IMG/VR virus record: IMGVR_UViG_3300003323_001324
Span: 27,231-91,230 of that record
Reading direction: 5' to 3' (one strand)
DNA: 64,000 nucleotides
Source: a virus
The translations under genes and the position numbers were made by a program. The stretch's first letter is position 1. Each line of letters opens with the position of its first letter. Below, piece after piece: positions 1 through 64,000 of the stretch. The notes beneath the pieces were generated by a model that was not told where the DNA came from, ran no database searches, and saw only the letters and a list, made by a program, of their open reading frames with translations.

Positions 1-201
1 CGGAACGCCTCCAGCGACGACTCCTCCATCACCATCGACGGGCTCACCCTGGCGTTCCTCGTCCGGATCGACGACTCGATGCGCATCCAGTACGACATGA
101 TGGAGGAGAGGGGTGAGGTCGATGTTTCCTCCCTTGACTCTCCCGAGAAGATCCAGTCTTTCGTGTTGAGGGTCTTCCGGGCTCCTCTCGGCATCGCCTG
201 A
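1..201 (+). CDS. partial hypothetical protein (C-terminal 66 residues)
   Basis: The gene enters from the left edge in frame 1 and ends at a TGA, giving a peptide that ends FRAPLGIA. Codons end almost always in G or C, as in the other genes. The visible part is mixed and acidic (RIDDSMRIQYDMMEERGEVDV). I recognise no domain. A 36-nt gap carrying a promoter-like GTATCTC separates it from the next gene. Confidence 0.75.
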   Translation, partial: RNASSDDSSITIDGLTLAFLVRIDDSMRIQYDMMEERGEVDVSSLDSPEKIQSFVLRVFRAPLGIA

Positions 202-237
202 TTGCGGCGCGCCTAGGCTCGGCTGTATCTCTCCTCC

Positions 238-498
238 ATGGCATCTGCCAAGAAGAAACCCGCGTCCTACGAGGACTCCTTCCGCCCTCTCTCCTGGATA
301 GTCAGGAACGCCCCGAAGTTCGTCCGCCGGGACTCGGGCGGGCAGGACGCCCGCCTCGCGGCGGCTTCTGCTATAACGGAGGCCGGGGTCGTCGACCTCG
401 TCGACGCCTACCTCCTCGGCGCGAAGAGGACGCGCCAGACCATCGACAGGTACCTGGAGCCGGTCTGGGCCAGCCTCAGGACCATCGTCGGGAAGTGA
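238..498 (+). CDS. small hypothetical protein
   Basis: This 86-residue, basic, soluble protein begins MASAKKKPASYEDS and has a helical-looking C-terminal half (DLVDAYLLGAKRTRQTIDRYLEPVWASL). The ATG lies 6 nt after a TATCTC box, the spacing seen for predicted leaderless genes in this window, and there is no Shine-Dalgarno sequence. I recognise no family. Confidence 0.75.
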   Translation: MASAKKKPASYEDSFRPLSWIVRNAPKFVRRDSGGQDARLAAASAITEAGVVDLVDAYLLGAKRTRQTIDRYLEPVWASLRTIVGK

Positions 499-522
499 CG
501 GCCTCCCCTCCGTATCCCGCCC

Positions 523-813
523 GTGCCCCGTCCCGCCCTCTTCCTTCTCCTTCTCGCGGTCGTCGGCTGCAGGCGCCCCTTCCTCGACTGGGTCGTGGTC
601 CGCCCTCCCGAGCGCCCTCCGCTCGTCCTCCTTCAGTGCAGCCTGCGCGAGGACTGCCTCTCTGCCGCGGACCGTATCTGCCGCTATGGCTTCGACGTGG
701 CCGACGGCGGCTTCGAGGTGAGGAGCAGCGACGACTCCCGAGCCCTGGAGGCCGCCCTCGACCAGGCGTGGAACCGAGGCGCTTCGTCGCGCGTCTCGAC
801 TCCTCGATGGTAG
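523..813 (+). CDS. putative small lipoprotein
   Basis: The 96-residue protein starts at GTG and opens with a short basic end, a Leu-rich core (ALFLLLLAVVGC) and a lipobox-like VVGC. That predicts signal-peptidase II processing at Cys16 and membrane anchoring. The mature part has further cysteines (LQCSLREDCLSAADRIC) that could form disulfides. A CGTATCCC box lies just upstream. The start is chosen because it puts the hydrophobic stretch at the N-terminus. The function is unknown; a role at the envelope is inference. Confidence 0.7.
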   Translation: MPRPALFLLLLAVVGCRRPFLDWVVVRPPERPPLVLLQCSLREDCLSAADRICRYGFDVADGGFEVRSSDDSRALEAALDQAWNRGASSRVSTPRW

Positions 814-1108
814 CCCGCTGTCGCGAGCCCGGCCCTCCTCCCACGCCGCCGAGGGTGACCGTGACGAGGAGCGTCCCGGCCGTGATACCCTCGACGGCCT
901 CCGACCCCGGGTTCTAGCGCCTTTCTCCGTACGCTCGCGGTAGGGTTGGCTTACGGCCCTCCCTCGGGCCGGCACCGCAAGGGCCAGCCCTCACCGGCCC
1001 GCAGGAGCGGCAGAGCGAGTACGAGCTCGCGCAGGGGCTGACACGGTCCTTCCCGGACCGGACGGCGAGTGAGGGTCGCGCGGATCCGGTCCGAGCAAGA
1101 AGGTCCGC
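814..1108. other. non-coding leader region with competing inverted repeats
   Basis: No convincing gene is seen in these 295 nt. There is a TACGCT/TAGGGT promoter-like stretch near 920-950. Two mutually exclusive hairpins precede the next gene. One pairs 1044-1049 with 1055-1060; the other is a 9-bp stem pairing 1054-1062 with 1085-1093. They share 1055-1060. The second ends just before the AGAAGG ribosome-binding site at 1097, so the region may be a regulatory leader. The structure is read by eye, not computed. Confidence 0.45.
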
Positions 1109-2224
1109 ATGTCACGCAAGTTCAAGAAGCTCGTGCGCTCTGTCTCCGAGAAGTCCGGCGTCTCCCACGCCGGGGCCGTCAACCTCCTTCGCCGCGGGAA
1201 CCCCGCCCCTGTCAGGGCGCTCGACCCCGTCCTCATCCGCTCGGGCGCGAAGGCCCTCGCCGGGAAGCACACGCACGAGGCCGGCGTCGTCTCCGCCGTC
1301 CTCGACGACGGGGACGTCATGGTCACCCCGGCCGAGCCCCGGTCCACGCAGGGCGGCATCTCCTTCTGGAGGCACGAGGAGCCCGCCCGCTACTCGGCCG
1401 CGGACGTCCGGCACTTTCCCCTCAAGAAGGGGGAGAGGTTCGCCCGGTTCGTGGAGGACGTGTTCGACGTCCGCCTTTGCTTCTCCCAGTCCTCGGACGA
1501 GCCCGTCCTCTACGGGCACAACCGTCCGGCCATGTACGAGAATGGGACTCCTCTCCACTATGTGATCATGGATAAGCCCGTCGGGAAGACGTCGTACGTG
1601 ATCGGCGAAGAGGGCGAGAGCATCCTCGCGATAGCGAAGCCGCGCCGTGTTATCATCCCCCTCTGGAAGACCTCGGCGGACTTTCTCGACAATGATAGGA
1701 TAGTCGGCTTCGACGCGGTGAAGATCCGCCGCGCTGTCCGCGATCGGATGCTCGCCCTCATCGACGCCTCGAACTTCGTGCACGACCTGCTCGCGGCCGG
1801 CCCCGACTGCGGCCCGCGGGGCGAGCCTGTCCACCTCTCCTCCCCTCCGGACGGGGCCGAATGGTACGTCGCCGACCTCGACGACCACCTCTCCCCGGAC
1901 TGCGGTATGCTCCTCGACGCTCCTCCGCTTCACTCGCCGTTCCGCTACGGATGCGGTCGCGGGAAGATCGGGAGGTGGGTGTCCGGCCCGACCTTCTCCG
2001 GCCTCTATCTCTGCGAGGGCGAGACCTCGGTCGTCTCCCCGAGGACATGCCGGGCCTGCCGCTCTCCCCTCCGTCCGGAGAACCTCCGGATTGCGGACGG
2101 TTGCCCGTGTAACTCCCCGCGCGGGGTGAACCACGGCCTCGTGCCGACGGACACCTGCACCTGCCCGGAGTGCGATCCTGCGCAGACCGGGAGCACTCGC
2201 TATTCCGCCGTCAGCGGACCCTGA
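1109..2224 (+). CDS. hypothetical protein with C-terminal cysteine clusters
   Basis: This 371-residue protein has an AGAAGG ribosome-binding site 6 nt before its ATG. The N-terminus is basic (MSRKFKKLVRSVSEKSG). The last ~70 residues carry CRACRSPLRPEN, DGCPCN and CTCPECDP, which looks like one or two zinc-binding sites. No enzymatic motif is recognised in the middle. It ends 14 nt inside the convergent membrane gene downstream. It follows a structured leader, so its expression may be controlled after transcription starts. Confidence 0.8.
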   Translation: MSRKFKKLVRSVSEKSGVSHAGAVNLLRRGNPAPVRALDPVLIRSGAKALAGKHTHEAGVVSAVLDDGDVMVTPAEPRSTQGGISFWRHEEPARYSAADVRHFPLKKGERFARFVEDVFDVRLCFSQSSDEPVLYGHNRPAMYENGTPLHYVIMDKPVGKTSYVIGEEGESILAIAKPRRVIIPLWKTSADFLDNDRIVGFDAVKIRRAVRDRMLALIDASNFVHDLLAAGPDCGPRGEPVHLSSPPDGAEWYVADLDDHLSPDCGMLLDAPPLHSPFRYGCGRGKIGRWVSGPTFSGLYLCEGETSVVSPRTCRACRSPLRPENLRIADGCPCNSPRGVNHGLVPTDTCTCPECDPAQTGSTRYSAVSGP

Positions 2225-2399
2225 TCGTCGGGCCTCCCGTCAGGAGCCCGAGCCCCTGAAGGACCCAGAGCAGGAGGCAGACCACGACGACCACGGACAG
2301 GAGGGTCTTTATCCTCGCGTCCATGGGGATGAACGTCTGGATCGCCCAGACGAGGAAGCCGACGAGGGCGAGGACCAGGATCAGGGTTACGAGGCTCAT
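2211..2399 (-). CDS. small two-helix membrane protein (Thivi_2564-like)
   Basis: This 62-residue protein has two hydrophobic helices (SLVTLILVLALVGFLVWAI and LLSVVVVVCLLLWVLQGLGLL) joined by TFIPMDARIK. The helix-IPM-helix pattern matches the small membrane proteins of the Thivi_2564 type found in phages and bacteria. The start chosen is the ATG that places the first helix at the N-terminus; longer readings add a Pro/Gly/Arg-rich extension that looks non-coding. Its function is not known to me. Confidence 0.7.
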   Translation of the reverse strand: MSLVTLILVLALVGFLVWAIQTFIPMDARIKTLLSVVVVVCLLLWVLQGLGLLTGGPTIRVR

Positions 2400-2430
2400 G
2401 GTAACCCTGACTGTGCAATGAGCGTTCCAT

Positions 2431-2461
2431 CCCCCTCTCGGGGGATCCGGGGGTCTCCCCC
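2431..2461. repeat. tandem G5/C5 hairpins
   Basis: C5 at 2431-2435 can pair with G5 at 2440-2444, and G5 at 2449-2453 with C5 at 2457-2461. The outer arms can also pair with each other, so the two hairpins may exchange. They lie in the 128-nt gap between divergent genes. They could terminate stray transcription or structure a leader. No U-tract follows either hairpin. Confidence 0.4.
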
Positions 2462-2515
2462 GTTGCGCGGTCGCCCCGCCGTTCACCTCCGCCACGTTCC
2501 TGGGCACCTCGGGCG

Positions 2516-2521
2516 TAAGCT
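2516..2521 (+). promoter_or_regulatory. -10-like TAAGCT, predicted leaderless start
   Basis: GTAAGCT lies 6 nt before the GTG at 2528, with no Shine-Dalgarno sequence between. This spacing would put the transcription start at or next to the start codon. Confidence 0.45.
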
Positions 2522-2527
2522 CGCCCC

Positions 2528-2818
2528 GTGACGGACCATGACTGGGAGGAGGTGCCCCTCGAGCCCACGACGCGCTCGACGTCCGAGTTCGAGGTTCCGT
2601 CCCGGGAGGACCCCTCTCTGCTCCAGCGCGTGAGCGTGAACCTCGAGCTCAACTGGGTCTACGCCCGGAAGGTCGGGGAGAGCGAGGACGGCTCGGCCGT
2701 GCTCGGCCGGATCACGAGCCTCCGCAGGTGCCGCGCCTGCCTCCAGGAGTCGACGAACGGCGAGGAGCCGGAGGAGGGTTGCGGGGCCCGGCAGGTCCGG
2801 AGGGTGATGGAGGAATGA
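2528..2818 (+). CDS. small protein, CxxC zinc-ribbon-like, VMEE C-terminus
   Basis: This 96-residue acidic protein has a late CRAC followed by a lone Cys (EEGCGARQVRRVMEE). That CxxC...C...VME ending recurs in the proteins at 33241-33525 and 37643-37924. The GTG start sits 6 nt after TAAGCT. Its last codons (ATGGAGGA) serve as ribosome-binding site for the next gene, which starts inside its stop codon, so the two are probably translationally coupled. Confidence 0.75.
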   Translation: MTDHDWEEVPLEPTTRSTSEFEVPSREDPSLLQRVSVNLELNWVYARKVGESEDGSAVLGRITSLRRCRACLQESTNGEEPEEGCGARQVRRVMEE

Positions 2819-3219
2819 CCTGCCGGCACCGCTTCGTGGCCGTCGGCCCCTACGTCCAGTGCGACCTGTGCAAGGGCGGCAGGGAGCTCCGCGGATGGAA
2901 GGCCGCCTGCAGGCGCCTCCTCGGGCCGCGTCCGGCGGAGCGCACCGCCATCATCGTCAACGACCGGGGAGAGGTCTTCGTCGGATGGCGATCCGCCGTC
3001 TCGCTCTCCGAGAGCGGCTACGAGACCTATTACTCCGTCCCGTGCTTCGCGAGGGTCAAGAGGGTCGTCGTGGAGCCGGGCCACCTCCGCCCGATGGGGA
3101 CGGAGGTCGGGGACGTCTACTACCTGAACTCCCCTAAGGTCTACGGCTCCGTGCGGGCGGCCGAGCGCGCGGCGAGGCGCATCGGGGGCTTCCCTAGCCG
3201 CCTCGCCGTGGTCTACTGA
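2815..3219 (+). CDS. hypothetical protein with N-terminal Cys/His cluster
   Basis: This 134-residue protein starts MTCRHRF and then has VQCDLCKGG, a possible zinc-binding knuckle. The remainder is basic and mixed, with no recognised motif. The ATG overlaps the upstream TGA (ATGA) and is preceded by GGAGGA, so the start is well supported. It overlaps the 3' end of the convergent gene by 7 nt. Confidence 0.75.
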   Translation: MTCRHRFVAVGPYVQCDLCKGGRELRGWKAACRRLLGPRPAERTAIIVNDRGEVFVGWRSAVSLSESGYETYYSVPCFARVKRVVVEPGHLRPMGTEVGDVYYLNSPKVYGSVRAAERAARRIGGFPSRLAVVY

Positions 3220-3452
3220 GTCGGCCTTTCCGCCATTGCCCTCTCTATCGCCTCCCGGAACTCTTCCCTGAACCCTGGCCGCTCCTCGAACGCCCTGTTG
3301 ACGGCGGCCTCCATCGCGTGGGCGACGGGCCCGCAGTGCGCGCACCAGTGCATGACGGCCCCGCCCTTCACGTCCGTGTAGTCCATCCGGTAGCGCGGGT
3401 CGGCCTCCTTCAGGCACGCGGGGTTGTCCCCGTAGTCGTGGCAGAGCTCCAT
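3213..3452 (-). CDS. small Cys/His-rich hypothetical protein
   Basis: This 79-residue protein begins MELCHDYGDNPAC and contains HWCAHCGPVAHAME, which suggests a zinc site, followed by an Arg/Glu-rich helix. The ATG at 3452 is preferred over an upstream GTG because it lies 6 nt after TACGCT in the palindrome shared with the divergent gene. The longer reading also adds atypical sequence. The function is unknown. Confidence 0.65.
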   Translation of the reverse strand: MELCHDYGDNPACLKEADPRYRMDYTDVKGGAVMHWCAHCGPVAHAMEAAVNRAFEERPGFREEFREAIERAMAERPTQ

Positions 3453-3457
3453 GAGCG

Positions 3458-3469
3458 GAGCGTACGCTC
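3458..3469. promoter_or_regulatory. palindromic bidirectional -10 (GAGCGTACGCTC)
   Basis: This perfect 12-nt palindrome gives TACGCT on both strands, with the two hexamers sharing the central TA. It lies 6 nt from the minus-strand ATG (3452) and 5 nt from the plus-strand GTG (3474). It looks like one overlapping promoter for two divergent, probably leaderless genes. Confidence 0.55.
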
Positions 3470-3473
3470 GGCC

Positions 3474-3992
3474 GTGGACGAACCCTGTAACTGCTACGAC
3501 TGCCAGCTTGTGAGGGCCGGGTGCGCCCCTCCGGACCTTCACGCCATGGGGGCCCTAAGCGTGTGGCAGAGGCACTACCCCGAGGGCGCGAAGGTCGCCG
3601 CCCTCCCGGCGGTCGTCCGCGGCTCCCCTGGCGAGGGCGGCGCGTTCTCGATGGAGAGGGCCAACGTGATCCTCCGGGCCGCGAGGGCGAGGAGGAGGTT
3701 CGAGCGCGGGGTCCCCGTCGTCCCCCTGGAGAGGGCCGACCTGCTGGCGACGCTCCAGCGCCGGCGCGCCCAGTACATGCAGACCGCTCCCCCTCCGGAG
3801 CTCCCCGACTGGATGACGACGGAGCCCGAGGTCCTCCGCATCGCCTCCCCCGGGACCTCCTTCCCCTGCCAGTGCGGGAGGCCCGCCGTCGCCCGCCTAC
3901 GCCACAAGGGGGCCGGGATCTTCACCATCTCCGCCGTGACCGGGAGCATGTGCTGCTCTCACGTCGTCCCCGAGCTGGAGGAGACCGAGTAG
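3474..3992 (+). CDS. hypothetical protein with two cysteine clusters
   Basis: This 172-residue protein begins VDEPCNCYDCQLVRAGC and later has FPCQCGRPAVARLRHKG...CCSH, so two candidate metal sites flank an Arg-rich helical middle. The GTG start is chosen because it follows the palindromic TACGCT by 5 nt and keeps the N-terminal CxCxxC. An in-frame ATG at 3546 would remove that cluster. The function is unknown. Confidence 0.65.
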   Translation: MDEPCNCYDCQLVRAGCAPPDLHAMGALSVWQRHYPEGAKVAALPAVVRGSPGEGGAFSMERANVILRAARARRRFERGVPVVPLERADLLATLQRRRAQYMQTAPPPELPDWMTTEPEVLRIASPGTSFPCQCGRPAVARLRHKGAGIFTISAVTGSMCCSHVVPELEETE

Positions 3993-4011
3993 GTCCTCGG
4001 GACGGCGGCTG

Positions 4012-4017
4012 TAACGT
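4012..4017 (+). promoter_or_regulatory. -10-like TAACGT, predicted leaderless start
   Basis: TGTAACGT lies 5 nt before the GTG at 4023, with no Shine-Dalgarno sequence. Confidence 0.45.
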
Positions 4018-4022
4018 CGGCC

Positions 4023-4235
4023 GTGCCCAAGACCAAGTCCTCCCCGTCCCCGTCCTCCAAGGCGGGGATCACCAGGAAGCGCGGCTTCGTCAAGCCTCCG
4101 TCCGCCCGGACCCCGGCGGCCTCCCTGCCTCCCCTCTCCCAGACGGAGGCCCTTCACGAGCGGCTGGAGGAGCGCGCCCTCAACAAGGCCTGGGAGGAGA
4201 ACCGCCTGACGGCGCCGCTCAAGGGCATGCACTGA
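4023..4235 (+). CDS. small basic hypothetical protein
   Basis: This 70-residue protein starts at GTG. The N-terminal half is Ser/Pro/Lys-rich (VPKTKSSPSPSSKAG), followed by a helix (TEALHERLEERALNKAWEENRL). The composition suggests a disordered, possibly nucleic-acid-binding N-terminus. The supporting evidence is the -10 spacing and codon usage; no family is recognised. Confidence 0.6.
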   Translation: MPKTKSSPSPSSKAGITRKRGFVKPPSARTPAASLPPLSQTEALHERLEERALNKAWEENRLTAPLKGMH

Positions 4236-4261
4236 CCCCGTAGGTCTCCCCTCCGCCCCCG

Positions 4262-4267
4262 TAGTCT
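4262..4267 (+). promoter_or_regulatory. -10-like TAGTCT, predicted leaderless start
   Basis: CGTAGTCT followed by CGGGC leads straight into the ATG at 4273, a 5-nt spacing. The same layout (TAAGGT then CGGGC) occurs before the gene at 5455. Confidence 0.5.
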
Positions 4268-4272
4268 CGGGC

Positions 4273-4593
4273 ATGCGGTTCTACATCCTCACCCGTCAGC
4301 CCGGCGAGGGCTGCGACTACACCATCGGCTGCGGCATGCGCTGGGCACTCATCGAGGCCGGCACTGTCGAGGAGGCGGCGATCATGGCCGCCCAGAAGGT
4401 CCGGGACCGAGGCTGGCGCGGGGAGGGTGCCGACAAGGCCATCCTCGTCCCGGCCGACTCCGCCGTCGACCTGGCTCCCCTCCTCGACGCGGACGTCGCC
4501 CGGGAGGCGGCCGAGCGGGACTTCGCGGAGCGGCAGAAGACCGAGGCCTCCGAGCGCGCGGAGTACGAGCGCCTCCACAAGAAGTATGGCTGA
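4273..4593 (+). CDS. hypothetical protein
   Basis: This 106-residue protein begins MRFYILTRQPGEGCDYTIGCGMRWALIEAGTVEEAAIMAA, resembling the small alpha/beta phage proteins that convert a periodic measurement-like fold, but I cannot assign it. It has an acidic, helical C-terminus. It starts a run of overlapping genes: its last codons overlap the next start by 8 nt, suggesting co-translation. Confidence 0.75.
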   Translation: MRFYILTRQPGEGCDYTIGCGMRWALIEAGTVEEAAIMAAQKVRDRGWRGEGADKAILVPADSAVDLAPLLDADVAREAAERDFAERQKTEASERAEYERLHKKYG

Positions 4594-5011
4594 GGTCGTC
4601 CACGTCCGACAGCCCGCCGGGAAGCCGTACTGCGGCCAGTCCGTGCTCGCCATGGTCCTCGGCCTCGACCTCTGCGCCGGCATCGTCAGGATGGAGCACG
4701 CCCGGAGCACCAGGACCCGCGAGCTCGTGGACGCCCTGGGCGACCACGCCCTCGACACGCGGCTTCGGCTCGTGAACAAGACCCATCTCCTGGACCTCCC
4801 CGACCCCTGCGTCCTGAAGGTCCGGTGGAAGAAGGGGAGCCACTACGTCCTGCGCGTCGGCCTGACGGTCCACGACCCCATCATGCCGCGGGGCCTGGAC
4901 GTCCTCTACTGGGCGGAGTGGCTGGCGACGGTCGGCGGCCGCGTCACGAGCTACCTCCGCGTCCGCCTCGCCGAAGGTCCGCCCTCCATCGTCGTAACGC
5001 CGGGCGCATGA
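4586..5011 (+). CDS. papain-like (C39-type) cysteine peptidase-like protein
   Basis: This 141-residue protein has the layout of C39-like peptidases. The candidate catalytic Cys is in PAGKPYCGQSVLAMVLGL, followed by a His in KGSHYVLRV and an Asp in VHDPIMPRGLDV. Phage proteins of this fold may process virion or host proteins, but proteolytic activity here is inference. ATG 4586 lies inside the previous gene and gives the expected N-terminus. The gene overlaps the next by 4 nt. Confidence 0.6.
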   Translation: MAEVVHVRQPAGKPYCGQSVLAMVLGLDLCAGIVRMEHARSTRTRELVDALGDHALDTRLRLVNKTHLLDLPDPCVLKVRWKKGSHYVLRVGLTVHDPIMPRGLDVLYWAEWLATVGGRVTSYLRVRLAEGPPSIVVTPGA

Positions 5012-5430
5012 GGCTCTACATCCCTGCCTGCGGCGACCGCCTGACCCTCTCCGCCCCCTGGACCTTCCACCTCTACCTCGAGCACCGGAACGCCGAGTTC
5101 GCGAAGATCAGGGGCGTCTGGCCCGACGGGGCGAAGGGCTGGTCCCTGTATACCGCGGGGGACCTCCGCCGCGAGGAGGTGACCCTCCCGGCCGGCACTG
5201 TCCTTTGCTGCGACCGCGTCTACATCCGCACCCAGAACAAGTCTCGCGTCCACGCTGAGGACGACTACGACAGCGTCACGTGGAAGGTCCTCGGCCCGAA
5301 CGGCAAGCAGCTCAAGAAGCAGCGCTTCTGGGCGAAGCTCCACCAGGTCATCGAGATCGAGTACGACCCCGAGAGCCTGATGACCTACCGGGACATGGTG
5401 AAGCTCCCGAAGCTGATCATGGAGTCGTGA
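5008..5430 (+). CDS. hypothetical protein ending IMES
   Basis: This 140-residue protein begins MRLYIPACGDRLTLSAPWTFHLYLEHRN and looks like a beta-rich soluble protein. ATG overlaps the previous TGA (ATGA), and a TAACGC box lies 7 nt upstream, so it may be both coupled and separately transcribed. It ends KLPKLIMES, resembling the VMES/VMED ends seen on other small proteins here. No family is recognised. Confidence 0.75.
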   Translation: MRLYIPACGDRLTLSAPWTFHLYLEHRNAEFAKIRGVWPDGAKGWSLYTAGDLRREEVTLPAGTVLCCDRVYIRTQNKSRVHAEDDYDSVTWKVLGPNGKQLKKQRFWAKLHQVIEIEYDPESLMTYRDMVKLPKLIMES

Positions 5431-5443
5431 GGCTCCCCGACCG

Positions 5444-5449
5444 TAAGGT
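5444..5449 (+). promoter_or_regulatory. -10-like TAAGGT, predicted leaderless start
   Basis: CGTAAGGT followed by CGGGC lies 5 nt before the ATG at 5455. Confidence 0.5.
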
Positions 5450-5454
5450 CGGGC

Positions 5455-5742
5455 ATGACGTCAAGAGACTTCTGCTACTGGCTGCAGGGCGCCATGGAGC
5501 TCGGCCAGGTCAAGAGCCTGAGCGAGGAGCAGACCACGGTCCTACGGAACCACCTGAACATGGTGTTCGTCCACGAGATAGACCCGTCCCTCGGCGACGA
5601 GGCCCACAAGGAGGAGGTCCGGAGGGCGCACGAGGGGCCGGAGGCCTCCACGGCAACCCCCGCCGGCCGCCCTGGCCTCGTCCGCCCCGGCCTCCCTGGA
5701 GGAGGGTCCTTCGACCCCCACACGACCAGGATCATGTGCTAG
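5455..5742 (+). CDS. conserved small phage protein (DFCYWLQG type)
   Basis: This 95-residue protein opens MTSRDFCYWLQGAMELGQ, a signature of a widespread small phage protein of unknown role with an F-C-Y-W-L-Q-G motif near its N-terminus. The C-terminal third is Pro/Gly-rich and probably flexible. The start is supported by the TAAGGT box 5 nt upstream. It overlaps the convergent gene by 4 nt. The family is a strong hint that the locus is viral. Confidence 0.7.
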   Translation: MTSRDFCYWLQGAMELGQVKSLSEEQTTVLRNHLNMVFVHEIDPSLGDEAHKEEVRRAHEGPEASTATPAGRPGLVRPGLPGGGSFDPHTTRIMC

Positions 5743-6191
5743 GACTCGAGGACCGACCGGACCACCGCCGCGTCCACGAGCTGCATAAGCTCCTCCCTCG
5801 TGACCCCGACGTCCAGCAGATAGACGAGGAGATCCTCTATCTCCGTGGCGAGCTTTCTCGGCTCGTTCTTGAGCCTGGCGATGACCACCTCGGCCTTCGC
5901 CTTGTCGCCCTTCACCGCCATCTCGAACTCCACGAGGGCGCCTTGCGGCCTCACCTCCTCGATGAGGACCTCCGTCATCGCCCCGTCCTTCTCCTTGAAG
6001 GAGACCTTCGACCGGCGGACGGGCTCCCTCCCCGGCGCCGACGGGAGGACGTGGTAGACGTGGGTCGCCGCGGCGGACCTTATCCGCCTCCCGCCCCTCG
6101 CGGACGGCCAGCCGTCCCTCAGGTGCTCCAGGGCGCGGCCGACCTCCCGGTCCACCTGTTCTCTCATCGCGCGGTCGAGCGGGGACGTCAT
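5739..6191 (-). CDS. hypothetical protein ending VLES
   Basis: This 150-residue protein begins MTSPLDRAMREQVDREVGRALEHL, with a basic middle and an acidic helical end (EIEDLLVYLLDVGVTREELMQLVDAAVVRSVLES). ATG 6191 is preferred because GAGGAGGGG lies just upstream. An earlier in-frame ATG would overlap the divergent gene. I recognise no domain. Confidence 0.7.
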   Translation of the reverse strand: MTSPLDRAMREQVDREVGRALEHLRDGWPSARGGRRIRSAAATHVYHVLPSAPGREPVRRSKVSFKEKDGAMTEVLIEEVRPQGALVEFEMAVKGDKAKAEVVIARLKNEPRKLATEIEDLLVYLLDVGVTREELMQLVDAAVVRSVLES

Positions 6192-6225
6192 CCCCTCCTC
6201 TATCCCGGGCGACCCCGGACCTCCG

Positions 6226-6231
6226 TAGCGT
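6226..6231 (+). promoter_or_regulatory. -10-like TAGCGT, predicted leaderless start
   Basis: CGTAGCGT lies 6 nt before the ATG at 6238, in the short divergent gap. Confidence 0.45.
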
Positions 6232-6237
6232 TTCCTT

Positions 6238-6468
6238 ATGGATTCCACCTGCATGCGCGTCGTGTCGACGGGCGACGTCAACATCACCTCGAGCTCTCCT
6301 CCCGCCGTCGTCGGGACCTGCTCCCAGTGCGGGGGCCGCGTCTGCGTCCCCACCTTCGTGCAGGTCGGCGTGACCGACGAGACCCCGACCTGCGCCGACT
6401 GCGGCGCCCGGAAGGTCTTGCCGGCGCACGGGCCCGTCGTCGAGACCCGCGGCGGGCGTAAGGGATAG
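6238..6468 (+). CDS. small zinc-ribbon protein
   Basis: This 76-residue protein has CSQCGGRVCV and CADCGARKV about 30 residues apart, a classic four-cysteine zinc-ribbon layout. The role is unknown; such phage ribbons often bind nucleic acid or partner proteins. It directly precedes a second, smaller zinc-ribbon gene with only a 2-nt gap. Confidence 0.7.
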   Translation: MDSTCMRVVSTGDVNITSSSPPAVVGTCSQCGGRVCVPTFVQVGVTDETPTCADCGARKVLPAHGPVVETRGGRKG

Positions 6469-6470
6469 GG

Positions 6471-6644
6471 ATGCCGAGGTGCGTCGACTGCGGGGACAAG
6501 GACCTTCCTGAGAGCGCCTTCTACCGGGCTACCGGGAAGAGGCTCGGGAAGAGGTGCAAGGTGCACGAGAGGGCCCGGAAGGACCGGGTCGCCGCGGAGA
6601 AGGTCGACCGGCAGAACCGGCAAGAGCACGGGAGGCCCGCGTGA
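6471..6644 (+). CDS. 57-residue zinc-ribbon protein
   Basis: This short gene encodes MPRCVDCGDKDL...RCKVHERARKDR, with CxxC then a Cys/His pair and a highly charged C-terminus rich in Arg, Lys and Glu. Codon usage matches its neighbours. It is tightly placed after the previous ribbon gene, and its stop overlaps the next GTG (GTGA). A role in nucleic-acid binding is plausible but inferred. Confidence 0.65.
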   Translation: MPRCVDCGDKDLPESAFYRATGKRLGKRCKVHERARKDRVAAEKVDRQNRQEHGRPA

Positions 6645-6943
6645 GCAAGCCATGGGCCCAGGTCGCGGCCGTCGCCTTCTACGCGCTGGCCCTCGGGTTC
6701 ACCGGGTGGGCAGCCTTCATCCGCGAGGACTACGTGGCCTCGGCCGACCCGGAGGTGGTCGCCCAGCTCCAGGAGGCCGACCCGTCCGGCGCCCGCGCCA
6801 AGGCCTACGAGGCCGGCCTCGCCCAGCTCACCGAAAGCGCCAAGAAGAGGCAGGACCTGGCCTACCAGAGCTTCTCTTTGCTCCTCGGGGCCGCCATCGG
6901 GTACGTCGCCGGCCAGGCCTCCCGGCGTAACGTCGCGCGATGA
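6641..6943 (+). CDS. small membrane protein with two helices
   Basis: This 100-residue protein has an N-terminal helix (VAAVAFYALALGFTGWAAFI), a soluble middle and a C-terminal helix (SLLLGAAIGYVAG) before a basic tail. The GTG start overlaps the upstream stop. It ends overlapping pyrE by 4 nt (ATGA), so it may be co-expressed with pyrE. A phage holin-like or small envelope protein is possible, but nothing specific supports either. Confidence 0.65.
   Translation: MSKPWAQVAAVAFYALALGFTGWAAFIREDYVASADPEVVAQLQEADPSGARAKAYEAGLAQLTESAKKRQDLAYQSFSLLLGAAIGYVAGQASRRNVAR
6928..6933 (+). promoter_or_regulatory. -10-like TAACGT before pyrE
   Basis: CGTAACGT lies 6 nt before the pyrE ATG at 6940, inside the end of the preceding gene. 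pyrE may thus be read both from upstream and from its own leaderless start. Confidence 0.5.
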
Positions 6944-7521
6944 CAAGCCCCGACTACGACGCCGAGTGCCGCGACTACCTCAAGTCTCTGATCCGCCAGT
7001 ACTCCATCCGGGTCTCGGAGAGCGAGTTCACCCTCTCCTCGGGCGAGAAGAGCAAGGTCTACTGTGACCTGAAGAAGAGCGTCCTCCGTCACGACGCGGC
7101 GGAGGCCCTGGCGAGGCTGATCCATCGAGCGTCCGAGCCCTTCGGCCCCGTCGACGCCTACGCGGGCGTCGCCCTCGGCGGGTGCCACCTTGCCTCCGTG
7201 GCCTCCACCCTCTCGGACCGGGCCGCCGCCCTTCACGTCCGCAAGGAGGCCAAGGACCACGGGACGAAGAACCTGGTCGAGGCCCCCGAGCTCCCTCCGG
7301 ACTCGAGGGTCGTCCTGGTCGAGGACGTCACCACGACCGCCGGCTCCGCCCTCCGCGCCCTCGAGGCCCTGAAGGCCGGCGGCCACAACGTCGTGGCCGT
7401 CGTCACCGTGGTCGACCGCCGCGGCGCCTGGACCTTGGAGGAGCCCGCGCCCGAGGTCGGCGGCGTCCCGATCGTCGCTCTCTACAGGCTCGAGGAGTTC
7501 TTCGACTCCAAGCCCGTCTAG
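6940..7521 (+). CDS. pyrE: orotate phosphoribosyltransferase
   Basis: The 193-residue protein should convert orotate plus PRPP to OMP in the cytosol. It has the PRPP-binding motif VVLVEDVTTTAGSAL (residues ~124-138, acidic pair E128-D129). It also has the OPRT flexible-loop signature VRKEAKDHG (residues 100-108), with the catalytic-loop lysines and His present. Length fits bacterial PyrE. It is the first of three pyrimidine genes, separated from pyrD and pyrC by a convergent unknown gene. Other purine or pyrimidine PRTases are possible, but the loop sequence favours PyrE. Confidence 0.88.
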   Translation: MTSPDYDAECRDYLKSLIRQYSIRVSESEFTLSSGEKSKVYCDLKKSVLRHDAAEALARLIHRASEPFGPVDAYAGVALGGCHLASVASTLSDRAAALHVRKEAKDHGTKNLVEAPELPPDSRVVLVEDVTTTAGSALRALEALKAGGHNVVAVVTVVDRRGAWTLEEPAPEVGGVPIVALYRLEEFFDSKPV

Positions 7522-7536
7522 AAGACGGCCTCGTTC

Positions 7537-7573
7537 GAGAGGCCGACCTTTCCCGGAAGAAAGTCGGCCTCTC
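7537..7573. terminator. bidirectional hairpin between convergent genes
   Basis: A perfect 11-bp inverted repeat (GAGAGGCCGAC at 7537-7547 and GTCGGCCTCTC at 7563-7573) lies between the stops of pyrE and the convergent 650-residue gene. It is the strongest terminator-like hairpin seen in the window. There is no U-tract, so it may act by structure or protect the 3' ends. Confidence 0.6.
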
Positions 7574-7588
7574 CGTGCATCCCGGGCC

Positions 7589-9541
7589 TCAGTCTTGCTC
7601 GTCCTCCTCTCCGAGGGCGCTGCTCGTTCTGCGTACCTTCCGGTTCCCGGCCTTATACTCCTCGGCCTCGAGGAGGAGCGGTGCCCACTTCAGGTACTCC
7701 GCCCGTGTCCTCGGGTCGTTGAAGAACTGTCTGAAGTCCCCGGGCTGATAGGCGTCGACGTTCAGCACGGCCGAGGAGTGGATGGTGATGGTCGTGAGGA
7801 TCCGGGGCTCTCGCTCTCTCCAGTCCGAGACCCTTCTCCTCCACCACTTGTACGTGAGCTTTCCCGTCTTGGTCGCCGCGGCGATCCGGGCGAACTGGCC
7901 CGGCCCGGGGTTCCCGTACGGCTCGTGCTCCTCCGGGAGGTACGTCCTGTCCCGCGTCCTGTAGTCGGCCTGGAGCCTCTTTCTCTCCTTCTCGCCCTCG
8001 TGCCTGCGCCAGGCCTTCTGCTGGCCGACCGTGACCGTCCCGGCCCTGATCGACGCGTTCAGCCTCGCCCGGTACGCCTCGAAGTCCGGCCTCTCTCCTC
8101 CGACCAGGGCGCGCGACTCATCGTACTCGAGCTCGAGGGCGGCCTGGAACCCCTCGGGCGTCCAGATCTTCCATCCGGGGTGCGGGTGCAGGACCTCCGA
8201 GCGGTCGAGCAGGCCCTGCAGGACGAGCACTATCCGGTTGTGGTGCTCGATCTCCTTGTGCCTCTTCCTCAGGATGTCGTCGTACAGGACGTTGGTCTGG
8301 TCGAAGGGGACGTACTCCTTGTGCGGCGCCCTCTCCTCCCAGCGGTTCGCCATTATCCCGCTCTCGTCCTTCGCCCTCTTCGCCGCCCTGAGGTCCTCCT
8401 TCCTCTTCTTCTCCCTCTTCTCCCACTCCTTCTTCATCTGGAGGTACTCCCCCTCCGTGATCATCGGGTCTTTCGTCAGCCCGACGAAGGTCTTGGCCCA
8501 CATCCTCTCCGTCCCCTTGAGCGAGACGTCCATGTCGGGGAAGAGCTTTTCCCCGAAGTCGATGGCCGTCCTCATGCGGTATAGGCGCTCCCCGTTCCGG
8601 ATGTAGAGGAACGTCGTCTCGTCGGCCTTGCTCTCGTCGTTCATCAGCATGCTGATGAACCCTTGCAGGCTCGTGGCGGCTCGCTCCTTCCTGTCCCTCC
8701 GGACCCTGAACGCCGTGACGCACCGGGGGTGCGGGAGGAGCCTGGACAGGTTGGCCTCCCTGGCTATCCACTCGTCGAAGTCCCCGATGTCCTTGAACTC
8801 CATGCCTCCGACCTCGTACTGGGCCAGGCACTCTTCGTCCATGTAGCACCGGCGCTGCATGAGGTGGACCTTCTCCGCCACCCCCGCGGGCTCGCCCTCC
8901 CTCACTACCTTGACCTGCTCCGAGAGGCCGGCGTAGAGGTCGACGTTGAAGATCCTCCCCTCGATGAGGTCTATCGTCCCCTTCAGGCTCTCGGCCTCCG
9001 CCCGTAGCGGGATGAGCTTCGCCTTCATCCAGAGGGACGTCGTCTTGTTCGAGTCCTTGATCTCGTCGAACAGCTTGGGGAGGGTCTCCTTCTTTGCCCT
9101 CACCAGGGCCGCCTTGTGCTCCTCGGCCGAGACCGACGAGTCCATCCTCGCCAGGGCCTGCCCCTCGCTCCCGGTCCCGAGCCCGGGCGCGCTGGTGAGG
9201 GCGAGGCGGGCCGTGATGTCCCGGACCTGCTCCATGAGCTGGTTCGTCCGCCGCTGCGAGGACTCGATGCCCTGCGCGATGACCGGGTCCGGGTCCGGCT
9301 CCGGGCGACACCTCTCGTCCCAGTGGTCGAAGTGGATGCGCTCGGTCTCGCGCCCGACGACCGGGTCGACCTCGGCGTAGTTGGACCCGACCTTCACGAT
9401 GCAGGACAGGAACTCTTCCTCCTCTCCCTCCCGGTTCTGGAACTTCGTCCAGAACCACTGCCCGACCTCCAGGTCCCGCCCTCCGTCCTCGAGGGACTGC
9501 CTCCCCGCCGCCTTGGGGACGACCTGGATCTTCTTCGTCAT
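7589..9541 (-). CDS. 650-residue protein of unknown function within the pyr block
   Basis: This large, charged, soluble protein starts MTKKIQVVPKAAGRQS. Residues ~20-65 (DLEVGQWFWTKF...SCIVKVGSNYAEV) look like a small beta-barrel. Residues ~85-260 and ~375-420 are coiled-coil-like (KKEWEKREKKRKEDLRAAKRAKDE). The C-terminus is acidic. No catalytic motif is recognised. It lies opposite pyrE and pyrDC, with ATG 5 nt after a TACGGG box. Candidates are a structural scaffold or DNA/RNA-associated protein, both guesses. Length and codon usage leave no doubt it is real. Confidence 0.8.
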   Translation of the reverse strand: MTKKIQVVPKAAGRQSLEDGGRDLEVGQWFWTKFQNREGEEEEFLSCIVKVGSNYAEVDPVVGRETERIHFDHWDERCRPEPDPDPVIAQGIESSQRRTNQLMEQVRDITARLALTSAPGLGTGSEGQALARMDSSVSAEEHKAALVRAKKETLPKLFDEIKDSNKTTSLWMKAKLIPLRAEAESLKGTIDLIEGRIFNVDLYAGLSEQVKVVREGEPAGVAEKVHLMQRRCYMDEECLAQYEVGGMEFKDIGDFDEWIAREANLSRLLPHPRCVTAFRVRRDRKERAATSLQGFISMLMNDESKADETTFLYIRNGERLYRMRTAIDFGEKLFPDMDVSLKGTERMWAKTFVGLTKDPMITEGEYLQMKKEWEKREKKRKEDLRAAKRAKDESGIMANRWEERAPHKEYVPFDQTNVLYDDILRKRHKEIEHHNRIVLVLQGLLDRSEVLHPHPGWKIWTPEGFQAALELEYDESRALVGGERPDFEAYRARLNASIRAGTVTVGQQKAWRRHEGEKERKRLQADYRTRDRTYLPEEHEPYGNPGPGQFARIAAATKTGKLTYKWWRRRVSDWREREPRILTTITIHSSAVLNVDAYQPGDFRQFFNDPRTRAEYLKWAPLLLEAEEYKAGNRKVRRTSSALGEEDEQD

Positions 9542-9593
9542 TCCTCCCCGTACGCTCGGAGTCCCCCGGTTTCCGGTTGTACCGATGTCCTCG

Positions 9594-10574
9594 ATGATCG
9601 TGCGCGGAATCGACTTTGGCCGTGTCCTCAACTCCTCCGGCGCCCGCGGGTTCTTCGGGGAGGGCTACTGGTTCCACCGGCTCTTTCCCGGGCTCGACTA
9701 TCGCGGCTCCACCTTCGTGGCGAAGACCACCACCCTGGAGGCCCGCGCCGGGAACATGCCGCTGCGCGGCGACTACACCCCGGCGGAGGTCTCCCCGAAG
9801 TGCATCGTCGTGAAGCCGTGGAAGGGCGTGGTCCTAAACTCGGTCGGCCTTTCGGGCCCCGGCATCGCCCCTCTCCTCAGGCGATGGTCGGGCTATCACG
9901 GCTTCCCGGACTCCCCGGGAGGGAAGATGATCTCGGTCATGTCGGTCCTCCCGGACTCGAAGGACCGGGCCGACGAGATGCGAAAGATCGCGGACGCCGT
10001 CCACGCCTCTGACCTCCCTCGCGATGTCGGCGTCCAGCTGAACCTTTCCTGCCCCAACGTGGGCCTCAACCCGTCCTACCTCGTCCAGGACGCCCAGGCC
10101 CAGCTTGACGCGCTTCGCCCTCTCGGCCGCCCTATCTTCCTGAAGGTGAACGTTCTCTTCCCGGTGGAGGCGGCCCTCGAGCTCTCGAAGCAGCCGGGCT
10201 GCGACGGGTTCGTCGTGTCCAACACGATCCCCTGGGGGAAGCTCCCGGAGCGCATAGACTGGCGCCGCCTTTTCGGCTCCGACGTCTCCCCGCTCGCCTC
10301 CATCGGCGGCGGTGGCCTCTCCGGCAAGCCGCTCCTTCCCCTGGTGACCGAGTGGGTCCGCTCTGCCCGCGCGGCCGGCGTCCATCACTTCGCCAAGATC
10401 GTGGGCGGAGGGGGCATTCTCTCCGTCCGCGACGCGGCCGAGATGGTCTCCTCGGGCGTGGACGCCATCGAGCTCGGCTCCATCTCCATCCTCCGCCCCT
10501 GGCGCGTCGCCTCCGTCATCCGGTACGCCAACGACATGATCCCCCGCTCTATGCCGCTGAGGGCCCTGACTTGA
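9594..10574 (+). CDS. pyrD: dihydroorotate dehydrogenase, class 1-like
   Basis: The 326-residue FMN enzyme should oxidise dihydroorotate to orotate. It shows NLSCPNVG (residues 150-157), where Cys153 sits at the catalytic-base position of class 1 enzymes, not the Ser of membrane class 2. It also has FLKVN, VSNTIPWG, and a Gly-rich FMN phosphate site (KIVGGGGI...GVDAIELGS). No N-terminal membrane helix is present. Its electron acceptor cannot be told. The last base pair of its stop overlaps the pyrC TTG start. Confidence 0.85.
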   Translation: MIVRGIDFGRVLNSSGARGFFGEGYWFHRLFPGLDYRGSTFVAKTTTLEARAGNMPLRGDYTPAEVSPKCIVVKPWKGVVLNSVGLSGPGIAPLLRRWSGYHGFPDSPGGKMISVMSVLPDSKDRADEMRKIADAVHASDLPRDVGVQLNLSCPNVGLNPSYLVQDAQAQLDALRPLGRPIFLKVNVLFPVEAALELSKQPGCDGFVVSNTIPWGKLPERIDWRRLFGSDVSPLASIGGGGLSGKPLLPLVTEWVRSARAAGVHHFAKIVGGGGILSVRDAAEMVSSGVDAIELGSISILRPWRVASVIRYANDMIPRSMPLRALT

Positions 10575-11662
10575 CCGACAAGATAACCATCCGAGTCCCC
10601 GACGACATGCACGTCCACTTTCGGGAGGGCGACATGCTCCGGAAGGTCGTGCCGTGCACGTCGTCCGTGTTCGGCCGCGCCCTGGTGATGCCGAACACGG
10701 CCCACCCGATGCTGGGCGGGGCGGACGTCTGCGCCTATGCCGAGGAGATCAACCTCGCGGCCAACAGGCTGAACCCCTCCGTCCCCGAGGGCTGTCCTCC
10801 CTTCCGTCCCCTGACGACCGTGAAGCTCCTAAGGAGCTCCACGCCGGACGTCCTGCACGACGCCGCGGCCGGCGGGGCGGTGGCCGCGAAGTTCTACCCC
10901 GAGGGCGTGACCACGAACTCGCACGACGGGGTGGCGGACCTCCGCGAGCTCGCGGTGTCCCTGGCCGCGCTCGAGAGGCTCGACATGGTCCTCTGCCTGC
11001 ACGGCGAGGTCCCGGGCGCCTTCTGCATGGACCGCGAGGCCCTCTTCCTCGACTCGCTCCGCTGGGCGGCCTCCTCCTTCCCGAACCTGCGCATCGTCCT
11101 CGAGCACGTGACGACGGCCGCGGCCGTCCGCGAGGTCCGGGCGCTCCGCCCTGGCGTCGCCGCGACCATCACGGCCCACCATCTCTTTCACACCCTGGAC
11201 GACGTCGTGGGAGGGATGCTGAACCCCCACGCCTTCTGCAAGCCCATAGCGAAGACCCGGGATGACCGTGCCGCCCTGCGCTCCGCGGCGGTCTCGGGAG
11301 ACCCGAAGTTCTTTTTCGGGTCCGACACCGCCCCTCACCTGCGGGGCAAGAAGGAGTGCGCCAGCGGCTGCGCCGGGGTCTTCTCCGCGCCATGCGCCAT
11401 CGAGTCCCTCGCGACGGCGTTCGACGAGTGCGGCGCCCTGGATAGGCTCGAGGACTTCGTCTCCCACTTCGGGGCGGACTTCTACGCCGTTCCTCGCAAC
11501 CCCGGGACCATAACCCTTGCCCGCGAGGACTGGCGCGTCCCCGACGAGGTCCACGGCGTGGTCCCGTTCATGGCCGGGAAGTCCTTGCCCTGGCGCGTGA
11601 CCTCCGATCGTCATATGTCGTTCGTCGCCTCGCGCCCGACTGTAGAATCTGGCCATGTCTAG
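10571..11662 (+). CDS. pyrC: dihydroorotase, PyrC (class II) type
   Basis: The 363-residue zinc amidohydrolase should cyclise carbamoyl-aspartate to dihydroorotate. It has HVH (H14, H16), the carboxylated-lysine candidate K107 (AAKFYPEG), H144 (CLHGE), H179 (LEHVTT) and D252 (GSDTAPH). Their order and spacing match E. coli PyrC closely, so all metal ligands look intact. It starts at TTG within the pyrD stop (TTGA overlap), a coupling arrangement also used by coaD here. The next gene starts 8 nt before its end. Confidence 0.9.
   Translation: MTDKITIRVPDDMHVHFREGDMLRKVVPCTSSVFGRALVMPNTAHPMLGGADVCAYAEEINLAANRLNPSVPEGCPPFRPLTTVKLLRSSTPDVLHDAAAGGAVAAKFYPEGVTTNSHDGVADLRELAVSLAALERLDMVLCLHGEVPGAFCMDREALFLDSLRWAASSFPNLRIVLEHVTTAAAVREVRALRPGVAATITAHHLFHTLDDVVGGMLNPHAFCKPIAKTRDDRAALRSAAVSGDPKFFFGSDTAPHLRGKKECASGCAGVFSAPCAIESLATAFDECGALDRLEDFVSHFGADFYAVPRNPGTITLAREDWRVPDEVHGVVPFMAGKSLPWRVTSDRHMSFVASRPTVESGHV
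11643..11648 (+). promoter_or_regulatory. -10-like TAGAAT inside the pyrC 3' end
   Basis: TGTAGAAT lies 6 nt before the ATG at 11655 and is the closest match to a consensus -10 in this series. Confidence 0.5.
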
Positions 11663-12164
11663 CCTGACCATTTCCCAGGGCCTTCGGCAGGTCGCCCGCC
11701 TCAAGGGCAAGATCGCCGAGTCCAAGACGCGCCTGGCCGGCTCGGTCTTCCATCGCGACGACCAGCCTCCGGCCTTCCAGTTCTCCGCCACCGTGGAGCG
11801 CCTGAAGGTGGACAAGGCCGAGCTCATTAAGCTCGAGTCGCGCATCGCCCTCACCAACGCCTCCACGAAGGTCGAGTTCGAGGGCCGGCAGATCACCCTG
11901 TCCGAGGGCATCAAGCGCCTTCAGGAGGCAAAGGACGACATCGCCTGGCTCAAGGCCATCCCCTGTCAGGCTGCCTCCACCGGCTTCATCCTGGAGCACG
12001 TCCGCCTCCCGAACGGGGAGTACGGGCACCAGAAGGCCTCGACGACCTGCCACTTCACGGAGCAGCAGCGCTCGGACGAGGTCGACAAGGTTCAGGCCGC
12101 GTTCGACGCCCTGAACGACCTCATCGAGAAGAAAAACCACGAGACGGAGCTCGTCGCTCTGTAG
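11655..12164 (+). CDS. coiled-coil protein, DIP1984-like
   Basis: This 169-residue protein is mostly helical (LTISQGLRQVARLKGKIAESKTRLAG). The central segment ESRIALTNASTKVEFEGRQITLSEGIKRLQEAKDDIAWLK resembles the TN-x-T plus TL-x-EAL...RD pattern of DIP1984-family proteins, whose function is poorly known. It overlaps pyrC by 8 nt but has its own TAGAAT box, so a pyrimidine role need not follow. The assignment is tentative. Confidence 0.75.
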   Translation: MSSLTISQGLRQVARLKGKIAESKTRLAGSVFHRDDQPPAFQFSATVERLKVDKAELIKLESRIALTNASTKVEFEGRQITLSEGIKRLQEAKDDIAWLKAIPCQAASTGFILEHVRLPNGEYGHQKASTTCHFTEQQRSDEVDKVQAAFDALNDLIEKKNHETELVAL

Positions 12165-12444
12165 CGTGCAGCCTGCCTAGGGCAGGAGGAAACGAACAGA
12201 GGTGCCCGGCGTGCGACCCGCCCTTCGGGAGCGGGAAGCCAAAGTAATCTTCGGATTACAACCCTCTAAAATCGTCACGGTTCTGGTATCCCAGCATTCA
12301 GCTTTCCGACCAGAAGTAAGCTCTAAGCCCCGAGCCTCGAGCGACGAACCGTGAGCCCTCCTCAAACCGAGCACATCCGTCACGACCTCCTGCCCTTCGC
12401 AACGTTCCCCGGTAACGTCATCCCGCAAGGAGCTACGAAATCAA
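12165..12444. ncRNA. candidate structured RNA or leader with several hairpins
   Basis: No protein gene is convincing in these 280 nt, which are less GC-rich than the flanks. By eye there are four elements. CCTGCC/GGCAGG forms a stem at 12172-12186. A stem at 12217-12235 is capped by TTCG. GTAATC-TTCG-GATTAC lies at 12244-12259. A 9-bp long-range stem joins TCACGGTTC (12275-12283) to GAACCGTGA (12346-12354), enclosing CTGG/CCAG. Two UUCG tetraloops and a closing stem suggest a folded RNA. I could not fit a tRNA cloverleaf. Confidence 0.4.
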
Positions 12445-12531
12445 ATGGCAGACAAGAAGACCTCGAAGAAGACCGCGAAGAAGACCCCCGCCAAGAAGGC
12501 GGCCAAGAAGGCTCCCTCCAAGAAGAAGTGA
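12445..12531 (+). CDS. 28-residue lysine-rich histone-H1-like peptide
   Basis: The short gene encodes MADKKTSKKTAKKTPAKKAA...SKKK, repeats of KKTxKK/AKK typical of histone H1-like and AlgP-type tails. An AAGGAG ribosome-binding site lies 12 nt upstream, and codons end in G or C (AAG throughout). It follows the structured RNA region. DNA or RNA binding, for example condensation of the phage genome, is inferred from composition only. Confidence 0.6.
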   Translation: MADKKTSKKTAKKTPAKKAAKKAPSKKK

Positions 12532-12533
12532 GC

Positions 12534-13154
12534 CTATCGTCCGGGCGCGCCGAGGGACCTGCCCAGTGCGGTCGACCTCGCCGTGCTCCGGACGATCGCC
12601 CTGGTCGTGAGCACTCCTCCCACGAGGACGGCCGCGGCCAGGGCGAGGACCAGGAGCCCCCAGTTCCCGTCAGAGTCGTCCGAGTCTGAGCTGAAGATGG
12701 AGCTCACGTTGCCGGCGGCCTCGGGGACGTATCGCATCGCCCCTCTCATGTTGTATACCTGCGCCCAGGTGTCGTAGGCGGCCACCGCGGCGGAGCCGAG
12801 GTTCCTCTCGCGGTACGCGACTCCCCACGCGTGGACGGTGATGGCGATGCCCGATCCCAGGACCGGAAGGATTATTGCTAGGTAGACGAGCGACGTGACC
12901 CCGTCCGCGACGACGGGCGGAAGGAGCGCGTGCGCGGGCGCGCCGTTCTCCCCGTCGACGGTGATCGCGGCCGCGGCGTTCGCGATGACGACCATGTAGC
13001 ACCAGCTGAACCCGCAGGCCGACATGATCGCGCCCATCCAGTTCATGAAGTGCGGGACCCCTCCCGAGTGCCTCGTCTCGTTCCAGGTCTTACCGCAGCC
13101 CCACGCGTTCGCCCAGGAGATGGCGAAGTTCAGGATCCACATTAGCACTATCAT
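12534..13154 (-). CDS. polytopic membrane protein of unknown function
   Basis: This 206-residue protein has about four hydrophobic helices: residues 1-20, a Cys-containing one near 40-65 (GAIMSACGFSWCYMVVIANAAAAI), SLVYLAIILPVLGSGIAITV, and WGLLVLALAAAVLVGGVL near the C-terminus. A Ser/Asp-rich linker (SSIFSSDSDDSDGN) separates the last two. It could be a phage holin-like or virion membrane protein, but nothing specific supports this. The exact start among several early ATGs is uncertain. Confidence 0.7.
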   Translation of the reverse strand: MIVLMWILNFAISWANAWGCGKTWNETRHSGGVPHFMNWMGAIMSACGFSWCYMVVIANAAAAITVDGENGAPAHALLPPVVADGVTSLVYLAIILPVLGSGIAITVHAWGVAYRERNLGSAAVAAYDTWAQVYNMRGAMRYVPEAAGNVSSIFSSDSDDSDGNWGLLVLALAAAVLVGGVLTTRAIVRSTARSTALGRSLGAPGR

Positions 13155-13171
13155 GGGTACCGTCCCTCGTT

Positions 13172-13525
13172 GTGATCGGGTTCTACGGTACCGCCACGTC
13201 GAGCTACGACAACGGCCCCTATGACGTGGGGACGACGTCCTCCTCCGTCCTGTCCCTGAACGGCCAGACCGCCGTCTCCGTCCCCGTCATCTACGTCTAC
13301 GAGTATCGCCGCTCTGAGGAGCTCGTCGTCGAGGAGAGGGTCCGTGACAAGGCCCAGGTCGCTCGGGAGAAGATGGCCTTCCACGTCGCCTCGCTCTCCC
13401 CCTCCTGGTCCAGGGAGAGGCCTCCCTCGCACCGGCCTGCCCCTCCCTCCCAAGCCCCCCAGATGGTCCACCGGAAGCGTTGTTTCGCCCGCTGTGGGAC
13501 CAGGCGCGAGCGCGTCTCCGGGTAG
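13172..13525 (+). CDS. hypothetical protein
   Basis: This 117-residue product starts at GTG, 8 nt after TACCGT. The first ~75 residues (MIGFYGTATSSYDNGPYDVGTTSSSVLSLNG... then KAQVAREKMAFHVASL) look like genuine protein. The last ~45 are Arg/Pro-rich and less convincing. It is divergent from the membrane protein. No family is recognised. Confidence 0.5.
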   Translation: MIGFYGTATSSYDNGPYDVGTTSSSVLSLNGQTAVSVPVIYVYEYRRSEELVVEERVRDKAQVAREKMAFHVASLSPSWSRERPPSHRPAPPSQAPQMVHRKRCFARCGTRRERVSG

Positions 13526-13538
13526 CCCTTCCGATGTA

Positions 13539-13559
13539 ATATCTCCTCTAAGGAGATAT
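13539..13559 (+). promoter_or_regulatory. hairpin covering the ribosome-binding site of the vWA gene
   Basis: ATATCTCCT (13539-13547), a 3-nt loop and AGGAGATAT (13551-13559) make a perfect 9-bp stem. Its 3' arm is the Shine-Dalgarno sequence AGGAGA, 5-8 nt before the ATG at 13564. A TAATAT -10-like box overlaps the 5' arm. Depending on the RNA start, the fold would hide or free the site. Confidence 0.6.
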
Positions 13560-13563
13560 CCTC

Positions 13564-15852
13564 ATGCAGGCTACGACGTACCCGGTCTCGAGCAACCTTC
13601 ATCTCGTCCATCTTCCGGTCTCGAAGGCCCCGCCGGCGAAGCCTAAGGAGGTGCCGACGAACCACGTCGTAATCATCGACTGCTCGGGCTCCATGAGCTG
13701 GGAGCTCCCGAAGATCCGCGAGCAGCTGAAGAGGAAGCTCCCGAAGCTCCTGAAGGAGAAGGACACCATCTCCATCGTCTGGTTCAGCGGCCGCGGCCAG
13801 CACGGGGTGCTGCTCGAGGGCGAGCCCGTCGCCACCCTGGCTGACCTGAAGGACGTGGAGAACGCCATCGACCGGTGGCTCAAGCCGGTCGGCCTCACCG
13901 GCTTCAAGGAGCCTCTCGAGTCCGTCCCGGCCCTGGCGGAGAAGGTCGCCAAGAAGACCCCCGGCAGCACCTTCTCCCTGTTCTTCATGTCCGACGGCTG
14001 CGACAATTGCTGGCCGCGCGGGGACGTCCTGAAGGCCGTCGAGAAGGCCGGATCCGTCGTCTCCGCCGCCACCTTCGTGGAGTACGGGTACTACTCGGAC
14101 CGCCCCCTCCTGACCCAGATGGCCGAGAAGTGCGGCGGCGCCGTCATCCACGCCGCGGACTTCGACGCCTTCGCCCCCACCTTCGAGGCCGCGATGCAGC
14201 GCCGGCTCTCCGGCGCCCCGCGCGTGGAGGTCAAGATCCCGGACGACGTCGTCGGCGGCTTTGCCTACGCCGTGGTCGGCGACGAGGTCCTGACCTTCGC
14301 CGTCGAGTCCGGGGCCGTGCAGGTTCCGGAGGACCTCTCGGGCGTCTACTATCTCGCCCCGGGCCTGGCCTCCGGCAAGGCCGTCCCCGACCCGTTCCCC
14401 CTCTACGCCGCGCTCTCGCTCTACGCACAGCGCATGAAGTCCGACGTCGTCCTCTCGCTCCTCAAGGTCACCGGGGACGTCCGCTTCATCAAGAAGTTCT
14501 CCGGTCTCTTCGGGAAGCAGAAGTACTCGGAGTTCGTGGACGACGCCCGCCTGGCGACGTTCGACCCGTCCCTCCGCCTCATCGAGGGCTGCAACCCGAA
14601 CCTCGTCCCTCCGGACGACGCGTTCACCGTCCTGGACCTGCTCCACGTCCTGTCCGAGGACGACGGCAACCGCCTGCTCCTCGAGTCGCCCGACTTCAAG
14701 TACTCGCGCATCGGCCGCTCCACCATCGACGCCTCCGAGGTCCTGACCCTCGAGGAGCAGGCCGAGGTGGACGAGCTGACCGCCAAGATGTCGGGCGAGA
14801 AGAACGCGAAGAAGGTCGCCGAGCACGCGGCCCGGATCGCCGCCATCACGGCCGGGAAGGAGGCCCTGAAGTTCGAGGCCTACCCGGCCCCGGACGGCTA
14901 CTCCGTCTCCAACCTCGTGTTCAACGAGGACCGCCCAAACGTCTCCGTCCAGGTCCGCAAGCCCGGGAAGGTCGACATCTCGTCGCGCGTCCCGTCGGAG
15001 CTCAAGGACCAGCTTCCGAAGGAGGTCGACACCGCGATCACGCGCAACTACGCGATCGTCAAGGACGGCCTGGTGAACGTGAAGATCCTCCCGGTCCGCC
15101 TGACCAAGGAGACCCTGAAGAAGCTCGAGGACAAGGGTTTCTCTCTCAAGGAGACCTCCGTCGCCGCCGACGGCACTTGCCTCCTCGACCTCTCGGCCCT
15201 CCCGGTCATCAACCGCAAGATGGTCAAGGCGGTCTCGGCCAAGGAGTTCTTCGAGCTCAGCTACGAGCTGACCCGCGCTCAGGCGGCCCAGAAGGTCTAC
15301 AACTCCTACGCCAAGGAGCTCCTCCCGGCGAAGAAGCAGGACGGCCTGGCCGACAAGTACGGCCCTGCGGCCGCCGCGTGGCTCGACGAGCAGGGCTTCA
15401 AGGACTACGGGTTCAACCCCAAGCGCGTCGTCGCGCCCCCGACGGACGTCTACCTCAGCAAGGAGCTCAAGGTCTCGCTCAAGGGCCTCTCCAAGCTCCC
15501 GTCCCTCAAGGAGTACCGGGAGGCGGCCGCGAAGGGCAAGCTCAACGCGGGGGCCCAGCTGATGAAGAAGACCGTGGACGAGGTCGAGGCCTTCCTGGCC
15601 TCGGACATCTACTCGAAGGCGGCCGCGAAGGAGAAGGTCCTGGAGGCGTGGCTCGAGGGGCAGCAGAAGGCCTCCAAGGTCCGTGCGCGCGAGCTCCTCT
15701 ATTTCGTCTCCCAGACCACGTTCGTCGTCATCGTGGGCCAGGTCTGGTTCTCCGAGTTCTCGAGCCTGGACGAGAACACCATGACCATCACCGTCGACGG
15801 GGTCTCCGTCGAGTGCAAGGTGGAGCAGCTCGAGAAGGAGGTCAAGATCTGA
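13564..15852 (+). CDS. von Willebrand factor A domain protein
   Basis: The 762-residue soluble protein has a vWA domain at residues ~35-210. VVIIDCSGSM gives the MIDAS DxSxS motif, and FFMSDGCDNC supplies a later strand. The remaining ~550 residues are Lys/Glu-rich, mixed alpha/beta and unrecognised. There is no signal peptide or membrane helix. vWA proteins usually act in metal-dependent assembly with AAA+ or other partners; none is adjacent. AGGAGA within a hairpin precedes the start. It is one of the largest genes here and is likely expressed under control of that hairpin. Confidence 0.8.
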   Translation: MQATTYPVSSNLHLVHLPVSKAPPAKPKEVPTNHVVIIDCSGSMSWELPKIREQLKRKLPKLLKEKDTISIVWFSGRGQHGVLLEGEPVATLADLKDVENAIDRWLKPVGLTGFKEPLESVPALAEKVAKKTPGSTFSLFFMSDGCDNCWPRGDVLKAVEKAGSVVSAATFVEYGYYSDRPLLTQMAEKCGGAVIHAADFDAFAPTFEAAMQRRLSGAPRVEVKIPDDVVGGFAYAVVGDEVLTFAVESGAVQVPEDLSGVYYLAPGLASGKAVPDPFPLYAALSLYAQRMKSDVVLSLLKVTGDVRFIKKFSGLFGKQKYSEFVDDARLATFDPSLRLIEGCNPNLVPPDDAFTVLDLLHVLSEDDGNRLLLESPDFKYSRIGRSTIDASEVLTLEEQAEVDELTAKMSGEKNAKKVAEHAARIAAITAGKEALKFEAYPAPDGYSVSNLVFNEDRPNVSVQVRKPGKVDISSRVPSELKDQLPKEVDTAITRNYAIVKDGLVNVKILPVRLTKETLKKLEDKGFSLKETSVAADGTCLLDLSALPVINRKMVKAVSAKEFFELSYELTRAQAAQKVYNSYAKELLPAKKQDGLADKYGPAAAAWLDEQGFKDYGFNPKRVVAPPTDVYLSKELKVSLKGLSKLPSLKEYREAAAKGKLNAGAQLMKKTVDEVEAFLASDIYSKAAAKEKVLEAWLEGQQKASKVRARELLYFVSQTTFVVIVGQVWFSEFSSLDENTMTITVDGVSVECKVEQLEKEVKI

Positions 15853-15859
15853 CCCGGTG

Positions 15860-15865
15860 TAAGGC
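15860..15865 (+). promoter_or_regulatory. -10-like TAAGGC
   Basis: TGTAAGGC lies 6 nt before the ATG at 15872. The last base departs from TANNNT. Confidence 0.35.
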
Positions 15866-15871
15866 CGTCCT

Positions 15872-16072
15872 ATGTCGATGGCCAAGTACATGAAGAAGAA
15901 GCAGCTCCAGGAGTACGTGGTGCTCCTGGAGTCCGCTCTCGACGCCGTGTCTCCCGTCCGGAACGAGGCTATGCTGCGATCCGGGGACTCTCCGAACGCC
16001 GAGGCCGCTATTAGGCGGTTCGACGCCGCGAACCTCGCGAGGCTCGAGTATGTCACAAAGATCCCGGTCTGA
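15872..16072 (+). CDS. small helical hypothetical protein
   Basis: This 66-residue protein (MSMAKYMKKKQLQEYVVLLESALDAV...) is Lys-rich at the start and helical. The second ATG, two codons later, is an alternative start. It overlaps the next gene by 23 nt. No family is recognised. Confidence 0.6.
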   Translation: MSMAKYMKKKQLQEYVVLLESALDAVSPVRNEAMLRSGDSPNAEAAIRRFDAANLARLEYVTKIPV

Positions 16073-16373
16073 CAGGCACTCCTCCCCCTGCGTGCACGCC
16101 CTGGGCTCGGCCTCCTCGCGCCCGACCTTCCTCTACCTCCGGGACGGCTCGAGGGTCGTCATCCGGAGGGACGAGGACTCCTGCTGGCTCGAGGTCGTCC
16201 CCCAGGCCACCCTGTCCACGGCCTCCCCTTCGCGCGCCTCCAGGCCGTACCTCTTGGGGACGCTGGCCTTCGGCATGACCGGCGCCGCCGTGGCCGGCTT
16301 TTGGGGCCTCCTGGCCGGCGCCGCCATCGGCCTCCTCGTCGCCCACAGGGCCACTCCCTCCGGCTCCCTCTGA
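16050..16373 (+). CDS. small membrane protein
   Basis: This 107-residue protein has a soluble N-terminus (FLYLRDGSRVVIRRDEDSCWLEV) and a C-terminal pair of hydrophobic, Gly/Ala-rich segments (YLLGTLAFGMTGAAVAGFWGLLAGAAIGLLVAH) that look like a helical hairpin in the membrane. The start within the previous gene is the first in-frame ATG and is uncertain. Confidence 0.6.
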   Translation: MSQRSRSDRHSSPCVHALGSASSRPTFLYLRDGSRVVIRRDEDSCWLEVVPQATLSTASPSRASRPYLLGTLAFGMTGAAVAGFWGLLAGAAIGLLVAHRATPSGSL

Positions 16374-16382
16374 CCCTTTGAT
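16374..16382 (+). promoter_or_regulatory. CCCTTTGAT motif, 14 nt before a start codon
   Basis: CCCTTTGAT ends exactly 14 nt before the ATG at 16397. The same motif with N = T or A and the same 14-nt spacing precedes four other genes in this window. Confidence 0.5.
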
Positions 16383-16396
16383 GGGCCCGGGCCGGT

Positions 16397-16732
16397 ATGG
16401 CGAAGTCGTCGAAGGCTCACGCGGACGGTTCGGTCCCCGCGCAGGACCAGTCCCTGGAGTCTCTCCTGAAGGCAGAGCTCTCGGAGCTCCACAAGGAGAT
16501 CGACTCCCTCGTCTCCGGCGGGATGTCGGAGGAGGAGGCCCGGGCCATCCTCGACTGGGCGGCCGCGCTCGAGGCCCGCGTCAAGCACGTGGCTGCCGTC
16601 CTTCGCGACCCGACCCCCGCGACCGTCTCCGCCTACCTCCGCACCGTGGCTGCCGAGATCGGGACCGTGGGGAGCCGCCGCCACACGACGGCGAGCCTCA
16701 GGCTCCTCCAGGCCGCCATCGCCCGCGGCTGA
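16397..16732 (+). CDS. helical hypothetical protein
   Basis: This 111-residue protein has a disordered start and then long amphipathic helices (SLESLLKAELSELHKEIDSLVSGGMSEEEARAILDWAAALEARVKHVAAVL). It may be a coiled-coil oligomer. It is preceded by the CCCTTTGAT-N14 motif shared with virion-type genes. Its stop abuts that of the convergent coaD with no gap. Confidence 0.7.
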   Translation: MAKSSKAHADGSVPAQDQSLESLLKAELSELHKEIDSLVSGGMSEEEARAILDWAAALEARVKHVAAVLRDPTPATVSAYLRTVAAEIGTVGSRRHTTASLRLLQAAIARG

Positions 16733-17275
16733 TCAGCGACGGCGCGCCGTCGTCCGCATTCCTGGCGGCCTCATCTGCTCGGAAATCTCGTGCCGGAGCA
16801 TCTCCGCCACCTCGTCGTTCACGTACTCGAGGAGCGGCTGCTTCGACCGCGCGTAGGTCGCTATCTCCTTCACGACGCTCGACGAGACGAAGGCCACGTC
16901 GGGGAGAGTGGGGATGAACACCGTCTGGATGCCGGAGAGCTTCCTGTTGGCGGCAGCGATGGTCATCTCGGACTCGAAGTCCGACACCATCCGGAGCCCC
17001 CGGATGATCACGGCGTCCTCTCGGCCGGCCCACGCCTCCGCGAAGTCCGTCAGCAGCCCTGAGAAGGACGTGAACCTGAGGTCCTTCGGCTTCCTCGGCC
17101 AGTAGCTCCGCGCCGCCTCCAGCCTCTGCTCGGTCTTGAAGAGACCGGCCTTCTTCGAGTTCTTTCCGACGGCGATGACGGTCTTCCGCGCGATCCGCCT
17201 GGCCGCCTCGGCGATCGCGAAGTGTCCGAAGGTGAACGGGTCGAACGATCCGGCGTAGATGGCCCACCCGATCAA
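16733..17275 (-). CDS. coaD: phosphopantetheine adenylyltransferase
   Basis: The 180-residue cytosolic enzyme should transfer AMP from ATP to 4'-phosphopantetheine, the penultimate step to CoA. It begins (L/M)IGWAIYAGSFDPFTFGH. It has the nucleotidyltransferase (T/H)xGH motif (T15, G17, H18), IIRGLRMVSDFESE, an Nx(K/R)L segment (ANRKLSGI) and SSSVVKE, all characteristic of CoaD rather than NMNAT. Length is slightly above the usual ~160 because of an Arg-rich tail. The TTG start overlaps the upstream TGA (TTGA). It is co-transcribed with the preceding minus-strand gene. Confidence 0.85.
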   Translation of the reverse strand: MIGWAIYAGSFDPFTFGHFAIAEAARRIARKTVIAVGKNSKKAGLFKTEQRLEAARSYWPRKPKDLRFTSFSGLLTDFAEAWAGREDAVIIRGLRMVSDFESEMTIAAANRKLSGIQTVFIPTLPDVAFVSSSVVKEIATYARSKQPLLEYVNDEVAEMLRHEISEQMRPPGMRTTARRR

Positions 17276-17649
17276 TGGACCGTCCCCGGCTGAACGGACC
17301 CTGAGACCCCCAGGATGGAGGCGGCCTTCATATACCCTCGGGCGGTCGGCGTGACGATGGCCGGGAGCCCCTGGTTCTGGAGCGCCGAGCTGACGACGTT
17401 GCAGGTCCACTCGACTTCCAGCTCGAAGCACCGGATCTCCCAGTAGTTTTCGGCCCGCTCCATCTGTGCCTCCGCGCTCTTCTTTCGCGAGCTCTGGAGC
17501 AGGCCGGCCAGCTCGGCAGGGCTCTTGCCGCGGCAGGCCTCGAAGCCCTCGACCGAGCCCTTCAGCTTGTCGGCCTTCCCCTCGTAGTCGCGCCGCGCGG
17601 CCTCGATGCCGTCGTCCACGACGCGTGACAGGAACGTCATGTAGTCCAT
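17272..17649 (-). CDS. hypothetical protein upstream of coaD
   Basis: This 125-residue protein starts MDYMTFLSRVVDDGIEAARRDYEGKADKLKGSVEGFEACRGKSPAELAGLLQ. It is helical with a conserved-looking middle (ENYWEIRCFELEVEWTCNVVSSALQNQG). It resembles small phage proteins of unknown role. The ATG follows TAGGCT by 6 nt. It overlaps coaD by 4 nt, so the two form a small operon divergent from the NAD block. Confidence 0.7.
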   Translation of the reverse strand: MDYMTFLSRVVDDGIEAARRDYEGKADKLKGSVEGFEACRGKSPAELAGLLQSSRKKSAEAQMERAENYWEIRCFELEVEWTCNVVSSALQNQGLPAIVTPTARGYMKAASILGVSGSVQPGTVH

Positions 17650-17655
17650 GGGCCG

Positions 17656-17661
17656 AGCCTA
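17656..17661 (-). promoter_or_regulatory. -10-like TAGGCT for the coaD operon
   Basis: On the minus strand GTAGGCT lies 6 nt before the ATG at 17649, the predicted leaderless spacing. Confidence 0.45.
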
Positions 17662-17666
17662 CAGTC

Positions 17667-17740
17667 CGTACGTTCGCGTTTTCGCCTTTTAATTAACGTA
17701 TGAAGTACGTAACGTTTTGACGTTCCAAATACGTAATTCG
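17667..17740. promoter_or_regulatory. AT-rich divergent region with repeated ACGT boxes
   Basis: This stretch between coaD and the Nudix gene is strikingly AT-rich for the genome and holds six ACGT cores. They include TACGTA palindromes at 17706-17711 and 17730-17735, 24 bp apart, and AACGTT at 17711-17716. Such clustered palindromes suggest an operator for a dimeric regulator. The adjacent NrtR-like protein is the obvious candidate (inference). Confidence 0.5.
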
Positions 17741-17745
17741 GAGTG

Positions 17746-17751
17746 TAAGAT
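17746..17751 (+). promoter_or_regulatory. -10-like TAAGAT before the Nudix gene
   Basis: TGTAAGAT lies 6 nt before the ATG at 17758, directly after the ACGT box cluster. Confidence 0.5.
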
Positions 17752-17757
17752 CCCGAC

Positions 17758-18576
17758 ATGGCTAAGCCGATCCCCAACGACCCGCCTCCCGTCTTCTTAG
17801 TCAAGGACTGCGAGAAGGTCCCTCCCGGATATCCGGGCTACTACGTCAACGAGGTCCCGCACTACGTCTACCGCTACAGGCGCGCTGCCCTCACGGTCGA
17901 CGCCGTCGTCTTCGGGGTCGACCGGGACGGCCTGAAGATCCTCCTCATCAAGCGCAAGGAGGCCGACCCGTCCGTCCCGAAGGAGGAGCAGGCCTACCCC
18001 GGGCACTGGGCACTGCCGGGCGGTTTCGTGGACGTCGGCGAGAGCCTGGACGACGCCGTGAAGCGCGAGCTCCGGGAGGAGACGGGCATGACGGACGTCT
18101 ACCTCGAGCAGCTCTACACGTTCGGCGACCCCGGCCGCGACCCGCGCGAGCACGTCGTCGACGTCTCCTACCTCGCCCTCGTGAGGCCGGACAAGCACCC
18201 TGTCTCGGCCGACTCGGACGCCTCCGACGTCCGCTGGTTCCCGGTCTCCGCCCTGCCCGACAAGATGGCGTTCGACCATCGGAAGATCTTCGACGTCGGA
18301 TTCCGGCGCCTGCAGGCGAAGGTCCGCTACGCGCCCATCGGCTTCGAGCTCCTCCCCGAGGCCTTCACGATCGGCGAGCTCCAGCGCATCTACGAGGACG
18401 TCCTCCAGCGCGAGCTCGACAGCCGCAATTTCCGCAAGAGGATCCTCCTGACCGGGCTTCTCCAGGACACCGGCAGGAAGAAGGCCTCGGGCTCGGGGCC
18501 GAAGGCCTCGCTCTACCGCTTCAACAAGGACGAGTACGAGAGGCAGACGCGCCTCGGCATCAATTTCGAGATCTGA
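17758..18576 (+). CDS. Nudix hydrolase, NrtR-like (Nudix plus winged helix)
   Basis: The 272-residue protein has a Nudix domain at ~35-165 with an intact box: G89, E95, R103, E104, E107, E108, G110. The C-terminal ~80 residues (FDVGFRRLQAKVRYAPIGFELLPEAFTIGELQRIYEDVLQRELDSRNFRKRIL) are the winged-helix part typical of NrtR regulators and related ADP-ribose pyrophosphatases. It could hydrolyse ADP-ribose or NADH, or sense ADP-ribose and repress the NAD genes, or both. It precedes nadV by 11 nt. The intact box favours real catalysis. Confidence 0.82.
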   Translation: MAKPIPNDPPPVFLVKDCEKVPPGYPGYYVNEVPHYVYRYRRAALTVDAVVFGVDRDGLKILLIKRKEADPSVPKEEQAYPGHWALPGGFVDVGESLDDAVKRELREETGMTDVYLEQLYTFGDPGRDPREHVVDVSYLALVRPDKHPVSADSDASDVRWFPVSALPDKMAFDHRKIFDVGFRRLQAKVRYAPIGFELLPEAFTIGELQRIYEDVLQRELDSRNFRKRILLTGLLQDTGRKKASGSGPKASLYRFNKDEYERQTRLGINFEI

Positions 18577-18587
18577 AAGGAAAGACC

Positions 18588-20000
18588 ATGAAGACCGACT
18601 CTGTTCTCCGCATGCACCGACTCGTCGGGAACATCCTCGACACCGACAGTTACAAGTTCAGCCACTGGCTCCAGGACCCTCCCGGGACCACAAACTCGGG
18701 TTTCTACCTCTCCTCGAGGGGCGGGAAGTTCGCGAACACGATCTTCTTCGGCCTTCAGCGCTTCTGCAAGGAGGAGCTGGCGGAGCCTGTCACCCTCGAG
18801 CAGATCGACTATGCCTCGGCGAACCTGCCGAAGCATGGGACGCCCTTCAACCGCGAGGGGTGGCTCCGCGTCCTGGAGAAGCACCGCGGCTACCTCCCTA
18901 TCCGCATCCGCGCCGTGAGGGAGGGGACCGTCGTCCCCTCCGGGAACGTCCTCCTCGACGTCCGTTCCACCGACCCTGATCTCCCCTGGGTCTCTGGCTA
19001 CGTCGAGACCCAGATGGTCCGCGGCTGGGCGCCGATCACCATCTCCACGAAGAGCTATTACGGCAAGAAGATCATCTTCAAGCACCTCCTGAGGTCCTCG
19101 GACGACCCGCTCGGGGAGCTCCCCTTCAAGCTCCACGACTTCGGCGGCCGCGGCGTCACGAGCCGCCAGCACGCCGGCATTGGCGGCATGGCCCACCTCG
19201 TCAACTTCATGGGGACGGACACGTACATGGGCGTCCTCTATGCAGAGGGCTACTACGGGGAGCCCATGGCCGGCTTCAGCGTCCCGGCCGCCGAGCACTC
19301 GACTGCCTGCAAGTGGGGCAAGGCCCGCCATGGCGAGTTCTATCGCCACATGTTCAAGGCGTTCGGGAAGAAGGGGTGCGTCTGGGCCTGCGTCTCGGAC
19401 ACCTACGACTACTACGACACGGTCGAGAACGAGTGGGGCGGCTCCCTCGGCCGCGAGATCGCCGAGAGCGGCTCGACCGTGGTCTGCCGCCCTGACTCCG
19501 GCGTCCCCGTCGACGTCGTCCTCAAGACCCTCGAGATCCTGGACCGGAAGGTCGGGACCGTGAAGAACAAGAAGGGCTACAAGGTCCTCCCGCCCTGGAT
19601 CCGCATCATCCAGGGCGACGGGGTTGGCCTCGACCCTATCGACGAGATCTACGAGGCCATCGAGGCCCGCGGGTTCTCCTCGACGAACGTCGGGTTCGGG
19701 ATGGGCGGCGAGCTCCAGCAGAAGGGCATCGACCGCGACACCAACAAGTTCGCCTACAAGTGCTGGGACGCGACCATCGACGGCGAGGTCCACGAGATCT
19801 TCAAGGACCCGGCCACCGACCCCGGGAAGCGAAGCCTCGCCGGGCAGCACTCTCTCATCCTCGAGCGCGGCCAACTCAGCACCGTGAAGGGCGAGCTCCC
19901 CGGCAACCTCCTGGAGCCCGTGTGGGACACCGGGGACGTCCTCCGCGACCAGAGCTTCTCCGAGGTCCGCAAGTTGGCCGGCGCGGAGTTTACCCTCTGA
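18588..20000 (+). CDS. nadV: nicotinamide phosphoribosyltransferase
   Basis: The 470-residue cytosolic enzyme joins nicotinamide and PRPP to give NMN. It opens LDTDSYKFSHW and has DFGGRGVTS...GTDT (D211, the residue class that selects nicotinamide over nicotinate), VPAAEHST (catalytic His237), RPDSG (D303) and a GDG/GMGG phosphate site. Length matches NAMPT/NadV. A clear Shine-Dalgarno sequence (GAAAGGAAAG) precedes the ATG, unlike the leaderless genes around it. It sits between the Nudix gene and an NMNAT gene, forming a two-step NAD+ salvage route. Confidence 0.92.
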   Translation: MKTDSVLRMHRLVGNILDTDSYKFSHWLQDPPGTTNSGFYLSSRGGKFANTIFFGLQRFCKEELAEPVTLEQIDYASANLPKHGTPFNREGWLRVLEKHRGYLPIRIRAVREGTVVPSGNVLLDVRSTDPDLPWVSGYVETQMVRGWAPITISTKSYYGKKIIFKHLLRSSDDPLGELPFKLHDFGGRGVTSRQHAGIGGMAHLVNFMGTDTYMGVLYAEGYYGEPMAGFSVPAAEHSTACKWGKARHGEFYRHMFKAFGKKGCVWACVSDTYDYYDTVENEWGGSLGREIAESGSTVVCRPDSGVPVDVVLKTLEILDRKVGTVKNKKGYKVLPPWIRIIQGDGVGLDPIDEIYEAIEARGFSSTNVGFGMGGELQQKGIDRDTNKFAYKCWDATIDGEVHEIFKDPATDPGKRSLAGQHSLILERGQLSTVKGELPGNLLEPVWDTGDVLRDQSFSEVRKLAGAEFTL

Positions 20001-20001
20001 C

Positions 20002-21135
20002 ATGTTCCCTCACGCCCCGATGTTCCGGTCCGCCGGAGTAAGCATTCACGTCATCTGCGCCGGAGCGGGCGCCGGCCTGCAGAAGCGCCTCTGGGAGGTC
20101 CCCGGGTCCTCGGACTACCTGTCCGGGGCCTCCCTTCCCTACCGGGCGAAGGAGACGAACCGGACCCTCGGCTTCGTCCCCGGGAGCTACGTCTCCCAGG
20201 CCACGGCCGTCGACTTCGCCTGCGTCGCGTACGGCCGAGCCTACGACTTCGGGGAGAAGAGGCCGATCGGCCTCGGCCTCACCGCCTCGGTCGCCAGCGA
20301 GCACGAGCACCGGGGCGACCACCGCATCCACGCCTGCGTCATCTCCGACGAGAAGGTCATCGTCGTGAACATGACGCTGGCAAAGGGGGTCGGGTTCGAT
20401 GCGAGGGAGGCGGACGGGGAGATCGCCGACGCCCTGGGCCTCTCCCTCCTCTGCGCCGTCATCGACCCCGGGTGGCACGACGCGATGGTGAAGATCGGGG
20501 TCGGCGACGAGACCGAGTACTCGGTGCAGATGGAGGACGGGACATCCTACGCCCTGGAGAGATTCTACGAGCGCCCCTTCTTCGGGACGAACGGGTCCCG
20601 CTCCTCAACCCTCCCGGAGAAAGGGTGCGTCCTCTATCCCGGCTCCTACAACCCTCCCCATCCCGGCCACCACGAGGTCGCGAGGGCGGTCGAGCTCGCC
20701 TCCGGCAAGCCCGTCGTCTTCCACGTCACCGCGGACGGCCCCCACAAGGCCCCGCTCGGCCTCCAGGACCTGCTGAAGCGCGCCCGGGGCCTGAGGGGGC
20801 ACGACCGGTTTTTCACCCGGGGCGACGCCCTCTACGTCGACAAGGCCCGCCGTTTCCCGGGGACCCCCATCGCCATGGGGGCCGACGCCATGGCGAACAT
20901 GCTGGACCCGAAGTGGGGCCCCTCGGTCATGCCCATCCTCTACGAGATGGCGCAGCTCGGGACGCGCTTCTACGTCTCGGACCGGCCGGTCGCGGGCGAG
21001 CTTCTGACGATGCAGAAGGTCCTCGAGAGGTCCGGGGTCTCCGACGTCGACCTCGTCCACCAGCTGTTCGTCCGCGTCGAGGGGAACTGGGACTTCTCCT
21101 CCACCCGGGAGCGCGCCTTGGTCTCCCGGACGTAA
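20002..21135 (+). CDS. CinA/PncC-like domain fused to NMN adenylyltransferase
   Basis: The 377-residue protein has two parts. Residues ~10-170 align with the PncC/CinA C-terminal domain (LQKRLWEVPGSSDYLSGASLPY, then GLGLTASVASEH). The segment matching TAESCTGG reads ICAGAGAG, so the catalytic Ser seems lost. Residues ~205-377 are an NMNAT: LYPGSYNPPHPGH (H220-x-G222-H223) and the C-terminal SSTRER (366-371). It should convert NMN plus ATP to NAD+. It begins 2 nt after nadV, so the two salvage steps are surely co-expressed. Confidence 0.82.
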   Translation: MFPHAPMFRSAGVSIHVICAGAGAGLQKRLWEVPGSSDYLSGASLPYRAKETNRTLGFVPGSYVSQATAVDFACVAYGRAYDFGEKRPIGLGLTASVASEHEHRGDHRIHACVISDEKVIVVNMTLAKGVGFDAREADGEIADALGLSLLCAVIDPGWHDAMVKIGVGDETEYSVQMEDGTSYALERFYERPFFGTNGSRSSTLPEKGCVLYPGSYNPPHPGHHEVARAVELASGKPVVFHVTADGPHKAPLGLQDLLKRARGLRGHDRFFTRGDALYVDKARRFPGTPIAMGADAMANMLDPKWGPSVMPILYEMAQLGTRFYVSDRPVAGELLTMQKVLERSGVSDVDLVHQLFVRVEGNWDFSSTRERALVSRT

Positions 21136-21138
21136 TCT
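21133..21138 (+). promoter_or_regulatory. -10-like TAATCT
   Basis: CGTAATCT lies 9 nt before the ATG at 21148. Confidence 0.4.
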
Positions 21139-21147
21139 CCCGCCGCG

Positions 21148-21363
21148 ATGGCGACGGAGAGGATCGGAGACTGGGTGTGCACCGACGAGAATGGCTTCAG
21201 GGCCGCCTACTGCATGCGCGGTCCTGAGGCCATGAGCGTCAGCTACGACGTCAGGGACCCCCACCTCCTCGCCTACGGCCGGATCCCGCGGGAGGTCGTC
21301 CTCTGGATGATCAGGGACCCCGAGCCGGCCAAGGAGCCTTTGGTCGAGCCGGCCCCGGGCTGA
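21148..21363 (+). CDS. small hypothetical protein
   Basis: This 71-residue protein (MATERIGDWVCTDENGFRAAYCMRGPEAMSV) has two cysteines and a Pro/Glu-rich tail. It follows the NAD genes but has its own TAATCT box. No family is recognised. Confidence 0.65.
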   Translation: MATERIGDWVCTDENGFRAAYCMRGPEAMSVSYDVRDPHLLAYGRIPREVVLWMIRDPEPAKEPLVEPAPG

Positions 21364-21407
21364 CCATGTCCTGCAGAGGCCTCGGATGTAGGGGAGCCGG
21401 AGAACAG

Positions 21408-21701
21408 ATGCCCGAGAACAAGGAGATCCGGAGCGTGCTCTCGAAGTGCCGGGCCCGGCACATGGAGGCAGAGCGCCAGCTCATGGCCGAGAGCCCCCAC
21501 GCGCTTGGCGACAGGCGCTACCTCGTCGCCGGCACAGCCGAGCGCGGCTGCTATCAGGCCGGCTATCTCGCCGCCCTGAGGGACGTGATGTCCCTCCTGG
21601 AGGTAGGCGGGGACTTCCCGTCCCTCAGGCCGTCATCACCCAGTGCGTCAGCAGCTTCTCTCGGTGCTGGAAATGCCAGTCCCACTCGATCGTCAGGCTG
21701 A
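21408..21701 (+). CDS. small helical hypothetical protein
   Basis: The protein begins MPENKEIRSVLSKCRARHMEAERQLMAESPHALGDRRYL and is helical for ~70 residues, then ends in a Ser/Ala-rich stretch overlapping the convergent gene. The ATG at 21408, with GGAGAA upstream, is preferred to one at 21366. Length is 97 residues; the function is unknown. Confidence 0.6.
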   Translation: MPENKEIRSVLSKCRARHMEAERQLMAESPHALGDRRYLVAGTAERGCYQAGYLAALRDVMSLLEVGGDFPSLRPSSPSASAASLGAGNASPTRSSG

Positions 21702-21939
21702 CGACCGTGTCCGACCCGATGGTCGCCCGGGCGGGGATGGCGAGCACTCGCTTCGCCCCCACGAGGCCCGAGCTCTTGAACGCCTCCCTCGCCCCCTCGT
21801 CGGGGAACTCGTACCATCTTCCGGCGACGTTCCCCTTTCTCTCCTTGTAGTCCTTCTCCGATATCATCCGAAGGCGAACGGAGCCTGGGAAGATGAGAGC
21901 TACCTCCCTGATCCGGACCCGAGTAGTATCCGTCTCCAC
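21625..21939 (-). CDS. hypothetical protein
   Basis: This 104-residue protein (VETDTTRVRIREVALIFPGSVRLRMISEKDYKERKGNVAGRWYEFPDE...) looks like a beta-rich soluble domain ending SLTIEWDWHFQHREKLLTHWVMTA. The GTG start lies 5 nt after TAGGGC. It overlaps the convergent gene by 77 nt at the 3' end, the longest overlap of convincing genes here. Confidence 0.65.
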   Translation of the reverse strand: METDTTRVRIREVALIFPGSVRLRMISEKDYKERKGNVAGRWYEFPDEGAREAFKSSGLVGAKRVLAIPARATIGSDTVVSLTIEWDWHFQHREKLLTHWVMTA

Positions 21940-21976
21940 TCCTGGCCCTACGCCGCCCGGCTCCCGACCTCCGCGG

Positions 21977-21984
21977 CCTTTTAT
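21977..21984 (+). promoter_or_regulatory. CCTTTTAT motif, 14 nt before a start codon
   Basis: CCTTTTAT ends exactly 14 nt before the ATG at 21999, as at 16374, 40541, 59299 and 63774. Confidence 0.5.
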
Positions 21985-21998
21985 CGCCCCGGCCTGGC

Positions 21999-22403
21999 AT
22001 GCGCAGGGTAGCTAGCGGTGACGCCGTGTTCGAGGCCTTCGACAAGGCGATCGAGTCCTATCTCGCCAAGAACCGCGCGGCGATAGAGAAGGAGTACAAG
22101 GCCGCGGCCGGGAGGCCCGTCCAGGACTCCGAGATCGACTCCTTCATCTCCGGGCTCGGCGACTCCGTCTACTCCGGTATCTCCATCGACCCTGGTCACC
22201 TGAAGCGCTTCGTCGACTTCTACGTCGGCGACGACAAGATGCAGAAGGTCGTCTCGGCCGCCATCGAGCAGGCGACCCAGTACCCTCCCGCCCGCGCGGC
22301 CTCGGACATCTCGGCCATCGCGGCCGCCCTCGACTCCTCCAGGAGCCCGAGCCTCTCCAAGCTCTCTTCCGCGATCTCCTCGGTCCTCCGCCGCCTCGGC
22401 TGA
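21999..22403 (+). CDS. helical hypothetical protein
   Basis: This 134-residue protein (GDAVFEAFDKAIESYLAKNRAAIEKEYKAAAGRPVQD...) is largely helical with a Ser-rich C-terminus (LDSSRSPSLSKLSSAISSVLRRLG). It carries the CCTTTTAT-N14 motif, so it may be expressed with virion-type genes. It stops 1 nt before the convergent gene's stop. No family is recognised. Confidence 0.7.
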   Translation: MRRVASGDAVFEAFDKAIESYLAKNRAAIEKEYKAAAGRPVQDSEIDSFISGLGDSVYSGISIDPGHLKRFVDFYVGDDKMQKVVSAAIEQATQYPPARAASDISAIAAALDSSRSPSLSKLSSAISSVLRRLG

Positions 22404-22404
22404 C

Positions 22405-22935
22405 TCAGAACGGCGCGACGCACACGACCGCGTCCTCGGTCGTGTCCCTGCCCGTCTCCACGCGCTCGACCCACTCGGCGGCGGCGTCGAGAAAGCGCTT
22501 CGCCCGCCCCTCCATCTCCTTCCCGGAGAGCTCTCCGGCCTGTATCTTCCGGACCCCGGACCCGAGCTCGTAGAGCGCGGCCAGGAGGTTCCTCGGCATG
22601 TACGCCATACCCCTCTCCATCCTCTCTGCCAGGAGGTCCTTCAGGTCGTCCGGCCGCTCCGCCAGGTCTGCTTTCCACTTGAGCCTCATGGAGGTCGCAG
22701 CCAGCAGGTTCGCGGTCTTGTTGTGCCCGGCGTCCGCCGCCCAGTCGTCGAGGGAGAACTCGGCCGTCCCCGCCGCCGTGCACAGGGCGGACACCGCCCT
22801 GTCGCCGGCCTCTCCGGCCGCCCTTCGGATGGCCCGGACGAGCTTTACCCTATAGGTGACGTCCGTGACTTCCCGAACGGCCTCGGCGACCTCCTGCAGC
22901 GCCCTCGAGGCCTCTCTTGTTTCCGGGATGTTCAT
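22405..22935 (-). CDS. helical hypothetical protein
   Basis: This 176-residue, Ala/Glu/Arg-rich helical protein (MNIPETREASRALQEVAEAVREVTDVTYRVKLVRAIRRAAGEAGDRAVSALC) resembles a bundle of short helices. No motif is recognised. A TACAGG box lies 9 nt before its ATG. It is divergent from the secreted Cys-rich gene. Confidence 0.7.
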   Translation of the reverse strand: MNIPETREASRALQEVAEAVREVTDVTYRVKLVRAIRRAAGEAGDRAVSALCTAAGTAEFSLDDWAADAGHNKTANLLAATSMRLKWKADLAERPDDLKDLLAERMERGMAYMPRNLLAALYELGSGVRKIQAGELSGKEMEGRAKRFLDAAAEWVERVETGRDTTEDAVVCVAPF

Positions 22936-22980
22936 GTCGTTCTGCCTGTAAGTGCGACCTTCCTCGTTTTACGCCCGAGA

Positions 22981-23187
22981 GTGAGAGCCATCGTATTGCT
23001 CGCCGCCCTGCTCTCCTCTCCGTCAGACCGGTACGAGGTTCACAGGCAGTGCCACGACTGCCTGAGCGCCTGTCGTCGCTCGCAGGACCGCACGTCCTGC
23101 GAGACGGCCTGTCGGATCTCCAAGGCCTCCTCCTGCCGGTCTCGCGGCCTCGGGCCCGGCCCCACCAACACCTGTGATTGCACCTAA
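22981..23187 (+). CDS. secreted cysteine-rich small protein
   Basis: This 68-residue protein starts VRAIVLLAALLSSPSDRYE, a short signal-peptide-like hydrophobic end, followed by nine cysteines in ~45 residues (QCHDCLSACRRSQDRTSCETACRISKASSC...CDC). The pattern suggests a disulfide-bonded exported peptide. GTG lies 5 nt after TACGCC. It overlaps the next gene's ATG by one base. The function is unknown; effects on host envelope or competitors would be guesses. Confidence 0.6.
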   Translation: MRAIVLLAALLSSPSDRYEVHRQCHDCLSACRRSQDRTSCETACRISKASSCRSRGLGPGPTNTCDCT

Positions 23188-23744
23188 TGGAAATCAGACC
23201 CCACCGCCGTCTCGTTGTCGCCTATGAGCCTCCGCGCTTCACCGACCTCGTCTCCGTCTCCGAGTCCGTCTCCGACCTCTCCGACCACGTCGGGGTGGCG
23301 AAGTTCAACCACTCCATGTTCGCGTTCACGGACGTCTCCGTCCTTCGTCGCATGTGCGACAGCATCGCCCTGAAGCTCATGATCGAGTGCTCCGGGAATC
23401 CGTCCGCGGCCCTAGGCGCGCTCGAGGGCGGGGCGAACCTCGTCGTGGTCCGTTCCTCGGACCTGCCCCATCTTCCCGACAAGAGTAAGGTCCTCGTGCG
23501 CGTCGACGCCCCGGAGGACGCCGTCTTCGCCTCCTCCTGCGCCGGCGTGGCGTGCGGTGGGTCGTTCGTCCAGGGGGTCCGCGTTGCCTACCCGGACGCC
23601 GTCATCTTCGCGACCTCCGGCGACGCCGTCACGGCGGTGAAGAACGGCGCCAACTACGTGGTCGTCGGGGACTCTGTCCTGGACGCCGAGGATCCCGGGG
23701 AGGCCGCCCGCGACCTCGCCGAGGCCTTCCGCCCCTACACGTAA
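23187..23744 (+). CDS. orotidine-5'-phosphate decarboxylase-like protein, catalytic residues not conserved
   Basis: The 185-residue protein has the end of a PyrF-type barrel: FATSGDAVTAVKNGANYVVVGDSVLDAEDPGEAARDLAEAF, like the phosphate-binding GADYLVIGRPI...DP segment. An early KFNHSMF could match the KIG strand. The segment expected to carry DxKxxD reads ALKLMIECSG, keeping Lys but not the Asp pair. It is shorter than PyrF (~230). It may be a divergent or inactive relative. It would complete the pyr set functionally only if active, which the sequence does not support. Confidence 0.5.
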   Translation: MEIRPHRRLVVAYEPPRFTDLVSVSESVSDLSDHVGVAKFNHSMFAFTDVSVLRRMCDSIALKLMIECSGNPSAALGALEGGANLVVVRSSDLPHLPDKSKVLVRVDAPEDAVFASSCAGVACGGSFVQGVRVAYPDAVIFATSGDAVTAVKNGANYVVVGDSVLDAEDPGEAARDLAEAFRPYT

Positions 23745-23747
23745 AGT
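23742..23747 (+). promoter_or_regulatory. -10-like TAAAGT with GGAGG
   Basis: TAAAGT is followed by GGAGG and the GTG at 23753. The box overlaps the upstream stop codon. Confidence 0.4.
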
Positions 23748-23752
23748 GGAGG

Positions 23753-24106
23753 GTGGTCCGGATTCTCCCCTTTCCCATAGACGTGGTCCGGACCATCGAC
23801 GAGATGGTCGACGGCCTCGCCGAATACGAGGTGGTCGACGCCCTGAACCGCCTGGACTACCTCTTCGACTTCAAGCACGTCGGCTTTCGGGGATCCTCCA
23901 TCGACGAGGCCCGTAAGGCCGACGCGATCGCCAAGGCCGCCCCCGGAGAGAGCGTCTACGAGTATGCCCGCATCCTGAACCGCTCCTCGAACGTCGAGGC
24001 CGAGGCGGCCCGGAAGGGCCGCAACGGCTTCTTCGGGTTCGTCGTCGCGTCGTCCGAGGAGGAGCTCCGGAACCGCCTGGCGGTCTACACGGTCATGACC
24101 TCCTAA
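23753..24106 (+). CDS. hypothetical protein
   Basis: This 117-residue protein (VVRILPFPIDVVRTIDEMVDGLAEYEVVDALNRLDYLFDFKHVGFRG...) has an alpha/beta character and ends LRNRLAVYTVMTS. It starts at GTG directly after GGAGG, 8 nt past the PyrF-like gene. I do not recognise it. Confidence 0.65.
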   Translation: MVRILPFPIDVVRTIDEMVDGLAEYEVVDALNRLDYLFDFKHVGFRGSSIDEARKADAIAKAAPGESVYEYARILNRSSNVEAEAARKGRNGFFGFVVASSEEELRNRLAVYTVMTS

Positions 24107-24111
24107 TTTTG

Positions 24112-24117
24112 TAAGGT
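24112..24117 (+). promoter_or_regulatory. -10-like TAAGGT before the 2H phosphoesterase gene
   Basis: TGTAAGGT lies 6 nt before the ATG at 24124, in an AT-rich patch. Confidence 0.5.
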
Positions 24118-24123
24118 GGGCGC

Positions 24124-24690
24124 ATGGCTTTCATAGGCCTTCGCGTCCCGCACGACGCCGCCCGTCTCTTGGAGGGGGTCGAGGTCCCCGGGGACCGCCT
24201 GTCCGCCTCGGACATGCACGTCACCATCCTCTACCTCGGCAAGAGCGTCCCCATCGTGGAGCTGGCGAAGGCCATGGTCGCGGCCTTCTCGGTCGCCCGG
24301 TCCACCAGTCCCCTCACCCTCACCCTCACCTCTGCCTCGAGCTTCCCGGCCGGGAACGACGGCGTGCCCGTCATTTGTCGCATTGAGTCCCCGGAGCTCC
24401 AGAGGCTCAACGCGGACCTGAAGGCGGAGTTCGGCCGCCTCGGCCTCCCCTTCTCCGACAAGTGGCCTGACTACAAGCCCCACGTGACCCTCTCCTACGT
24501 GAAGGAGCAGGTCCCCGAGGGCTACTCCGTGGACGTCCCCTTCGGGCCCCTCGTCTTCTCCGCGCACGAGCTGACCATCTGGGGAGGGGACGACGGCGAC
24601 GGCCGTGTGAGCATGAGCCTCCCTTTCGTCCTGACTCCGGCCGAGAGGATGGCCTCCAGGGTGGTGGACAGCTTGTACGGTCCCGCCTGA
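24124..24690 (+). CDS. 2H phosphoesterase (LigT / 2'-5' RNA ligase-like)
   Basis: The 188-residue cytosolic protein carries the two HxT motifs that define 2H phosphoesterases: H32-V33-T34 (MHVTILYLG) and H120-V121-T122 (PHVTLSYV), at the expected spacing. Family members cleave 2'-5' or cyclic phosphodiesters in RNA processing. The phage Acb1 branch degrades CBASS cyclic-nucleotide signals. Which substrate applies here cannot be read from the motifs. It lies between NAD-salvage genes and vsr, a region rich in possible counter-defence functions. Confidence 0.82.
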   Translation: MAFIGLRVPHDAARLLEGVEVPGDRLSASDMHVTILYLGKSVPIVELAKAMVAAFSVARSTSPLTLTLTSASSFPAGNDGVPVICRIESPELQRLNADLKAEFGRLGLPFSDKWPDYKPHVTLSYVKEQVPEGYSVDVPFGPLVFSAHELTIWGGDDGDGRVSMSLPFVLTPAERMASRVVDSLYGPA

Positions 24691-24709
24691 GGGACACCTG
24701 GTCGACACG

Positions 24710-25147
24710 ATGAGCAAGCGGGCCCGGTCCCGCCTGATGTCCAAGATCCGGAGCTCGGGCACGAAGCCCGAGAAGCTCCTCCGCCGGCTCGTCCGGGAGG
24801 CCTCCGGCCTCTCGCTGCGATACAACGTCCCGACCCTCCCCGGGAGTCCCGACGTGGTCGTCCACTCCCTCCGGATAGCCATCTTCGCCGAGGGCTGCCT
24901 CTGGCATCGCTGCCCGACGCACTTCCGGATGCCCAAGTCGAACGTCGAGTTCTGGGAGGACAAGATCCGCAAGAACGTCCGCCGGGACCGGAGGAACCGG
25001 GCCGCGCTCCGGGAGCTCGGGTGGACGGTCTGGCGGATATGGGAGCACGACCTCCGGGTCTCCACCGCTCCCCGGACTCTCCGGAACCTCCGAAAGCGCT
25101 TCCGGAGGTTAGCCCTTCTTTCGGAGGCCCTCTCTCGTGAGGCCTAG
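24710..25147 (+). CDS. vsr: Vsr-type mismatch endonuclease
   Basis: The 145-residue protein has the Vsr signature in order: RSRLMSKIRSSGTKPEKLLRR, LPGSPDVVV (catalytic Asp), FAEGCLWHRCPTHFRMPKSN (zinc/active-site Cys-His cluster), EFWEDKIRKNVRRDRRN and LGWTVWRIWEHDL. Vsr nicks at T:G mismatches formed by deamination of 5-methylcytosine. No cytosine methyltransferase is seen in the window, so it may repair DNA methylated by the host or by a gene elsewhere, or act as a nuclease. It overlaps the next gene by 11 nt. Confidence 0.88.
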   Translation: MSKRARSRLMSKIRSSGTKPEKLLRRLVREASGLSLRYNVPTLPGSPDVVVHSLRIAIFAEGCLWHRCPTHFRMPKSNVEFWEDKIRKNVRRDRRNRAALRELGWTVWRIWEHDLRVSTAPRTLRNLRKRFRRLALLSEALSREA

Positions 25148-25349
25148 ATCCAGGAAGACCCGCCCCGCCGGCCGCCGCATGGCCCCGGCCGAGGTCGAGT
25201 TCGACGTCACGGACGCCGCCCAGGTCTCCGCCCTCGCGGCCTCCATCGACGGGCCCGTCCTCGCCCGGCGGGAGGACCTCCGCGCGGGCCCGGACTTCGA
25301 CCCGGCCACGTTCGTCGAGTCCCTCGGGTCCCTCCGCGTCCGGATGTAG
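25137..25349 (+). CDS. small hypothetical protein
   Basis: This 70-residue protein starts at GTG inside vsr. The start is basic (RPRSRKTRPAGRR) and the rest acidic (APAEVEFDVTDAAQVSALAASIDG). Composition and overlap suggest a coupled accessory gene. No family is recognised. Confidence 0.55.
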   Translation: MRPRSRKTRPAGRRMAPAEVEFDVTDAAQVSALAASIDGPVLARREDLRAGPDFDPATFVESLGSLRVRM

Positions 25350-25352
25350 TCT
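25347..25352 (+). promoter_or_regulatory. -10-like TAGTCT
   Basis: TGTAGTCT overlaps the upstream stop and lies 6 nt before the ATG at 25359. Confidence 0.45.
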
Positions 25353-25358
25353 CCCTCC

Positions 25359-25517
25359 ATGGGACTCTTCGAGTACATGAACCAGAACCCCCTTGGGACG
25401 TTCCTGATCGCGTCAAGCGCCGTCGCCGGTATCATCTCCGTCTTGAACAACGTGGTGAAGGTCTGGGGGGCCCGGCACAGGGTCGACCCGGACGAGCTCG
25501 AGGACACCGAGGACTGA
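25359..25517 (+). CDS. 52-residue single-helix membrane protein
   Basis: The short gene encodes MGLFEYMNQNPLGTFLIASSAVAGIISVLNNVV..., one transmembrane-type helix followed by a charged tail ending DELEDTED. Codon usage fits, and the start follows TAGTCT by 6 nt. It may be a small phage membrane modulator; nothing more can be said. Confidence 0.65.
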   Translation: MGLFEYMNQNPLGTFLIASSAVAGIISVLNNVVKVWGARHRVDPDELEDTED

Positions 25518-25519
25518 GC

Positions 25520-25536
25520 CGTTCCCCGGTATCGTC
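25520..25536 (+). promoter_or_regulatory. repeated promoter block with TATCGT (copy 1)
   Basis: CGTTCCCCGGTATCGTC occurs here and again before the gene at 30871. The TATCGT -10 (25530-25535) is 7 nt from the ATG at 25543. The shared 17 nt suggest common control of two genes of the sugar cassette. Confidence 0.5.
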
Positions 25537-25542
25537 CGCACG

Positions 25543-28026
25543 ATGACCGCCCCCGTCTCCTGCTGCTTGATCGTCAAGAACGAGAAAGGGCAGATAGAGT
25601 CCTGCCTCCAGTCCCTGCGCCCGCACGTCCGGGAGATCGTCGTCGTCGACACCGGCTCGACGGACGGGACCTTCGAGATCTGCGCGAAGTACGCCGACGT
25701 CCACGAGCGCTACTCCGGGTGCAACGACGAGCAAGGGCGCATCGTCGACTTCTCGGACGCGCGCCAGCGCAGCTTCTCTCTCGCCCGCCAGCCGTGGGCG
25801 ATGTGGGTGGACGGGGACGACGAGGTGGTCGGCGCTGAGAAGATCGGCGCCCTCATCGAGGGCTTCGAAAAGTCCGGGAGCTCTGGCTCGAAGCTCATCA
25901 TGCTCCCGTACGACTACTCCCGCGACGCCGCCGGGAACACGACCTGCCTGCACTATCGCGAGCGCATCTGCTCCCCGAAGGACGCCTTCAAATGGGTGAA
26001 CCCCGTCCATGAGGTCCTTACCCCCACCGGGCACATGGAGGTCCTGAAGACGGACGACGTCCGCATCGTCCACCGTCGGCAGGAGTCGGGGAAGGTCATC
26101 GAGCCGGGGCGCAACCTCCGCATCCTGGAGGCCTACTACAAGCGTGTCGGGGACAGCGACACCCGCCAGCTCTACTACCTCGGCCTCGAGTACGCGAACG
26201 CCGGCGACATCCGCAAGTCCATCGAGTTCCACAAGAAGTACGTAGAGCGCTCCGGGTGGGACGACGAGAAGTGCCTCTCCTGCCTCGAGGTCGCCAAGCA
26301 CTACCAGGGCTTCGGCGAGTATGATGAGGCCATCAGCTGGGCCCTGAAGGCCACGACCGTGAAGGAGGGGTGGGGCGAGCCCTATTTCTCCCTCGGAAAG
26401 AGCTACTACTTCAAGGCCCAGGCCGGCGGCGGCCCCGACGCCAGGCGCAATTGGGAGAGGGCTGTCGGCTTCTTCCGCCTTGGCCTTAGCATGCCGCCGA
26501 CCGAGACCATCCTCTTTGTCAACCCGATGGAGAGGAACCTCGAGGTCCACAAGTTCCTCAACCTCGCCCTGAACCACATCGGCGACGTCCAGGGCGCCCT
26601 CGAGAGCGCCATGGCCGGACTCCGCGCGGATCCCGAGGAGGGCGGCCTTAGGGGCAACGCCAGCCTCTACGTGGAGCACTTGGCGAAGAAGACCATCGAG
26701 GAGAAGCTGAACGTCCTGCTCGGTATGGGAAGGCTCTCCGCCGACATGGCCGGGTTCGTCATGGACGCCATTCACGGCCGGGTCCAGGTGAAGTCTACTC
26801 CGATAAGGTCTGTCCCGACCGCCCCGGTAGCCCCGGCTCTTCCGTCCCCGGCCGTCGAGGCTCCGCAGACCCCCGCCCGCCTTGTGTTCGAGCAGACCCA
26901 GAACCCGCTCGACATCGTCCTGTACGTGGGCTACGGAGTGGAGCCCTGGACCCCCGCCACCTTCAGCCGGACCGGGCTCGGGGGGTCGGAGACCATGGCC
27001 TGGGAGATGGCGCGCCGCCTTGCCGCCATCGGCAACCGCGTTCGGTTCTACGGCGACTGTCAGAACATGGAGGGGACCTTCGAGGGCGTGGAGTTCCTCC
27101 ACTACGACAGGTTCAGGGACGTCAGCTGTGACGTCCTCGTCTCCTCGCGCCGCCCTCACATGGTCGACGACTCCTTCAACGTCCGGGCGCGCGCCCGCAT
27201 CTGCTGGGTTCACGACGTCACCTGCGGGGACGCCCTGAGCCACTCCCGCGCCCTGCGCCTCGACCGTATCCTCTGCCTCAGCCAGTGGCACAGGGACACG
27301 TTCCTGTCGGCCTACCCCTTCGTCCACCCCGACCAGGTCCTGGTCACTAGGAACGGCATCGACCTCTCCCGCTTTTCGAAGCAGGTCGTCCGCAACCCGC
27401 ACCGGATGATCTTCAGCTCGTCCCCGGACCGAGGCCTGCAGACGGCCATGACGGCGATGCCCCACATCCGCAAGCGCGTCCCCGACGCCGAGCTCCACGT
27501 CTTCTACGGCTTCAAGAACTGGGAGACCGTCGCCCAGAGCTCCGGCAACCACGACCAGCTCGCCATCATCCGCCTGCTGCGCGGCATGATCGAGGAGGGG
27601 AAGCAGCACGGCGTGCACTTCCACGACCGCGTCGACCAGGACCGCCTCGCCCACGAGTTCCTTCAGAGCGGCGTCTGGGGCTACCCTACCTGGTTCACCG
27701 AGACCTCCTGCATCACCGCCATGGAGGCGCAGGCCGCCGGCCTGCGCATCGTGACGTCCCCCGTCGCCGCCCTCAACGAGACGGTCGGCCCGAGGGGCCG
27801 GATGATCCCGGGAGACTGGCTCTCCCCCGACTACCTCTCCCAGTACGTCGACGCCGTCGTGGACGCCATGCAGAGGCCCGGGGATCAGGACCGGGCGGAC
27901 CAGGCCGCCTACGCCGCCGCAAACTTCGGCCTGGACTCGCTTGCCCTCGACTGGGACGCCATGCTCCATCGCGTGATCTCCGAGGTCGAGCGCGACATCG
28001 TCGTCCCCTACAAGGTCGTGGCCTGA
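25543..28026 (+). CDS. fused GT2 and GT4 glycosyltransferase with TPR-like middle
   Basis: The 827-residue protein starts with a GT2 (GT-A) domain, residues ~1-200: SCCLIVKNEKGQIESCLQSL, EIVVVDTGSTDGT, and WVDGDDEV with the DxD-type metal site. Residues ~200-400 are helix pairs resembling TPR repeats. A Pro-rich linker leads to a GT4 (GT-B) domain at ~460-820: GLGGSETMAWEMARRLAAIG, DRGLQTAM and ETSCITAMEAQAAGLRIV. It probably adds two sugars from nucleotide donors; acceptor unknown. It overlaps the next GT gene (TGATG). Confidence 0.85.
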   Translation: MTAPVSCCLIVKNEKGQIESCLQSLRPHVREIVVVDTGSTDGTFEICAKYADVHERYSGCNDEQGRIVDFSDARQRSFSLARQPWAMWVDGDDEVVGAEKIGALIEGFEKSGSSGSKLIMLPYDYSRDAAGNTTCLHYRERICSPKDAFKWVNPVHEVLTPTGHMEVLKTDDVRIVHRRQESGKVIEPGRNLRILEAYYKRVGDSDTRQLYYLGLEYANAGDIRKSIEFHKKYVERSGWDDEKCLSCLEVAKHYQGFGEYDEAISWALKATTVKEGWGEPYFSLGKSYYFKAQAGGGPDARRNWERAVGFFRLGLSMPPTETILFVNPMERNLEVHKFLNLALNHIGDVQGALESAMAGLRADPEEGGLRGNASLYVEHLAKKTIEEKLNVLLGMGRLSADMAGFVMDAIHGRVQVKSTPIRSVPTAPVAPALPSPAVEAPQTPARLVFEQTQNPLDIVLYVGYGVEPWTPATFSRTGLGGSETMAWEMARRLAAIGNRVRFYGDCQNMEGTFEGVEFLHYDRFRDVSCDVLVSSRRPHMVDDSFNVRARARICWVHDVTCGDALSHSRALRLDRILCLSQWHRDTFLSAYPFVHPDQVLVTRNGIDLSRFSKQVVRNPHRMIFSSSPDRGLQTAMTAMPHIRKRVPDAELHVFYGFKNWETVAQSSGNHDQLAIIRLLRGMIEEGKQHGVHFHDRVDQDRLAHEFLQSGVWGYPTWFTETSCITAMEAQAAGLRIVTSPVAALNETVGPRGRMIPGDWLSPDYLSQYVDAVVDAMQRPGDQDRADQAAYAAANFGLDSLALDWDAMLHRVISEVERDIVVPYKVVA

Positions 28027-29153
28027 TGCGCGTCGCGTTCTTCTATCCCAGCGGGTCCATGAGGCTCCCGGTGGACATCGGGAACCTCTGGACCGCCGAC
28101 CGTGGCCTGACCGGGTCCGAGATCGCCTTCTTCATGTACGCGATCGGGCTCGCGGAGCGCGGCCATGGCGTCACCATCTTCACGAAGACCGGTCGCCCCG
28201 CGGACCTCGGCCGCGTCACCTGCCTCCCCTACGAGGAGTGGGCCTCCACCTACCACTCGCAGCCGTGGGACGCCCTCTGTTCTTGGATGACGCCGGAGCC
28301 CCTGAGGCTGGCGAGCCACGGGGCCCTCCGCCTCTTCAACCAGCAGGTCTCCGACTTCGGGCAGTGCGACCCTGGGTGGGAGCAGTGGGTCGACCTCGTC
28401 GGCCCCCTCTCGCACTCCCACGCCCGGCACCTCGCGAGCATCTCCTCCGTCCCGAGGGAGAAGTGGCGCGTCATGTACAACGGCGTCGACACGTCCGCGT
28501 TCAAGCCCGCCCCCAAGGTCCCGGGCAAGATGGTCTGGGCGTCCTCGCACGACCGCGGCCTGCACTGGCTGCTCGAGGCCTTCCCGAAGGTGAGGGCGCG
28601 GGTCCCGCACGCGGAGCTCCACGTCTTCTACGACTTCGACGGCATCGAGAAGTTCTCGGGCATCCCCGACCGCGAGGTGGTCCCCCTCATGCGCGAGCTC
28701 GGCGCGCGCTCCCGCTACAGCCGGGAGGCGCTCGCCCGCCTGGCCGGGAAGGGCGTCCACGTGCACCGCTCGGTGTCCAGGGCCCGCATTCAGGAGGAGA
28801 TGGCCTCGGCCGAGGTCCTGGCCTACCCGTGCGACCCCGTCCGGTACACCGAGACCTTCGGCGTCACGGTCCTCGAGGCCCTTGCCTGCGGGACCGTCCC
28901 CGTGCTCTGCACGGCCGACTCCTTCGCCGAGCTCTGGTCGGGGAGCCCGCACGTCCCCGCCCCCTACGCCGCGCACAAGGACGAGTACGTCGACCTCCTC
29001 GTGCGCGCCCTCACCGACGGCCCCTGGCGCGAGGCCCACTCCCGGGCCGGCGTCCTCCGCGCCGCGACCTTCGACTGGCGGGGCCTCGTCCCCGGGCTCG
29101 AGATGGCCTTGCAGACCCGCGGGGCCTCCGGCCTCCCGACGGTGGAGTGGTGA
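28026..29153 (+). CDS. GT4-family glycosyltransferase
   Basis: The 375-residue GT-B enzyme has RGLTGSEIAFFMYAIGLAERGHGVTIFTK at the acceptor side. In the donor domain it has SSHDRGLHWLLEAFPKVRARVPHAELHVFY and RYTETFGVTVLEALACGTVPV, the EX7E-type nucleotide-sugar site. No signal peptide or membrane helix. The start overlaps the upstream stop (TGATG). It is clearly related to the next gene and to the GT4 half of the preceding protein, suggesting in-phage duplication. Confidence 0.85.
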   Translation: MRVAFFYPSGSMRLPVDIGNLWTADRGLTGSEIAFFMYAIGLAERGHGVTIFTKTGRPADLGRVTCLPYEEWASTYHSQPWDALCSWMTPEPLRLASHGALRLFNQQVSDFGQCDPGWEQWVDLVGPLSHSHARHLASISSVPREKWRVMYNGVDTSAFKPAPKVPGKMVWASSHDRGLHWLLEAFPKVRARVPHAELHVFYDFDGIEKFSGIPDREVVPLMRELGARSRYSREALARLAGKGVHVHRSVSRARIQEEMASAEVLAYPCDPVRYTETFGVTVLEALACGTVPVLCTADSFAELWSGSPHVPAPYAAHKDEYVDLLVRALTDGPWREAHSRAGVLRAATFDWRGLVPGLEMALQTRGASGLPTVEW

Positions 29154-30379
29154 TGAGGATAGCCTTCGTATACGGACCCTTCTGCCTCGGCGGGAGCGAC
29201 ACCTCCGGCAACCACGTCAAGGGCTTCGACTTCTCCGACATGTGGGGGAACCCGCGGGGCCTCACCGGCTCCGAGATCTCGTTCTTCCGCATCGCCCAGG
29301 AGATGCGCAAGCGGGGCCACGAGGTCGTGGCCTTCACGTTCGGCCTCAACGGCGACCCTCCCGCGACTTGGGAGGGCATCCAGGTCCGCCCGTTCCCGCA
29401 GCTCTACGGCGAGGGCGTGGCCTCGTCCTTCGACGCCGTCTACTCCTGGAACGAGGCCGAGGTCCTTCGCCCGCTTCCGGGAGGCCCGAAGGGCCCCCTC
29501 CGGATGTGCAACCTGCAGATCAATGACTTCGTCCACTGCCGCCCTGGCTTTGGCGAGATCGTCGACCTCTGGACGAGCCCCTCGGAGTCGCACCGTCAGA
29601 TGGTGCTGTCGAAGCCTGCCCATCCGGTCCACCTGTACCAGGGTGACGAGCCCTACGCTTACGCCCCCGACCCCTCTCGCTGGGAGGTCCTGACCAACGG
29701 CTGCGACCCCCAGAACTACGACGCCCTCTACGGCTCTGGCGTGAAGAAGGTCCCGGGCCGCGTCATCTGGGGCTCCTCCCCCGACCGCGGCCTGCACTGG
29801 CTCCTTCAGGAGTGGCCCAAGATCCGCCGCGCCGCCCCGCACGCGCACCTCAAGATCTTCTACAAGGTCATGAAGTGGGCGGACAACATCATCGCCCACC
29901 CGGGCTGGGACCCGACCATCAAGGAGCAGATCCGGAGGGCCCACTACATTAAGGAGGCGCTCTCCCGCCTGGCCGCCCACGGAGTCGAGCTCGTCGACTC
30001 CGTGTCGCGCCGCGAGATCGACCGCCAGATGGCCGAGGCCGAGGTCCTGGCCTACTGCTGCGACCCTGTCTCCTGGACCGAGGGGTTCTCCGTCACCCTC
30101 ATGGAGGGCTGCGCGGCCGGCTCCTTCCCCGTCACCACCGCGGTCGACGCCCTCCCCGAGATCTACGGCGAGTGCGTCCCGATGGTCCCGGTCCCCGTCC
30201 ACGCGCACGTTGGCGCCTTCTCGGACCACGTCATTCGCGGCCTGACGGACCCCGTCCACCGTCACGAGGTGAACGAGAGGGTCCGCAATCTGGCCTGGCG
30301 CTATACCTGGTCCTCCCTCGCCGCCAGGCTCGACGGTATTCTGTCCAAGCACATCGCGCGCAAGCGCTCCGGAGCATGA
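29153..30379 (+). CDS. GT4-family glycosyltransferase, paralogue
   Basis: The 408-residue protein parallels the previous one: MRIAFVYGPFCLGG, RGLTGSEISFFRIAQEMRKRGHEVVAF, SSPDRGLHWLLQEWPKIRRAAPHAHLKIFY and SWTEGFSVTLMEGCAAGSFPV. It shares the acceptor and donor motif order, so the pair probably arose by duplication and may add successive sugars. It overlaps the previous stop (TGATG) and precedes the cupin gene by 1 nt. Confidence 0.85.
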   Translation: MRIAFVYGPFCLGGSDTSGNHVKGFDFSDMWGNPRGLTGSEISFFRIAQEMRKRGHEVVAFTFGLNGDPPATWEGIQVRPFPQLYGEGVASSFDAVYSWNEAEVLRPLPGGPKGPLRMCNLQINDFVHCRPGFGEIVDLWTSPSESHRQMVLSKPAHPVHLYQGDEPYAYAPDPSRWEVLTNGCDPQNYDALYGSGVKKVPGRVIWGSSPDRGLHWLLQEWPKIRRAAPHAHLKIFYKVMKWADNIIAHPGWDPTIKEQIRRAHYIKEALSRLAAHGVELVDSVSRREIDRQMAEAEVLAYCCDPVSWTEGFSVTLMEGCAAGSFPVTTAVDALPEIYGECVPMVPVPVHAHVGAFSDHVIRGLTDPVHRHEVNERVRNLAWRYTWSSLAARLDGILSKHIARKRSGA

Positions 30380-30380
30380 T

Positions 30381-30845
30381 ATGAACAACGAAGAGTACAC
30401 GTCTGCAGTGGACCGCGGCGAGTGGCCGTCGGACCCGACCGTCCCCCTTCCCGCCCCGTTCGTGAACCACAACGGGAGCATCCAGAACCTGGTCCTCAAG
30501 CCCATGCGGTCCGTCACCGCCCTCACGTCGGTGAAGGGGGCCGTCCGGGCGAACCACTACCACAAGACGGACTGGCACTACACGTACGTCGCCTCCGGCC
30601 GCGTCGCCTACTACGAGCGCGCCATCGGGGCCGAGGACGTCCCGGAGCCGACGGTCTACGGGCCAGGGCAGATGTTCTTCACGCCGCCCTTGCGCGAGCA
30701 CACGATGGTCTTCCTGGAGGACTCGCTCATCATCACGATGGCGAAGAACGTCCGGAGCCACGAGGAGCACGAGGCCGACCTCGTCCGCGTCCAGGTCATC
30801 GACCCGGCCCTCGTCCCCGGTATCATCTCCGTCCTGGCGAAGTGA
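30381..30845 (+). CDS. cupin-fold protein, sugar-modifying type
   Basis: This 154-residue protein shows a cupin core: GAVRANHYHKTDWHYTYVASGRVAYYER (His-rich first motif) and PTVYGPGQMFFTPPLREHTMVFLEDS (second motif). The form resembles the small cupins in nucleotide-sugar clusters (WxcM/FdtA-like isomerases or epimerases). Given its place between glycosyltransferases and a sugar C-methyltransferase, a role in NDP-sugar isomerisation is likely but inferred. Confidence 0.7.
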   Translation: MNNEEYTSAVDRGEWPSDPTVPLPAPFVNHNGSIQNLVLKPMRSVTALTSVKGAVRANHYHKTDWHYTYVASGRVAYYERAIGAEDVPEPTVYGPGQMFFTPPLREHTMVFLEDSLIITMAKNVRSHEEHEADLVRVQVIDPALVPGIISVLAK

Positions 30846-30846
30846 C

Positions 30847-30863
30847 CGTTCCCCGGTATCGTC
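30847..30863 (+). promoter_or_regulatory. repeated promoter block with TATCGT (copy 2)
   Basis: This is the same CGTTCCCCGGTATCGTC as at 25520. TATCGT (30857-30862) is 8 nt from the ATG at 30871. Confidence 0.5.
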
Positions 30864-30870
30864 GGGCCTG

Positions 30871-32160
30871 ATGGAGAAGATCTCCCCCGACTGCCGGGTC
30901 CGGAGCGACTGCCGACTTTGCGGCGGCCGCCTCTCGAAGGCCCTCGACCTCGGCTCGACCCCGCCCGCGAACGAGTTCGTGACCCGGGAGACGGTCGAGT
31001 CGGGGGTCGTGCAGGACACCTTCCCGCTCTTCCTGAGCGCCTGCCACACCTGCGGGCACGTCCAGCTCCCGGTGGTGGTGGACCCCCGTCGCCTTTTCTC
31101 TAACTACGTCTACGTCTCGGGGACCTCGAAGGTCTTCGTGGAGCACTTCCGCCGCTATGCCGAGTCGATGATCGCGCAGCTCGGGCTCGTACCGGGCGAC
31201 CTCGTCGTCGACGTGGGCAGCAACGACGGCACTCTCCTCTCGTTCTTCAGGGACGCCGGCATGCGCGTCCTCGGCATCGACCCGGCCCGCGCCATCGCGG
31301 CCGAGGCGACCTCCCGCGGCATCCCGACCGTCCCGGACTTCCTGACCGTGAAGCTTGCCCGCGAGCTCCGCGGCGAGCACGGCCCGGCGAAGCTCGTGAC
31401 CGCCAACAACGTGTTCGCGCACGCGGACGACCTCAAGGAGGTCGCCGACGCCTGCTGCGCGCTCCTGGACGAGAGCGGGACCTTCTCGTTCGAGGTCTCC
31501 TACCTCCCCTCGGTGGTGAGGGGCACGCTCTTCGACACCGTCTATCACGAGCACACGTCCTATCACCACCTCGGCCCGCTCTTTGGCTTCCTCGAGCGCT
31601 CGGGGCTCGGCCTCTACGACGCGGAGCTCGTGGACACGCACGGCGGGTCCGTCCGCGTCCTCTCCTCCCCCGTCCTCCGGCGCGCCACGGACCGGGCGCG
31701 CGCCATCCTCGCCGACGAGCAGGCCGCCGGGTACGTCCCGGACGTCCTCGTCTCGGGCGGGAGCGGCGGCCAGTCCGGGCCCCTCGAGGTCCTCGCCCGC
31801 GACGTCGAGCTCCTCGGCCTCCGCCTCAAGCGCCTGCTCATCGACATTAGGATGGCGGGCAAGACCGTGGCCGGCTTCGGCGCCCCCGCCAAGGTGACGA
31901 CCCTGATGCACAGGTTCGGCCTCGGCCGCGACGACGTCTCCTTCATCGTCGACGACTCGCCGCTCAAGCAGGGCCTTTACACGCCTGGCAAGTACGTCCC
32001 CGTCCTCCCCTCGTCCGCGCTCTACGAGCGCCGGCCTGACTACGTCCTCGTCCTCGCCTGGAACTTCGCGGAGCCCATCATGCGCTCCCACAAGAGGTTC
32101 TCGGACGAGGGCGGGAGCTTCATCGTCCCAATCCCCGAGCTCAAGGTCTACCCGCAATGA
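30871..32160 (+). CDS. NDP-sugar C-methyltransferase (TylCIII/NovU type)
   Basis: The 429-residue protein has the three-part architecture of sugar C-methyltransferases. It starts with an N-terminal zinc site (CRLCGG...ALDLGSTPPANEF...CHTCGHVQL). A SAM-binding Rossmann domain follows (LVVDVGSNDGTLLSFF, residues ~110-125, then NNVFAHADDL). The C-terminal domain has AGKTVAGFGAPAK and FIVDDSPLKQGLYTPG. Such enzymes methylate C-3 or C-5 of dTDP-4-keto sugars with SAM. It overlaps the next gene by 4 nt (ATGA). Confidence 0.88.
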   Translation: MEKISPDCRVRSDCRLCGGRLSKALDLGSTPPANEFVTRETVESGVVQDTFPLFLSACHTCGHVQLPVVVDPRRLFSNYVYVSGTSKVFVEHFRRYAESMIAQLGLVPGDLVVDVGSNDGTLLSFFRDAGMRVLGIDPARAIAAEATSRGIPTVPDFLTVKLARELRGEHGPAKLVTANNVFAHADDLKEVADACCALLDESGTFSFEVSYLPSVVRGTLFDTVYHEHTSYHHLGPLFGFLERSGLGLYDAELVDTHGGSVRVLSSPVLRRATDRARAILADEQAAGYVPDVLVSGGSGGQSGPLEVLARDVELLGLRLKRLLIDIRMAGKTVAGFGAPAKVTTLMHRFGLGRDDVSFIVDDSPLKQGLYTPGKYVPVLPSSALYERRPDYVLVLAWNFAEPIMRSHKRFSDEGGSFIVPIPELKVYPQ

Positions 32161-33239
32161 ACGACAGCAATCACGGCTTCCTGCTCCAGAGCGACATCGA
32201 GGACATCGTCGACAAGCTCCCCGCCTCCGTCGTGGAGCGCTTCTACGGCAGCCGCGTCCTCATCACGGGCGGCATGGGCTTCCTCGGCCGCTACTTCACG
32301 GCCTTCTTCACCCAGCTAAACCGCATCCGCCCGGCGCGCTTCATGCCGTGCGAGCTCGTGGTCCTGGACAACTTCATCACGGCCGGCGAGCACGGGCGCC
32401 TCGCCTCCAAGTCTCGCGAGTTCGCCTTCGTCGAGCACGATATCATCAACCCGTTCTACCCCGAGCGCCCCGTGGACTACATCATCCACGCCGCCGGCAT
32501 CGCCTCCCCCTTCTGGTACCGGAAGTACCCGGTCGAGACCCTCAAGGTCTCCACGGTCGGCACCGAGAACATCCTGAAGCTCGCGGCGAAGCATAAGGGC
32601 AGCAAGACCATCGTCTTCTCGTCCAGCGAGATCTACGGCGACCCCGACGCCAAGCACGTCCCGACCGCCGAGAGCTACCGCGGAAACATCTCCTGCCTCG
32701 GCGCCCGAGCCTGCTACGACGAGGGGAAGCGCGTGGGCGAGACCTACTGCCGCGTCTTCCACGAGACCTTCGGGGTCGACGTGAAGATGATCCGCCCCTT
32801 CAACGTCTACGGGCCGGGCATGCAGAAGACGGACTACCGCGTCCTGCCGAACTTCGGCGCCAAGATCATGGACGGCAAGCCCCTCCACATCTACGGCGAC
32901 GGGAGCCAGACCCGGACGTTCTGCTACGTGACGGACGCCATCCGCGGCTTCCTCCAGGTGCTGATGGACGGCGTCCCCGGCGAGCCCTACAATGTGGGGA
33001 CCCCGGACCCGGAGATCTCGATGGTGAACCTGGCCAAGGAGATCGGGAAGGTCCTCGGCAAGGAGCCACAGTACGAGCTCGTGGAGTACCCGGACAGCTA
33101 TCCCGGCGACGAGCCTATGCGCCGCTGCCCCGACATCACGAAGGCCCGCACGCAATGCGGGTACGAGCCGCAGGTCACGCTCCAGGACGGCCTGAAGAGG
33201 TTCTTCGGCTGGGCGCAGGAGACCTACGCCCGGGTCTGA
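32157..33239 (+). CDS. NAD-dependent NDP-sugar epimerase/decarboxylase
   Basis: The 360-residue SDR enzyme has RVLITGGMGFLGRYF (GxxGxxG NAD site, ~residues 36-50), FSSSEIYG, and ACYDEGKRVGE with the catalytic Tyr-x3-Lys. It also has RPFNVYGPGMQKTDYRVLPNF, IYGDGSQTRTFCYVTD and YNVGTPDPEISM. The last set resembles UDP-glucuronate decarboxylase (UDP-xylose synthase) and dTDP-glucose 4,6-dehydratase; the choice is open. It uses bound NAD+, linking the cassette to the phage NAD genes. Confidence 0.85.
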   Translation: MNDSNHGFLLQSDIEDIVDKLPASVVERFYGSRVLITGGMGFLGRYFTAFFTQLNRIRPARFMPCELVVLDNFITAGEHGRLASKSREFAFVEHDIINPFYPERPVDYIIHAAGIASPFWYRKYPVETLKVSTVGTENILKLAAKHKGSKTIVFSSSEIYGDPDAKHVPTAESYRGNISCLGARACYDEGKRVGETYCRVFHETFGVDVKMIRPFNVYGPGMQKTDYRVLPNFGAKIMDGKPLHIYGDGSQTRTFCYVTDAIRGFLQVLMDGVPGEPYNVGTPDPEISMVNLAKEIGKVLGKEPQYELVEYPDSYPGDEPMRRCPDITKARTQCGYEPQVTLQDGLKRFFGWAQETYARV

Positions 33240-33240
33240 G

Positions 33241-34424
<1,184 letters not shown>

Positions 34425-36327
34425 CCCCCGATACGTCCTCGCCCTCGTAGGCGGACGGCTCCCCGAACACCGGCCGCTCCTTGACACCCTGCTCGTACTG
34501 GGCCTGCGTGATGCTGCCCCGGTCGAGCATCATCTTCATAATCTTGCGCAGGAACCCGAGCCGGCCCTCCCCGACCTTCTTCCCCTCCTCGAAGCCCGCG
34601 GACTTCGGGCTCGGGAGGAGCGAGGCCAGGAACAGGGACTGGCTGAGCGTGAGGGCCGCCGGATCCTTCGAGAAGTAGCGCTTCGCCGCCGGCCCTATCC
34701 CGTAGAGGTCGGGGCCGAACTCGACGACGTTCAGGTAGAGCTCCATCTCCTCCGTCTTCGTCAGCCTCTGCTCCAGGTACGTCGTGAGGAAGAACTCCTG
34801 GATCTTCCGGGAGATCGTCTTCTCCCTCGCGAGCCAAAGGTTCTTGGCCAGCTGCATGGAGATGGTGCTCCCTCCCCGGACGAACCTCCCGGCCGAGATG
34901 TTCTGCTCCATCGAGTTCTCGAGGGCCTGGACGAGGATGCCCCGGTGCGACATGAAGCTCGGGTCCTCGGTCGCCATGACCGCCAAGGGCATGTAGGGGG
35001 AAACCATTCCGAGAGGAACCCAGTCGGGCCCTCCCGGGCCTGTCGTGTCCGTGACCCTCTTCCCCTTCGAGGAGTAGACCTCGCGGGCGAACGGCCTGCG
35101 GAGCCTCGAGACGCGGAGCTCCTCCGGCACCTCCTTCACCCTGCAGCGGTTCTGGAGCCATATGGAGACGTCCGGCTTCTTCCTCTCCGGGAGGTCCACC
35201 TGGACGCTCGCCCGCCACGAGATGGTCCCCTCCACGGCCGATCCCCTGATCCTGGGGACCATGTTGTTCGGCAGGGACTCGAGCAGGCTCTGGCAGTCGA
35301 CCTCCGGCATCTCCGCGTCGGCCCGGAACTCCGCCGGGCTAAGGAGGGCCGTCAGGTTCACCTCGGCTCCCCCGACCTTCACGTTCGCGCGCTCGAGGGA
35401 CAGGGTCTCCCCGTCCCTCTTGACCTCCGCCTTCAGCCGGACCTTCTCCACGGAGAATTCCCCGTTCGAGAGCTTCTCGTTCGCGGTCTCTATGCTCTCT
35501 GCCAGGAGCTCTACCTCGGCGGTTTCCGCCTCGCCCTTGTCCCTGCGCACCCGCAGGACAATCTGGGACGCGGCGCTCCCCTCCGCCTCCGCCTTCCTTG
35601 CCTCGAGCCCGACGAGCGTGCTCTCTCGGCTCACCTTCACGTCGACGGTCGCCGACTCGGCCCTGGCCGTCCGTCCTCCCATCTCCACGGAGATGGACTC
35701 GGCCTTGAGGCTCCCCTCGATCTCCCGTCCTCCTGTTCCCGCTCCCCCTCCTTTCCTCTCCGCCCTCCCGACCTTCACCTTCACGGTCCTGGCGCTCGCG
35801 TCCACCCTCTTCCCCGGGTCCACGTCCTTCATCGTCACCTTCTCGGCGACCGCGGAAGAGCCTCCGGACTTGACCTCCGCGTCCCCCTGGAACGACACGA
35901 GCCCCTCGGGGCTCAGGCTCGCCTGCCGTGCCTTTGCGTATATCTCCAGGCTCCCCTTCTTGATCGCCACCTCGGACTCGAGCACCTCCACCGGGGGCCT
36001 CCTTGACGCCCTCCCCTCCCGGGGCTCCTCCGAGAGCTCGGCCGTTACCTTGGCCCCCGTCACCAGGACCTTCAGCACTTCAAGGCTGGCGTCGACGAGG
36101 ACGACGACCTTCTTGGCCTCGACGTCCTTCTTCCTTCCCGACGCCCTGACGTCCAGGAGCTCCACCCTCCAGGGGCGGACTCTCGTCTCCCCGACCTCGA
36201 GCTTGAGCCCTGCCCGCGCGGCCTCCTTGACGGCCGTGGCCTCCGCGGCCGCGGCCAGCGTCCAGGGCGCCGTCGCAGCGGCCAGCGCCATCGCGGCCAG
36301 CGCCGCCTTCTTCCATGTGATCCTCAT

Positions 36328-36444
36328 GCGTCCCTGCCTACCTCTTCCTCTCCCTGACTTCCGCATCCGCCGGCCATTCGGTTGTCTTTTTATAACCGTC
36401 GCCGCGACCGGCTCGTAGGATCGCCCTCGGAGGATACGACCAAC
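36328..36444. promoter_or_regulatory. divergent intergenic region with TATAAC and TAGGAT boxes
   Basis: This 117-nt gap between the GT51 gene and the next plus-strand gene contains an AT-rich TTTTTATAAC at about 36389-36398 and GTAGGAT near 36416. GGAGGA lies 9 nt before the ATG at 36445. It looks like a promoter with a true leader and ribosome-binding site. Confidence 0.45.
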
Positions 36445-37641
36445 ATGCCGCCATCAGCAGCCCGCCCGCAGACCGCCCCGAACAACATTCCCTGGAAGCG
36501 GGGAGAGTTCCTGACCTTCTTCGCCAAGATGAAGATGCGCGTCGGCGGCCACAACGGGAACGAGACCGTCGAGATCTACGCCGGGGACGAGTTCGAGTAC
36601 GACGGTAGCATCGTCAAGTACGCCGGCCGCGAGTTCCCGCAGCCCAACATCCGGGCGGCCATTCGCGACGGCTGGGCGACCATGAGCCAGGAGGACAGCG
36701 GCACCCCGGCCCCCTTCGTCGCCTCTCGCGACGTCGCCAAGTCCCAGTCGAAGACTACGGACCTCAGCCGCGTGCAGCGTAGCCCGCGGCAGCGCTTCGA
36801 GAGCGACTCGCTCGACGAGGAGACCGTCCTCGAGGTCAACGACCGGAAGAACGTCCGCGACTCCCGCTCGGGCGCGGGACACCTCACCCAGGACCATAAC
36901 CGCCGTCAGGCCTCCGTGGAGCGCGGCTACCAGCCCTCGCCCGAGGAGCGCATGTCCGTGTCCGCGAGCGAGATCGACGAGCAGGACGCGGTCGAGATCG
37001 CGCCCATCCGCACCTCGGCGAGGCTCAAGGTGGACGTCTCCCAGAGGCCGAACGCGGCGCGGGACATCGAGCTCAGCATGGACCATGAGAAGGGCGTTGG
37101 CCGCTTCGCCGGACAGCGCCGGGAGTCGAACCTCGTGGAGCGCGAGGGCGTCTCCATCCGCACCAGCGTCGGGAACATGGACCGCTCGGCGGCCGTGGAG
37201 GTCTCGGATGACGGCATCGACGGGCGCCATGTCGGGAAGGTCCGCCACTCCTCGACTGGCCGCAGTGTCGAGGGTATCGACGTCCAGGACACGAGCGGGG
37301 ACCGCTCGCGGAGGCCGAAGGCCGCCGCGGCGCCGGTCCGGACGGCGGCCAAGCCCGCCCCCGCGAAGGCGGCCAAGCCTGCCCCCGCGAAGCCTGCCCC
37401 GGCCCCCAAGGCCGTGGCGAGGCCCCGTCTCCCGGACGACGCCCCGCAGAAGCTCAAGGTTGCCGTCCGCCTCTGCCCGGACTTCCCCATCGACTGGAAC
37501 TTCTTCGCGAAGTCGGAGGACAAGCTGGACCGCGTCAAGAAGCTCGGCGCCACGGACGCTCTCCTGGACGCTCTCTACGCCGTGGAGAGCCCGGCCATGA
37601 AGAAGGTCCTGGAGCAGAAGTTCAAGTCTCACTTCAGCTGA
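36445..37641 (+). CDS. virion-type protein with AlaLysPro-rich linker
   Basis: The 398-residue protein begins MPPSAARPQTAPNNIPWKRGEFLTFFAKMKMRVGG. It has a charged, repetitive middle (DRKNVRDSRSGAGHL, EREGVSIRTSVGN, DDGIDGRHVGKVRHSSTGRSVEG). A low-complexity linker (AKPAPAKAAKPAPAKPAP) precedes a folded C-terminal domain (KLKVAVRLCPDFPIDWNFFAKSEDKLDRVKKLG). GGAGGA precedes the start. Location at the head of virion-type genes suggests a structural role; no domain is recognised. Confidence 0.7.
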   Translation: MPPSAARPQTAPNNIPWKRGEFLTFFAKMKMRVGGHNGNETVEIYAGDEFEYDGSIVKYAGREFPQPNIRAAIRDGWATMSQEDSGTPAPFVASRDVAKSQSKTTDLSRVQRSPRQRFESDSLDEETVLEVNDRKNVRDSRSGAGHLTQDHNRRQASVERGYQPSPEERMSVSASEIDEQDAVEIAPIRTSARLKVDVSQRPNAARDIELSMDHEKGVGRFAGQRRESNLVEREGVSIRTSVGNMDRSAAVEVSDDGIDGRHVGKVRHSSTGRSVEGIDVQDTSGDRSRRPKAAAAPVRTAAKPAPAKAAKPAPAKPAPAPKAVARPRLPDDAPQKLKVAVRLCPDFPIDWNFFAKSEDKLDRVKKLGATDALLDALYAVESPAMKKVLEQKFKSHFS

Positions 37642-37642
37642 C

Positions 37643-37924
37643 CTAGTCCTCCATGACCTGGAAGACTATCCTTTCCAGGCTCCTGCACGCGGGGAGGGCG
37701 GCCTCTATCCACTCTCTGAGGCTCCCTCCTCCCCTCCTCGGGCCGGCCCCGAAGCCCTTGTAGGGGGTCTTCACCTGCCCGTCATCGTGGACCCAGACCT
37801 CGCACTTGGTGCAACGGAGTACCCAGGAGCCCGTCCTGATGTTCCTCCCGACGGACCTCCACCGATGCCCGTACCGCTCCGTGGTCCAGGACCTCATCTG
37901 CTTGAGGAAGGCTATTCTTTGCAC
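37643..37924 (-). CDS. small zinc-ribbon protein, VMED C-terminus
   Basis: This 93-residue protein has WVLRCTKCEVWVHDDG and ends ALPACRSLERIVFQVMED. The layout matches the gene at 33241-33525. It starts at GTG and stops 1 nt from the convergent gene's stop. Paralogous small zinc ribbons like these are common in phages; the role is unknown. Confidence 0.7.
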   Translation of the reverse strand: MQRIAFLKQMRSWTTERYGHRWRSVGRNIRTGSWVLRCTKCEVWVHDDGQVKTPYKGFGAGPRRGGGSLREWIEAALPACRSLERIVFQVMED

Positions 37925-37929
37925 TCCAG

Positions 37930-37938
37930 CCCTTTGAT
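37930..37938 (+). promoter_or_regulatory. CCCTTTGAT motif, 16 nt before a start codon
   Basis: The same box as at 16374, but with a 16-nt spacer to the ATG at 37955. Confidence 0.4.
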
Positions 37939-37954
37939 GCCTGGTCCGGACCGA

Positions 37955-38314
37955 ATGTCGACGGTCAGGACTGCGTCCGCTGCCCTAGCTTACGTCCAGG
38001 AGGAGCTGGCGAGGGCCCGCACCTCGACCGAGCGCCTCAAGCGCAACGTCGCCCAGGCGATGAACCTCGTCCGGGGCAGCCAGTTCCGCGACCAGCTCTT
38101 CGCCATTGCGGGCGACGTCATGTACGACGTCCCGAAGGCGATCCAGGACCTCGAGAACTCGCTCGAGACGGCCGCGATGGCCATCAACAAGCTGGACTAC
38201 GAGGATCTCCGACAGGTGATCCGCCCCGACAAGGTCGACGAGCTCGAGGCCATCCTCGAGGACGTCCGGCTCAACGTGCCGCGCCGCACCGGCCGGCTCC
38301 CGGAGGAGACATGA
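37955..38314 (+). CDS. helical hypothetical protein
   Basis: This 119-residue protein (MSTVRTASAALAYVQEELARARTSTERLKRNVAQAMNLVRGS...) is helical and acidic toward the end (DKVDELEAILEDVRLNV). ATG 37955 is chosen because an earlier ATG overlaps the CCCTTTGAT box. It overlaps the next gene by 4 nt (ATGA). Confidence 0.65.
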   Translation: MSTVRTASAALAYVQEELARARTSTERLKRNVAQAMNLVRGSQFRDQLFAIAGDVMYDVPKAIQDLENSLETAAMAINKLDYEDLRQVIRPDKVDELEAILEDVRLNVPRRTGRLPEET

Positions 38315-39729
38315 GCCGCAGGTTCCGCATCGCCGCCCCGGCCGAGGGCCGGGCTCTCGACCTCACCCCGCAGGGCTTCCTCCTGAGCGAGGCAGCCCTC
38401 TACTCCTTCTTCGCCCAGGACGTCTACCCCGACGTCTTCAGCTTCTGCTCCGCCATCCCGGACCACCTGAAGCAGCTCTTCCTCATCCCGGTGCGCCTCG
38501 AGCCCGCCGTGGACCCGACGGCCCAGTCCCTGGTCGCCTCCGTGGCGGCCCGCCTCGCCGGCGACGCCGTCCCGAGCGGTGACACTCCCGAGGGCGACCT
38601 TTTTAGCTACCGGACCTTCGACTACCTCGACGGCGAGAACACCGTCCCCTCCTCCGACCCGGGCTCCATCTTCGAGATCGACGGGGTGGACGAGATGACC
38701 CACCACCAGGAGTTCCCGCACGAGCAGGACATCAACGTCCAGGTCCCGTCGGACACCTCCTATATGACGGACGTCGACCTGACCGAGTCCGACATATCCT
38801 ACCCCTACAGGACAGACGAGAGCCCGGTCCGTCACTCCTCGCTGAAGGACGCCGACCTCTTCCACTACGGCCTGAAGCGCGCCCTCGGGCAGCTCGAGGT
38901 CCCGACCGTCGTCATCGCCGCGCGCGGCGCCTTCCGCGTCGCCATTAAGCCGGACCAGCTGGAGCCGAAGGCTCCCGGGAAGGTCAAGGACAATGCCGAG
39001 TCCTGCTCCGTCTCCCTCGTCTCCTACGACAAGCGCGGCCGCGTGTTCACCTTCGATGTGGACTGCGGCAACGGCCCCAAGAACGTCCGGGCCTCGCTGA
39101 CGGACCTGGACCACGTCGCCATGACGTGCGACTGCCCGTTCTGGCGCTACAACGGCCCCGAGTTCGCGGCAAAGAGCGGCGGCTACATGCTCGGTCTCCC
39201 GCACGGGACGGCGGCTCCGCCGAACGTCCGCGACCCCGATCGCCAGTACTATCTCTGCAAGCACACGTACGCCGTCCTCAAGCGCCTCGACGAGTTCGTC
39301 TCCGAGGTGACCGACGACAACTGGGACATGCCCGAGGACGAGGTCCTCGAGAAGGTCGACGAGAACTGGGACAAGATGCAGGGCGTCTCCCAGGTCCCCA
39401 TCGACGAGTTCGAGGACGACGTGGTCGTGGACTGGGATGAGCCCGGCGAGGACGGCGACGTTGACGGCGCCGAGACGGACGACCTCGACGACGAGGAGAT
39501 CGTCCCGGACGAGGGGTCTGACGAGGGAGAGCCGGACGAGGGGTCTGAGGAGCCCGAGGCGGATGAGCCCGAGGCTGAGGAGCCCGAGGCGGACGAAGAC
39601 GAAAAGGACGAAGAAGAGGTCGAGGAGCCGGAGGAGGAGTCCGACGAGGACGACTATCCGGACATCGACGCGTCCGCCCCCGAGCCCGGGGCGGACGAAG
39701 AGGACTCTGAAGACTCCGACAAGAAGTGA
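38311..39729 (+). CDS. SWIM-like zinc-motif protein with acidic tail
   Basis: The 472-residue protein has folded N-terminal regions (residues ~1-100 and ~190-330). It also has CDCPFWRYNGPEF...YYLCKHTYAVLKRL, whose CxC...CxH resembles a SWIM zinc finger. The last ~120 residues are almost pure Asp/Glu repeats (EPEADEPEAEEPEADE). A DNA-mimicking or packaging-related acidic tail is conceivable. Virion context suggests a structural or head-associated role. It is coupled to the upstream helical gene. Confidence 0.7.
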   Translation: MSRRFRIAAPAEGRALDLTPQGFLLSEAALYSFFAQDVYPDVFSFCSAIPDHLKQLFLIPVRLEPAVDPTAQSLVASVAARLAGDAVPSGDTPEGDLFSYRTFDYLDGENTVPSSDPGSIFEIDGVDEMTHHQEFPHEQDINVQVPSDTSYMTDVDLTESDISYPYRTDESPVRHSSLKDADLFHYGLKRALGQLEVPTVVIAARGAFRVAIKPDQLEPKAPGKVKDNAESCSVSLVSYDKRGRVFTFDVDCGNGPKNVRASLTDLDHVAMTCDCPFWRYNGPEFAAKSGGYMLGLPHGTAAPPNVRDPDRQYYLCKHTYAVLKRLDEFVSEVTDDNWDMPEDEVLEKVDENWDKMQGVSQVPIDEFEDDVVVDWDEPGEDGDVDGAETDDLDDEEIVPDEGSDEGEPDEGSEEPEADEPEAEEPEADEDEKDEEEVEEPEEESDEDDYPDIDASAPEPGADEEDSEDSDKK

Positions 39730-39796
39730 CGATCTTCGGCGTCAGGTCGTCCTTCTTGCCGTGAGCGTCGCCCGGTAGCGTTCTCCCGAGGCCCTA

Positions 39797-40264
39797 GTGC
39801 AGTACGACTATCGTTGCGAGAACCCTCTCTGTTCCAAGGTCACCGAGTTCAGTCACCCGGTGAACGGCTTCAAGGAGTTCCGGCCCGAGTGCCCCGCCTG
39901 CGGCGGCCCGTGCGCCTATGAGTTCAACCCGACGGTCGTCCAGTTCGCCATCAAGGACGGTCCGAGCGGCACCTCCCCCTCCAAGGCCATGCGGGTGCAG
40001 AAGCACATGCGGGAGAAGCACGAGGCCGTCGGGAGGCGCCAGAAGGACCGCTATGGCCACCTGAAGCGCGACGCCGTCCCGAACTGGGCCGGATCCAACG
40101 GAAAGCCCGTCCTCGCCGAGAGCTGGCGGGAGGCCCAGTCTATGGCCATGAAGGACAAGGACTTCCAGGAGGCCCGCCAGACGGACTCCATTGCCGTCGC
40201 CTCGACCTTCAACGAGAAGATCGCCCAGGAGACGAAGGGCGACACGAAGATCGTCAGCAAGTGA
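39797..40264 (+). CDS. FmdB-like zinc-ribbon protein
   Basis: The 155-residue protein starts VQYDYRCENPLCSKVTEFSHPV...RPECPACGGPCAYEF, an N-terminal four-cysteine ribbon like FmdB-type regulatory ribbons. A Lys/Arg-rich helical region follows (MRVQKHMREKHEAVGRRQKDRYGHLKRD). A TAGCGT box lies 15 nt before the GTG. Its stop overlaps the next GTG. Possibly a DNA-associated or assembly protein. Confidence 0.7.
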   Translation: MQYDYRCENPLCSKVTEFSHPVNGFKEFRPECPACGGPCAYEFNPTVVQFAIKDGPSGTSPSKAMRVQKHMREKHEAVGRRQKDRYGHLKRDAVPNWAGSNGKPVLAESWREAQSMAMKDKDFQEARQTDSIAVASTFNEKIAQETKGDTKIVSK

Positions 40265-40536
40265 CCTGGTATCCCTACGTAACGCGTGTCCGCCATGACC
40301 GTCTTCCGTCCGGCTCGAGTGTCCGCGTTCGGGAGTCCCCCTCTGACTGGAGAGAGGTCGAGATGGACTGCGGTGGCGGCGAGACCATCCTCCTCTCCCG
40401 TTTTGCCTGGGACTTTCCGGGCACTCCCTTTCGCCCTCTTGGTCTCGTGAGCTATTTGGACGAGGTGGCCATGCGGGACCTGGCCCGCGCGACCGACGAG
40501 GAGTTCCTCCGAACCCTCTCCTCCACCGACGGCTGA
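40261..40536 (+). CDS. hypothetical protein
   Basis: This 91-residue protein (VTWYPYVTRVRHDRLPSGSSVRVRESPSDWREVEMDCGGGETILLSRFAWDFPG) looks beta-rich. The GTG overlaps the upstream stop (GTGA), which suggests coupled translation. No family is recognised. Confidence 0.6.
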   Translation: MTWYPYVTRVRHDRLPSGSSVRVRESPSDWREVEMDCGGGETILLSRFAWDFPGTPFRPLGLVSYLDEVAMRDLARATDEEFLRTLSSTDG

Positions 40537-40540
40537 GCCG

Positions 40541-40548
40541 CCTTTTAT
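40541..40548 (+). promoter_or_regulatory. CCTTTTAT motif, 14 nt before a start codon
   Basis: CCTTTTAT ends exactly 14 nt before the ATG at 40563, the first of a run of virion-type genes. Confidence 0.55.
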
Positions 40549-40562
40549 CTCGGGCCCGGTTG

Positions 40563-41252
40563 ATGCCGAGCTCCGTATCCGTCTTCAGGCGCAGGACAGG
40601 CCTCGCGGTGCTGACCGTGCGCCAGCGACCCGGCGTCACCGGCTTCCGCTTCAGCGCCGCGCAGAACTTCGACGGGGCCTTCACGGCCTTCCAGATCGTC
40701 CCGAGCTACGGCTTCCGCTCTCTGAGCGTCCGCAACTCTGACGCGCCCATCGGTGACCAGTTCCGCGGCCAGACGGTCTTCGTCTTCAACCCCTCGGACT
40801 ACAGCGCCGCCGTCCCGGCCGTCCGCGACGACGTCCCGTTCTACGTCCGCGTCGAGGCGCAGCTCCCGGGCGGCGTCTACGGCCCGCCGGAGTCGATGCA
40901 GATCATCCTGCCGTACAGCTCCGTCCCGAACCCTCCCGTCATCCTGCGCGGCGTGGCCCCGGCCGGCCTCGGCTACACCGGCGGCGTCGTGACCGGCGCC
41001 CTGGAGATCAACCTTCCCGGCCTGTGCACGGACTTCGTGGTCCGGAACCAGAGTACGGGGTCGCAGCTCTTCCTGGCCTTCGACCGCGGGACCTCCACCG
41101 GCCCCGGCGGGCCCGAGTACCAGGTAGCGCCCGGCGCCGAGCTCAGCATGGACTACGCCAACGCCGGGAGGGTGTTCCTCCGCGGCGGGACCGGAGGCTC
41201 TGCCGACGTGGAGGCTGTCTTCACGCGCAGGACTCAACCCCTGAACCAGTGA
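40563..41252 (+). CDS. virion-type beta-rich protein
   Basis: The 229-residue protein (MPSSVSVFRRRTGLAVLTVRQRPGVTGFRFSAAQNFDGAFTAFQ) is rich in short beta segments, with PFYVRVEAQLPGGVYGPPES reading like a fibronectin/Ig-like strand pair. The C-terminal half has a second beta domain. Low Cys content and position suggest a capsid- or tail-associated component. No named family is recognised. Confidence 0.7.
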   Translation: MPSSVSVFRRRTGLAVLTVRQRPGVTGFRFSAAQNFDGAFTAFQIVPSYGFRSLSVRNSDAPIGDQFRGQTVFVFNPSDYSAAVPAVRDDVPFYVRVEAQLPGGVYGPPESMQIILPYSSVPNPPVILRGVAPAGLGYTGGVVTGALEINLPGLCTDFVVRNQSTGSQLFLAFDRGTSTGPGGPEYQVAPGAELSMDYANAGRVFLRGGTGGSADVEAVFTRRTQPLNQ

Positions 41253-41261
41253 CCCTTTAAT
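41253..41261 (+). promoter_or_regulatory. CCCTTTAAT motif with longer leader
   Basis: Same motif class, but 27 nt before the ATG at 41289, leaving room for the GGAAGAGAG ribosome-binding site. Confidence 0.4.
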
Positions 41262-41288
41262 CGATTCGAGACCGGGAAGAGAGCAAGA

Positions 41289-41870
41289 ATGACGATCAAC
41301 CTCGTAAGGGTCATCAACCAGCAGACGCTCCCGCAGGGCCTCTCCAGGGACGGCTCCATCTTGCTCGACAAGATCGACCGCTCGCAGGGCAACTCCGACA
41401 GCCCCCCGTACGCCCAGCTCGCGAAGCAGCAGGTGTACGTGCCCTACAAGAACCCGCTGAACGCGGCGGTCAAGGGCTACGTCGACCTCGTCCCGACGGA
41501 CGACGTCCTGCTCGCCGCCGAGGCGGACGGATCGATCGGCGGCCTCGCCGCCGCCGGCCGCGTGGCGGTGGCTATCGTTGCGTCGAACCTCGTTGCCACT
41601 CCGACCGTGAGCGCGGCGAACCACGCCGATCCGATGGTCATTGCCGGTACGGGCTTTCTCTCGGTAGCCCCCGACCTGACCTACGTCGAGCTCACCAACC
41701 TCTCCGGCGTCAAGCAGACCATCCCGTCGAGCGCCTTCACGGGCGGTGCCCCGGACTCTCAGGTCCAGATCCGCATCCCGGATTCGTCGATCGTGGGGAG
41801 CCCGGCTGCCGGTTGGAAGGTCCGCGTCTTCGCCAACTCGAAGTGGTCGAACCAGTTCACGGCCACCTGA
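41289..41870 (+). CDS. virion-type protein
   Basis: The 193-residue protein (MTINLVRVINQQTLPQGLSRDGSILLDKIDRSQGN...) has a helical start and a beta-sandwich-like C-terminal part (HADPMVIAGTGFLSVAPDLTYVELTNLSGVKQTI) of the bacterial Ig-like/IPT sort. GGAAGAGAG lies upstream. It begins a block of three Shine-Dalgarno-led genes likely expressed at high level in the virion phase. Confidence 0.7.
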   Translation: MTINLVRVINQQTLPQGLSRDGSILLDKIDRSQGNSDSPPYAQLAKQQVYVPYKNPLNAAVKGYVDLVPTDDVLLAAEADGSIGGLAAAGRVAVAIVASNLVATPTVSAANHADPMVIAGTGFLSVAPDLTYVELTNLSGVKQTIPSSAFTGGAPDSQVQIRIPDSSIVGSPAAGWKVRVFANSKWSNQFTAT

Positions 41871-41908
41871 TTCTTTTCTGAGACCCGAAAGTCCACAGGA
41901 GCAAAGTA

Positions 41909-42745
41909 ATGCGTATCGGAATCGTTCGCTCGGATCTCGGAAACGGCGTCAATATCACGGATATCGACAGCCGGAACCAGTATCCGTACGCCTCTGTGGT
42001 GCCGGGCCAGTCCCGCACTCTCAGGAGGCCGACGGACCAGGAGTTCCTGGACCTCGTCAAGGCCAACCCTGTCCCCGTGGCCGTCACCGGCCTGAACACG
42101 GCGACCGGCGTGGACACGCGCCTGGCGACGGGCTTGAGCATCCGCGTTGCCGCGGGCTCCAGCTACTCCACCATCCCCGTCGGCGGCACCGGCGCGGCCC
42201 TGAAGACCACCATCGCGGCCCAGCTCAACTCGGGCTTCGCCTCGGCGGGCTTGCCCCTCCAGGCGTCGGTCGTCGGCACGAACCAGCTCCGCATCGGCTC
42301 CACCCGCGCGGGCGAGGGCGCCTACTTCGAGATCGGAAGCCAGGGGTCGGCCGGCTTCACCGGCGCCCTGAACTACGTCCTCGGCATCAGCCCCCGCGCC
42401 TACGTCGGCCCCTCCTCGAAGGCGATGGCCGCGGCCCTGAAGTCCGCCGTCTACACCGGCCAGAGGTTCGACGTCGGCTCCGGCGCCGTCTCGGCGGCAG
42501 GCGTCAACGTCGGGACCGGCGCGAACATCAATTACGGCCTCCTCGGCACGGGCCTCTACCCGTTCCAGCAGAAGGTCGCGGACCTCGTGGCCCCGAAGTT
42601 CGTCGCTGGCGGCGATGTCCTGCTCTCCTTCGCGGAGGGCTCGATGTCGAAGCTCCGCAGCTCGAGCTACGAGTCCAACGGCGTCACTGGCGCGGCCCTC
42701 TACGCCACGCTCGACGACGGCGTCACTCCCTTCTCGTACCCGTGA
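41909..42745 (+). CDS. virion-type protein, paralogue A
   Basis: This 278-residue protein begins MRIGIVRSDLGNGVNITDIDSRNQYPYASVVPGQSR and ends ALYATLDDGVTPFSYP. The next gene begins MRIAIVRTDIQKIYLSDIENSSQRDFSSQPKGQSR and ends AYVLADDGSTPFTL, so they are tandem paralogues. Gly/Ala/Ser-rich beta composition suggests an abundant capsid, decoration or tail-tube type protein. AGGAG precedes the start. No family name can be given. Confidence 0.75.
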   Translation: MRIGIVRSDLGNGVNITDIDSRNQYPYASVVPGQSRTLRRPTDQEFLDLVKANPVPVAVTGLNTATGVDTRLATGLSIRVAAGSSYSTIPVGGTGAALKTTIAAQLNSGFASAGLPLQASVVGTNQLRIGSTRAGEGAYFEIGSQGSAGFTGALNYVLGISPRAYVGPSSKAMAAALKSAVYTGQRFDVGSGAVSAAGVNVGTGANINYGLLGTGLYPFQQKVADLVAPKFVAGGDVLLSFAEGSMSKLRSSSYESNGVTGAALYATLDDGVTPFSYP

Positions 42746-42787
42746 GGGGACTTAGGTCTTTGTTCCGCCGCCTCTGAGAGGAAAGCA

Positions 42788-43591
42788 ATGCGCATCGCAA
42801 TCGTCAGGACCGACATCCAGAAGATCTACCTCTCGGACATCGAGAACTCGTCGCAGCGCGACTTCTCGAGCCAGCCGAAGGGGCAGAGCCGCTACTTCGT
42901 GCACCCGACGGACGCGCAGCTCACGGCCGTCCTGAACCAGTACGCCCTGGCGACGCTGGTCGGCGGCAACACGCAGAACTTCGACACGACCGTCGCCAAC
43001 GGCACGAAGCTGAACATCAGGACGAAGTCGACCGACGCCTACAAGCAGGTGACGGTCCGGTCTGGTGCCGCGGTCACCGCGGCCCAGATCGTTGCGGACC
43101 TGAACGTCTCCTTCCGGAACAACGGCGTCGGCGCCGTGGCCCGCGTGGTTTCCGGAGCCGTGGCGATCGACACGACCGCCGGCGGTCCCGGCGTGAACCT
43201 CGACCTCGATGCTTCTTCCCCCTCCACGGCGGCCCTGCAGACCGTCCTCGGCCTCTCGACGAGCCCGGTCGCCGGCGTGACGCTGTCGGCCCTCAAGGCC
43301 GCGGTCTACCCGACCGCGACCACGGCGAACGTCGGCTCCTCGACCATCCTCGCCCTCGGCTCGCTCAACAACATGTCCGCGGCCGGGAAGACCGCCGTGG
43401 TCGCCGCGATCCAAGACCTGGTCGCCCCTCGCCTGGTGGAGACGAGCCTCGTGCTCCGCTCCTTCTCCTACGGCGTCATCTCCAGCTGGAAGGACCCGAA
43501 CTTCCAGCCCGGGGGCGCCCGTGCCGGACTCAAGGCCGTGCAGGCTGCGTACGTCCTCGCGGACGACGGATCCACGCCCTTCACCCTCTGA
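42788..43591 (+). CDS. virion-type protein, paralogue B
   Basis: This 267-residue relative of the preceding protein shares the N-terminal MRI(A/G)IVR-D...GQSR(Y/T), a middle with GxxVTAAQIVADLNVSF-like helix, SALKAAVY, QDLVAP(R/K), and the DDGxTPF end. GAGAGGAAAG precedes the ATG. Tandem duplication with strong divergence suggests two specialised structural subunits. Confidence 0.75.
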   Translation: MRIAIVRTDIQKIYLSDIENSSQRDFSSQPKGQSRYFVHPTDAQLTAVLNQYALATLVGGNTQNFDTTVANGTKLNIRTKSTDAYKQVTVRSGAAVTAAQIVADLNVSFRNNGVGAVARVVSGAVAIDTTAGGPGVNLDLDASSPSTAALQTVLGLSTSPVAGVTLSALKAAVYPTATTANVGSSTILALGSLNNMSAAGKTAVVAAIQDLVAPRLVETSLVLRSFSYGVISSWKDPNFQPGGARAGLKAVQAAYVLADDGSTPFTL

Positions 43592-43595
43592 GGGT

Positions 43596-44525
43596 CTAGG
43601 CCGGGAGCTCGGCCGTCAACAGTATGAAGGCCTGGCCGGGGACGTTTGGGCTCTGCCAGGTCTCGTCCGAGGTCGTCAGCGACACGACCCGAAGCCCGAC
43701 CGACTCGGCGTCCCTCCGGACGCCGCCGACGGTCGGCGCACGCACGTGCTCGCGCGGCTTCGGTAGGTCCCAGGCCTCGTGATAGTCCACGTGCAGTCCC
43801 TGCAGCCACGATCCGCGCGGGGTCGACAGGACGAGCCGCCCTCCGGGGACGAGCATGTCGCGTAGCGAGGCCAGGAGCCTCCTCGGGTCGGGGACGTGCT
43901 CGTAGACCTCGAAGCAGGAAACGAGGTCGTACTTGCCGGGGAAGGACTCCGGGTGCGGGTCCAGCATGAAGAAGCAGGACTCGTGGCGCGCGCCGGTAGA
44001 GAACTCCGCCGCCTTGCGGTTGGCCAGCCCGACGTAGGCGAGGCACGCCTCTATCCCGTAGCTCTCGTGCCCGCGCAGCCCTGCCCGGTTCGTGAGCCAC
44101 CCGTCGTGGCTCCCGACGTCCAGGTACCGCAGTCTTCTGCCCGCGGCCTCGGCGCGAATGAGCTCCCCCTCGAGGAGGTTGTAGCGTGGCCACTGGCTGT
44201 ACTCGTGCTTGACCTCGTTCGGCATCGGTATGGCCTCGATGCCGTTGAGGCCCGACGCGTAGTCGGAGTACATGGAGCGATAGGACTCGAGGTCCCTCAT
44301 GTGGGAGCAGGCGGCCTCGGTCAGGGCCCGCATCGAGGCCACCTCCTGCCCGTCCCTGACCTTCCAGGGCGCGCAGTTGAGCAGGTCGAGCGCGAGCGTC
44401 ACTTCGTCGTGGAGCATGAGCTGCTTCCACAGCGCGGTCAGGAGCCGCAGGGCGTCCTCCGCGCTGAGGTCCGCCGGCGGGTCCGAGGGCAAGGAGTCGA
44501 GGGTTCTGGAAAGGTTCTCCGACAT
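43596..44525 (-). CDS. class I SAM-dependent methyltransferase
   Basis: The 309-residue protein has a helical N-terminal ~140 residues, then a Rossmann SAM domain: LRYLDVGSHDGWLTNRAG (motif I), SYGIEA (motif II), YDLVSCFEVYEHVPDPRRLLASL (motif IV-like) and GGRLVLSTP. The substrate is unknown; small molecules or glycans are typical for this layout. It lies 7 nt after a small unknown gene on the same strand, within the virion-type region. A GAGGA site precedes the ATG. Confidence 0.82.
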   Translation of the reverse strand: MSENLSRTLDSLPSDPPADLSAEDALRLLTALWKQLMLHDEVTLALDLLNCAPWKVRDGQEVASMRALTEAACSHMRDLESYRSMYSDYASGLNGIEAIPMPNEVKHEYSQWPRYNLLEGELIRAEAAGRRLRYLDVGSHDGWLTNRAGLRGHESYGIEACLAYVGLANRKAAEFSTGARHESCFFMLDPHPESFPGKYDLVSCFEVYEHVPDPRRLLASLRDMLVPGGRLVLSTPRGSWLQGLHVDYHEAWDLPKPREHVRAPTVGGVRRDAESVGLRVVSLTTSDETWQSPNVPGQAFILLTAELPA

Positions 44526-44532
44526 CGTTTCC

Positions 44533-44775
44533 TCAGGAGTCGATGTGGCAGAGCTCTTTGAACTTCTTGACCGAGTCGGCGTACTTCGAGGCCGTGACCT
44601 TCCCGCGCCCGGAGTAGAAGTCCTCCCTCAGGCTCTCGATCGGCCCGGCCGCGTTCGTGAACTGGAAGAAGACCCTGTGCCCCTGCCGGCGCCTTCCCTT
44701 GAGCTCGCACCCTGCCTCGGACAGGTACGCCGCCAGGTATATGTCGTGGCACTCGTACTGGTCTTCTTGAGCCAT
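44533..44775 (-). CDS. DUF5659-like small protein
   Basis: This 80-residue protein reads YECHDIYLAAYLSEAGCELKGRRRQGHRVFFQFTNAAGPIESLREDFYSGRGKVTASKYADSVKKFKEL. The tsDLYLAAyL-G-eLkG...R-vFvF...dFy-g--kv-a-kY pattern fits DUF5659, a small family common in phages with no known function. It precedes the methyltransferase gene on the same strand, so the two probably form an operon. Confidence 0.7.
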   Translation of the reverse strand: MAQEDQYECHDIYLAAYLSEAGCELKGRRRQGHRVFFQFTNAAGPIESLREDFYSGRGKVTASKYADSVKKFKELCHIDS

Positions 44776-44843
44776 GTCTAGGGGACACGATACTGGCGGC
44801 CGATCTGGCTCGTGCGCTAGGTCGCTAATCGCCCCCTCGGGGG

Positions 44844-45236
44844 ATGGGCAGACTCATATCGGCCGGCGCCCTCGCCTACGAGCAGCTCGACTTTTTCTTC
44901 CCCGCGGGAAGCGTCAGCCGCGCCACCGGGATCGTCCCGTCTGACCTCGTCCTCACGGCCTTCGTGAACAACGTGCTCCTGGCCTGGCCTCTGGAGGACG
45001 GCGCCGCAGTCGCGGACTCCTCTATCTCCGCCGGGAAGGTCTACTTCAACGAGATAGCCGGCAGCCCCGGCTATTATTCGGTAAGGTTTTTCCCTGACCG
45101 GATCGGCTACTTCCGCTTCTCCTTCCTCCATCCGGCCTACGGGATCGAGCTGGAGAGGTCTTTCGACGTCCTTCCGCCCGGCGTCCTCCGCCCCTCGTCT
45201 GGCGGCGTCATTCCGTCAACCGGCTCGAGATGCTGA
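44844..45236 (+). CDS. virion-type protein
   Basis: The 130-residue protein (MGRLISAGALAYEQLDFFFPAGSVSRATGIVPSDLVLTAFVNN...) looks like a beta-sandwich, with GSPGYYSVRFFPDRIGYFRFSFLHPAYGIELERSFDV matching strand alternation. A C4-CTCG-G4 hairpin lies immediately before the ATG and includes the only G-rich stretch. It is 1 nt before the next gene, so they are co-expressed. Probably a fibre-associated component. Confidence 0.7.
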   Translation: MGRLISAGALAYEQLDFFFPAGSVSRATGIVPSDLVLTAFVNNVLLAWPLEDGAAVADSSISAGKVYFNEIAGSPGYYSVRFFPDRIGYFRFSFLHPAYGIELERSFDVLPPGVLRPSSGGVIPSTGSRC

Positions 45237-45237
45237 C

Positions 45238-46440
45238 ATGTCCTCCTTCTTCGTCAACAGGAGCCTCTCGCGCGGTGACCTGACCCTCTTCCTCAGGAAC
45301 GGACAGGATCGCCCCCAGGACGGCTACGACGTCAGGTGGACCGTGTACCGGAAGGACGGGATCGCGGCCTCAGGCCTGCGGATTCCGGCGACCCGGGCCG
45401 GGACGGGCGAGTACTACGCCCCCTGGGGGTGCGCCCGCTCCGGCGGCTGCTACTACGTCAAGTGGGAGTACTCGGACTCGCCAGGCGGGGTCCGCCAATG
45501 CTGGTCTCAGGACTTCATAGTCCTGGACGGGTCCGGGTGCTGTGCGCCCTGCGCGTCCCCGGTCTCGGCCGCCGACGCCGCGGCCTGCGGTTCCTACTAC
45601 GCTGGGCAGGTCCTCGGGCCCGGCGACCTCTGCTTTCAGGTCACGGACGACGACGGGCTCCCGGCCCAGGCCTATCTCGTCTTCTGGACCGTCTTCGACT
45701 CGTGCGGGAGGCAGGTCTCCCCGAGGACCGAGGCCGTGGCCGGGACTTCCCTCGGCCGTTACTGCGCCTGCTGGACCGTCGGCTGCTCCGGCTCCTACAC
45801 CGTGAAGTGGGAGTGGATGTTGGACCCGGACTCTCCTCTGTCGGCCGACTGTTCCCGGATCTCCGTGGTCCCGGCGCCTGCCGTGATGACTCTTTGCGGG
45901 CCTCCTTCCTCTTCGACATCAGCTCTTTTTTGTGGTGATTCCTGCGAAGTGGCGAAGTTCAACCCCTGCCCTCAGAGTCCCCCTCCGCAGATCATTGTCG
46001 TTAATGGCGGGAGCTGTGAGAGTGCCTCGATCCCGAGGTCGGTAGTTCTCCCTTCTCAGGTCCTCCCTGTTGGCGGAGGCTTTACGAGCCAGTCGAGCTT
46101 TCCGATCCCCAAGGGCGTCCGCCGCGTCTCCTACTACGTCAAGTACACGCACGGCGTGACCGGCGGCTATCCCGTCGTCCGGCTCATGTGGGGCAACGGC
46201 GTCGAGGAGACGCAGTCCACCATCATCGACGCCTCCTTCTCGGCCTTCGACGGGGTTCTTGCGGCCAATCAAATGCGCCTGAACGACCTCGTTGGCCCTA
46301 TCCCCTCCGACGACAACCCGATATACTTCATGATCGAGAGCACGGTCCCTGGCGGGGCTACGACGACAAGGCTTCTCATAGCCGAGGCCGGCCAGATCGG
46401 CGTCCCCGGGCTTGCCGAAATCTCACTTACGGGATCCTGA
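45238..46440 (+). CDS. virion protein with two Ig-like, cysteine-rich repeats
   Basis: The 400-residue protein has two related ~100-residue beta repeats. The first runs DLTLFLRNGQDRPQDGYDVRWTVYRKDG...GEYYAPW...CYYVKWEYSDSPGG. The second runs DLCFQVTDDDGLPAQAYLVFWTVFDSCG...LGRYCACW...SYTVKWEWMLDPDS. Many cysteines lie between them. The C-terminal ~150 residues form another beta domain. It directly precedes the collagen-like fibre gene by 6 nt and probably forms its base or adapter (inference). Confidence 0.75.
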   Translation: MSSFFVNRSLSRGDLTLFLRNGQDRPQDGYDVRWTVYRKDGIAASGLRIPATRAGTGEYYAPWGCARSGGCYYVKWEYSDSPGGVRQCWSQDFIVLDGSGCCAPCASPVSAADAAACGSYYAGQVLGPGDLCFQVTDDDGLPAQAYLVFWTVFDSCGRQVSPRTEAVAGTSLGRYCACWTVGCSGSYTVKWEWMLDPDSPLSADCSRISVVPAPAVMTLCGPPSSSTSALFCGDSCEVAKFNPCPQSPPPQIIVVNGGSCESASIPRSVVLPSQVLPVGGGFTSQSSFPIPKGVRRVSYYVKYTHGVTGGYPVVRLMWGNGVEETQSTIIDASFSAFDGVLAANQMRLNDLVGPIPSDDNPIYFMIESTVPGGATTTRLLIAEAGQIGVPGLAEISLTGS

Positions 46441-46446
46441 AGAGAA

Positions 46447-49400
46447 ATGTCGTACAATAACCCGATCGGTTTCAGGGGCGCTGCGACCGGTCCGCAAGGC
46501 CCCACCGGCCCCCAGGGCCCCACCGGCCCGGCCGGGCCGCCCGGCCCCGGCGCGTCCTTTGTCCTTCCGAGCGGTTTCACCGGGTTCGACAGCATAACCG
46601 GTCCTCCCGGCCCTCAGGGATCGCCCGGTCCGCAAGGCCCCACCGGCCCCGCTGGCGCCCAGGGTCCGACTGGTCCGTTCGGCGGTCCTCCCGGCCCCAC
46701 CGGTCCCCAGGGCCCGACCGGCCCTGCCGGCGACACCGGCCCGGCCGGAGCCACCGGCGTCGGCGCCCAGGGCTCCCCCGGCCCTGCCGGCCCGACCGGT
46801 CCGCAAGGTCCTCAGGGCAGCCCGGGCCTCCCCGGCGCCACCGGCGCCGGCGCTCAGGGTCCCACCGGCGCTCAGGGTCCCACCGGCCCCGCCGGCTCTC
46901 AGGGAGCGACGGGTCCCGCCGGCTCGGCCGGCCCAACAGGCCCTCGCGGCGACACCGGCCCCATAGGGCCCGTTGGCGCAACGGGCCAGCAGGGACCCAC
47001 TGGTGCTGGCGTGCAGGGTAGTCCCGGCATCGCCGGCCCCACTGGCCCTCAGGGGGCGACCGGCCCCGCCGGAGCGACCGGCGCGGGGCTGCAGGGCTCT
47101 CCCGGCCCCACCGGCCCGACCGGCCCCGCGGGCCAGGCCGGCCCGACCGGGTCTATCGGCCCTCAAGGATCACCCGGCCCCCAGGGCGTCACCGGCCCCG
47201 CCGGGCAGACGGGCCCGCGCGGCAATACTGGCCCACAGGGCGTCACCGGCGTCCAGGGCCCCACCGGGACTCAGGGTCCCCAGGGATCTCCCGGCGCCGC
47301 GGGGGCTACCGGCCCTGCCGGTGCCACCGGTGCCGGCGTCCAAGGTCCCACAGGACCGCAAGGGTCTACCGGCCCTGCCGGGTCTACGGGCCCCACCGGC
47401 CCTCAGGGCCCCCAAGGCCTTCAAGGATCTCCAGGCGTCACCGGCCCTCAGGGTCCTGCTGGCGTCGGATCGGGATCCACGGGACCGCAGGGCGCCACCG
47501 GCCCTCAGGGTATCCAGGGCTCTCCGGGCGTCACCGGCCCCCAAGGCCCCGCTGGCGTCGGTTCCGGATCCACCGGCCCTCAGGGCCCGACTGGCCCTCA
47601 GGGTATTCAGGGCTCCCCCGGCGTGACCGGCCCCCAGGGCCTGACCGGATCCGTCGGACCGCAGGGTTCTCCCGGTCCCCAGGGCCCGACCGGATCCGTC
47701 GGCCCTCAGGGATCCCCGGGCGTCACGGGCTCCACCGGTCCCGCCGGATCTCCGGGCCCCACCGGCCTCCGCGGGGATACTGGACCGATCGGCCCTCAGG
47801 GAGCGACGGGTCCTGCCGGATCGGCCGGCCCGACCGGCCCTCAGGGCCCGCAGGGAGCTACGGGCCCGACCGGCCCCCAAGGTCCGCAAGGATCTACCGG
47901 CCCCCGTGGGGATACCGGCCCCCAGGGTCAGCAGGGCTCTCCGGGGCTCTCCGGCCCGCAGGGTCCTACCGGCCTTCAGGGTATCCAGGGTTCGCCCGGA
48001 TCCGTCGGCCCTACGGGATCCGCGGGCCCGGCCGGGGCCACAGGTCCTACGGGGCCTGCAGGCCAGACCGGCCAGCAGGGCCCGACCGGCCAGCAGGGCC
48101 CGACCGGCCAGCAGGGCCCGCAGGGTCCGACCGGCCAGCAGGGTCCGCAGGGTCTTCAAGGCTCTCCGGGGCTCACCGGCCCCGCTGGTCCGACCGGCCA
48201 GCAAGGACCTCAGGGTCTTCAAGGGTCTCCGGGCGTCACCGGCCCCGCTGGTCCGACGGGGGCCGGTGTCCAGGGATCGCCTGGTCCTCAGGGCCCGACC
48301 GGCGCCCCTGGCGCGACCGGACCTGCCGGATCCACCGGCTCGACGGGCCCCGCGGGGCCCACGGGTGCTCAGGGCCCTCAGGGTGTTCCCGGCCCTGTCT
48401 CCTCTGGAGGACTCGCCGGACCGACTTTCAGTACGGACAATGCTATCGTCCGCTGGGACGGCGCCTCCGGGAACCTTTTTCAGAACTCCTCCATCATCCT
48501 CGATGATGGCGGGAGCCTTGTCAACGTTCGCTCAGTCCAGCTCTCCTCCGAGTTCCAGGTCCAGACTGGTGTCGCTACCCAGGTCGTCAACTGGGGCAAC
48601 GGCCAGATGCAGAGGGCCGACATCGGGACGAGCACCGTCTTCAACTTTGCCGCCCCCTCCGGTCCCGGCATTTATTGGCTTCGCGTTCGCCATCTCGCCT
48701 CCGGCGCCTACGCCTCCTTTCCCGGAGGTGTGACCGGTTTCTCCTGGGAAGGGGGTTTTGTCCCGACTCTCTCTTCCGCCTCCGGATCCGAGGATCTCCT
48801 GGAGATTCACTATAACGGGACCGGGTATCGGGCCATGGCCCATCTCGGCTTCGGGACTGGCGGGTCTGGGGCCGTCGGAGCCACCGGACCCCAGGGCGCC
48901 ACCGGACCCCAAGGCGCCACCGGCCCTCAGGGTCTTCAGGGCGCCACCGGACCCCAGGGCGCCACCGGACCCCAGGGTCTTCAGGGCTCCACCGGCCCCC
49001 AAGGTCCGACGGGGCAACAGGGCGCCACTGGCCTACAGGGAAATCAAGGGAGTCCCGGTTTCACCGGCCCTCAGGGACCGACGGGACAGCAGGGTCCGAC
49101 CGGCTCTGCGGGGGCCGCCGGCCCTACAGGCCAGGTTGGTCCTACAGGCCAGGTTGGTCCTCAAGGCATTCAGGGATCTCCCGGATCCACAGGTTCTGCC
49201 GGTCCCCAGGGTTCTCCTGGTCCCACCGGTTCAATCGGTGCTCAGGGTGTCGCGGGTGCCACCGGATCTACTGGCCCCGCCGGCCCAACCGGCCCTCAGG
49301 GCCCAACCGGCCCAATTGGTCAACAAGGTGTTCAGGGCCCGACCGGTTCAGTAGGGCCGCAGGGTCAACAAGGTTCTCCAGGCATCACCGGTCAGGCTGG

Positions 49401-52400
49401 TCCGACCGGTCAGGCTGGTTCTCAGGGTTCTCCGGGCGTCACCGGGCAGCAAGGCCCCACCGGTCCTCAAGGGTCCATTGGTCCGAATGGCCCCACCGGT
49501 TCAATCGGTCCCCAGGGATCCCCGGGCCTCCAGGGTATTCAGGGTTCCCCTGGAGTTACCGGGCAGCAGGGTCCAACCGGTCCTCAAGGATCTATTGGTC
49601 CCACCGGCCCGACCGGCCCAACCGGTTCAATTGGTCCCCAGGGATCCCCGGGCCTCCAAGGTATTCAGGGGTCCCCCGGCGTCACCGGTTCTCAAGGGAT
49701 CCAGGGGTCGCCCGGTCCCCAGGGACCCACTGGTCCCCAGGGTATTCAGGGATCCCCCGGCGTCACGGGCCAGACGGGCCCGACGGGCCCCCGTGGTAAC
49801 ACTGGCCCTCAGGGTATTCAAGGCTCCCCCGGGGTTACCGGATCGGTCGGCGCGACCGGTTCAGTCGGTCCTCAGGGCCTCCAGGGTTCCCCTGGAGTCA
49901 CCGGGCAGCAGGGTCCCACCGGTCCTCAAGGGTCCATTGGTCTTCAGGGATCGCCCGGCGTCGCCGGCCCCACCGGTCCTCAGGGTCCGACTGGCCAGGT
50001 TGGCCCGCAGGGCGCACAAGGCTCTCCCGGCCTTACCGGCCCCACCGGCCAGATCGGGCCTCAGGGTGCCCAGGGCTCCCCTGGTCCCACCGGACAGCAG
50101 GGACCGACTGGTCAAGTCGGCCCCCAGGGTGTCCAGGGATCTCCTGGCGTCACCGGACCTCAGGGCGCGACCGGACTAGCCGGGGCGACCGGCGCCACCG
50201 GCCCTCAGGGTCCGCAAGGCCTTCCGGGCGGGGGCGGGGCTGCCCTCTATGCCGGCAGGAACCAGTCCGTCGCCAGGTTCACAGGCCCCTCCGGAGGACT
50301 CTATGACACCGCCCTTACTGTTTCCGACGGTGGGAACCTCTATGGCGTTCGCTCTCTCGAGTTCTCCGGGGAGGTGTTTGTCCCGACGGGCCTCACTCAG
50401 ACTATCAACTTCGCGTCTGGCCCCTATCAGAACGCGTACATCAACGCCGACACGGCCTTCGTCTTCACGGGTCCTCCGTCCGGTCCCGCCTGGCTGACCC
50501 TTCGGGTAGTTCACAGAGCAGCCGGCGCCAACGCGTTCTGGCAAACTAACGTCCGCTGGCAAGATTCCGTCACCCCGACTCTGTCGACCCACTCCGGCGC
50601 TGTCGACATTCTGGTCTTCGACGGTCGTCGCCCGTTGGTCGGTACCACGAGTATCTTCTATTACGGGGCCGCCGCCCTGAACTTCGGCACTGGCGGCACT
50701 GGCTCTTACGGCCCGACCGGGCCGGCCGGGGTCACCGGTCCCACGGGCCCCGCCGGCCCGCAGGGTTCCCCCGGCCCCACCGGAATCCCGGGCCCCACCG
50801 GCCCCGCCGGCGCGACCGGGCCCGGCGTGACTGGTCCCGCCGGGCCGACCGGCGCCCAGGGCCCCGCAGGGGTCGTGAGTCAGGCCCCTATTCCGTTCGG
50901 GACTGCCGTCTTTAGCGGCATTGGCGTCCCGACCTTCGGCGGCACCTACGGTTATACCGCCCTGAACCAGACCTACGCTAGGGTCAGCAACGTCTCGACC
51001 GGGGCCGGTATTTGGGCTCTCGCCACCCTTCAGGTCAGCGCTACTGGCCCCGCTTTCTCTGGTCCGACAGGCTACAACGACATCAGCCTGCGCCTCGTCA
51101 TCGACGGTAACCCCGGACAGGCCTACCGTGTTCTCCAGGCCACCGGCCCCGCCGGCCCCTTCGGTCCGACGGGAGGAGTCCCGGGCCTCAACGTCGCGAT
51201 CCAGCACCACGTCGCGGCGACCGCACCTGGCTCCCACACGGCCTGGGTGGAAATCCGGAAGGACGGCGGGAACCTCAGGCCCATGGTCCTTGGTCAGGTT
51301 GTCCTCCAGGCCATGGAGGGCGCGATCGGACCCACCGGCTCCGCCGGGGGCGGAGGTGGGACCGGACAAGGGCCCCAGGGATCTCCTGGCGTCACTGGAC
51401 CTCAGGGCGCGACCGGCCCCGCCGGCCCGGCCGGCGGTGGCGGTGGTGGCTCCGGGTCCGTCGTGGGGACCGCAAGCACGGACCACGCGGTCGCCCGATG
51501 GGACGGCGTCTCCGGCACCAGGATCCAGAACTCGGTGGTGACCATCGACGACGCTGGCTCTGTGGTCGGCGCCAAGTCCTTCCAGTTCTCTCAAGAGTAT
51601 CTCCTCGCCACCGGCCCGTCTCAGGTTATCGATCTGAACGCCGGCCAGAAGCTCCGCTCCTACGTCCTATCCGGAGCGGCCTTCCAGCTCTCCGGAGCCT
51701 CCGGGCCCGGTAACTGGACCGTCAAGGTCGTCCACGGCGCCGCCGGGGTCCCCTCTATAGCCTGGCCCTCGGCCTTCAAGTGGCAGTACGGGGTGGTTCC
51801 CACCCTGTCCTCCGGATCTGGCTCCGAGGATATCATATCCGTCTACGCGGACGGCAGGAGCGGCTTCTACGCCGTCGCCGCCGTCAACTTCGCGACAGGC
51901 GGCGGGACGGGTCTTGTCGGCCCCACCGGCCCGCAGGGCGCAACCGGCCCTGCCGGAGGCCCGCAGGGCGCCACTGGCGCTCAGGGGCCTCAGGGATCTC
52001 CTGGCGTCACTGGCCCCGCCGGCGCGACTGGCCCCGCCGGCGCCACCGGCCCATTCGGTGGCCCGCAAGGGTCTCCGGGCGTGACCGGTCCTCAGGGCGC
52101 CACGGGACCCGCTGGTGGCCCCCAGGGTCCGCAAGGCTCTCCCGGCGTTACCGGCCCTGCCGGCCCTGGGGTTGCCCTCTATGCCGGCAGGAACCAGTCC
52201 GTCGCCAGGTTCACCGGCCCCTCCGGCGGCTTTATCGACTCTCAGCTGACCGTCCGTGACGACGGGGGTGTCCACGGGGCCAGGACCGTCCAGTTCATGG
52301 GCGAGTACCGAAACCCGACTGGCGTCCAGACCATGGTCGTAAACCTGAACAACGGTCAGAAGCAGTGGATTGGCGTCGCCACGGCGACGTCCGTCGTCCT

Positions 52401-52632
52401 GACCGGCCCGACCGGACCCGGGAACTTCTTGATCCGCGTCTTCCACGCCGCCTCCGGCTCCGTCCTTTCCTGGCCGACCGGCGGGGCCGGTCAGGTCAGG
52501 TGGCCCAGCGGGACGCCCGTTTCCGGATCCATGGCGAGCGGCTCTGAGGACATCCTTTCGGTCTACGCGACCGGCGTGACCGGCCCCGACGCGAACAGGT
52601 ACTACGGCCAGGGCGGCCTGGACTTCAGGTGA
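46447..52632 (+). CDS. giant collagen-like tail fibre protein
   Basis: The 2061-residue protein is mostly Gly-x-y triplets ([15 protein letters not shown]), predicting long collagen triple helices, with Thr frequent in the third position. Five non-collagen domains interrupt it: ~650-810, ~1262-1422, ~1479-1630, ~1672-1822 and ~1905-2061. Four are homologous (ARFTGPSGG or VRWDG, then SEDIL, then FGTGG); the third differs. They probably serve as trimerisation or binding knobs. No Hyp machinery is expected. A trimeric host-recognition fibre is the likely role. Confidence 0.9.
50241..50282 (+). repeat. near-identical DNA block within the fibre gene (copy 1)
   Basis: A stretch of 42 nt encoding [13 protein letters not shown](T) is identical here and at 52172-52213. 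Identity at silent positions implies recent duplication or gene conversion between fibre domains. Confidence 0.7.
52172..52213 (+). repeat. near-identical DNA block within the fibre gene (copy 2)
   Basis: Second copy of the 42-nt block at 50241. The following codons also match with few changes. Confidence 0.7.
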
Positions 52633-52635
52633 CCA

Positions 52636-53406
52636 TTGGGAAGCGTAAACAGCAACGGGAATGCCGACCTTTATAGCGTTGCCGGGAACCTCCCGAACAT
52701 AGGCTCCGCCTACTCTGGCGGGGCCTGGTTCCGTGTCTACGAGTACTCCGGAGGGGCCGCCGGAAAGTCTCTTTGGGACTTTGGGATCATCGCTGATGCC
52801 GCGGCCTGGCAGGCGAAGACCGGGAACGGGACCGTCGGGGCGGCCGGCACCCTGATCATAAACTGGCAACAGAACGGCGGGAACGACCACTTCACCGCCA
52901 ACATCCTGACCGGGTCTGACACCGACTGGGTCTACGTCTGCTGGGCCCGCTCCCTCGGACAGACCTCCTACGACTGGTGGGGTAGGCGCCAAGGCGACGC
53001 GACATTCACCCTCGGCGGCTCCGTGTCCGCCACGGACGCCCCGACCGTCTACAACCTCGGTATCGCCACCTCCCCCCTCAAGATATTCGACGACGAGCAG
53101 ACAACCCCCCACCCGAACGTCAGCTGCCGGAGTTGGAAGGTCTGGACCAGGACCCTGACCTCCGCCGAGCTACTTCAGGAGTCGGCCTCCCTCGACTCCG
53201 TCGTCAACTCGACCGGGATCTACTCGTTCCAGCCCTTCTCGACCGTCGTCAACGCGGGGGACGACGCGAGCGGGAACGGGAACAACCTGATCATCGAGAA
53301 CTCCCTGGCCGCCGACTCGAGCGAGCCGAACGCGGCCCTTCCGGGACCGCCCTCCCCCTCCTCCCCGACCCCGCAGTCCTCCCTCTTCTTCGGCTCCAAC
53401 GTCTGA
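52636..53406 (+). CDS. LamG/concanavalin-like fibre-associated protein
   Basis: The 256-residue protein reads like a laminin-G/concanavalin fold: SAYSGGAWFRVYEYSGGAAGKSLWDFG, DTDWVYVCWARS, VSCRSWKVWTRTLTSAELLQES. The last is the LamG C-terminal strand plus helix. It ends in a Pro/Ser linker and SSLFFGSNV. The TTG start, 3 nt after the fibre stop, is the best available. Related in layout to the gene at 54780. Likely binds host-surface glycans as part of the tail. Confidence 0.75.
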   Translation: MGSVNSNGNADLYSVAGNLPNIGSAYSGGAWFRVYEYSGGAAGKSLWDFGIIADAAAWQAKTGNGTVGAAGTLIINWQQNGGNDHFTANILTGSDTDWVYVCWARSLGQTSYDWWGRRQGDATFTLGGSVSATDAPTVYNLGIATSPLKIFDDEQTTPHPNVSCRSWKVWTRTLTSAELLQESASLDSVVNSTGIYSFQPFSTVVNAGDDASGNGNNLIIENSLAADSSEPNAALPGPPSPSSPTPQSSLFFGSNV

Positions 53407-53427
53407 TGCCGGGCCGTTAGGTCACTC

Positions 53428-54780
53428 ATGCCGTACGCCCTCCGCTCCAGCAGATGGTATCACCCGCCTCCCCAGAGGCCGCCGCAGCTCCTGGACCTCT
53501 CCATATCCTCTTCCGGAAGGTATCTACAGCTCCCGGACGGGACCCCGTTCCCCCTGTTCATCGAGTCCGGGTGGGAGCACTCCCGGATGACCGCTCCGAA
53601 CTGGCAGACGTACCTGAACGCCCTGTCGTCCCGCGGCTACACGTCCGTCCTCAACCAGGGCGCCCTCAACCCCGAGCTTGACGCGACCGACGACTATGGG
53701 AACCCTTACTTTAACGCCACGGTCTCCCCCGGCGTCTACGACATAACCCAGCCGAACTCGGCTGCCTTCGCGAACGCCCGGGCCGCCATCCTCTACGCCC
53801 AGAGCCTCGGCATTGTCTCGTTCTTCTTCCCCGCCTACATCGGGTTCGTGGGGACCAACGAGGGACTACAGACTGCCGTCCAGGCCGCGACCGGCGCCCA
53901 GTGCGAGGCGTACGGGGTGTTCATCGGGAACCTCATAAAGGATATCCCGGGCGTCATCATCTCCCTCGGCGGTGACCAGATCCCCGATGCGACGGATATC
54001 GAGAAGTATCGGCGCATCACCGTCGGCATCAAGTCCGTGGACCGCGCCGGCCGTATCTACACCTGGCACGCCGCCAGGACGCAGAGCTCCTACGACCTCG
54101 ACAACGTCACGCCCGGCTATGTCGCGTCCCTGGGGGTCCCCTTCATGGACTGGGCGTACGCCCGCGAGGTCGCGACCCTCGCGATGTGCCATTACCAGTG
54201 CCTAACCTCCTACGCGGTCCCCCATACCGTATTCATGGGGGAGGCCTACTACGAGAACTCGAGCCAGGCGAACTCGGACCCCGTCATGCTCCGGCGCCAA
54301 TTCTGGGGATCCTGGCTGTCCGGGGCCCTGGGGGCGGCCTTCGGCGACATACAGCGCTACGAGTTTCAGAGCGGCTGGGAGTCAACCTTGTCCCGCCCCG
54401 GCCTTGCCGACGACGTGGTCAACATCGCCGCCATGAAGTCCAGGCAGTGGTGGAAGCTTGTCCCGAGCCGGGGGACGGGGCTTGTCACGGCGGGCGGCGG
54501 GACCGAGAACACCCTCACCTACAAACCCCGGGCCCTGGCGAGCGACGGGAGCTGGGGCGCCGTCCACACGCCGGACGGGACGACCTTCACGGTCAATATG
54601 TCCCTTTTCTCCGGGGCCGTGACCTGCCGCTGGATGAACGCGAACGGGAGCCTCGTGGCGGCCTCCGGGGGCCCCGTGTTCCCGAACTCCGGGACCAGGT
54701 CCTTTGTTGCGAGCTCCGAGGTCGGCAATAACTCCAGGGGCCAGGCGGACTGGGTCCTCTTCCTCGAGGTACTTCCGTAA
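53428..54780 (+). CDS. DUF4038/GH140-like glycosidase, tail-associated
   Basis: The 450-residue protein has a TIM-barrel of the DUF4038 (apiosidase, GH140-like) kind: ISSSGRYLQLPDGTPFPLFIESGWEHSRMT, YTSVLNQGALNPELDAT, VIISLGGDQIPDA and FMGEAYYEN. The last two are candidate catalytic acidic loops. RQWWKLVPSRG leads to a C-terminal beta domain like the putative collagen-binding module of the family. No signal peptide. Between two LamG-like proteins it is probably a virion depolymerase cutting host polysaccharide. Substrate unknown. Confidence 0.8.
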   Translation: MPYALRSSRWYHPPPQRPPQLLDLSISSSGRYLQLPDGTPFPLFIESGWEHSRMTAPNWQTYLNALSSRGYTSVLNQGALNPELDATDDYGNPYFNATVSPGVYDITQPNSAAFANARAAILYAQSLGIVSFFFPAYIGFVGTNEGLQTAVQAATGAQCEAYGVFIGNLIKDIPGVIISLGGDQIPDATDIEKYRRITVGIKSVDRAGRIYTWHAARTQSSYDLDNVTPGYVASLGVPFMDWAYAREVATLAMCHYQCLTSYAVPHTVFMGEAYYENSSQANSDPVMLRRQFWGSWLSGALGAAFGDIQRYEFQSGWESTLSRPGLADDVVNIAAMKSRQWWKLVPSRGTGLVTAGGGTENTLTYKPRALASDGSWGAVHTPDGTTFTVNMSLFSGAVTCRWMNANGSLVAASGGPVFPNSGTRSFVASSEVGNNSRGQADWVLFLEVLP

Positions 54781-55505
54781 TGTCCTCCGTCGAGTTCGCG
54801 ACCGTGGCCGGGATCCCCCACATCACCCGGAGCACGAACCCTCCCTCTCTGACTTCCCTCACGGTGGCGTTCTGGCTGAAGTGCCTGAACTACCTGAACT
54901 ATGGCGAGATCTTCAACATATTCGGCGGCGGGTACCTGACCTACGAGACCGACAACACCGGGGTCCTGTACGTAAACAACAACAACGCGACCGCCCCGAA
55001 CTACCAGATCCGGAACATCCTCACCGGGAGCGACACCGCCTGGTACTATCACGTCCTCACCATAGACGTCCCGGGCCAGACGGTCACCATGTACAAGAAG
55101 CTGGAGGGCGGCACCCTGTCCCAGGCGGCACAGTTCCCCCTGACGAACTTCACCCCGGACGGCATGCAGTTCGGGACCTGGGGGGCGGCGGTCGAGGGCG
55201 GGGACGGGACGTTCCGCCTCTGCATTCCCCGTATCTGGAACGCCGTGAGGACCCTCCCTCAGCTCGAGGCGGAGTCCAAGTCCCTGACGCCCATAGTCAC
55301 GTCGGGCCTCACCTGGGCGAACGACTGCCAGTCCGCCGCGTCCGTCGGGACGGACCAGTCTTCTACCGGAGGGGACTTCACGGTCTTCGGGACCCCGACC
55401 ACGTCGTCGGACACCCCCTCTGACATCGTCCCTCCTTCTCCTCCCGCTCCCCCGACGATCGTCCTTCCTCCCTATCCGTCCATGTTCTTTGACAGCGGTT
55501 TCTGA
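54780..55505 (+). CDS. LamG/concanavalin-like fibre-associated protein
   Basis: The 241-residue protein has LTVAFWLKCLNYLNYGEIFNIFGGGYL, AWYYHVLTIDVPGQTVTMYKKLEGG and FRLCIPRIWNAVRTLPQLEAESKSL, the LamG strand order. It ends in a Pro-rich linker and SMFFDSGF, like the FFGSNV end of the gene at 52636. ATG overlaps the glycosidase stop (TAATG). The two LamG proteins and the enzyme form one module. Confidence 0.75.
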   Translation: MSSVEFATVAGIPHITRSTNPPSLTSLTVAFWLKCLNYLNYGEIFNIFGGGYLTYETDNTGVLYVNNNNATAPNYQIRNILTGSDTAWYYHVLTIDVPGQTVTMYKKLEGGTLSQAAQFPLTNFTPDGMQFGTWGAAVEGGDGTFRLCIPRIWNAVRTLPQLEAESKSLTPIVTSGLTWANDCQSAASVGTDQSSTGGDFTVFGTPTTSSDTPSDIVPPSPPAPPTIVLPPYPSMFFDSGF

Positions 55506-55527
55506 GAAGACCGTCCTTATCACGGCC

Positions 55528-56151
55528 TCAGGACCATCCCGACATCCCGTCGAACACGATCTTCATCCAGTCGGAGTGCTCCTGAGTCCGCGTCGCGTGG
55601 TCTCGCCGCCGCGAGCCCCGGAGCTTCAGGACGACCCCGTGCACGAACCCCGACCGGGACTGGATCTCCTTCCGGACGGCCGACGCCTCCCGGAAGATCT
55701 CCTCGACCCGCTCCTTCCCGAACTTCTCCTCGGCGACCACGCACTGGACCCCCGGGTTCCCCTCTCCGATGATGCGGCCGAGAGCCGCCCGCCTCTCCTC
55801 CACGGGGTGCTGCGACAGGTCGAACTCTCCCTCCCGGACGCAGTCCCAGAAGGTCAGGACGCTCGGGCGCCCGTTCCCGGACGTCCACCCTCCTCGCTTC
55901 GTCGGGTTCCAGATCTCGCCGTCGAGGACGGTCCCGTCCTCCATGTCGAGCGCGGAGAGGTGGGCCTCGAGGTCCTTCGGGACCGCTATCGGGCTCTTCT
56001 GCCTCGTGAAGAGCTTCTTCTTCCCTCCCTCCACGATGAGGATGGCCCGGTGCCCGTCGTACTTCTTCTCGAGCGTGTACCTACCTAGGTCCAGGTCCTT
56101 CAGGGACTCCTTGGAGATCCGGATCGGCTTCATCGGGTACATCCACCACAT
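55528..56151 (-). CDS. minimal ATP-dependent DNA ligase (adenylation domain)
   Basis: The 207-residue protein has nucleotidyltransferase motif I E-K-K30-Y-D-G33-H-R (Lys30 becomes adenylylated), motif III DGEIW, motif IV GVVLKL and motif V DWMKI. No OB-fold C-terminal domain follows, so it is near the lower size limit for ligases. It could seal nicks in DNA, or be an RNA ligase-like enzyme. TAGGAG, which also serves as ribosome-binding site, lies 5 nt before the ATG. Confidence 0.8.
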   Translation of the reverse strand: MWWMYPMKPIRISKESLKDLDLGRYTLEKKYDGHRAILIVEGGKKKLFTRQKSPIAVPKDLEAHLSALDMEDGTVLDGEIWNPTKRGGWTSGNGRPSVLTFWDCVREGEFDLSQHPVEERRAALGRIIGEGNPGVQCVVAEEKFGKERVEEIFREASAVRKEIQSRSGFVHGVVLKLRGSRRRDHATRTQEHSDWMKIVFDGMSGWS

Positions 56152-56228
56152 GCGCCCTCCTAACTCGTCTCAGCCCGGACCTACGGCCCTCTCATGACGT
56201 CCGTGGACTTCTGATTCCCTCTCCCGGC

Positions 56229-56702
56229 ATGGACCTCTCCTCTCTTGCCGAGTCCCTGTGCGGGTCCCCTGCCGGGCGCCAGTCCGTCCTCCGGAAGAAG
56301 TTCCGGGACGACAAGGACCGGTCGGAGTGGGCGCTCATGGACAGCGAGGGGAAGAAGGTCCTTCGCTGGTTCGGCCCCGAGAAGCCGAGCGACGAGCGGG
56401 TGCGCAAGGAGGAGAAGCGCATCCAGTACTTCAAGCACCAGGGCTGCTCCGTCCAGTCCGCCGTCTCTCGCCTCGAGCGCGGGAGGCTCCCTCCGCGCGC
56501 GGAGTTCAATATGGCCTTCGAGCTCGAGGTCCCGGGCGGCCTCTACTCCGTGCGCGGCCCGCGCGGGGAGTCCCCCTATCCGGTCCCGGACGGCGACTAC
56601 TCGGCGGACGACCTCTGGTCCGTCCTGAAGGGCCTGAAGGACGGGGCGGGCCTCTACGCTGCCGGCGCCATCCTCCAGACCCTCGGCTTCGAGTGGTCCT
56701 GA
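56229..56702 (+). CDS. hypothetical protein (chromatin-like charged core)
   Basis: The 157-residue protein has RQSVLRKKFRDDKDRSEWALMDSEGKKVLRWFGPEKPSDERVRKEEKRIQYFKH, then a C-terminal YSADDLWSVLKGLKDGAG region. The RSEWALMDSEGKKVLRWFG...EKRIQ pattern is frequent in phage proteins of unknown role. The start is the first ATG after a short divergent gap. Confidence 0.7.
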   Translation: MDLSSLAESLCGSPAGRQSVLRKKFRDDKDRSEWALMDSEGKKVLRWFGPEKPSDERVRKEEKRIQYFKHQGCSVQSAVSRLERGRLPPRAEFNMAFELEVPGGLYSVRGPRGESPYPVPDGDYSADDLWSVLKGLKDGAGLYAAGAILQTLGFEWS

Positions 56703-56737
56703 CGGCCCCGGGACCTCTTATGTAGGGTTCCCTCAGA

Positions 56738-57634
56738 ATGCCCACTCTTCGCCGAGGACAGGAGGTGGGGCCGAGCGACGGCCTCACCATCACCATGAAG
56801 ACCCAGGGCGGGACCCTGAAGAACGTGGCGGAGATCTACTACAACCTCTACGACTTCACCACCGGGGTCGAGGTCCTCCTGCCCCCGACGGACCGGGCGC
56901 CCGTCAACGCCTCCGTCGGCGTCTACTACGCGAGCTTCTTCATCCCCCAGGACGCGAACCTCGGCAAGTACCGCCTCCGCTGGTTCTTCCGGCAGAAGAC
57001 GGGCTCCCCGCAGGCGGAGGTGGAGGCCGACTTCGACGTCGTCGGGAGCGCGACCCAGATCGTCACCATCCCCGGCATCACGGACGTCGAGTTCGAGCTC
57101 GTGCGCGCCCTGCGCATCATGCTCCGGGACAACAACCCGGACCGCAACTACCACTTCACCCCTCCGACGGGCGAGGAGTCCATCAACTCCTACACGCGCG
57201 TCTTCGGGTTCCTCTGGGAGGACTACGAGCTCCTGGAGTTCCTGCGCGTCGCCCTGGACGGCATCAACTCCCGCCCGCCGATGACCTTCTACCGGACCCT
57301 CGACGAGCTCGTGTCGAAGAACCGGCCGTGGCGGACGGTCCTCCTCGAGGGCGCCATGATCCACGCCATCTTCGCCCTCGCCCTGAACTGGGTGGCCGAC
57401 GAGTTCGACTACTCCATCGGCGGGGTCTCGCTGTCCATAGACAAGAGCTCGAAGTACCAGTCCATGGCCTCCGACCTCGAGAGCCGCTTCGAGAACGACG
57501 TGACGGCCGCGAAGGAGACCGTGAAGATCTTCATGGGCCTCCGGCAGTCGCGCTTCGGTGTCGGCATCCGCAGCTCCTTCGGTCCCTCCGTCGGCCGCGG
57601 CGCCCTGACTCCCCGCCGCTTCCTGGGGGTCTGA
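56738..57634 (+). CDS. virion-type protein
   Basis: The 298-residue protein has an N-terminal beta domain (residues ~10-110: GLTITMKTQGGTLKNVAEIYYNLYDFTTGVEV...GKYRLRWFFRQ). A helical region follows (EFELVRALRIMLRDNNPDRNYHF, WEDYELLEFLRVALDGINSRPP). It ends in a basic tail. The layout suits a tail or neck component. CCTCTTAT lies 16 nt and TAGGGT 9 nt before the ATG. It overlaps the next gene (TGATG). Confidence 0.7.
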   Translation: MPTLRRGQEVGPSDGLTITMKTQGGTLKNVAEIYYNLYDFTTGVEVLLPPTDRAPVNASVGVYYASFFIPQDANLGKYRLRWFFRQKTGSPQAEVEADFDVVGSATQIVTIPGITDVEFELVRALRIMLRDNNPDRNYHFTPPTGEESINSYTRVFGFLWEDYELLEFLRVALDGINSRPPMTFYRTLDELVSKNRPWRTVLLEGAMIHAIFALALNWVADEFDYSIGGVSLSIDKSSKYQSMASDLESRFENDVTAAKETVKIFMGLRQSRFGVGIRSSFGPSVGRGALTPRRFLGV

Positions 57635-58050
57635 TGCCCCTCCTCGACGACCTCGAGAGGCTGCGCCCCGAGCTTGCCAGGGCCGCCCAGGCCGTCGTCG
57701 ACGGGTGGGAGCAGGACGAGGACGGCGTGGACGAGGACTACGGGGCGGGCGGCGTCTGCGATTCCGTCTCCGAGGCCATGGCCTCCGTCATATCCTCGCT
57801 GGAGGGGGTGGAGATAGTCGACGGCGGGCACGACGGCGACGACCACGCCTATCTCATCGTCTACGACGCCTCCGACGCCTACCTGGTGGACGTCCCGCCC
57901 GGGGTCTACGAGACGGGCGGCGGATACTCCTGGAAGAAGATCGAGGGGGCCGAGGTCTCCCCCGACGACGTCGTCATTGAGCCCGTCCGGCGCTCGGACG
58001 TCGCCTCCTTCCTCCCCATGGCCCTCCGCCTCGTCCGCTCCCGCCCCTAG
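57634..58050 (+). CDS. acidic protein with Cys/His/Asp pattern
   Basis: The 138-residue protein is rich in Asp/Glu. It has VCDSVSEAMASVISSL then DDHAYLIVYDASDAYLVDVPPGVY, whose Cys-helix followed by His and Asp strands resembles papain-like or transglutaminase-like folds. Catalysis is not established. Translation is coupled to the virion-type gene upstream. It overlaps the convergent gene by 4 nt. Confidence 0.65.
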   Translation: MPLLDDLERLRPELARAAQAVVDGWEQDEDGVDEDYGAGGVCDSVSEAMASVISSLEGVEIVDGGHDGDDHAYLIVYDASDAYLVDVPPGVYETGGGYSWKKIEGAEVSPDDVVIEPVRRSDVASFLPMALRLVRSRP

Positions 58051-58604
58051 TCCTCCATCACCTGGCGCACGGTCTCCCTGTCCCGTACCGCCCTCAGGGC
58101 GGCGTCCAGATCCTGCGGCCTCAGGTTCGCCCCCGGCCACCGCCTGACGAGGGTCTCTATCGTCCTCTCCAGCTCCTTGAGCATCTCCTTCCTCTCCTCC
58201 CTCGAGTCCCGGAGCTCGATGCGAGCCCTCATCGCCTTCGTCCGCCTCGTGTCCTCGACCCTCCGCTTTAGGCGCTTGTGGAGCTCGAGGGCCGCCGTCT
58301 CCAGGGCCTTCCCGGTCTTCGACGCCCTCACCGGCCTGGCATTGGACGTCCCGAACGCCAGAGCCAGCACGTCCTTCCTCGCGTCCACCATGCTTATCCT
58401 CCACGGGGTCCAGTCCAGGTATAGACTTTTGGGAGTCTCCTCCGCCTCCAGCCTTCTCTTTACGGACCGGTCGCCGCACGCGAGCCTGTAGGTCAGGACG
58501 ATGTTTATCTGCTTCCCTCCCTTGACCGGCCGGATCCTCGCCCTCAGGTCCTCCACCCGCATCTCCTCGCACCTTCTCTGGATCGTCTCGGGGTCCGTCT
58601 TCAC
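58047..58604 (-). CDS. hypothetical protein ending VMED
   Basis: The 185-residue protein has an N-terminal beta region (EDLRARIRPVKGGKQINIVLTYRLACGDRSVKRRL...TPWRISMVDARKDVLALAFG) and a long Arg/Glu helix resembling a coiled coil. It ends RQVMED. GTG 58604 is chosen because a TACATA box lies 5 nt upstream, overlapping the plus-strand promoter. The function is unknown. Confidence 0.65.
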   Translation of the reverse strand: MKTDPETIQRRCEEMRVEDLRARIRPVKGGKQINIVLTYRLACGDRSVKRRLEAEETPKSLYLDWTPWRISMVDARKDVLALAFGTSNARPVRASKTGKALETAALELHKRLKRRVEDTRRTKAMRARIELRDSREERKEMLKELERTIETLVRRWPGANLRPQDLDAALRAVRDRETVRQVMED

Positions 58605-58609
58605 CTCTC

Positions 58610-58619
58610 TATGTACCGT
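58610..58619. promoter_or_regulatory. overlapping divergent -10 elements (TATGTACCGT)
   Basis: Plus-strand TACCGT (58614-58619) is 6 nt from the GTG at 58626. Minus-strand TACATA (58615-58610) is 5 nt from the GTG at 58604. They share the TA of a GTAC core. Confidence 0.5.
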
Positions 58620-58625
58620 CCAGGC

Positions 58626-58997
58626 GTGTCGACCTACGACGTCCGAGCCATGGCGACCCGCGTCGCCGCTTCGAGCGTGACCGCCGCGAAGAGGGGCAAG
58701 AAGCGCCCGAAGCGCCGCCCGAAGGCGTCCCCGAGCCGCGACGTGTCGGAGTCGCTCGAGACGGTGGCGGACGACATCCTGAGCTCCGGCCCCGAGTATG
58801 CCTGCAACATCGAGCTCTCCATCACCGCCCTCTTCGAGGGGACGGCGAACAAGGCCGTCCTCATCAAGAAGATTAAGTCGTCCCTCCTCTCCGCCGTCAA
58901 GTCGGCGATGACGGACGTGGCTCGCTCCACGAACCTCAAGTCCGGCGGCGTGAAGGTCTCCCCGCTTCGGCTCGAGTGCGACCTGAACGACGTCTGA
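58626..58997 (+). CDS. virion-region protein with basic N-terminus
   Basis: The 123-residue protein begins VSTYDVRAMATRVAASSVTAAKRGKKRPKRRPKASPSRD, a strongly basic stretch, then a mixed alpha/beta part (ESLETVADDILSSGPEYACNIELSITALFEGT). GTG 58626 fits the leaderless spacing; an ATG at 58611 overlaps the promoter. It may bind DNA. No family is recognised. Confidence 0.6.
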   Translation: MSTYDVRAMATRVAASSVTAAKRGKKRPKRRPKASPSRDVSESLETVADDILSSGPEYACNIELSITALFEGTANKAVLIKKIKSSLLSAVKSAMTDVARSTNLKSGGVKVSPLRLECDLNDV

Positions 58998-59013
58998 GTA
59001 CGGTCCTCCCATC

Positions 59014-59292
59014 ATGGGATCATCCAGGCACGAGCTGACGCCCGAGCAGGCCAAGTACTTCTCCGACGTGGACGGGAGCATCCTCCAGTGGTCGGTCGAG
59101 CTGGGGAAGGCCGAGCTACAGCTCGACTCCGTCCGCAACACGCTCAAGACCCTCTACCAGGCCCGCCAGAAGAGCATGACGCAGGCCATAGAGAGGGCGG
59201 GACTGGACCCCGCGTCCGTCGTCTCCGCGCGCGTTGACCCCGGGGCGCTGTCCCTGGAGGTCGAGGTGAGGGACGACTCCCCTCCCGCCTGA
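59014..59292 (+). CDS. small helical protein
   Basis: The 92-residue protein (MGSSRHELTPEQAKYFSDVDGSILQWSVELGKAELQLDSVRNTLKTLYQARQKSMTQAIERAGL) is a helical pair with an acidic tail. TACGGT lies 9 nt upstream. The function is unknown. Confidence 0.65.
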   Translation: MGSSRHELTPEQAKYFSDVDGSILQWSVELGKAELQLDSVRNTLKTLYQARQKSMTQAIERAGLDPASVVSARVDPGALSLEVEVRDDSPPA

Positions 59293-59298
59293 GCGCTG

Positions 59299-59307
59299 CC
59301 CTTTAAT
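59299..59307 (+). promoter_or_regulatory. CCCTTTAAT motif, 14 nt before a start codon
   Basis: CCCTTTAAT ends exactly 14 nt before the ATG at 59322, a virion-type gene. Confidence 0.55.
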
Positions 59308-59321
59308 CGGGCGTTCCCGTT

Positions 59322-60650
59322 ATGCCCGCCCCTCCGGACCGCAGGCCGCCCGACGTCCTCGAGCAGACGCTCCCCGCGTTCCCGCTCCCGCCCCTGAACG
59401 TCCAGGTCTCGTCCTCCCTCGTCCCGCAGTCGATAGATGTGCGCTGGTCGAGCCCGTCCGAGCTCCAGCAGAACTCCTGCTTCAACGTCGTCGGGGTGAA
59501 CGTGTATCGGAGCTTCGACTCCGCCTACGGGCCCTTCTTCCGCATGAACCCGGTCCCGATAGGGTCGACGTTCTGGCGCGACCGGACCGAGGTCGTCCTC
59601 GCCGTCAACGAGGACGTGTCGAGGCAGTTCACGACGCGCGGGGCCCCGGACGACGTGGCGGTGCGCTGGATGTTCCGGACGAGGCACAAGGACATCGTCA
59701 TACATCCCTCGCCCGGCGCGGCGAACCTGACGAACCTGAACGTCCAGGTCACCGTGAACGGGGTCCCGGCGTACGTCGAGAACATCTACGCCGACGAGGG
59801 CATAGTCGAGCTCCGCCACCACCCGACCTTCGATGTCGCCAACCAGAAGGTCCTCCCTGTCGTCCTCCCCCTCAGCGAGTCGGACGTCGTCCTGGCCACC
59901 TACCGCTACAAGGCCAAGGAGGTCCGGACCGACCTCTTCAAGCGCGTCTTCTACCGCGTCACGACCGTCGCCTTCGACCAGTCCACCCGGAAGCTCGTGG
60001 AGACCCCGCTCGCCCGGGCGACGGAGGGGAACCGGGACGAGGTGGAGAAGCTCGACTGGATCTGGAGGGAGGCCGTACGCCGCAACCGCTGGATCCTGAA
60101 CCAGGGCGGCGAGCGGGTGAAGCTGTTCATCAAGCGCTCCGCCGGCCTCGCCTGCGGGTGCGTCACCTCCACTCACCGCCACCCCGCGGGCGACTGCGAG
60201 GTCTGCTACGCGACCGGCGTCATCGGCGGCTATGACGGCCCGTACGACATCATCGTCGCCCCCGACGACGGGGAGAAGTCGATATCGCGCCAGAACCGCG
60301 GCCTGGCCGGGCTCCACGCCTACGAGAGCTGGACCGGCCCGGTCCCGCTCATCTCGCAGCGCGACTTCGTCCTAAAGCTCAACGGCGACCGCTACGGGGT
60401 CGGCCCCGTCAGGATGCCGAGCAACCGCGGGCAACAGCTCCAGCAGTTCTTCTCCCTCGCCCGGATTGAGGAGAACGACATCCGCTACAAGGTCCCCGTC
60501 CCGGACCCGCGCTTCATGCGCTCCCCCGAGACGAGGTGGATAGCGCCCGGGGCCGGGACGTCGACCCCGATGATGACCGAGAAGGTCACGATCCCGGACG
60601 GTAGGCAGCTCCGCGGCGCGACTGTAACATGGGAGAATATCGTCTATTGA
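59322..60650 (+). CDS. virion-type protein with cysteine knuckle
   Basis: The 442-residue protein has an N-terminal fibronectin-like segment (NVQVSSSLVPQSIDVRWSSPSELQQNSCFNVVGVNVYRSFDSAYGPF) and beta regions. Near residues 280-305 it has LACGCVTSTHRHPAGDCEVCYATG, a C-x-C...C-x-x-C zinc-knuckle-like motif. The C-terminus is mixed (YKVPVPDPRFMRSPETRW). It is a likely neck or baseplate component, judged from context only. The CCCTTTAAT-N14 motif precedes it. Confidence 0.75.
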   Translation: MPAPPDRRPPDVLEQTLPAFPLPPLNVQVSSSLVPQSIDVRWSSPSELQQNSCFNVVGVNVYRSFDSAYGPFFRMNPVPIGSTFWRDRTEVVLAVNEDVSRQFTTRGAPDDVAVRWMFRTRHKDIVIHPSPGAANLTNLNVQVTVNGVPAYVENIYADEGIVELRHHPTFDVANQKVLPVVLPLSESDVVLATYRYKAKEVRTDLFKRVFYRVTTVAFDQSTRKLVETPLARATEGNRDEVEKLDWIWREAVRRNRWILNQGGERVKLFIKRSAGLACGCVTSTHRHPAGDCEVCYATGVIGGYDGPYDIIVAPDDGEKSISRQNRGLAGLHAYESWTGPVPLISQRDFVLKLNGDRYGVGPVRMPSNRGQQLQQFFSLARIEENDIRYKVPVPDPRFMRSPETRWIAPGAGTSTPMMTEKVTIPDGRQLRGATVTWENIVY

Positions 60651-60654
60651 AGGA

Positions 60655-60951
60655 TTGCCCCTGTCCGCCATTCGGAACCTCACGGCCTTCGCCCTCGCGC
60701 TGGCGTTCGTCCTCCTCGTCCTGTTCTTCCTCTGGGCGCTTCCCATGAGGTACGACCGGATCTTGAGGCGCACGAACAAGTACTACGCCGCCGGGGACGT
60801 GTTCCGGGAGGACGGGGAGTGGCTGCGCGTCATTCACGTTCGCCCCACGACTTCCGCCTTCGCGCCCCGCCCTGGCGAGGCCTTCTCCGACGTCTTTTGT
60901 AAGAAGCTCAGCGAGGGAGAGGCCGCCATCTACGAGGTCATGGAGTCGTGA
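60655..60951 (+). CDS. single-helix membrane protein ending VMES
   Basis: The 98-residue protein starts at TTG with an early transmembrane helix (LTAFALALAFVLLVLFFLWAL), then a charged cytoplasmic-type domain and the tail EAAIYEVMES. GAAGGA precedes the TTG by a short spacer. Its final codons (ATGGAGTCGTGA) also provide a GGAG before the next gene's GTG. The function is unknown. Confidence 0.65.
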   Translation: MPLSAIRNLTAFALALAFVLLVLFFLWALPMRYDRILRRTNKYYAAGDVFREDGEWLRVIHVRPTTSAFAPRPGEAFSDVFCKKLSEGEAAIYEVMES

Positions 60952-61601
60952 GGCTGGACATCACGACCTCGCTCACCGCCTACCTCGACCGCCTCGTGGA
61001 CGAGATGGTGGACGCCATCGCGAAGGACGGCCTCGTCCTCCTCAAGCGGGTCCTCGACCAGGCGGGGTTCGCCAAGTCCCCGTACCTGAAGGACTACCAG
61101 GTCTTCGCGCACGTGATCGGCGACGTCGTGTCCTTCGAGATCCTGCTCGACGTCGAGGCCGTCGTGCCCGCCGACGAGGTCACGAGGCAGGCGATGGAGG
61201 ACTCGGCCGACGCCGGGGACGAGCAGGAGGCCGTCGCCTCCTCGACGTACGCCATGGGTCCGAACGGCCCTCAGCGCCTGGTCGGGAAGACGAACGCGAT
61301 GCGCGACGCCCGCACTCCGGCCCGGGACGCCCGCCGGCCCGCCCGCGACGCCCGCAAGACCTCCCGGGACCGGCTCATCGAGAAGGAGGTGGCGAACATC
61401 ACGCCGAGGTCCGCCCGCGTCGACCGCGACGGCCGTCTCTCCGTCGCCCTCCGCCGCTCCGCCAGGACGAACGGTGAGGAGATTGTTATGCCGCAGGGGG
61501 AGTTCCAGGGCATCATAGGCACCTTCCTGCGTGAGATATCGTCGATCATTTCAGCCAAGTTCTCCCCCGGCCTTTCCGAGATCATCGGACGATATGGCTA
61601 G
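60948..61601 (+). CDS. hypothetical protein with Arg-Asp-Ala repeats
   Basis: The 217-residue protein has a helical N-terminal domain (LTAYLDRLVDEMVDAIAKDGLVLLKRVLDQAGF). A repetitive basic linker follows (MRDARTPARDARRPARDARKTSRD), then a C-terminal helix (IIGTFLREISSIISAKFSPGLSEII). Such layouts are common in head-tail connector or assembly proteins of phages, but no specific match is made. It overlaps both neighbours. Confidence 0.7.
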   Translation: MRLDITTSLTAYLDRLVDEMVDAIAKDGLVLLKRVLDQAGFAKSPYLKDYQVFAHVIGDVVSFEILLDVEAVVPADEVTRQAMEDSADAGDEQEAVASSTYAMGPNGPQRLVGKTNAMRDARTPARDARRPARDARKTSRDRLIEKEVANITPRSARVDRDGRLSVALRRSARTNGEEIVMPQGEFQGIIGTFLREISSIISAKFSPGLSEIIGRYG

Positions 61602-62202
61602 CCGCCTCGTCATAACCTGCCTCTCCCCCTCCTCGGTCTCCGTGGGGGACCTCGGCGTCCACCTCGCCGGGAGGGGCAGCACGGCCACCGTCCTCGAGTC
61701 GACTGCCGTCGCGAGCCGGGACCTGAAGGACCGGGTCGCCGCCCGGCTCGTCTCCGTCTCCAGGGCCCCCTCTCTGAAGGTCTGGCCCGTCGCGAGGCCG
61801 GCCCGCCCGCCCCAGGCTCTGGCCTCCCCTCCGGAGCCCGCACCCTCTTCCGTCCCCGTGCACGACCGGCCTACGCCCGTGGTCGAGGCCCGCCGCCCGG
61901 AGCCGTCGGAGGGATCGGAGGTCGTGAAGTTCCTGTCGGAGATCAACGACAAGCTCGGGGAGCTCCTGCGCCGCCCCTCCGCCCCTCCGCCCGAGGTCGT
62001 CGCCGCGCACGTCCGCGCTATCGCGACCCTCCCCTCCGTCCCGGACGGCCTGCCGGGCGCCCCGCACCCGACCTTCATACCCTCCACCATCCTCCCGTCC
62101 GACCCGTCCGCCGGGCAGGACATCAAGGTCAAGCACTCGGAGTCGGCGGTCGGCGTGGACGACAGCGTCTCCGCCCTGAAGAAGTTGAGGAAGAGAACAT
62201 GA
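61594..62202 (+). CDS. hypothetical protein with Pro-rich linker
   Basis: The 202-residue protein begins MASRLVITCLSPSSVSVGDLGVHLAG, then has a Pro/Ala/Glu-rich central linker. A helix follows (VVKFLSEINDKLGELLRR), then a basic end (ALKKLRKRT). ATG 61594 overlaps the upstream gene by 8 nt and gives a sensible N-terminus. Likely an assembly or linker protein (inference). Confidence 0.6.
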   Translation: MASRLVITCLSPSSVSVGDLGVHLAGRGSTATVLESTAVASRDLKDRVAARLVSVSRAPSLKVWPVARPARPPQALASPPEPAPSSVPVHDRPTPVVEARRPEPSEGSEVVKFLSEINDKLGELLRRPSAPPPEVVAAHVRAIATLPSVPDGLPGAPHPTFIPSTILPSDPSAGQDIKVKHSESAVGVDDSVSALKKLRKRT

Positions 62203-62747
62203 GCCGTCCCGGGTTCTGGAGCGAGCCGGTCAAGATCTGGCTGAAGGCGTGCGGGAGGCAGGACCTCGTCGACCGCGGCGACGCCCTCGCGCAGCGGGTG
62301 ACTGCCCTCCTGGTCGCCGTCCGGCAGCGCGTGGACCAATACCTCGAGCACGACGACCTGTACTCCGGCGCGGGCGGGGACGGGAAGGCGACCCTCGACC
62401 CGGCCCAGGCCGCCGCGGCCATCGCGGAGCTCGACGAATTCGTGAACGTCCGCCTTCGGGAGGAGATATCGGTCCTCGAGGGGATGCTGGCCGTGTTCGA
62501 CGACCTCCGGACCAGGACGGGGTCGGAGTCGGCCCTGGACCTCTGCGGCAGGCTCTCCTCCTCCGTGAGGGACGAGAACGTCGCCGGCTTCGCCGTGGGC
62601 CGGGACGGCTCCGGGGAGGCCGTCCTCGCCCTCACCCTGACCGACCCGGGCCTCTCCGCCGCGGGCCTCCGGGTCGGCGGCTTCCCGTTCTCCGCCGTGC
62701 GCGCCCCGCGCAGCCTCCGCCGGCGTATTTTCTCGTCCGCAACCTGA
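62199..62747 (+). CDS. helical hypothetical protein
   Basis: The 182-residue protein (MSRPGFWSEPVKIWLKACGRQDLVDRGDALAQRVTALLVAVRQRVDQYLEHDDLY...) is helical, with a Gly-rich loop (SGAGGDGKATLD). It overlaps the previous stop (ATGA) and lies 12 nt before the actin-like gene, so it may act with it. No family is recognised. Confidence 0.65.
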   Translation: MSRPGFWSEPVKIWLKACGRQDLVDRGDALAQRVTALLVAVRQRVDQYLEHDDLYSGAGGDGKATLDPAQAAAAIAELDEFVNVRLREEISVLEGMLAVFDDLRTRTGSESALDLCGRLSSSVRDENVAGFAVGRDGSGEAVLALTLTDPGLSAAGLRVGGFPFSAVRAPRSLRRRIFSSAT

Positions 62748-62759
62748 GACGGAGAAGAT

Positions 62760-63767
62760 ATGGCGAAGAACGCACAGACTGGGACGCCGGGCGCGGGGCT
62801 CGACGTCGGGACCATGAACCTCGTGGCGGCCCGCAAGACCGCGCAGGGGGTCCAGACCACCAGGATCCGGGACGCCTTCCTGGACCTCGAGCCCGGCCAC
62901 AAGAAGATGTTGAAGCTGAGCAACACCAGCTTCGTCGAGCTCGGCGACCGCCTTCTCGTCATCGGCGACGAGGCCCTCACCTGCGCCAACCTCTTCAACC
63001 GGGACGCGCGCCGGCCGATGGCCGGCGGGATCATGAACCCCGGGGAGACCGACGCGCAGCAGGTCATCGCGCTGATGCTCAAGCAGATCCTCGGGGACCC
63101 GTCCAAGCCCGGCGAGAAGTGCTGCTACTCCGTCCCGGCCGCCGCCCTCGACGTTGTCGGCTCGGACGTGACGTACCACTCGGCCGTCCTCAACAAGATC
63201 CTCACCGAGCTCGGCTACAGCCCCGAGCCGGCGAACGAGGCCCAGGCTATCGTCTTCTCCGAGTGCGCCGCCGAGCAGTTCTCCGGTATCGGCGTCTCCT
63301 ACGGCTCCGGCATGACCAACGTCTGCCTCTCCTTCAAGGCCATGTCGGCGCTCGAGTTCTCGGTCGGCAAGGGCGGCGACTGGATCGACGACGGCGCGGC
63401 GAAGGCGGTGAACACGACGCGCGGCAAGATCTGCGCGCTCAAGGAGAGCGGGGTCGACATCGCCAAGCCCGTCGGCCACGAGCAGGAGGCCATAGGGTTC
63501 TACGTCCAGAACCTGATCGAGTACTCCATCAAGGGCATCATCGACCACTTTCACAAGGTGAAGAGGGAGATCATGGTTCCCGACGCGATCCCCATCGTCG
63601 TGAGCGGCGGCACCTCGCTCGCCATCGGGTTTATGGACCTCTTCAAGAAGGTCTTCGAGAAGCACCGTTCGAAGTTCCCGGTCCAGGTCTCCGAGATCCG
63701 CCATGCCAGGGATCCGATGACGGCCGTCGCCACCGGGCTTCTGGTCCTCGCCCAGATGGACGACTGA
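62760..63767 (+). CDS. actin-like ATPase (MreB/ParM/Hsp70 fold)
   Basis: The 335-residue protein has GLDVGTMNLVAA (phosphate 1), CCYSVPAAALDVV, GIGVSYGSGMTNVCLSFK (phosphate 2), a connecting helix region (NEAQAIVFSECAAE) and PIVVSGGTSLAIG (adenosine motif). These are the actin/Hsp70-fold nucleotide-binding elements in order. Size suits a ParM- or crenactin-like filament protein. In phages such proteins can organise or position DNA. GGAGAAG precedes the ATG. Confidence 0.82.
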   Translation: MAKNAQTGTPGAGLDVGTMNLVAARKTAQGVQTTRIRDAFLDLEPGHKKMLKLSNTSFVELGDRLLVIGDEALTCANLFNRDARRPMAGGIMNPGETDAQQVIALMLKQILGDPSKPGEKCCYSVPAAALDVVGSDVTYHSAVLNKILTELGYSPEPANEAQAIVFSECAAEQFSGIGVSYGSGMTNVCLSFKAMSALEFSVGKGGDWIDDGAAKAVNTTRGKICALKESGVDIAKPVGHEQEAIGFYVQNLIEYSIKGIIDHFHKVKREIMVPDAIPIVVSGGTSLAIGFMDLFKKVFEKHRSKFPVQVSEIRHARDPMTAVATGLLVLAQMDD

Positions 63768-63773
63768 GTCGAG

Positions 63774-63782
63774 CCCTTTTAT
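63774..63782 (+). promoter_or_regulatory. CCCTTTTAT motif, 14 nt before a start codon
   Basis: CCCTTTTAT ends exactly 14 nt before the ATG at 63797. Confidence 0.55.
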
Positions 63783-63796
63783 CGAGGGGCGACTTC

Positions 63797-64000
63797 ATGA
63801 AGTCGCTCCTCAAGGGCCTCGCCAGCTTCCCGCACATTCTCACGGACGCGGACGTCCTCCTCCACTCCTACGGCATCGGAGCCGAGGCGGGCGGCGACGT
63901 GGCGGAGGAGCCCGTCGTGGCGCCGGAGCCCGCCCCGGAGCCCGCGCCCATCCCGGAGCCCGCCCCCGAGCCCGAGCCTGCTCCCGCCCCCGAGCCCGAG
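63797..64000 (+). CDS. partial protein with Glu-Pro repeats
   Basis: The first 68 codons of a gene leaving the right edge: MKSLLKGLASFPHILTDADVLLHSYGIGAEAGG, then Pro/Glu/Ala repeats (EPAPEPAPIPEPAPEPEP). The N-terminal LLHSYG segment resembles small phage proteins, and the repeat looks like a stiff linker. The rest is unseen. Confidence 0.7.
   Translation, partial: MKSLLKGLASFPHILTDADVLLHSYGIGAEAGGDVAEEPVVAPEPAPEPAPIPEPAPEPEPAPAPEPE

Follow-up and report, generated by a model that had tools for sequence, protein, structure and literature searches.

A pyrE gene and a pair of a divergent pyrD with pyrC in a probable huge-phage fragment, with relatives of the pair in Patescibacteria

Why should a tailed phage carry enzymes for three central steps of pyrimidine biosynthesis? 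The question is raised by a window of 64,000 nucleotides, which comprises bases 27231-91230 of a linear IMG/VR virus record of 157,577 bases (G000). Here, pyrE, pyrD and pyrC are found where the original prediction had placed them, with matches to TIGR00336, PF01180 and TIGR00856, respectively, and their reading frames are intact. We consider it probable that they represent a host-type pyrimidine module with which a huge tailed phage keeps UMP flowing in infection. PyrC would convert carbamoyl-aspartate to dihydroorotate (step 3), PyrD would oxidize dihydroorotate to orotate (step 4) and PyrE would combine orotate with PRPP to yield OMP (step 5). Together, the three families span the route from carbamoyl-aspartate to OMP, as had been predicted. 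Carbamoyl-aspartate (through CarAB and PyrB), the electron acceptor for PyrD and PRPP would be supplied by the host, and OMP decarboxylase (PyrF) would come from the host as well, unless its gene lies on the portion of the genome that the record lacks. The benefit would be that UMP, and hence CTP, dCTP and dTTP, keeps flowing when the host's pyr genes have been turned off or are limiting. By 15 minutes after infection with phage sk1, Lactococcus has repressed its UMP genes 2- to 36-fold (PMC10986495), which offers a reason for a phage to carry pyr genes of its own. Since the first, regulated steps are absent from the phage, extra PyrC, PyrD and PyrE would be useful only if those steps are limiting. 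Activity of the enzymes, their expression during infection, the benefit to the phage and the host are what we infer from the genes and their context. An alanine in the PRPP loop of PyrE, the divergence of PyrD, the lack of PyrK among the listed Pfam matches and the lack of pyrF in the record are points against a flux module.

The layout of the region separates pyrE from the other two genes. PyrE (193 aa) is encoded on the plus strand at 6940..7521. It is followed by a gene for a 650-aa protein on the minus strand (7589..9541), which is divergent from pyrD and gave no match in Pfam, NCBIfam or PHROG. PyrD (329 aa, plus strand, 9585..10574) starts at ATG 9585 or at ATG 9594, the position used by its relatives, and about 43 bases lie between the starts of the minus-strand gene and pyrD. 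The three genes had been described as consecutive, which holds for the pathway steps but not for the gene order, as the minus-strand frame splits pyrE from pyrD; pyrE does not share an operon with pyrDC. The predicted overlap of pyrD and pyrC is borne out by the sequence: pyrC (363 aa, plus strand, 10571..11662) starts with a TTG at 10571 that overlaps the stop codon of pyrD (TTGA), with GAGGG seven bases 5' of the TTG. The end of pyrC is overlapped by a gene for a DUF6847 / DIP1984-like protein (plus strand, 11655..12164; PF20935, 29.4 bits vs a cut-off of 27), and both are probably on one transcript. Scans for sigma-70-like promoters, Rfam RNAs and tRNAs gave none. A homologue of the 650-aa protein is found in G004, the 436-kb IMG/VR record IMGVR_UViG_3300032782_000001, at 148295-150193 (49%, 645/650 aa), where the pyr genes are about 15 kb away.

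PyrC scores 357.2 bits against TIGR00856 (cut-off 292.95), which places it in the curated family of dimeric dihydroorotases (class II, E. coli type). Residues H14, H16, K107, H144, H179, D252, R18, N42 and H256 are invariant in six phage proteins. We take these, from the E. coli positions, to be the binuclear zinc ligands (HxH, the carboxylated Lys, His, His and Asp) and the substrate-binding Arg, Asn and His. The search against PDB profiles returned dihydroorotases of the Vibrio and E. coli type (5vgm, E 4.7e-115). Judged by its sequence, PyrC is a family member with a predicted intact active site.

PyrE passes TIGR00336 narrowly with 111.9 bits (cut-off 106.8). The original prediction of conserved catalytic residues is correct for PyrC, for PyrD and for the catalytic loop R-K-x-x-K-x-H of PyrE, which is present as RKEAKDHGT. 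The PRPP loop of PyrE reads EDVTTTAGS and, compared to the motif E/D-D-V-x-T-T/A-G, carries Ala where Gly is found in 92 of the 94 other PyrE-type matches, all from fetched loci and mostly from phages. PyrE activity is therefore less certain than its family assignment implies. Relatives of this PyrE in huge phages are 45% (L010) and 37% (L016) identical. Cyanophages P-SSM2 and P-SSM7 also encode a PyrE, with 32-34% identity to that of the window, but they belong to another phage group and their records contain no PyrC or PyrD match. Phage PyrE is enriched in marine viromes (PMC4022391). The gene call for NadV, which had been cited beside PyrE as a second consumer of PRPP in a conjectured phage investment in such routes, is correct.

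PyrD is a divergent class-1 enzyme. Its DHO_dh domain scores 46.7 bits against PF01180 (cut-off 27), and it stays below every NCBIfam PyrD equivalog cut-off, the best score being 54.4 bits vs a cut-off of 269. The catalytic base in the motif NxSCPN is Cys in class 1 DHODHs, while class 2 enzymes use Ser. The class-1 motifs KTTTL, LNSVGL, NLSCPN with the catalytic Cys, SNTI and GGGI are all present, and the NxSCPN core is invariant among four phage PyrD proteins. In the PDB profile search the PyrD subunit of L. lactis DHODB was matched (1ep1, E 2.4e-15). An AlphaFold2 model (pTM 0.82, mean pLDDT 75) has class-1 DHODHs as best PDB matches (E 1.9e-14, TM ~0.68) and shows the FMN TIM-barrel fold of a DHODH. 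Fold and catalytic motifs are thus common to the phage protein, to L. lactis DHODB and to class-1A DHODHs, but the identity to these enzymes is only about 19-23%. Class-1B DHODHs consist of PyrD and PyrK and are NAD-linked. Unlike in L. lactis DHODB, a PyrK partner is not among the listed Pfam matches of the called proteins in this fragment record, one list of which covers 25 of 38 families.

The divergence of PyrD leads to a different reading, in which at least one enzyme has drifted in its role. PyrE could be another phosphoribosyltransferase, or PyrD could act on another substrate, e.g. a modified dihydropyrimidine that serves in DNA modification or in defence. Such drift could be read from the PyrD score below all equivalog cut-offs, from the rare Ala in the PRPP loop and from the lack of a common operon for pyrE and pyrDC. 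We regard it as unlikely, as pyrD is kept beside pyrC in three phages and in several Patescibacteria, the motif with the Cys base does not vary among four phage PyrD proteins, and PyrE remains above the TIGR00336 cut-off.

The phage itself can be placed through its structural genes. The left arm of the record contains genes for a 5'-3' exonuclease, a sigma factor, the terminase (TerL), the portal, the head protease and the major head protein (MCP), and the right arm contains tail fibre genes; outside the window, genes were called by a simple codon-usage script. The MCP is 92-93% identical to those of G002 and G004 and 72-75% to those of G001, G003, G005 and LR745208.1, a 485-kb uncultured phage (75%). 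Identity drops to 44% for Tunturiibacter phage Tunturi_5 (308 kb) and to 36% for Bacillus phage G. The MCP family phrog_2522 occurs in each of G000-G005, and 0 of 14 control genomes contain it. The clade of this phage is a distant relative of Bacillus phage G. In reversed orientation, the record is collinear over its whole length with bases 370-216 kb of G004; 69 proteins shared between the two have a median identity of 49%. Huge phages are defined by a size of >200 kb; the linear record has 157.6 kb and aligns with only part of the 436-kb G004. It is therefore probably one piece of a huge phage whose genome spans several hundred kilobases. The distance from the MCP gene to the counterpart of the window gene at 36445-37641 is about 7 kb in LR745208.1 vs about 39.5 kb here. 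The pyr genes, together with NAD, CoA and glycosyltransferase genes, therefore occupy a variable island that follows the head genes.

Within this clade, the pyrD-pyrC pair recurs in further large phages, where the original prediction had suggested looking for it. Two huge-phage records contain the pair: G004, in which the two genes also overlap, and G006 (156 kb; pyrD 54%, pyrC 54%), which lacks head genes and is collinear with the tail block of the window phage. IMG/VR scans detected PyrC with 51-55% identity in G001 (286 kb), G002 (197 kb), G004 and G005 (529 kb). Family searches detected pyrE in G003, G004 and G010 and pyrF in G001, G002, G003, G004 and G010; a further PyrD is found in G010 and a pyrB-like gene in G005. 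The subsets in related huge phages are B+C, C+F, E+F, D+C, D+E+F and C+D+E+F, while a carB domain is found in none of six records tested. One huge-phage clade carries a patchwork of pathway steps 2 to 6. For the 157-kb record G000, itself a fragment, there are no matches to PF02786 (CarB), PF02729 (PyrB) or PF00215 (PyrF), and it thus does not encode the complete de novo pathway to UMP. Of the neighbours proposed for the three genes (carAB, pyrB and prs), carB and pyrB were not found in this record and prs is not among the listed Pfam matches. The uncultured phage LR756511.1 (595 kb) carries PyrB- and PyrE-like genes. LR745208.1 contains no PyrC, PyrD or PyrE match, and the pyr module is therefore not essential to the clade. 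We take both to be records from the 2020 study of Al-Shayeb et al. The patchwork, with no CarB in the records tested and with middle steps that differ by phage, poses two testable questions: which steps limit UMP during infection, and whether phages bypass the repression of host pyr genes.

In G004 the pyr genes are found at another location, 132-138 kb. Their proteins are 51% (PyrC), 40% (PyrD) and 42% (PyrE) identical to those of the window, near the median of 49% for shared proteins, which fits long presence and not recent gain. These sequence comparisons suggest long maintenance in the clade with relocation. Repeated independent acquisition had been considered from the contrast of 92% for the MCP and 40% for PyrD; it was dropped, given this low median and because a single phage clade is not clearly rejected. 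Constraining phage PyrD to one clade gave a borderline p of 0.047 with four phages and 0.27 with three, and the same constraint for PyrC gave 0.23 and was not rejected. A single-sequence PyrD scan of IMG/VR returned nothing, while an alignment-based scan gave matches. In tblastn searches against 50,697 phage records, the window PyrD had no match and the window PyrC found no convincing phage gene. The PyrC of Pseudomonas phage Y5, from an unverified, unannotated record, clusters with bacterial sequences and was set aside.

Outside of phages, the close relatives of this PyrD that were found are mostly in Patescibacteria. When the alignment of phage PyrD proteins was used to scan the species genomes of GTDB, it gave 49 loci; the patterns derive from phage sequences, and other bacterial groups with this subfamily may be missed. 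The close relatives (L122-L154, 34-51%) are with few exceptions from MAGs labelled as Patescibacteria groups, whereas the remaining loci (25-31%) encode ordinary class-1B-like PyrD from varied organisms. The exceptions are labelled Nitrospirae, Nanoarchaeota, Actinomycetota and unnamed bacterium; they may be binning errors. In L122, L128, L132, L144, L149, L152 and L154, pyrC lies directly 3' of pyrD. Patescibacteria (CPR) thus share with the window phage the divergent class-1 PyrD subfamily, often with pyrC immediately downstream, but their pair is chromosomal in cells and not phage-borne: the two loci examined resemble ordinary chromosomes, with e.g. valyl- and tyrosyl-tRNA synthetase genes nearby. 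A rooted tree joins Patescibacterial and phage PyrD in a single clade, within which the phage proteins are nested and which is separated from ordinary class-1B PyrD (99/100). The PyrC tree likewise splits a phage and Patescibacterial clade from E. coli-type and gammaproteobacterial PyrC (100/100).

It is conceivable, though we hold it only tentatively, that pyrD-pyrC is a mobile module, with a DHODH subfamily of its own, and has been exchanged between the huge-phage clade and Patescibacteria, the phages being those of Patescibacteria or of their host cells. If this is true, phages would be donors or recipients for a core step of CPR biosynthesis. The PyrD subfamily that both share marks an exchange of genes between two groups which are difficult to cultivate, and it may help to find hosts. 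The same relatives, mostly Patescibacteria MAGs and many with pyrC beside pyrD, could also mean that the phage infects a host without or with a reduced pyrimidine pathway, e.g. a Patescibacterium or another reduced symbiont, in which phage genes fill gaps and do not boost flux. This would agree with the main text of Al-Shayeb et al. (PMC7162821), which compares the nucleotide genes of huge phages with the corresponding sets in CPR bacteria. Such a host appears improbable to us: the record has a G+C content of 67% vs 37-59% for the Patescibacteria loci, a phage of >400 kb would be large for a host whose own genome has about 1 Mb, and the hosts of the isolated relatives are Tunturiibacter (Acidobacteriota) and Bacillus.

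The original prediction had regarded a phage set of de novo pyrimidine genes as exceptional; this has to be revised, since phage PyrE is well known and the main text of Al-Shayeb et al. 2020 (PMC7162821) already reports de novo purine and pyrimidine genes in huge phages, resembling CPR gene sets. According to that text, their phages share the general pyrimidine claim with the window phage, and by the MCP match to LR745208.1 they are of the same kind. It names no PyrC or PyrD, and it describes neither the pyrD-pyrC pair nor the Patescibacterial type of that pair. Our literature search, which for this study covers the main text, found no description of phage PyrC and PyrD together. The general phenomenon is already known; added here are this particular pyrD-pyrC pair, the finding that it is of Patescibacterial type and its uneven distribution across one huge-phage clade. 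Named genes and loci are thereby given for a claim that in the main text is made in summary, that huge phages build pyrimidines with CPR-like gene sets.

Contamination does occur in phage databases: two PyrC-matching records of Acinetobacter phage MD-2021a are plainly bacterial DNA (argG, pyrC, rnt) and were discarded as phage genes. That the pyr genes of the window lie on a misassembled or bacterial stretch is very improbable, as collinearity with G004 and LR745208.1 extends over both flanks of these genes, pyrD-pyrC homologues occur in phages G004 and G006, and pyrC is found near the MCP gene in G002; we consider a chimera largely ruled out, since the collinear stretches flank the genes and the genes recur in other phages. 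The genes are phage-borne, in agreement with the hallmark genes of the record, its collinearity with other huge phages and a GC3 of 0.91-0.95 for the pyr genes, typical of this phage (0.93 +/- 0.04).

Three adjacent genes at window 17758-21135 encode an NrtR-like repressor (Nudix plus winged helix), the nicotinamide phosphoribosyltransferase NadV and a protein of 377 aa that weakly matches a nucleotidylyltransferase. This row is likely an NAD+ salvage operon. For operons of this kind, restoration of NAD+ during anti-phage defence is the proposed role. CoaD, the phosphopantetheine adenylyltransferase, is encoded at window 16733-17275 on the minus strand and scores above the curated cut-off. A CoaE-like gene, recognized by eye, directly follows pyrC of the related phage G006 (L028:10762-11472). 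Such coenzyme A genes seem to be unusual in phages.

The 762-aa protein at window 13564-15852 contains a von Willebrand A-like DCSGSMS motif, strongly matches phrog_2426 of unknown function (E 1e-187) and is 57% identical to its counterpart in the 436-kb phage record G004. The 650-aa protein at 7589-9541 (minus strand), for which no family match was found, is also conserved in G004 (49%), where its homologue likewise lies no more than about 15 kb from the pyr genes. Alignment A10 covers proteins from record base 27051 up to roughly window position 25147; in this set, the Vsr mismatch endonuclease, the 2'-5' RNA ligase/Acb1 anti-CBASS family and the REase_MTES_1575 domain are each matched by one protein. 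A strong match to collagen repeats (Pfam Collagen, E 6e-152) likely originates from the 2061-aa open reading frame at window 46447-52632.

The phage record G009, in which a distant PyrD is also present, has two in-frame TGA codons in its terminase open frame (86174-87472), which suggests that TGA is recoded in this phage.

Window 1109-2224, record bases 133390-133722 and a huge-phage locus (L010:15107-15715) encode proteins that contain short stretches of major capsid protein sequence and are distinct from the real capsid protein. One example, in a 371-aa protein, reads YVIGEEGESI..KPRRVI.PL. Comparable pieces are located close to pyrE of phage record G003 and at G004:140746-140934.
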